A stretch of DNA of 24,811 bases, from IMG/VR virus record IMGVR_UViG_3300034682_000288, positions 1-24,811 of that record, one strand, 5' to 3'. The notes beneath the pieces were generated by a model. The model saw nothing but the letters and a program-made list of their open reading frames with translations, searched no databases and was not told where the DNA came from. The stretch comes from a virus. Within the stretch, counting starts at the first letter, position 1. Each line of letters opens with the position of its first letter. A program made the translations under genes and the position numbers. Shown piece by piece: positions 1-24,811 of this stretch.

Positions 1-211
1 TGGCTCCCAGCCCACAACGCCACAGCCCCGCAAGGCGGCCCGAAGTAGAGCCAAACCCGCACCCCATATAGACTTCCGGCCATCAGGCTGATTTCAACAA
101 TCGCTTGACTGCGGACATTTTTTATTCCCGAGCCCATGCCATTCCAACTGACCCACGAAGCCGAGCGCCGCTGGGTGCTGGTGCTCATCCAAATCGAAGT
201 GAACCGCAACC

Positions 212-721
212 ATGAGCGACACCAAGCCCAAGACCCGCAAGAAGGCGGCGCCGGCTGAGGCCGGGTCGCCAGGTAAGCCGGGGCGCCCGAGCACGTTCAG
301 CCAGGAGGTGGCGGACGAAATATGCGAGCGCCTGTCGCAAGGTGAGCCCCTGCGCCAAATCTGCCGCGATGAACGGATGCCAGCTTGGCAAACCGTCTAT
401 GGCTGGAAAGCTGCGCACGAAGAGTTTTCCAAACGCATCGCGCACGCACGCGAGGCCGGCTTCGACGCCATCGCCGAAGAGTGCCTGGAGATCGCCGACG
501 AGACGGCTTTCGACACCGTCGAGACCGACCAAGGCTTTCGCGCCAACACCGAATGGATTAGCCGCAGCAAGCTCCGCGTCGAGACGCGTTTGAAGCTGCT
601 GGCGAAGTGGGATCCGAAGCGCTACGGCGACCGGGTCGACCTGAACCATGGCGGCCAGGACGGGAACCCGGTCGACCTGAACTGGACCATAAATTTCGTG
701 AAGCCGAAAGATGAAGGTTGA
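212..721 (+). CDS. Terminase small subunit
   Basis: The product (169 aa) should recognise phage DNA and load the large terminase subunit for packaging. After a basic, Ala/Pro-rich N-terminus, residues of roughly 27-66 form a helix-turn-helix-like region that contains PLRQICRDERMP and VYGWK, typical of the terminase small subunit family with an HTH 'resolvase-like' fold. The C-terminal half is charged and helical, as expected for oligomerisation and contact with the large subunit. The gene sits directly before terL and overlaps it by 11 bp, the usual terS-terL arrangement. No strong Shine-Dalgarno sequence precedes the ATG, so the start is the most natural one rather than a proven one. Confidence 0.88.
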   Translation: MSDTKPKTRKKAAPAEAGSPGKPGRPSTFSQEVADEICERLSQGEPLRQICRDERMPAWQTVYGWKAAHEEFSKRIAHAREAGFDAIAEECLEIADETAFDTVETDQGFRANTEWISRSKLRVETRLKLLAKWDPKRYGDRVDLNHGGQDGNPVDLNWTINFVKPKDEG

Positions 722-1964
722 ATTTCCCGAGAAGCTGCAGTTCCTACTGACCAAGAAGGCGCGCTACAAGGGCGCCAAGGGTGGCCGGGGTAGCGGCAAG
801 TCCTGGAGCGCGGCGAAGGCGCTGCTGATCCTGGGATCGACCACGAAGCTGCGCATTCTGTGCACGCGTGAGGTGCAGAAGTCGATTAAACAGTCGGTGC
901 ACAAGCTGCTGAAGGACCAGATCGAGGCGCTGGGCCTGTCGCGCTTCTACCAGGTGCTGGAGACCGAGATTCGGGGGCAAAACGGCACCGAGTTCAGTTT
1001 CTCTGGCCTGTCCGAACAGACGGTCGACTCGATCAAGTCGTTCGAAGGCTGCGACATCGTATGGGTCGAGGAAGCGCAGAGCGTCAGCAAACGTTCCTGG
1101 GCGGTGCTGATCCCGACGATCAGGAAGCCCGGCTCGGAAATCTGGCTGACCTTCAACCCCGAGCTGGACACCGACGAGACCTACGACCGGTTCATCACGA
1201 ACCAGCCCGAGGACGCGATCATCGTCGACATGAACTACATGGACAACCCATGGTTCCCCGACGTGCTGGAGAAGGAGCGGTTGCACGCCAAGGCCACGCT
1301 GCCCGAGGCCGAGTACCTGAACATCTGGGAAGGTAAGTGCAAGCCGGCCGTCACCGGCGCGATCTACTACGATGAGGTGACCAAGGCGACCGAAGAGCGG
1401 CGCATCTGCAATGTGCCTTACGACCCGCTGCTCAAGGTGCACGTCGTGCTCGACCTGGGCTGGAACGATGCGATGTCGATCAGCCTGGTACAGAAGCACT
1501 CGTCGGAGCTGCGCGTCATCGAGAACATCGAGGACAGCCATAAGACGCTCGACCACTACTCAGCGCTGCTGAAGGCGAAGAACCTGAACTGGGGCAAGCT
1601 GTTCCTGCCCCATGACGGCCGGCACAAGGACTTCAAGACCGGCAAGAGCGCCGAAGAGATCATGCGCGCGCTGGGCTGGGACGTCGCCATCACGCCGAAC
1701 ATGAGCATCGAGGACGGCATTCGGCTAACCCGCATGGCCTTCCCGCGCATCTACTTCGACAAGACGAAGGCCGCACGCATCGTGCAGTGCGCTAAGCGCT
1801 ACCGGCGCAGCATCAACAAGCAGACGCAGGAAGCCGGCGCGCCGCTGCACGATGAGTGGAGCCACGGCGCCGACAACCTGCGTTACATCGCGATCAACGC
1901 CGAGACGATGAGCAACGAGGATTGGGGTGGCGACCTGCCCTACAGATCAATAGGAATTGTGTAA
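711..1964 (+). CDS. Terminase large subunit (PBSX-type, Terminase_3)
   Basis: This 417-aa protein is the packaging motor: an ATPase that pumps DNA into the prohead and a nuclease that cuts the concatemer. The N-terminal ATPase domain has Walker A GGRGSGKS (24-31), Walker B DIVWVEEA (115-122) with the catalytic Glu, and a coupling motif LTFNP (146-150). The C-terminal RNase H-like nuclease domain shows the expected acidic residues in DLGWND (D248), LPHDGR (D302) and SHGADNLRY (D388). Length and motif order fit the PBSX/phage terminase family. It overlaps terS by 11 bp and its stop codon overlaps the portal start (TAATG). Confidence 0.95.
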   Translation: MKVEFPEKLQFLLTKKARYKGAKGGRGSGKSWSAAKALLILGSTTKLRILCTREVQKSIKQSVHKLLKDQIEALGLSRFYQVLETEIRGQNGTEFSFSGLSEQTVDSIKSFEGCDIVWVEEAQSVSKRSWAVLIPTIRKPGSEIWLTFNPELDTDETYDRFITNQPEDAIIVDMNYMDNPWFPDVLEKERLHAKATLPEAEYLNIWEGKCKPAVTGAIYYDEVTKATEERRICNVPYDPLLKVHVVLDLGWNDAMSISLVQKHSSELRVIENIEDSHKTLDHYSALLKAKNLNWGKLFLPHDGRHKDFKTGKSAEEIMRALGWDVAITPNMSIEDGIRLTRMAFPRIYFDKTKAARIVQCAKRYRRSINKQTQEAGAPLHDEWSHGADNLRYIAINAETMSNEDWGGDLPYRSIGIV

Positions 1965-4072
1965 TGGCTAAACTCGCCGCCGAAACATTCGACAAGCTGC
2001 TGGATCATGAGATCGAGCAGGCCACGACCTGGCAGAATCACGCCATCAACCCGGACCGTGAGCGCAACTACGCCAATTACCTGGGCCTGCCTGACGGGAA
2101 AGAGGTCGAAGGCCGCTCGCAGGTCGTGAGCTGGGACGTGTTCGAGACGGTCGAAGGCGCCCTGCCCGCGCTGCTGGACGTTTTCCTGTCGGGCGACAAC
2201 ATCGGCGAGTTCGAACCGGTGGGCGTCGAGGACGAGGAGTTCGCCGGCCAGGCCACGGACTACATCAACCACATCGTCAAGAAGCAGAACCCGGGATTCC
2301 TGATCTTCAACACCTGGTTCAAGGACGCGCTGCTGGCCAAGGTCGGCGTGGTGCGCGCGTTCTGGAACGACGCCGACAAGGTGACGCGCGAGAAGTACCG
2401 GGGCCTGGACCAGATGCAGCTGACCCTGCTCATGCAGCAGGAAGGCATCGAGGTGATCGAGCACCAGGTGCATGCGGATCCGGACGACGTGGCGCAGCGC
2501 GCGCAGCTGGAAGCCGGGATCAAGGCCATGGCGCCGGAAGCGGCGGCCCAGGCACAGGCGCAGCTCGCCCAGCCACCGGCGATGCTGTTCGACGTCGACC
2601 TGAAGGTCACCCGCAAGAAGGGTCAGGTCCAGATCCGCAACGTGCGGCCCGAGACCTTCCTGGTGTCGCGCCGCGCCTGCTCGATCTACGATTCGCCGCT
2701 GGTGGGCAACTACACGGTGCTGCGCCGCTCCGACCTGGTCGAGATGGGCATCCGGAAGGCCGACGCATTCGCGGTGCAGAGCTACGACATGAACGCGCAC
2801 GTCGACGGCCCCGAGTCGATCAAATCGCTGGCCGACGACGAAACCGAATCGCTGACCGACGACCAGACCTTCGACAAGGCGATGGAAGAGGTCACCCTGT
2901 TCGAGGGCTACATCCAGTGCGACCACGACGGCGATGGCATCGTCGAATGGCGGTATGTGCTGCGCGGCGCGAACATGACCCTGAAGAACGAGGAAGCCGA
3001 CGGCCACGACTACTGTGTCATTACGCCGATCCCGATCCCGCACCGCGTGCATGGGCTGGCCCTGGCCGACGTCACGGCGCCAATCCAGGCGACGAACACC
3101 GCGCTGACGCGCCAGTACCTGGACTCGCTCTACCTCGCGAACAACCCGCGCACGTACGTCAATACGGCTGCCGAGGTGAATTTGGCCGACCTGCTGGATA
3201 ACCGGATCGGCGGCATCGTACGCGGCAAGCGACCGATGATGGAGGCGCTGTCGCCGCTGGTAACCAGCGTGGTGGCCGCGCCGGCGCTCCAAGGCATCGA
3301 GTTCATGGACACGCGCCGCGAGGTCCGAACCGGCGTGACGCGCTACAACCAGGGCCTCGAGGCGGACAGCCTGAACAAAACCGCCACCGGCGTCAGCAAG
3401 ATCATGACGGCCAGCCAGCAGCGCATGCAGATGATCGCGCGCATCATGGCGGAAACCGGCGTCAAGGAGCTGTTCAAGCTGCTGCTCAAGCTGGTGTGCA
3501 AGCATCAGGACAAGGAAGCGACCGTGCGCATGCGCGGCCAGTGGGTGACGTTCAACCCGCGCGCCTGGTCCGATGAGATGGACGCGACGGTGAACGTCGG
3601 CCTGGGCACCGGCGACAAGGCCGAGACGGTGATGAACCTGCAGTTGGTCATCAACGAGCAGAAGCAGCTGGCGCAAACTGGCTCGCCCATGTTCGACCCG
3701 ATGAAGCTGTACAACGCCTACCGCGCGCTGCTCAAGGCGATGAACATCAAGGGTATCGACCAGTTCTTCAACGACCCGAGCAAGACCACGCCGCCACCGC
3801 CAGCACCGCCGCCACCGATGCCCGAGCAGATCCTGGCAGACGCGCAGAAGGAGGTCGAAATGATCAAGCTGCAGGGCCAGCGCGAAAAGATCGCGGCCGA
3901 CAAGGAGCTCAAGCAGCTGGACCTGCAGATCAAGGCCATCGACCTGCAGATCAAGGAGCGCGAGCTTTCCCTGAAGGAGGCCGTCGCGACCCGCGAGCAG
4001 AACCGCAAGGACATCGAGGCCGCAACCCGAGCAGCGCCGCAGCCGACCGCACCAGGAGCTTTCAATGAATGA
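1964..4072 (+). CDS. Portal protein, P22-type
   Basis: This 702-aa protein should form the dodecameric ring at the capsid vertex through which DNA enters and leaves. The length is close to P22 gp1 (about 725 aa), much longer than most siphophage portals, and the N-terminal half resembles the P22_portal family. Residues 607-622 are a proline-rich linker (runs of four prolines), followed by a charged helical segment from about 623 to 690 rich in K, E, Q and D. That segment fits the C-terminal barrel/coiled coil of P22-type portals. I chose the ATG at 1964, which overlaps the terL stop as TAATG; an upstream in-frame ATG at 1856 lies inside terL and would add 36 unlikely residues. Confidence 0.9.
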   Translation: MAKLAAETFDKLLDHEIEQATTWQNHAINPDRERNYANYLGLPDGKEVEGRSQVVSWDVFETVEGALPALLDVFLSGDNIGEFEPVGVEDEEFAGQATDYINHIVKKQNPGFLIFNTWFKDALLAKVGVVRAFWNDADKVTREKYRGLDQMQLTLLMQQEGIEVIEHQVHADPDDVAQRAQLEAGIKAMAPEAAAQAQAQLAQPPAMLFDVDLKVTRKKGQVQIRNVRPETFLVSRRACSIYDSPLVGNYTVLRRSDLVEMGIRKADAFAVQSYDMNAHVDGPESIKSLADDETESLTDDQTFDKAMEEVTLFEGYIQCDHDGDGIVEWRYVLRGANMTLKNEEADGHDYCVITPIPIPHRVHGLALADVTAPIQATNTALTRQYLDSLYLANNPRTYVNTAAEVNLADLLDNRIGGIVRGKRPMMEALSPLVTSVVAAPALQGIEFMDTRREVRTGVTRYNQGLEADSLNKTATGVSKIMTASQQRMQMIARIMAETGVKELFKLLLKLVCKHQDKEATVRMRGQWVTFNPRAWSDEMDATVNVGLGTGDKAETVMNLQLVINEQKQLAQTGSPMFDPMKLYNAYRALLKAMNIKGIDQFFNDPSKTTPPPPAPPPPMPEQILADAQKEVEMIKLQGQREKIAADKELKQLDLQIKAIDLQIKERELSLKEAVATREQNRKDIEAATRAAPQPTAPGAFNE

Positions 4073-4370
4073 CCAGCAGTACGCCGCTATCAGCCGCGCC
4101 GACGCCGCCAAACGGATCATGACCGACCCGATGGTGGTCGACGCGCTGAAGACTATCGAAGACGGCATCACCGAGGCATGGAAGGACCTGCCGACCCGCG
4201 ACACCGAGGGCCGGGAGCACCTGCACCGCCTGCTGCAGGCGAAGCGCCGCTTCGAGTCGATCTTCCAACTCGTTCTCCAGGAGGGTGAGCTGGCCAGCGC
4301 CGAGCTGCGCGCCGAGGAAGAACGCAAGAGCTTCATGACCCGCATAAAGGAACGTGTGAATGGCAACTAA
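4065..4370 (+). CDS. Small phage protein between portal and scaffold, unknown function
   Basis: The 101-aa product is highly charged and predicted mostly helical, with no membrane segment or signal peptide. It starts inside the end of the portal gene (8-bp overlap) behind an AGGAG Shine-Dalgarno sequence and so is translationally coupled to it. I do not recognise a domain. A segment with EGREHLHRLLQAKRRFE suggests a short amphipathic helix. Its place between portal and scaffold suggests a role in head assembly, but that is inference from position only. Confidence 0.75.
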   Translation: MNDQQYAAISRADAAKRIMTDPMVVDALKTIEDGITEAWKDLPTRDTEGREHLHRLLQAKRRFESIFQLVLQEGELASAELRAEEERKSFMTRIKERVNGN

Positions 4371-4575
4371 GAAGGCAACCACGCCCGAGCAGACCACCGT
4401 CGACCTCGAGGCATTCATCGCCCAGCACGAGCGCGCTGCGCAGGCCGCCGGCCTGGTCGTGACCGCGATCAGCTACCCCGGCGCCACGCCGCGGCTGCAC
4501 CCGGGCGTGTACTCGGGCTTCCCCATCACCACAGGCGAGCTGTCCGCCACGTACAGCGACGGCAGCACGCACTGA
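4360..4575 (+). CDS. Small phage protein, unknown function
   Basis: The product is 71 aa. It overlaps the previous gene by 11 bp and has a good AAAGGA ribosome binding site, so it is likely real and coupled. The N-terminal part is helical and charged; the C-terminal part is rich in G, P, S and T and probably extended. No family is recognised and no membrane segment is seen. It is the last gene before a Rho-independent terminator at 4632, closing the packaging/portal transcription segment. Confidence 0.65.
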   Translation: MATKKATTPEQTTVDLEAFIAQHERAAQAAGLVVTAISYPGATPRLHPGVYSGFPITTGELSATYSDGSTH

Positions 4576-4631
4576 ACCACCCGGGCATGTCGCGCGCCCC
4601 TGAGCGCGACCTGAAAAAAGACCAACCCTCT

Positions 4632-4660
4632 GGGCCCGCCGTGCGCGGGCTCTTTGTTTT
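4632..4660 (+). terminator. Rho-independent terminator after the terminase-portal segment
   Basis: An 8-bp GC-rich stem (4632-4639 with 4645-4652, one G-T wobble) with a 5-nt loop is followed by TTTGTTTT. It separates the packaging genes from the scaffold-capsid genes and may tune the ratio of the two groups. Confidence 0.75.
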
Positions 4661-4689
4661 GGGAGTCACATTCTTCTGAAGGATGAGCA

Positions 4690-5637
4690 ATGGACCAAGA
4701 GCAGCAACCCATCACCAGCATCGACCAGCTCGCGGCCGCCCTCGAGGCGGACGATTCGCAGGACCACCAGTATCCCGACAACGCCCAACCCAACGCGGAG
4801 GCGCAAAACGGCGATCCTGATGGCCAGGCCGAGTTGGAGGGCGACCAGCAGCAACCCGTCGAGGGTGAAGGCGATCAACCGGCCAGCGCGCCGGAATCGC
4901 TGGACGACACCGTTGTGAGCTGGGAAACCGCGAGCGGTGAAAAATTCGAGGTTCCCGTCGCCGAGATGAAGCTCGGCTACATGCGCGAGCAGGACTACCG
5001 TCACAAGACGCAGACCTTCGCGCAGGAGCGGGAACAGACGGTCCAGCACATCCAGCAGCAGTACCAGGCGGCCGAGACGTTCGCGGCGGACCTGGGCCAG
5101 TTGCATGCCGTCAATGCGCAGATTGCAGCGCTCGAGCAGGCGATCCCCACGATCGACCGCCAGGGCGACCCACTCGGCTACATGGACGTCATGAACCACC
5201 TGCAGCAACTGCGCGAGAACCGCGCCGGCATCACCGGCCGCGTGCAGCAGGTGCAGCAACAGCAGCAGACTCAGCAGCAACAGCAGTTCCAGCAGGCGCA
5301 GCAGCGCATGGTGCAGGAGCTGCAGACCTCGATCCCTGGCTTCAACCAGGAACTGGTCGGGAAGATGAACGCGACGGCCCAGGGCTACGGCTTCACCCAG
5401 GAAGAGCTGAGCCGCATCACCGACCCGCGCTTTGTCCGTCTGGTGCACGACGCCATGCAGCACAAGACGCTGCAGGCCAAGGCGCCGGCCGCGGTCAACA
5501 AGGTCAAGACGGCGCCGGTCAAGCCGGCCAAGCAGTCGTCGACGCCGACGTCCACAGATCTGGAAATCCAGGTCAAGAAGTTCAAAAGCAACAAGTCGCT
5601 CGGCACTTTCGCCGCGCTCCTCGAAAAAACTCTGTAA
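4690..5637 (+). CDS. Capsid scaffolding protein
   Basis: The 315-aa product should guide prohead assembly and leave before DNA packaging. The first 75 residues are acidic and disordered. Around 90-105 the motif GYMREQDYRHKTQ matches a motif I know from phage head-assembly/scaffold proteins (G-Y-x-R-x-x-D-Y-x-x-K-T-Q). A helical centre follows, with a glutamine-rich tract at about 186-206. The C-terminal tail (about 265-315) is basic, rich in K, P and A, and fits a coat-binding segment. It lies directly upstream of the major capsid gene, the usual place for a scaffold, and has an AAGGA ribosome binding site. Confidence 0.82.
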   Translation: MDQEQQPITSIDQLAAALEADDSQDHQYPDNAQPNAEAQNGDPDGQAELEGDQQQPVEGEGDQPASAPESLDDTVVSWETASGEKFEVPVAEMKLGYMREQDYRHKTQTFAQEREQTVQHIQQQYQAAETFAADLGQLHAVNAQIAALEQAIPTIDRQGDPLGYMDVMNHLQQLRENRAGITGRVQQVQQQQQTQQQQQFQQAQQRMVQELQTSIPGFNQELVGKMNATAQGYGFTQEELSRITDPRFVRLVHDAMQHKTLQAKAPAAVNKVKTAPVKPAKQSSTPTSTDLEIQVKKFKSNKSLGTFAALLEKTL

Positions 5638-5646
5638 GGAAAAATC

Positions 5647-6582
5647 ATGGCACAACTCGCCAATGCAATGGCAACCTTCAACGCCGTCGGTCTGCGCGAA
5701 TCGCTGGCCAACGAGATCTTCAACATCAGCCCGGAAGAAACCCCGTTCCTGTCGGCCATCGGCAAGGAAAAGGCTTCCGCGCAGTACGAAGAATGGCAGA
5801 CCGACGCCCTGGCGGCCGCCAGCAACAACAAGGTCGAGCAGGGTAACGAAGCGACCTTCGTCGCGATCACCCCGACCGCGCGCGTCGGCAACCGCATGCA
5901 GATCTCGGAAAAGACCTACGCGGTCACCGGCTCGCAGGAGGCGGTATCGAAGGCCGGCCGCAAGTCCGAGGTCGCCTACCAGGACGCGAAGAAGATGGTC
6001 GAGCTCAAGCGCGACATCGAATTTGCCGCACTGCAGAACACGACCGCGATCGCGGCCGCTGCCGGCGTCGCTGGCCAGGCGCGTGGTGTCGCCGGCTGGC
6101 TGCAGACCAACAACAGCCTGGGCGCTACCGGTGTGGCGCCGAACCCGGTCACCAACGTGGCACCGACCGACGGCACCGCGCGCGCGCTCACCGAGCAGAT
6201 GCTCAAGGACGTGGCCAAGGCGGCCTGGGACCAGGGCGGCAACCCTTCCCTGCTGTTCGTGCCATCGGCCCAGCGCGCGGCGGTGTCGGCCTTCACCGGC
6301 GGCGCCACCAAGTTCGACAAGACCGAAGACAAGACGCTGAACGCGACCGTCGAGGTTTACGTGGGCGACTTCGGCCGCTACTCGATCATCAACAGCCGCT
6401 ACCAGCGCTCGCGCGACATCTTCCTGCTGGACCCGGAGCTGTGGTCGCTGATGACCCTGCGTCCGATGAAGGGCGAGGACCTGGCCAAGACCGGCGACAG
6501 CAAGAAGCGCATGATCAACACCGAATGGACCCTCAAGAGCAAGAACGAGGCCGGTTCGGCGGCTATCCGCGACCTGTCGTAA
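5647..6582 (+). CDS. Major capsid protein, SU10-like (former DUF5309)
   Basis: This 311-aa protein should be the HK97-fold shell subunit. The N-terminal region with PEETPFLSAIG (about 31-41) and the segment around SEKTYAVTGSQE are typical of the SU10 major capsid protein family. The C-terminal part has YSIINSRYQ and a phage-capsid-like end with DPELW and LRPM. The length fits the family. It has a strong AAGGA ribosome binding site overlapping the scaffold stop, as expected for the most abundant protein, and a strong terminator follows it. Confidence 0.9.
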   Translation: MAQLANAMATFNAVGLRESLANEIFNISPEETPFLSAIGKEKASAQYEEWQTDALAAASNNKVEQGNEATFVAITPTARVGNRMQISEKTYAVTGSQEAVSKAGRKSEVAYQDAKKMVELKRDIEFAALQNTTAIAAAAGVAGQARGVAGWLQTNNSLGATGVAPNPVTNVAPTDGTARALTEQMLKDVAKAAWDQGGNPSLLFVPSAQRAAVSAFTGGATKFDKTEDKTLNATVEVYVGDFGRYSIINSRYQRSRDIFLLDPELWSLMTLRPMKGEDLAKTGDSKKRMINTEWTLKSKNEAGSAAIRDLS

Positions 6583-6604
6583 TCCCTCAACCGCAGTAAC
6601 ACGG

Positions 6605-6633
6605 AGCCGCCGGGGCAACTCGGCGGCTTTTTT
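6605..6633 (+). terminator. Rho-independent terminator after the capsid gene
   Basis: A stem of 9-10 bp (AGCCGCCG pairing with CGGCGGCT, extended by a G-T and a G-C pair) closes on a GCAA tetraloop and is followed by six T. The start codon of the next gene lies two bases downstream of the U-tract, so the two signals are physically joined. Confidence 0.85.
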
Positions 6634-6634
6634 C

Positions 6635-6952
6635 ATGGCTAAACGACTTCTCTCCATCAACGGCGCCACCGCCACCTACCTCCACGACGAGCAGGACGGC
6701 CGCCAGGCGATTGAAACCGTGGCCGACGTGTCGCGCGAGCTTGAACGCGCCAAGGCGCTGCACAACGCCGGCCGCACGCGCACCGGCATGGGTGACCGCC
6801 ACGTCGCGTCGATCCCGGTCACCGTGCTGGATGCCTGGGCCCGCCGCATCGGCAAGTGCTTCCAGGACGTGATGCAGGACCCGCGCCTCATGGACCGCTT
6901 CCTGGCCGATCCCGACCACCGCTATTTCGTAATCGACACCGCTTCCATCTGA
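6635..6952 (+). CDS. Conserved small phage protein, unknown function
   Basis: The 105-aa product has no membrane segment. It resembles a family I have seen in podovirus-like genomes near the capsid gene, with the pattern D-E-x-x-G followed by I-E-T-V-x-D-V and a downstream GDRHVASIPVTVL (about 53-65), ending with LADPDHRYF. The function is not known to me; a role in head completion is only a positional guess. It starts straight after the U-tract of the capsid terminator and has no Shine-Dalgarno sequence between hairpin and ATG. A later start would delete the conserved N-terminus, so 6635 is preferred. Confidence 0.75.
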   Translation: MAKRLLSINGATATYLHDEQDGRQAIETVADVSRELERAKALHNAGRTRTGMGDRHVASIPVTVLDAWARRIGKCFQDVMQDPRLMDRFLADPDHRYFVIDTASI

Positions 6953-6959
6953 GGCCCGC

Positions 6960-8804
6960 ATGCTGAAATTCGAAGAAAACCTCGCGTCCCGCGTCAGCGG
7001 CGCGCTGCAGCCCATGCTGGGCGTCCAGGTCACTGTGACCGCGTCGAACGGCCTGTTGGCCACGCTCTACGCCGACGACGAGTCGACCGTGCTGGGCAAC
7101 CCGCTGACCACCGACACGAACGGCTACTTCGGATTCAAGGCGGCCAACGGCGAGTACACCTTGACCTTCTCTGGCGCACAGATCGAGAACTCCACTCGCA
7201 AGGTCGAACTGTATGACGCCGACGACGATCCACCACTGACGCTGGCACAGGCTGCGGTTCCGACGGCAGCGAGCCGAATCGGTTTTCAACAGGCGGGTGC
7301 AGAAACAGTAGCGCGCACCGTCGAAAACAAGCTGCAAGAGATGCTGAGCATCAAGGACTGCGGCGCAAAAGGCGACGGCACAGACGACCGAGATGCTTTT
7401 TTGGCCGCTGATGCAGATGCAGTCGGGCCGGTAATCCTTCCTCCTGGAGAATACCGTGTTTCTTCGCAACCGGCGCTGAGCAAGCCGCTGCTGAATTTCG
7501 GCGCAACTGTTACGCTGGACGCTGGGTCGTGGCTGCCGCGCTTCGAGCACCACATGGGCCTGCTCTACGATTTCACCAAAAAAGTCAATACATCCGGTAC
7601 GTATCTAGATACGCCATCCTCCTACACCTATCTGAAGGGGCTGGGCTGTTCATACGCCAAACTTGTCAACGCGGCTGGTTACCAACAGAATTTCGGTTCT
7701 GACAGCGGCGGCCGGACGCTCATCCCGATCTATTACGCCGAAGCGAATCACGGCGGGATGGGTGATGTGAATGCCTTTCAAGCTTCGATCAATGTTACGC
7801 CGCACACGAACAAGGATGCGGTGACAAAATGGGTCGGCCAGAACAGCGCCACCGGGCATAGCGCGCAGGTCAGCGCTGGCGGCGCGCAGGTGAACCTCTA
7901 CGGCATGGAGCACCACCTCTACGATGAGGGTTTCGCAGATGTGTCTGCTCTTGGCATAGTGCTGAACTTCCGTCGCACCGGCGTTGACGCGAAAGCTTAT
8001 TCGACGCCGTGGATTGGCGCTCGCTTCCAGGCGTTCGGAACAACCGGTGCAGACTCAGCCTTCCAACTGGCCGGCGACTGGAAGGTGGGGCTTGACCTAT
8101 CCGACGCCGATCTGACCGCTGCTAAGTGCGCCATTGCACTCAAGGCGTCTGATCGTGTGTACTGGAACGTCGACCCGATCTCAACTATCAATGATCAGTG
8201 GTTCGCAGGCGACAACGGAGCAACCCTTGGCGATGTGTATAGCGTGTTCGAGAGTGGTCTGCTCAAGGATATTGTCGGCGGCATATCCATCCTTCAGAGA
8301 TCATCGACCGCCGTGCAAGTACGACCAGGTGTCGATAGCCAGTTCTCGACTCGCATCTTCGGTTCGGCGGCCAACCCATTCGCCGGCATAGGGCAGATCG
8401 GAGCGATTTCCTATTTTGGCGCAGCAAGTCAGGGAACCGATAACACCACGCTCGCTCTTTATGTTGCACAGAACGGTGCCGAGGTAAATGCGCTCGTCAT
8501 CCCCTCAACCGGTGACATTCAGAGTGCGGTCGGCAACTGTGCAGTCATGACAGCTGGCAAGGGCTTGCGGGTAAAGGAAGGGGTGAACGCAAAACAGGGC
8601 GTCGCTACATTGTCAGGCGGCACTATCACTGTGCCCAACGTCAGCGTCACGGCAAACAGTCGAATCTTCCTTACTGCTCAGGATAACAACACGGTCGGCG
8701 TCCCGCGTGTATCAGCTCGCGTTGCCGGCACCAGCTTCACCATTACGTCAAGCAATGCGACCGACAGCGGCGTGGTTGCTTACGAAATTTTCGAACCTGC
8801 ATAA
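6960..8804 (+). CDS. Tailspike / tail fibre with pectate-lyase-like beta-helix
   Basis: The 614-aa product probably binds or cleaves the host surface polysaccharide. Residues about 1-90 form a virion-attachment beta-sandwich with LATLYADDES and PLTTDTNGYFGF, a module shared by many phage fibres. A helical linker (about 105-130) leads to KDCGAKGDGTDD (132-143), the entry motif of pectate-lyase-like beta-helices (Pectate_lyase_3 family). The body (about 145-540) is variable. The last 65 residues (RVSARVAGTSFTITSS near the end) are a beta-rich cap seen in many tail fibres. The body is richer in A/T than its neighbours. The GAGG ribosome binding site is 5 nt from ATG. Confidence 0.82.
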   Translation: MLKFEENLASRVSGALQPMLGVQVTVTASNGLLATLYADDESTVLGNPLTTDTNGYFGFKAANGEYTLTFSGAQIENSTRKVELYDADDDPPLTLAQAAVPTAASRIGFQQAGAETVARTVENKLQEMLSIKDCGAKGDGTDDRDAFLAADADAVGPVILPPGEYRVSSQPALSKPLLNFGATVTLDAGSWLPRFEHHMGLLYDFTKKVNTSGTYLDTPSSYTYLKGLGCSYAKLVNAAGYQQNFGSDSGGRTLIPIYYAEANHGGMGDVNAFQASINVTPHTNKDAVTKWVGQNSATGHSAQVSAGGAQVNLYGMEHHLYDEGFADVSALGIVLNFRRTGVDAKAYSTPWIGARFQAFGTTGADSAFQLAGDWKVGLDLSDADLTAAKCAIALKASDRVYWNVDPISTINDQWFAGDNGATLGDVYSVFESGLLKDIVGGISILQRSSTAVQVRPGVDSQFSTRIFGSAANPFAGIGQIGAISYFGAASQGTDNTTLALYVAQNGAEVNALVIPSTGDIQSAVGNCAVMTAGKGLRVKEGVNAKQGVATLSGGTITVPNVSVTANSRIFLTAQDNNTVGVPRVSARVAGTSFTITSSNATDSGVVAYEIFEPA

Positions 8805-8806
8805 CC

Positions 8807-9442
8807 ATGACCATCATCGTTACCGCCATCGGCACCAACGCGAGCCGGGACTACGCCTGGCTGCTCGACGTGGTGCCGCGCCGGTTGCATCGCGACGACC
8901 TGGGCGACGACCTGCCCGATTTCGTGATGCTGGCCGAGAAGCGCATCAACGGCGACCTGCGCGCGCAGCTGCAGGACGCGATCGCCACGCTTTCATCGAC
9001 CGAGGGCGCGAACTTCATCGCGCTTCCGGCACCGATCCTGTCGATCAAGGCGCTGTCGATCCCCGGCGTCGGGCCGGTCGACTATATGTCGCCTGCGCAG
9101 TTCAACACGCAATACGCGCGCGACCAGGGCGGCGGCCAGCCGCGCCACTACACGCAGATCGGCTCCGCGCTGTACCTGGGGCCGGCGCCGCAGGGTGCCG
9201 TGTCGTTGTCGGCGGTGGTGCGGTCAACCGTGCCCGCGCTGGCCGACTCGGCCGGCAGCAACTGGCTGATCGAGCAGCACCCCGAGGTGTATCTGGCCGC
9301 CACAATGTGCGAGGCACTGCTGCACATCCGCGACTACCCGAATCACCAGGTGTGGGAAGCCAAGTACCTGGCGGCCATTGCGGCCCTCGATAACAACGAC
9401 TGGGAGAACGCGAGCACGCTTTCGCTGCGCGCGCCCACCTGA
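8807..9442 (+). CDS. Head-tail adaptor protein (SU10-adaptor-like)
   Basis: The 211-aa product should attach below the portal ring and link it to the tail. The N-terminal half, with LPDFVMLAEKRINGDL, is a helical region as found in adaptors of the gp6/SU10 type; the middle forms beta strands (SALYLGPAP); the C-terminus is helical, with LIEQHPEVYLAATMCEALL, a pattern I recognise from phage adaptor proteins. It matches the SU10-like capsid gene upstream. It starts 2 nt after the tailspike stop with no clear Shine-Dalgarno, so it is probably coupled. Confidence 0.7.
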   Translation: MTIIVTAIGTNASRDYAWLLDVVPRRLHRDDLGDDLPDFVMLAEKRINGDLRAQLQDAIATLSSTEGANFIALPAPILSIKALSIPGVGPVDYMSPAQFNTQYARDQGGGQPRHYTQIGSALYLGPAPQGAVSLSAVVRSTVPALADSAGSNWLIEQHPEVYLAATMCEALLHIRDYPNHQVWEAKYLAAIAALDNNDWENASTLSLRAPT

Positions 9443-9459
9443 CCCAAGAAGGACAGACC

Positions 9460-10317
9460 ATGGCAGTTGAAAACGTTACCTACGTGGGCGACCTGAACCC
9501 GGCCACGCCGACCGGCGCCGAGCCGAAGAGCGAAGGCGACGACCACATCCGGAACATCAAGAAGGGGCTGCGCCAGAGCTTCGCGGGCTTCCTCGGCGCC
9601 ATCCTGGTCACCGGCGCCGACGGTGGCGCAGCGAATGCATACACGCTGACGCCGCCGCAGCCGCTCCTGGCCTACTCGACCAAGATGCTGGCCGTGTTCG
9701 TCCCGACCGCGAACAACACCGGCGCCACTACGCTCAATATCTCGGGCTTGGGCGCCAAGGAGGTGGTTTCCGTCGCCGGCGTGCCGCTGGTGGCCGGCGA
9801 CCTCACGGCAGGCCGCTTCTATACCGCCTTCTACGACGGCACGCGTTTCCGCCTCGACAACGTCACCCAGAACTATGTCGACCAGCTTGTGATCGCCGGC
9901 ACGGTGCCGGGCGTCAACGACCCGTCCAACAATGGCAAGGTGTTTGGCAGCGTGGCCGGTGTCGGCACCTGGATTGGCCTGGACGGCCGTGGCGACCCCG
10001 TGTTCGACAACGGCGACGTCGGCAGCGGTACGGCGGTCATCGACCACATGAAGGGCGACGGCCAGAAGATCAAGGCTGTCGGCCAGCATACGCTGACCGC
10101 TACCGGTTTTCCTGCTGGCCGCCTTTCCGGCGTGCTGCTCGAGCTGACCAACTACGGCACGATCGCGCTGACCACCACCGGCATCACCTGGATCAAGAGC
10201 GACGGCACCGAGACGACGAACTTCTCGCAGTCGGGCATCACCTTCCCTGCCGCCGGCCGTGGCCGCGTCGTGCTGTATTCCTACGGCGACGGCGTCGTCT
10301 ACGGGAAGCAGGCATGA
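9460..10317 (+). CDS. Tail fibre-like structural protein
   Basis: The 285-aa product begins with a short module, TPTGAEPKSEGDDHIRNIKK (about 16-35), that occurs at the N-terminus of many phage tail-fibre-like proteins and probably anchors them to the tail. The rest is Gly/Thr-rich and beta-strand-rich (for example ATTLNISGLGAKEV), fitting a repeated beta fold. No enzymatic motif is seen. It has an AAGGA ribosome binding site and overlaps the next gene by 4 bp (ATGA), so the two products may act together, for example as shaft and tip. Confidence 0.65.
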   Translation: MAVENVTYVGDLNPATPTGAEPKSEGDDHIRNIKKGLRQSFAGFLGAILVTGADGGAANAYTLTPPQPLLAYSTKMLAVFVPTANNTGATTLNISGLGAKEVVSVAGVPLVAGDLTAGRFYTAFYDGTRFRLDNVTQNYVDQLVIAGTVPGVNDPSNNGKVFGSVAGVGTWIGLDGRGDPVFDNGDVGSGTAVIDHMKGDGQKIKAVGQHTLTATGFPAGRLSGVLLELTNYGTIALTTTGITWIKSDGTETTNFSQSGITFPAAGRGRVVLYSYGDGVVYGKQA

Positions 10318-10844
10318 AGGCCTGGCTGAAGGCGCTCGCGTTCAGCCGGCGCGCGCAGCTGGTGACGAGAGAGTTCACGGCAAACGGCACGCTAGTGATA
10401 CCGGCTGGCGTCTCGTCGGCAAACATCTCCGGCTATGGGGCGCGCGGGAAGAATGCGGAGCCAGGTAGAGCAATCATCCGAGAGAACAGGACGATCTACG
10501 CCACCCGCAGGGATAACGGCGTGCGTGAGGTCGTGTTCAGCGATCGATACACCGTCAGCTATAACGGCCAGACGGCGTATTGCGAGCCAGTAAATAACAC
10601 CCCGAGCGACCCAACGTACTCATCAAATCAAACGTGCTACGCGTACGATTTATACAGTGAAACACCTCCACAGCCAGCGACCCAGGGAGCGTCCGCTACC
10701 GGCCTCGGCAAGACCTTCCCGGGCAGCCTTGGCAACGTTCCGCAAACTGTGACGTCGTTCCCCAACGTGCCGGTCACCGGCGGCGCCAGCTACAACATCG
10801 TGGTCCCGGCCGACGGCCTGGTCACGGTCACCTACTACCTGTGA
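10314..10844 (+). CDS. Tail fibre tip-like protein, unknown
   Basis: The 176-aa product starts with a basic helical segment and then a beta-rich domain opening with FTANGTLVIPAGVSS (about 21-35), a phrase common in glycine-rich phage tail proteins. The middle (about 40-125) is polar, tyrosine-rich and has two cysteines; the end (GGASYNIVVPADGLVTV) returns to the same beta fold as the start. The layout looks like a conserved frame holding a variable insert, and the insert DNA is less GC-rich than its flanks. It overlaps the preceding gene as ATGA. Confidence 0.6.
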   Translation: MKAWLKALAFSRRAQLVTREFTANGTLVIPAGVSSANISGYGARGKNAEPGRAIIRENRTIYATRRDNGVREVVFSDRYTVSYNGQTAYCEPVNNTPSDPTYSSNQTCYAYDLYSETPPQPATQGASATGLGKTFPGSLGNVPQTVTSFPNVPVTGGASYNIVVPADGLVTVTYYL

Positions 10845-10851
10845 GGGCCGC

Positions 10852-12417
10852 ATGGCCAACCCAATCAAATTCGACAACGTCGGCGCTCTCGGCGTGGTCC
10901 GCGATATCGCGGCCGCCGAGCTGCCGCAGGGTGCCTGGTCGGACGCGCGCAACATCCGCTTCCTGGATGGTGCGGCGCTGCAGTTCCTCGGCCACGGCCA
11001 GGTGTATCTGACGCCGCCGGCGCCGCCGCAGTACCTACTGCAGGCGAACGTCGCCGGCTCGCGTTACTGGCTGTATGCGACGGCCGGCAAGCAGTATGCC
11101 GCGTCCAACGCCTCGGGCGCGTCGGTGCACACGGACATCAGCCACGCCACCCCGCGGGCCGGCGCCGTCAACCGCTGGTCGGGCTGTGTCTTCGGCGGCA
11201 TTCCGGTGCTGAACGCCGCCGACGGCAAGCCACCGATGTATTGGGACACCGACCTGACGCACAAGTTTCTGGACCTACCGGCCTGGCCGGCGGCGACATC
11301 GTGCAAGGTGCTGCGCCAGTACAAGAACATGCTGATCGCCCTGGGCATCACGCGCGGCGGCGCGCGGCTGGACTACATGGTGAAGTGGTCGAGCCTGGCG
11401 GTACCGGGCGCCCTGCCCTCCACGTGGAATGAGGCCGACTCCACCCAGGATGCTGGCGAGTTCGACCTAGCCGAGGGCCAAGACCCGATCGTGGACGGCC
11501 TGGGCCTGAAGGACAGCCTGATCGTCTACAAGGAGTCGAGCACATACGCGATCGACTATATCGGCGGCCAGTTCATCCTGAAGCCCCGCAAGGTCTCCGG
11601 AATGAGCGGGCTGCTGAACATGAATTGCGCGGTTGAGTTCGAAGCCGGCTTCGGCGCCATGCACTTCGCGGTGACGGGCTCCGACATCGTGCAGCATGAT
11701 GGTTTCTCGGCCAGGTCGGTGCTGGACAAGAAGGCGCGCCGCTTCTTCTTCCAGAACATCGACGTCGCGCATAAGGACAAGGTCTTCGTCTTCAAGAATC
11801 CGTTCCTGAACGAGATCCTGGTGGCCTACCCCTCGATCGGCGCCACCTGGTGCGACATGGCGCTGGTCTACAACTACGTTGACGGCACGGTCAGCTTCCG
11901 CAGCCTGCCGAATGTGACGCATGCGGCATACGGCCCGGTCGACAACTCGCTGGCCGGCAACTGGAACCAGGACGATGCGCCCTGGGATACCGACCTGACC
12001 GCGTGGAACGGGCCCGACTTCACGCCCGATACCGCGCGCGTGATGATGGGCAGCGCCGACACGAAGCTGTTCCTGCTCGACGCGTCGACGTCGTTCGACG
12101 GCGCGCTGCCGGACGCCTATCTCGAGCGGCGCGGGCTGTCGTTCGGCGCGCCGGAGCGCGTCAAGATTGCATCGGGCGTGCGGCCGCGCATCACCGGCAA
12201 CCGCGGCGGCACGGTGATCGTTCGGCTGGGCGCCGCCGACGGACCCGACGACGAGCCGAAGTGGGCGAAGCCGATCACCTTCACGATCGGCACAACGCTG
12301 AAGCTCGACCGGTTCGTCTCAGGCCGCTACCTGGCCATTCGGTTCGAAACCGGCACCGCTTTCAGCTGGAAGCTGGACGGTTTCGCCCTTCTGGTAGATG
12401 ACGCTGGAGAATTCTAG
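10852..12417 (+). CDS. Probable tail hub / packaged-DNA stabilisation protein (P22 gp10-like)
   Basis: The 521-aa product has no signal peptide and is rich in beta strands with repeated aromatic-Gly-Asp turns, fitting a propeller-like tail hub. The N-terminal phrase GALGVVRDIAAAELPQGAWS and the following NIRFLDG are familiar from podovirus proteins placed between adaptor and ejection genes. P22 gp10 plugs the portal-adaptor channel and carries tailspikes; a matching role here is inferred from fold, size and position. The GAGGG ribosome binding site is well placed. The next gene starts immediately after the stop codon. Confidence 0.6.
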   Translation: MANPIKFDNVGALGVVRDIAAAELPQGAWSDARNIRFLDGAALQFLGHGQVYLTPPAPPQYLLQANVAGSRYWLYATAGKQYAASNASGASVHTDISHATPRAGAVNRWSGCVFGGIPVLNAADGKPPMYWDTDLTHKFLDLPAWPAATSCKVLRQYKNMLIALGITRGGARLDYMVKWSSLAVPGALPSTWNEADSTQDAGEFDLAEGQDPIVDGLGLKDSLIVYKESSTYAIDYIGGQFILKPRKVSGMSGLLNMNCAVEFEAGFGAMHFAVTGSDIVQHDGFSARSVLDKKARRFFFQNIDVAHKDKVFVFKNPFLNEILVAYPSIGATWCDMALVYNYVDGTVSFRSLPNVTHAAYGPVDNSLAGNWNQDDAPWDTDLTAWNGPDFTPDTARVMMGSADTKLFLLDASTSFDGALPDAYLERRGLSFGAPERVKIASGVRPRITGNRGGTVIVRLGAADGPDDEPKWAKPITFTIGTTLKLDRFVSGRYLAIRFETGTAFSWKLDGFALLVDDAGEF

Positions 12418-12687
12418 ATGCGCCCGACAAGCACAAACGCAATCAGCTACCAGCCCGGCGACCCGCCGGCCGATCCGGCGCAGCTGCAGCGCTTCCTGCG
12501 CGAGGAGCAGCTGAAGTGGAAGGCGGCAATCGACGCGCTGGCCGACGGCTTCCTGCCGGTGGTCTACGCGCCGCCGGCGAAGCCGCGCGACGGGATGCTG
12601 CGCAACGCCGACGGCGTCCAGTGGGATCCCGGTAGCGGCGCCGGTTTGTACCGCTACGGAAATAACACCTGGAATCACCTCGGCTGA
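12418..12687 (+). CDS. Small virion-associated phage protein, unknown
   Basis: The 89-aa product begins directly after the stop of the hub gene (TAGATG) with GGAG upstream, so the two are co-translated. The N-terminal half has a helix with LQRFLREEQLKW. The C-terminal half, PRDGMLRNADGVQWDPGSG followed by a Y-R-Y pattern, is a short beta module seen in several phage tail proteins. Its exact role is unknown; as a partner of the hub it may sit on the tail. Confidence 0.65.
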   Translation: MRPTSTNAISYQPGDPPADPAQLQRFLREEQLKWKAAIDALADGFLPVVYAPPAKPRDGMLRNADGVQWDPGSGAGLYRYGNNTWNHLG

Positions 12688-12719
12688 CACCCAGCCACAT
12701 CACCATTGAAAGGAACATC

Positions 12720-14027
12720 ATGGGCTTTTTGAAAGACCTCGTGGGCATCGCCGCGCCCATCGCCGGCACCATCATCGGCGGTCCGGTCGGCGGCGCCATC
12801 GGTGGCGCGCTCGGCGGCCTGGCGAGCGGCAGCGGCCAGCCAAAGTCGCACACCACCACCCAGCAGCAACAGCTTGACCCGCGTATCGAGCAGATGCTGT
12901 TCGGGAATGGTGGCGACAACAAGGGCCTACTGTCACAGTACCAAGGCATGCTGAATCAGCCCCGATCGGACGCCGCCACCGGCTTTGCGAACGCCAACGC
13001 GCAGTACCTCAACAACAACGGTGCCGCCGACTTGGCCGCCACGCGTGGGGCCGCGTACCAGGCCATGCAAGGCAATACTGCACCGACGATGAACGCGGCC
13101 AGTGCCGCCGGCGGATATGCTTCGCTTCCTGCCTATGCGGTGGGCGAGAAGGTGAATGCGCCGAGCCAGAACAACATCGACTTGTCGGGCTCGTACAACA
13201 GCCTCATCAACGGTGCGCCGGGTGCAAACCCGTACCTCACCGGCGCCATCCAAAAAGGAATCAACCAGTCGTCGAACGCTTTCGGCAACATGGTGACGGA
13301 TGCCAAGGCGGCCACCCAGGACGTGCTGGGCAGCATCCGCGGAAACTCCGTGCTGGCTGGCCAGTTCGGCGGTTCGCGCCAGGGCATCGCCGAGGGTAAG
13401 GCGATCGACAGTATGAACACCAACCTGGCGCGCGCCGCTTCGCAGTTCGGCCAGAACAACACCGATGCGGCCGTCGCGGCGCAGGCCGGCGCCTACGACG
13501 CCGACCGCAATCGTCAGCTCGCCGCCACGCAAGGCCTGGGCGCGCAGCAGTACGGCGTGGCGCAGCAGGAGGCCGCGTACGCCCAACAGGCGCAGATGCA
13601 GAACGTTCAAAACTCGTTCGACGCAAGCAAGACGAATGCGAGCATGGCTCAGCAAAACAACCAGTTCAACGCAGGTCTGCAACAACAGGCCGGGCTGGCC
13701 AACCAACAAGCCCAGCTCGCGACGAACGGCCAGAATACGAGCGCAGGCCTCGCCGGCGCCGGCCTGCTTTCTGGCCTGCTCGGCAACGCATCGAACCAGG
13801 TGAACGCCAACGATAACTGGGGCCTGGGCCGCGCGCAGGGTGTGAACTCGCTGCTGGCGCCGTACCTCGGCGCGAACAGCTCGAGCAGCAGCAGCCAACC
13901 GGTCTACAGCAACTCGGTTGGTAACGCGCTGGGTGGCGCCATGATGGGCGGCCAGTTGGGCGGCCTGTTCGGCAGCGGTGGCTTTTCTTCTCTCTTCGGC
14001 CCAGGCACCATCGGCGCCGGCTTTTAA
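12720..14027 (+). CDS. Probable DNA-ejection / internal virion protein 1
   Basis: The 435-aa product begins with a glycine-rich hydrophobic stretch (about 6-38, repeated GG and GGA steps) that could insert into a membrane. A long helical region rich in A, Q and N follows (about 45-340), and the C-terminus is again Gly/Ser-rich. No enzymatic motif is visible. The composition and the place after the tail hub fit podovirus ejection proteins such as P22 gp7/gp20/gp16, which travel with the DNA and form a channel. No direct homologue is claimed. It has a good AAAGGA ribosome binding site and is first of three such genes. Confidence 0.6.
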   Translation: MGFLKDLVGIAAPIAGTIIGGPVGGAIGGALGGLASGSGQPKSHTTTQQQQLDPRIEQMLFGNGGDNKGLLSQYQGMLNQPRSDAATGFANANAQYLNNNGAADLAATRGAAYQAMQGNTAPTMNAASAAGGYASLPAYAVGEKVNAPSQNNIDLSGSYNSLINGAPGANPYLTGAIQKGINQSSNAFGNMVTDAKAATQDVLGSIRGNSVLAGQFGGSRQGIAEGKAIDSMNTNLARAASQFGQNNTDAAVAAQAGAYDADRNRQLAATQGLGAQQYGVAQQEAAYAQQAQMQNVQNSFDASKTNASMAQQNNQFNAGLQQQAGLANQQAQLATNGQNTSAGLAGAGLLSGLLGNASNQVNANDNWGLGRAQGVNSLLAPYLGANSSSSSSQPVYSNSVGNALGGAMMGGQLGGLFGSGGFSSLFGPGTIGAGF

Positions 14028-14036
14028 GGAATCGAT

Positions 14037-15350
14037 ATGGCAGGACTACTCGATATTTTCGGCGGTAGCCCGCAGGCCCAAGGCCTGCTCGCCGCGACGG
14101 CGCAGATTCTCCAGGCCTCGGGCCCGTCGTTCCGTCCGACCAGCCTTGGCCAGATCCTCGGCGGCGGGCTGCAGGCTGGCCAGGAGGCCACGCAGTTGGC
14201 GCGCGCACGCGACCTGCAGTTCCGAGGCGCCGAAGCCGACCTGGCCGCCCAGGAGCGCGCACGCGCCATGCAAGAGCAGGAGCTGGCCGCCGCGCGCAGA
14301 GCTATCCGGACACCCGGCCAGCAGGCCGCCGCCCTCCCCGGCGGGCCGACGCAGGAGAACGCTGCGCGCATTGGCGAATTCAAGAGCGAGTTCGACCCGG
14401 ATGCCTATGTCGCCGCGATGATGCAGATCAACCCGCTTCGCGCGCTGGAGATCAAGCGATCGTTGGCCAAGTCGGGGCCTGAGTTCGACACCAAGCCGCA
14501 GGTCGCAACCGATGACATGGGGAACGTGTTCCAGTACCTGGTGGCCAAGGACGGCTCTATCCGCAAGTTGGATGGCGTGAAGCCGCGGGACGAGATGAAA
14601 TTGGCCACCTTCGGCGGCCGAACCGAGGCGTACGATCCATATGCTCTGCGGGCGGGTCAAACTTTCCAGCACACTATGGCGCCCGGAGAGGCGGCAAGCA
14701 ACGCGGTGGCGCGAGCAAACCTGGGCCTCTCCCGCGAGCGATTGGAGCTCGACCGTCTGGCGATGGGGCCTGGTGGGGCCAAGGCGCCTGCTGGCTACCG
14801 CTGGAAGGCGGATGGCAGTCTCGAAGCAATCACCGGTGGCCCGGCGACGAAAGGGGCTACTGCGACTGAGGGCGAGCGTAAGGCCGCCACCTTATTGATG
14901 CGACTGCAGGGATCTGAAGCGCAGCTTGAGGAAGCATTGAAGGATGACGCGGGTGCTGCCACGCCAAACCTACTCGCGCAAGGCCTGCGCGGCGTTGGAG
15001 CGGAGTCGGCGGCCAATTCGATTCTTGGCGAAGGGCGTCAACGCGTCGAGGCGGCGCAGCTCGACATTCTCGATGCTGCCCTTACGCTCGGCACCGGCGC
15101 CGCTTACACGCGCGAGCAGCTGGAGGGCTATCGCCGTTCCTACTTCCCCCAGATCGGTGACAGCAAAAAAACGGTTGAGGAAAAGCAGGCGCGCCTGAAC
15201 AACGTAATTGACGCCGCGAGGGTTGCCGCTGGGCGTGCAGCGCCTGGCGGTGACCCACTTCCGCCGCCACAACGGAATCCAGGTGCTGCTTACTCGGACC
15301 CAGAGAAAGAGCGCCGCTATCAAGAATGGAAAAGGAGTCAAGGCAAATGA
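14037..15350 (+). CDS. Probable DNA-ejection / internal virion protein 2
   Basis: The 437-aa product starts with a short hydrophobic, Gly-rich segment (LLDIFGGSPQAQGLLAATAQ), then a long Ala/Arg/Glu/Gln-rich coiled coil (about 50-100). A globular middle and a helical C-terminal half follow, the latter with QLDILDAALTLGTGAAYTREQ, a phrase I recognise from phage proteins of ejection or DNA-transfer type. The ribosome binding site AAGGA is clear. It overlaps the following gene by 4 bp (ATGA). The function is inferred from composition and context. Confidence 0.6.
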   Translation: MAGLLDIFGGSPQAQGLLAATAQILQASGPSFRPTSLGQILGGGLQAGQEATQLARARDLQFRGAEADLAAQERARAMQEQELAAARRAIRTPGQQAAALPGGPTQENAARIGEFKSEFDPDAYVAAMMQINPLRALEIKRSLAKSGPEFDTKPQVATDDMGNVFQYLVAKDGSIRKLDGVKPRDEMKLATFGGRTEAYDPYALRAGQTFQHTMAPGEAASNAVARANLGLSRERLELDRLAMGPGGAKAPAGYRWKADGSLEAITGGPATKGATATEGERKAATLLMRLQGSEAQLEEALKDDAGAATPNLLAQGLRGVGAESAANSILGEGRQRVEAAQLDILDAALTLGTGAAYTREQLEGYRRSYFPQIGDSKKTVEEKQARLNNVIDAARVAAGRAAPGGDPLPPPQRNPGAAYSDPEKERRYQEWKRSQGK

Positions 15351-17434
15351 CCGAGCAAGAAGAATTTGAGTTTCGCGCTCGCCTGGAAGCCGAGCAGCAG
15401 TCCGGTGCAGCGCCAGCTGCTGCGCGCCGCAAGCCCTTCGGCGAAGACCTGAGCGATGCGCTGACTGATGTCCCGCGCCAGGTCGGCCTGACCGCGCGCC
15501 ACGCGCTGGAAGGTGTCGGTGATGCCTTCGATTCGTTCGTCGGCAACCCACTGCGCACGCTGGCCCGCCCGATCCTGGGCAACAAGCCGACCGCGCGCAC
15601 CGGCGCAGCAGTCGCTGACCTGGTCGGCCTGCCGCAGCCGCGCACGTCGACTGAGCGGATCGTCGGTGACGCCTCTCGGCTGGTTGCCGGTGGCGCCGGC
15701 ATGCTGGGCAGCGCGGCGAAGGCGGTACAGGCTACCTCTGGCGTGCCGCAGGCGGTAGCGCGCATCCTGGCGTCGAACCCTGGCCAGCAGCTGGGGTCGG
15801 CCGGCGCTGCGGGCCTGGCCGGCGGCTACACCCGTGAAACCGGCGGCGGCGACGGCGCGCAGCTTGTCGCCTCGCTGGCGGCCGGCGTGGCGGCGCCGGC
15901 GGCGATCGGCGGTGCGCAGCGCGCAGCGGCAGCTGTTGCCCGACACGCGCGGCCGGCGGCGCCGACGACCGAGCAGGCCCAGCAGATCAGCATTACGATC
16001 AACAACGCCCTGCAGGATTCCGGCGTCACGCTCGAGCAGCTGCCCATCCAAGTGGCACAGAGCATTCGCGACGACGTCGCCGCGGCGTACCGCACCAGCG
16101 ACCAGGTCTCTCCAGATGCGGTGCGACGCCTGGCCGACTACCGGCTCACCGGCCTGACGCCGACGGCCGCTGGCCTGACGCTGGATCCGGCCGTGGTCAC
16201 CCAGCAGCGCAACCTGGCCAAGCTGGGCGTGAACAGCAAGGACAGCACGGCGCAGTTCCTGGGGCAGACTGAAAACCGCAACAACCAACTGCTCAAGCAG
16301 GGGCTGAACAACCTAGGCGCCGGCACGGCGGATGATGCCTATGCCGGTGGCCAGCGCGTTATCGACGCCCTTGCCGCGCGTGATACCCGCGCGCGCCAGC
16401 TGATCGGCGACCGCTATGCAGAAGCGCGCGCAGCCGACGGACGTAGCGCCATGCTCGATCCGTCGGCATTCACGCAGCGCGCCAACAACTTGCTGGACGA
16501 GGCACTGCTGGGCGGGAAGCTGCCGGGTGACGTGCGCAACCTGCTGAACCGCGCAGCGACCGGAGAAATGCCGCTGACCGTCGACGTGGCTGAGCAGTTC
16601 AAGACGCGGATCGGCGAGCTGCAACGGTCGACCATCGACATGGCCGAACGAAAGGCCTTGGGCATGGTGCGTAGCGCGCTGGATGACACGCCGCTGCAGC
16701 CTGGCCAGCAGATCGGCCGGGAGGCGATCGACGCGTTCAACCGCGCCCGGGGCCTGAACCGCAGCTACATGCGGATCGTCGAGCGTACGCCGGCGCTGCA
16801 GGCCGTGCGTGATGGCGTCGAGCCGGACAAGTTTGTGCAGCAGTTCATCGTCGGCGCCGGCAGCAAATCGAATTTCATGGACGTGGCGCAGCTCAAGAGC
16901 TCGATCAAGGGCAGTCCGGACGCCATGAACGCAGTGCGCGAACAGATCACCGGGTTCCTGAAGGCGCGCGCGCTGAACGGCCAGGCCGACGAGGTGGGCA
17001 ACTTCAGCGGCGCCGCCTATACGAAGGCGCTCGACCAGATCGGCGAACGCAAGTTGCGCTTGTTTTTTAAACAGGATGAAATCAACCAGCTGAAGGCGTT
17101 GGGCCGCGTTTCGCGGTACGAGCAGTTCCAGCCGGCCGGCGCCGCCGTGAACAACTCGAACACTGCCGGCGCCCTGGGTGGCCTGGCCGAGCGGATACTG
17201 AGCCAGTCCGTCTTGTCGAAGATTCCCTTCGGTCAGGCCGCGATTGGTGAGCCGCTGCAGAACATCCAGGTGGGGTTCCAGTCGGGCCGCGCTCTGGACG
17301 TGCCGCGCACGCTGGCGGGACCCCGCCAGGCGGTACCGGCGGGCCAGCGCGGGCTGCTGCTGTCGCCGGCGGCATTCATGGACCTTGAGAGCGAGGAGGA
17401 ACGGCAGCGCCGCCTACTTTCGACGGCTCGCTAA
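15347..17434 (+). CDS. Probable DNA-ejection / internal virion protein 3 (large)
   Basis: The 695-aa product is the largest protein of the ejection group. The first 60 residues are charged; about 110-200 contains Gly/Ala-rich hydrophobic helices (for example ASLAAGVAAPAAIGGAQ) that could cross or perturb the host membrane; the remainder is helical. No transglycosylase motif was seen, although some podovirus internal proteins carry one. I chose the ATG at 15347 because AAAGGAG lies 9 nt upstream and the start overlaps the previous stop as ATGA; an in-frame ATG at 15326 lacks a ribosome binding site. It is followed by a terminator at 17523. Confidence 0.65.
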   Translation: MTEQEEFEFRARLEAEQQSGAAPAAARRKPFGEDLSDALTDVPRQVGLTARHALEGVGDAFDSFVGNPLRTLARPILGNKPTARTGAAVADLVGLPQPRTSTERIVGDASRLVAGGAGMLGSAAKAVQATSGVPQAVARILASNPGQQLGSAGAAGLAGGYTRETGGGDGAQLVASLAAGVAAPAAIGGAQRAAAAVARHARPAAPTTEQAQQISITINNALQDSGVTLEQLPIQVAQSIRDDVAAAYRTSDQVSPDAVRRLADYRLTGLTPTAAGLTLDPAVVTQQRNLAKLGVNSKDSTAQFLGQTENRNNQLLKQGLNNLGAGTADDAYAGGQRVIDALAARDTRARQLIGDRYAEARAADGRSAMLDPSAFTQRANNLLDEALLGGKLPGDVRNLLNRAATGEMPLTVDVAEQFKTRIGELQRSTIDMAERKALGMVRSALDDTPLQPGQQIGREAIDAFNRARGLNRSYMRIVERTPALQAVRDGVEPDKFVQQFIVGAGSKSNFMDVAQLKSSIKGSPDAMNAVREQITGFLKARALNGQADEVGNFSGAAYTKALDQIGERKLRLFFKQDEINQLKALGRVSRYEQFQPAGAAVNNSNTAGALGGLAERILSQSVLSKIPFGQAAIGEPLQNIQVGFQSGRALDVPRTLAGPRQAVPAGQRGLLLSPAAFMDLESEEERQRRLLSTAR

Positions 17435-17491
17435 CCAGGCGTTGATGATGAACGCGAGTGCCGCGCCCAGCTGGATCGGATCGTAGTGCAT
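17414..17491 (-). CDS. Candidate 25-aa membrane peptide, antisense to the late genes
   Basis: On the - strand an ATG at 17491 opens a 25-codon frame ending with TAG at 17414. The peptide has a polar, acidic N-terminus (MHYDPIQ), a hydrophobic stretch of about 15 residues (LGAALAFIINAWLA) and a basic end (SRRK), the layout of a single-span membrane peptide. GGGGAG lies 4 nt before the ATG, and TATAAT lies at 17521-17516. No good -35 box is visible. It overlaps the last 21 bp of the ejection gene and points away from the lysis cassette. It may be real or chance; no homologue is known to me. Confidence 0.3.
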   Translation of the reverse strand: MHYDPIQLGAALAFIINAWLASRRK

Positions 17492-17522
17492 TCGGCTCCC
17501 CAAGAAGTTTCAACAATTATAC

Positions 17523-17549
17523 GGCCACCTTCGGGTGGCCTTTTCATTT
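17523..17549 (+). terminator. Rho-independent terminator before the lysis cassette
   Basis: A perfect 7-bp stem (GGCCACC with GGTGGCC) closes on a UUCG tetraloop and is followed by TTTTCATTT. It separates the ejection genes from the holin gene, whose ribosome binding site begins just downstream. Confidence 0.8.
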
Positions 17550-17564
17550 CCTGAAAGGGTGCAT

Positions 17565-17810
17565 GTGACCACCACCACCGACCAGAACAACGCGATCGCC
17601 CTGGCCCAGCTCCAGGTCGAAGTCGCCTACATGAAGGCCGCGATCGCGCGGCTCGACGCTTCCAACCAGGAGCTCGACCAGAAGCTGGACCGCGTGCTCA
17701 ACCAGCTTGCCCAGGCGCGCGGCGGCTGGCGCACCCTGATGCTGATCGGCGGCGCTGCCGGCTCGATAGGCAGCGGCATCACCTGGCTCGTCTCCCACCT
17801 GAAAGGCTGA
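17565..17810 (+). CDS. Putative holin, single membrane span with N-terminal coiled coil
   Basis: The product is 81 aa when started at GTG 17565, which has GAAAGGG about 5 nt upstream. An in-frame ATG at 17535 lies within the terminator stem and is unlikely. Residues about 8-50 form a heptad-like coiled coil (LDASNQELDQKLDRVLNQL); residues about 55-77 are one hydrophobic, Gly-rich membrane segment; the end is basic. This layout resembles XhlA-type proteins. Since the next gene is a lysozyme without a signal peptide, a holin is needed here, and this is the only membrane protein in place. Confidence 0.65.
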   Translation: MTTTTDQNNAIALAQLQVEVAYMKAAIARLDASNQELDQKLDRVLNQLAQARGGWRTLMLIGGAAGSIGSGITWLVSHLKG

Positions 17811-17813
17811 CCC

Positions 17814-18230
17814 ATGGACCGCCAAAAACTCGAGGCGCAGCTCGTCATCGACGAAGGTCGCCGCGCGATCGCCTACGTCGATACCGTCGGCAAGATGACA
17901 GCGGGCGTCGGCCGCAACATCACCGATCGCCCCTTCTTCGACGACGAGATCGCGCTCATGCTCAAGAACGATATCCGGGAGGTCGAGAAGGACCTCGACC
18001 GCCGCCTGCCCTGGTGGCGCCAGATGACGCCCGCGCGCCAGAACGTGCTGGCCAACATGTGCTTCAACCTGGGCATTAACCGGCTGCTCGGCTTTGAGCA
18101 ATCGCTGACCCACATGCGCGCCGGCCAATACGACGCCGCGGCGCGCGAAATGCTCGACTCCCGTTGGGCCAAGCAGGTCGGCGCCCGCGCCGTGCGCCTG
18201 GCCGCCCTCATGCGCGAAGGAGAATTCTGA
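17814..18230 (+). CDS. Endolysin, T4-type lysozyme (GH24)
   Basis: The 138-aa enzyme should hydrolyse the MurNAc-GlcNAc bond of peptidoglycan. The T4 lysozyme catalytic triad is present with identical spacing: E14 (in IDEG), D23 (in YVDT) and T29 (in KMTAGVGRN). A later NMCFNLG helix (about 79-85) is also typical of the family. The enzyme is shorter than T4 lysozyme (164 aa) but typical of phage GH24 endolysins. No signal peptide or signal-anchor is seen, so release depends on the upstream holin. It has an AAAGG site upstream, and the next gene starts on its last base (TGATG). Confidence 0.93.
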   Translation: MDRQKLEAQLVIDEGRRAIAYVDTVGKMTAGVGRNITDRPFFDDEIALMLKNDIREVEKDLDRRLPWWRQMTPARQNVLANMCFNLGINRLLGFEQSLTHMRAGQYDAAAREMLDSRWAKQVGARAVRLAALMREGEF

Positions 18231-18349
18231 TGAAACGCATCCTGCTGCTCGCCGCCCTGCTCACCCTGGCCGGCTGCTCGAACCTGGCCCTGCAGTGCAG
18301 CGGCACCTATACCGGCGACGAGGTGCGCAATGGCGCCGCCGGCAAGTAA
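18230..18349 (+). CDS. Small phage lipoprotein in lysis cassette (possible outer-membrane spanin)
   Basis: The product is only 39 aa. MKRILLLAALLTLAGC is a clear lipoprotein signal peptide with lipobox LAGC and Cys16 as the lipidated residue, leaving a mature peptide of 24 residues. A strong AAGGAG site precedes the ATG, which overlaps the lysozyme stop. Rz1-type outer-membrane spanins are small lipoproteins in this place, but they are usually proline-rich; this one has no proline after the lipobox. No inner-membrane Rz partner is seen nearby. The gene is well supported as a lipoprotein; the spanin role is a guess. Confidence 0.7.
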   Translation: MKRILLLAALLTLAGCSNLALQCSGTYTGDEVRNGAAGK

Positions 18350-18728
18350 GGCCCGGTTCCTGTCGACGCTGCGCACGGATCGGGTCAGCCTGACCAGCGC
18401 CGACCGGATCCTGCTGGCGCCGCTGGCATTCTCGTCGGCGCTGCTCGATCGCCTGGTGATCGTCCCGGAAGGGTTCGTGACCGACTTCGCCAGCGTACCG
18501 CGCGCGCCGCTCACCTACTGGCTGTTCGGTGGCGTGGGCGACGAGGCCGCCGTGGTGCACGATTTCCTGTACGAACGTGGCCTGGTGCCGCGCGAGCAGG
18601 CGGATGACGTCTACCTGGAAGCGCTGGAGGCCTGCGGCGTGGCCAATTGGCGCCGGCTCGCCATGTGGGCCGCGGTGCGTGCGTTCGGCAGTTCCCGCTA
18701 TACCGGGAACGCTCCGCAGGGCGCGTGA
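18330..18728 (+). CDS. DUF1353 family phage protein
   Basis: The 132-aa product has the hallmarks of DUF1353: TDFASVPR (51-58), VHDFLY (76-81), an R-x-x-x-D-D pattern (R88, D92, D93) and a helical C-terminus ending in an A-V-R-x-F-G phrase. The family is common near phage lysis genes; I know of no established activity. The conserved His-Asp and Asp residues could bind a metal, which is inference. It starts inside the lipoprotein gene (20-bp overlap) after GAGG, and the next gene starts on its last base. Confidence 0.85.
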   Translation: MAPPASKARFLSTLRTDRVSLTSADRILLAPLAFSSALLDRLVIVPEGFVTDFASVPRAPLTYWLFGGVGDEAAVVHDFLYERGLVPREQADDVYLEALEACGVANWRRLAMWAAVRAFGSSRYTGNAPQGA

Positions 18729-18940
18729 TGGAATTCGACATCTTCGCCATCACGCCGGCTGGCGGCGGCCACGTCCTGACCGTTCAGCAAGAGCGCAAGG
18801 ACGCCGGGCCGCGGCTGGTCATCATAGCTGGTGGCGAGGTGTCGGCGCCGGCCGAGGCAATGATGGAGCGGCTGATGGGAGGACCGCTGGAAGGCGGCCA
18901 GCTCAGCGGTGCTACACTCGCCGGATGCTCGCCAAAGTAA
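18728..18940 (+). CDS. Small phage protein, unknown function
   Basis: The product is 70 aa, started at the ATG that overlaps the DUF1353 stop (TGATG). An upstream in-frame ATG at 18647 would lie inside the DUF1353 gene and is not favoured. The N-terminal half forms beta strands (FDIFAITPAGG, LVIIAGGE), the second half a helix with AEAMMERLM. No family is recognised. There is only a weak ribosome binding site, so translation is probably coupled. Confidence 0.55.
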   Translation: MEFDIFAITPAGGGHVLTVQQERKDAGPRLVIIAGGEVSAPAEAMMERLMGGPLEGGQLSGATLAGCSPK

Positions 18941-19212
18941 AGCTCCTACGCCAGCGCGGACAGCGCATGTCCGACAACGAAATCGCCCGCGCTCAGTTCG
19001 CCGAGGGCGAGCTGGTCGTGCACGGCATGGGCGGCATGATCCTGGCGGAGCTGCAGCGTCCAGGCAACCAGGTGGCCGATCCGCTGCTAGTGCTCTACGA
19101 AGCGAAGCTGACCACAATGCACGGCGTCGGCATGCTACTTAAGGGCGAGGAACGGCCGCAAGGCGACAAGGGGCCGGCGTACGTTCAGGAGTGGTCGGTG
19201 CGGCTCGGGTAG
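18925..19212 (+). CDS. Last phage gene, small protein of unknown function
   Basis: The product is 95 aa from ATG 18925, or 81 aa if the internal ATG at 18967 (MSDNEIARAQ) is used. Neither start has a good Shine-Dalgarno sequence, so the choice is open. The protein starts basic, then is mixed alpha/beta with hydrophobic strands (ELVVHGMGGMILAEL) and GVGMLLKGEERPQG. No family is recognised. A TGCTACACT sequence resembling an extended -10 box lies just before 18925. It overlaps the previous gene by 16 bp and is the last coding region before the attachment site. Confidence 0.55.
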   Translation: MLAKVKLLRQRGQRMSDNEIARAQFAEGELVVHGMGGMILAELQRPGNQVADPLLVLYEAKLTTMHGVGMLLKGEERPQGDKGPAYVQEWSVRLG

Positions 19213-19223
19213 TGACGAAAAAT

Positions 19224-19261
19224 GCTCCGCAAACGCAAGCAATGCCTTGGATTTGCGGGGC
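19224..19261. repeat. Imperfect long hairpin after the last phage gene
   Basis: GCTCCGCAAA (19224-19233) pairs with TTTGCGGGGC (19252-19261), 10 bp with one wobble. Inside, CAAG pairs with CTTG across a 2x2 internal loop. No U-tract follows, so it is not a classical terminator. It lies between the last gene and the attachment site, where recombinase arm sites could be. From 19213 to 19337 I see no supported gene. Confidence 0.5.
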
Positions 19262-19337
19262 GCAAGGTGGGCCAAAAATGGGAAATTGCGGTGCAAGAAA
19301 TGGCCGCAAAACCGCATGGTTGACACGTTTACGCTAG

Positions 19338-19347
19338 AGCTTAGAAG
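19338..19347 (-). other. Putative attachment-site core (att) in the tRNA-Arg anticodon loop
   Basis: Similarity to tRNA-Arg(UCU), read on the - strand, runs through the anticodon loop CTTCTAA and the first three bases of the 3' stem (GCT), then stops. Tyrosine recombinases often cross over in this loop. The identity may continue weakly to about 19334 (a TAG after one mismatch). The other end of the prophage is outside the window, so the core cannot be proven here. Confidence 0.5.
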
Positions 19348-19379
19348 GCTGTTGCTCTATCCAACTGAGCTAAGGGCGG
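19338..19379 (-). pseudogene. 5' half of tRNA-Arg(UCU), truncated at the anticodon loop
   Basis: Read on -, the sequence has acceptor strand CCGCCCT, TA at positions 8-9, a complete D-arm (GCTCAGTTGGATAGAGC), the 5' anticodon stem ACAGC and loop CTTCTAA with anticodon TCT. The 3' anticodon stem is only partly matched, and no variable loop, T-arm (GGTTCGA) or 3' acceptor strand AGGGCGG follows. Phage DNA begins at this point. This is the chromosome-side remnant of the tRNA gene used as integration target. It keeps its own promoter upstream. Confidence 0.75.
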
Positions 19380-19394
19380 TCTGGAAGTGGCGCT

Positions 19395-19424
19395 ACTATA
19401 AACCGCAAGTCACGCTGCTTGCAA
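19395..19424 (-). promoter_or_regulatory. Promoter of the truncated tRNA-Arg
   Basis: On -, TTGCAA (19424-19419) and TATAGT (19400-19395) are 18 bp apart, with a GC-rich discriminator after the -10 box, as in stable-RNA promoters. The start of transcription would fall near 19388, about 9 nt before the tRNA 5' end. It would now drive transcription into the end of the prophage, antisense to its last gene. Confidence 0.55.
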
Positions 19425-19480
19425 TATAGCCGGACAGCAAGTCGCTCGCTGCCGCGAAGTTGTACGCAAAACAGGCCGAT

Positions 19481-19511
19481 CAAAACAAAACAGGCCGTCG
19501 ATGACGGCCTG
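19481..19511 (-). terminator. Rho-independent terminator of tRNA-Pro
   Basis: A perfect 9-bp stem (CAGGCCGTC with GACGGCCTG) with a 3-nt loop is followed on the - strand by TTTTGTTTTG. It lies 16 nt after the tRNA 3' end and separates tRNA-Pro transcription from the tRNA-Arg remnant. Confidence 0.88.
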
Positions 19512-19526
19512 CCTTGATGAATCTTT

Positions 19527-19603
19527 TGGTCGGAGTACAAGGATTCGAACCTTGGACCCCCTGGTCCCAAACCAGGTGCGCTACCGGGCTGCGCTACACT
19601 CCG
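19527..19603 (-). tRNA. tRNA-Pro(UGG), CCA encoded
   Basis: Read on -, the gene folds into a full cloverleaf. Acceptor strands CGGAGTG and TACTCCG pair over 7 bp (last pair G-T), and discriminator A is followed by an encoded CCA (19529-19527). The anticodon arm CCTGG-TTTGGGA-CCAGG has anticodon TGG. The T-arm contains GGTTCGAATCC. It has its own promoter and terminator and lies between glmM and the prophage junction. It appears intact, so this tRNA was not the integration target. Confidence 0.96.
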
Positions 19604-19614
19604 CCGTGAGAAAC

Positions 19615-19644
19615 ATTATAAGCGATGGCGACGCGAAATGCCAG
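19615..19644 (-). promoter_or_regulatory. Promoter of tRNA-Pro
   Basis: On -, a consensus TATAAT (19620-19615) is preceded at 18 bp by CTGGCA (19644-19639), a 4/6 match to the -35 consensus. Transcription would start near 19608, about 5 nt before the tRNA. Confidence 0.6.
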
Positions 19645-19678
19645 CCCCGGCCTGCACTCGACCAGACTGGCGATTCCA

Positions 19679-21019
<1,341 letters not shown>

Positions 21020-21050
21020 CTAGTTCTCTTTTCTCTTATTTAAACGATTT

Positions 21051-21911
21051 TTACAGGACCGAGGGTGGATGCATCGCCGCATGCCACACCTTCAGGGCAT
21101 CGACAGTCTCTGCCACATCATGCACACGTACGATTCTAGCGCCATGCGCTACCGCAGCCAATGCCGCGCCGATGCTGCCGGCCACCCGCTGTTCGACCGG
21201 TCGCCCGGTCACGGCGCCGATCATGGATTTGCGCGACACGCCGGCCAGCACCGGCAAATCGAGTTCGTCACGCATGCGCTGCAAGCCGTTCAGCAAGGCA
21301 TAGTTGTGTTCCACCGTCTTGCCGAAGCCGAAACCGGGATCGACGCAGATGCGCTCGCGCTCGATGCCGGCCGCGGTCATCGCGTCGACCCGCTCGCGCA
21401 GGAAGGCGATCACCTCCCCCACCACGTCGTCGTACTGCGGCGCCTGCTGCATGGTTTCCGGCGTGGCCTGCATGTGCATCACGCACAGTCCGCAATCGCT
21501 GTCCTGCACCGCGTCGATCGCGCCCGGCGTACGGAAACCGTTGATGTCGTTGATCATGTCGGCGCCGGCGATCAGCGCTTCGCGCATGACCTCGGGCTTG
21601 CAGGTGTCGACCGACAGCGCGACGTCGAGCGTGCGCAGCGCGTACAGGGTCGGCATCACGCGCCGCAACTCTTCGTCGAGCGGCACGCTGGGCGAGCCAG
21701 GGCGGGTCGATTCGCCGCCGATGTCGATCATCGTGGCGCCGTCCCTGATCATGGTCTCGGCATGGGTCAGCGCGAATTCAAGCCCCTGGTAGCGGCCGCC
21801 GTCGGAAAACGAGTCGGGGGTAATGTTCAGGATGCCCATCACCACCGGATAGGCAGATTCAGCCCCCTCCAGCGCGAAGCTGAAGTGGCCGCATTGCAGT
21901 TTTTTGGTCAT
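21051..21911 (-). CDS. folP: Dihydropteroate synthase
   Basis: The 286-aa enzyme joins p-aminobenzoate to the pterin pyrophosphate in folate synthesis and is the sulfonamide target. The family motifs are all present: NITPDSFSDGGR (29-40), DIGGESTRPG (63-72), SVDTCKP (100-106), NDINGF (121-126), DPGFGFGKT (191-199), GVSRKS (224-229) and RVHDV (262-266). I chose the ATG at 21911 (MTKKLQCG), which gives the usual short N-terminal strand before the first motif; a longer frame from 21998 would read through a terminator hairpin and overlap ftsH. No Shine-Dalgarno sequence fits between the terminator and this ATG. glmM follows downstream. Confidence 0.97.
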   Translation of the reverse strand: MTKKLQCGHFSFALEGAESAYPVVMGILNITPDSFSDGGRYQGLEFALTHAETMIRDGATMIDIGGESTRPGSPSVPLDEELRRVMPTLYALRTLDVALSVDTCKPEVMREALIAGADMINDINGFRTPGAIDAVQDSDCGLCVMHMQATPETMQQAPQYDDVVGEVIAFLRERVDAMTAAGIERERICVDPGFGFGKTVEHNYALLNGLQRMRDELDLPVLAGVSRKSMIGAVTGRPVEQRVAGSIGAALAAVAHGARIVRVHDVAETVDALKVWHAAMHPPSVL

Positions 21912-21915
21912 GGCG

Positions 21916-21950
21916 GAAAAAACAAAAAAGGCACCCTGACGGGTGCCTTT
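21916..21950 (-). terminator. Rho-independent terminator between ftsH and folP
   Basis: On -, AAAGGCACCC pairs with GGGTGCCTTT over up to 10 bp with a GTCA loop, and is followed by TTTTTTGTTTTTT. It ends the ftsH message. folP starts about 5 nt after the U-tract, so folP-glmM depend on read-through or on a promoter I could not identify inside the ftsH 3' region. Confidence 0.88.
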
Positions 21951-21966
21951 GAGGGGAGAGACAGCG

Positions 21967-23850
<1,884 letters not shown>

Positions 23851-24026
23851 GAGCACTCCTCCGATGCAATTGCATCTCTACCGATTTCAGTATTCCGATT
23901 TTACTCGCAATAAGCCGACACCGCCACGCGGTGCAGGCAATAGTGCCGAAATACTATCTTTTGACGTCCCGCCGGCATATTGCATACAAATTCGAGGCGC
24001 CGGGCCGGAGGGACCACGCGGCTGAT

Positions 24027-24052
24027 GTATGGGCGCGCGTGAAGATTTCAAG
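24027..24052 (-). promoter_or_regulatory. Candidate sigma-32 heat-shock promoter of ftsH
   Basis: On -, CCCCTTGAAA (the CTTGAAA part at 24052-24046) matches the sigma-32 -35 consensus. GCCCATAC (24034-24027) resembles the -10 consensus CCCCATNT. The spacing (11-12 bp) is slightly short. It would give a leader of about 175 nt before ftsH. The rest of the 239-bp gap between rlmE and ftsH shows no gene and no terminator that I can support. Confidence 0.45.
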
Positions 24053-24089
24053 GGGAAATTCTATCCCTCTAAAGAATGAATCGCCCGCT

Positions 24090-24737
24090 TCAGTCTGCCG
24101 GATTCTTCAAGCCACGGCCAAGCAGGAAGATCTCGGACGATTTGTCGCGGCTGGCCTTCGGCTTGATCTGCTTCACGGTCTTGAATTCGGTCCGGAATTT
24201 TTCCAGGATTTGCGTGAAACCCATGTCTTTAAAACATTTAACCACCAGCGCACCGCCCGGCTTCAAATGAAGCTGCGAAAATTCGATCGCCAGGTCGATC
24301 AAATGTTCCATGCGCGCCGCATCGGCATGGCTGATACCCGACAAATTGGGCGCCATATCGGATAGCACAAGGTCGGCCTTGCGGCCGGACAGGACTTCGT
24401 CGAGCTGCGTCAGCACTTCTTCCTCGCGGAAGTCGCCTTGAATATATTGCACGTCCGCGATCGGCTCCATCGGCAGGATGTCGAGACCGACGATGGTGCC
24501 ATTGATGCCGCCGCCGTCGGCGCCGGCCAGCTTGCGCCGCGTGTACTGGGCCCAGCTACCCGGGGTGCAGCCGAGGTCGACGATCACCTGGCCGGGCCTG
24601 ATCAGCTTCTCCTGCTCGTCGATCTCCTTGAGCTTGTAGGCGGCGCGGGCACGGAAGCCTTCTTTCTGGGCCAGTTTGACGTACGGATCGTTAATGTGGT
24701 CGTGCAACCAGTTTTTGTTTAATTTGTTCTTGGCCAT
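24090..24737 (-). CDS. rlmE: 23S rRNA (uridine-2'-O-)-methyltransferase
   Basis: The 215-aa enzyme (also FtsJ/RrmJ) methylates U2552 of 23S rRNA in the large subunit using S-adenosylmethionine. The SAM-binding loop is [10 protein letters not shown] (53-62). The catalytic K-D-K-E set is visible: K35 in RAAYKL, D127 in LSDMAPN, K167 in VVKCF and E202 in SSEIFLLG. The length is normal (E. coli 209 aa). It lies upstream of ftsH as in E. coli and is divergent from yhbY. It is separated from ftsH by 239 bp, with a candidate separate promoter. Confidence 0.97.
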
Positions 24738-24782
24738 TCGCGTAGAATACTGCTTTTATAGGTACATCAAAAAAGAATTGTT
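24738..24782. promoter_or_regulatory. Divergent rlmE-yhbY spacer, likely promoters
   Basis: This 45-bp AT-rich spacer separates two divergent genes and contains TAGAAT on + and TATAAA on -, both resembling -10 boxes. No well-spaced -35 box is obvious for either, so exact promoters cannot be assigned. Confidence 0.3.
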
Positions 24783-24811
24783 ATGATCAAACTTACACCG
24801 GCCGAGCGCAG
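24783..24811 (+). CDS. yhbY: Start of YhbY-type RNA-binding protein (partial)
   Basis: Only the first nine codons and part of the tenth are inside the window: MIKLTPAER. This matches the usual start of YhbY, a small CRM-domain protein associated with pre-50S ribosomal particles, and yhbY is commonly divergent from rlmE in proteobacteria. The call rests on this short start and on synteny. Confidence 0.6.

Follow-up and report, generated by a model that had tools for sequence, protein, structure and literature searches.

Most phages that target tRNA genes keep the host promoter in control of the rebuilt gene. In the ordinary mode of integration at the anticodon loop, the phage carries the 3′ half of the tRNA and a tyrosine integrase directs the crossover in that loop. 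The locus described here has the same kind of crossover, whereas the carried half and the rebuilt end are reversed. Of the 3919 islands in Islander, 159 have a displaced 5′ tRNA fragment (PMC4383910), and 5′-distal integration has been described as considerably less frequent (PMC6563490). As in our case, it is the 5′ part that these islands displace; the complete gene stands at the other end, and the element supplies the upstream half. What differs is that we are dealing with betaproteobacterial phages, that one integrase family is found in both modes, and that a promoter-like box recurs in the attP. A first-pass annotation of this DNA held that a host tRNA rebuilt behind a phage-borne promoter would be unusual, which agrees with the Islander count as far as rarity goes, but not if taken to mean without precedent; the prophage is a well-resolved case of a rare, already known 5′-fragment kind.

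A second comparable system is tRNA-dependent lysogeny, described for actinobacteriophages (Fionnbharth and Gaia; PMC10865867). There, as here, the junction that keeps the native promoter does not restore the host tRNA, and survival of the lysogen should need the tRNA part supplied by the phage. Fionnbharth and Gaia have cores of 8–17 bp and a complete cognate phage tRNA, whereas in the relatives of the present prophage 42–43 bp are common to phage and host, and the host gene is rebuilt.

The window, by which we mean the whole 24811-base stretch analyzed, is an IMG/VR record that ends inside the prophage of a Massilia bacterium. The right half of the prophage, with its structural and lysis genes, occupies 1..19337 on the plus strand (TerS, TerL, portal, SU10-type major capsid, tail genes, lysozyme and DUF1353, from PHROGs and Pfam matches). 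The last phage gene before the junction (18925..19212, plus strand) has a homologue that adjoins the attP in contig L349, and another, of 73% amino acid identity, in a prophage of genome G022. On the minus strand, 19338–19379 reads CCGCCCTTAGCTCAGTTGGATAGAGCAACAGCCTTCTAAGCT, which direct reading and location by script both identify as the initial 42 nt of tRNA-Arg, its anticodon TCT at 19345–19343. The minus strand then runs on across the junction at 19338/19337 as CTAGCGTAAACGTGTCAACCATGCGG, and the T-arm and 3′ acceptor strand are absent. The native-promoter end of the prophage holds a 5′ tRNA fragment rather than the complete tRNA that the ordinary 3′-half mode leaves there. A sigma70-like native promoter, TTGCAA-18-TATAGT, is predicted 5′ of this stub (19395..19424, minus strand); 1.7% of shuffles score equally high. 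ARAGORN called the upstream neighbor, a host tRNA-Pro(UGG) (19527..19603, minus strand), as the sole tRNA of the window, and none in the 19.3 kb of its phage part. The host gene glmM (19679..21019, minus strand), at 98–99% to Massilia arenae and M. timonae, marks the locus.

The empty site is known from close relatives. The tRNA-Arg(UCU) gene is intact at the same place in M. timonae (L034) and M. arenae (L005), as well as in G011, G037 and G022, the last with a flank that is 96.4% identical to the window over 2.7 kb. Since these close Massilia genomes have an intact gene there and homology to prophage-free hosts begins exactly at 19338, the stub is an attachment junction, and chance as its source is excluded. 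The first-pass annotation had described a tRNA-Arg(UCU) cut after the anticodon loop behind a native promoter and had called for comparison with a prophage-free strain. The cut is borne out by the sequence and by ARAGORN, the promoter by a predicted match, and the comparison by a gene that is intact, not truncated, in the relatives. G022 also has a phage related to that of the window, which we considered as a user of the tRNA-Arg site and rejected, as it sits in tRNA-Leu(UAA).

The phage side of the junction links the window to one family of tyrosine integrases. In the attP of this family, the order is the int stop, TTTGCGGAGC repeats, a −10-like box, a 42–43 bp 5′ half of tRNA-Arg(UCU), and the right arm. 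Uninserted attPs holding the 5′ half are present in L349, L351–L354 and L357. In L349 the attP lies ∼650 bp after int because a second integrase-N-terminal-like stretch, perhaps a partial duplication, occurs 3′ of int (L349:7030-7300, in genome G440). The right arm of the window aligns to these attPs without gaps and in register. A conserved motif, GTCAACCATGCGG, adjoins the core (19312..19324, minus strand) at the same distance as in L349, L351–L354 and L357, and GTTTGCGGAGC farther out is likewise in register. The window and L349 right arms share 83 of 140 positions, against a mean of 36.7 and a maximum of 55 for dinucleotide shuffles. Five other attP arms share 61–71 of 140, in every case more than any of the 1000 shuffles made for that comparison. 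The G213 right arm, at 45/140 (z 1.6), is a weak match over the whole arm apart from its repeats.

The putative arm-type integrase sites of the window match those of the family as well. Only two occur in the whole 24.8 kb, one being TTTGCGGAGC at 19224..19233 (minus strand), which every related attP right arm has at this position, and the other TTTGCGGGGC at 19252..19261 (plus strand), located by sequence scan. A weaker arm-like site, CCGCAATTT inside GCACCGCAA (19283..19291, minus strand), is in register with GCTCCGCAA of the relatives. L349 of G440 has 22 bp of arm in common with the window. The phage in G443, which carries int and attP of the reversed-type family, is related to that of the window through TerL (69% amino acid identity), major capsid protein (54%) and portal (45%). 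These alignments bear on whether the junction could be what is left of an ordinary 3′-half element whose end has decayed or been rearranged, with loss of its rebuilt T-arm. Ordinary elements of that type do use the same tRNA gene, as G063 illustrates, but gapless alignment of the post-core sequence to intact attP right arms, with the repeats in register, makes this explanation very improbable.

Both ends could be resolved in three prophages, G213 at tRNA-Arg and G271 and G281 at tRNA-Gly(CCC). In each, one end has the displaced 5′ half, and at the other int is followed by a complete tRNA composed of the phage 5′ half and the host 3′ half. G213 and the window share the exact base at which the native 5′ half breaks off; the complete tRNA of G213 directly follows the integrase gene 42 kb away and begins with 43 bp that are identical to its displaced half. 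The corresponding distances in G271 and G281 are 40.5 and 40.7 kb. Further family members were found by search with the G213 integrase. The int end, with a complete tRNA-Arg after int, is seen in the inserted phages L350, L285/G068 and L416. Of these, G068 is an int-end prophage fragment in a Massilia whose host flank is 90.7% to G022; its Int has 59% identity and its phage-borne 5′ half is identical to that of the window at 42/42 positions. G068 has no overlap with the window and may be a different phage.

These relatives also speak to the proposal that integration merely kills the gene while another UCU tRNA reads AGA, which the first-pass annotation had offered as its second option. The window by itself shows only a broken half, as this would predict. 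However, the relatives resolved at both ends rebuild the tRNA in 3/3 cases, and BLAST detects a single tRNA-Arg(UCU) in G022, the closest host, the next matches checked (in G022 and G037) being tRNA-Lys. Gene killing is unsupported, and we consider it highly unlikely. The first option of that annotation, a phage-carried 5′ half from which the gene is restored at the other end, has the best support: relatives exhibit it as resolved ends, int ends and uninserted attPs, and it extends to the present prophage by homology.

We therefore read the junction, with a probability of roughly 0.87, as the non-integrase end of a prophage whose integrase appears to use tRNA-Arg(UCU) in reverse, such that the phage would bring the 5′ half with promoter-like sequence and rebuild the gene at the int end. 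In this mechanism the attP would carry ∼42 bp of the tRNA 5′ half, beginning with its first base and including the anticodon loop, directly 3′ of int and behind the promoter-like sequence. Recombination in the common core would strand the host promoter and host 5′ half at the lysis end, where they would form a dead stub such as the window contains. At the int end, the phage promoter and 5′ half would be joined to the host 3′ half to give a complete tRNA-Arg(UCU), as is seen in the relatives. The integrase and rebuilt tRNA of the window's prophage lie outside the record, and rebuilding in this prophage is presumed from homology. The host would then rely on the phage-supplied upstream region to express its tRNA for AGA, a rare codon.

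The first-pass annotation also gave the phage-borne half a promoter of its own. The 5′ half is there in the relatives; the promoter is a predicted, promoter-like element. In nearly all attPs, a −10-like box precedes the phage 5′ half by 7–9 nt, and the −35-like hexamers vary in quality and are poor in several. Promoter scores beat shuffles at 5% in 7/13 members, whose sequences are related so that the tests are not independent. In L350, L351, L352, L357, L285 and L363, the best score is not above shuffles at that level. The sequence upstream of the attP half is promoter-like and presumably active as a promoter; alternatively, the −10-like box may be bound by recombination proteins.

A tree of 35 integrases places nine tRNA-Arg and two tRNA-Gly reversed-type members in one cluster (93/95). 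Another tRNA-Gly pair lies elsewhere, and integrases assigned to the ordinary mode, at tRNA-Arg as well as at tRNA-Gly, fall among reversed-type members; for members seen at one end only, the strand on which the tRNA lies after int was used to deduce the mode. Having the usual and reversed modes at both tRNA genes makes this family a good set for studying the origin of the reversal. We tentatively suggest, at somewhat less than even odds, that lysogens transcribe their sole AGA-reading tRNA from a phage promoter immediately 3′ of int, by which the phage would set or regulate how much of an essential tRNA is made, and that one integrase family has also switched between 3′-half and 5′-half carriage at the same tRNA genes. 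A tRNA gene that is seemingly single-copy in the closest host would fall under phage-supplied upstream DNA, and the possible dependence of the host on the prophage is testable.

The same tRNA gene is used by other elements. In G072, a Duganella, a 5.3 kb element with an 11 bp core interrupts it in the anticodon loop and brings its own complete tRNA-Arg(UCU). This element lends some plausibility to tRNA-dependent lysogeny at this site, in which the core would be short, neither junction would rebuild the gene, and a complete phage tRNA-Arg(UCU) elsewhere in the prophage would substitute. Yet the 19.3 kb phage part of the window is free of tRNAs, and its right arm belongs to a family with a 42–43 bp 5′ half in the attP instead of a short core, so we regard this as improbable. 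By eye, the G072 element (L340:2400-7900, Duganella aceris) has reverse-transcriptase-like and nitrilase-like open frames, and no integrase was noticed among its larger frames.

Searches of viral contigs did not find the exact junction pattern of the window, or contigs sharing a 40-base stretch near its left end. Contigs with a 3′ half after phage DNA (L279, L280, L283, L287 and L289) were considered as the other end of a short-core phage of the window's kind and rejected, as the full contig G063 has an intact tRNA at the native-promoter end and a displaced 3′ half 57 kb farther, and is hence an ordinary 3′-half element. In a family sample of 393 genomes, near matches consisted of cut or duplicated tRNA genes and led to G213, G010 and G330. 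G010 and G330 both have the tRNA cut in its T-loop, with the upstream tRNA part supplied anew. An open frame beside the cut tRNA-Arg of G010 (L307:1703-3058) is tyrosine-recombinase-like by its C-terminal motifs. In G330 (L322; G330:C34:248130-248626), tandem ∼106-bp units, each with a promoter-like spacer and a tRNA-Arg(UCU) 5′ part ending in GTTC, precede one complete tRNA; the array looks like repeated T-loop insertions, each bringing a new upstream half. A degenerate tRNA-Arg(UCU)-like remnant near 8702 on the minus strand of L019 (Pseudoduganella danionis) is possibly an old attachment scar. Finally, in L088 and L091, which are relatives by lysozyme, the lysozyme gene is followed by the 3′ half of a tRNA, apparently tRNA-His from its GTG anticodon loop.
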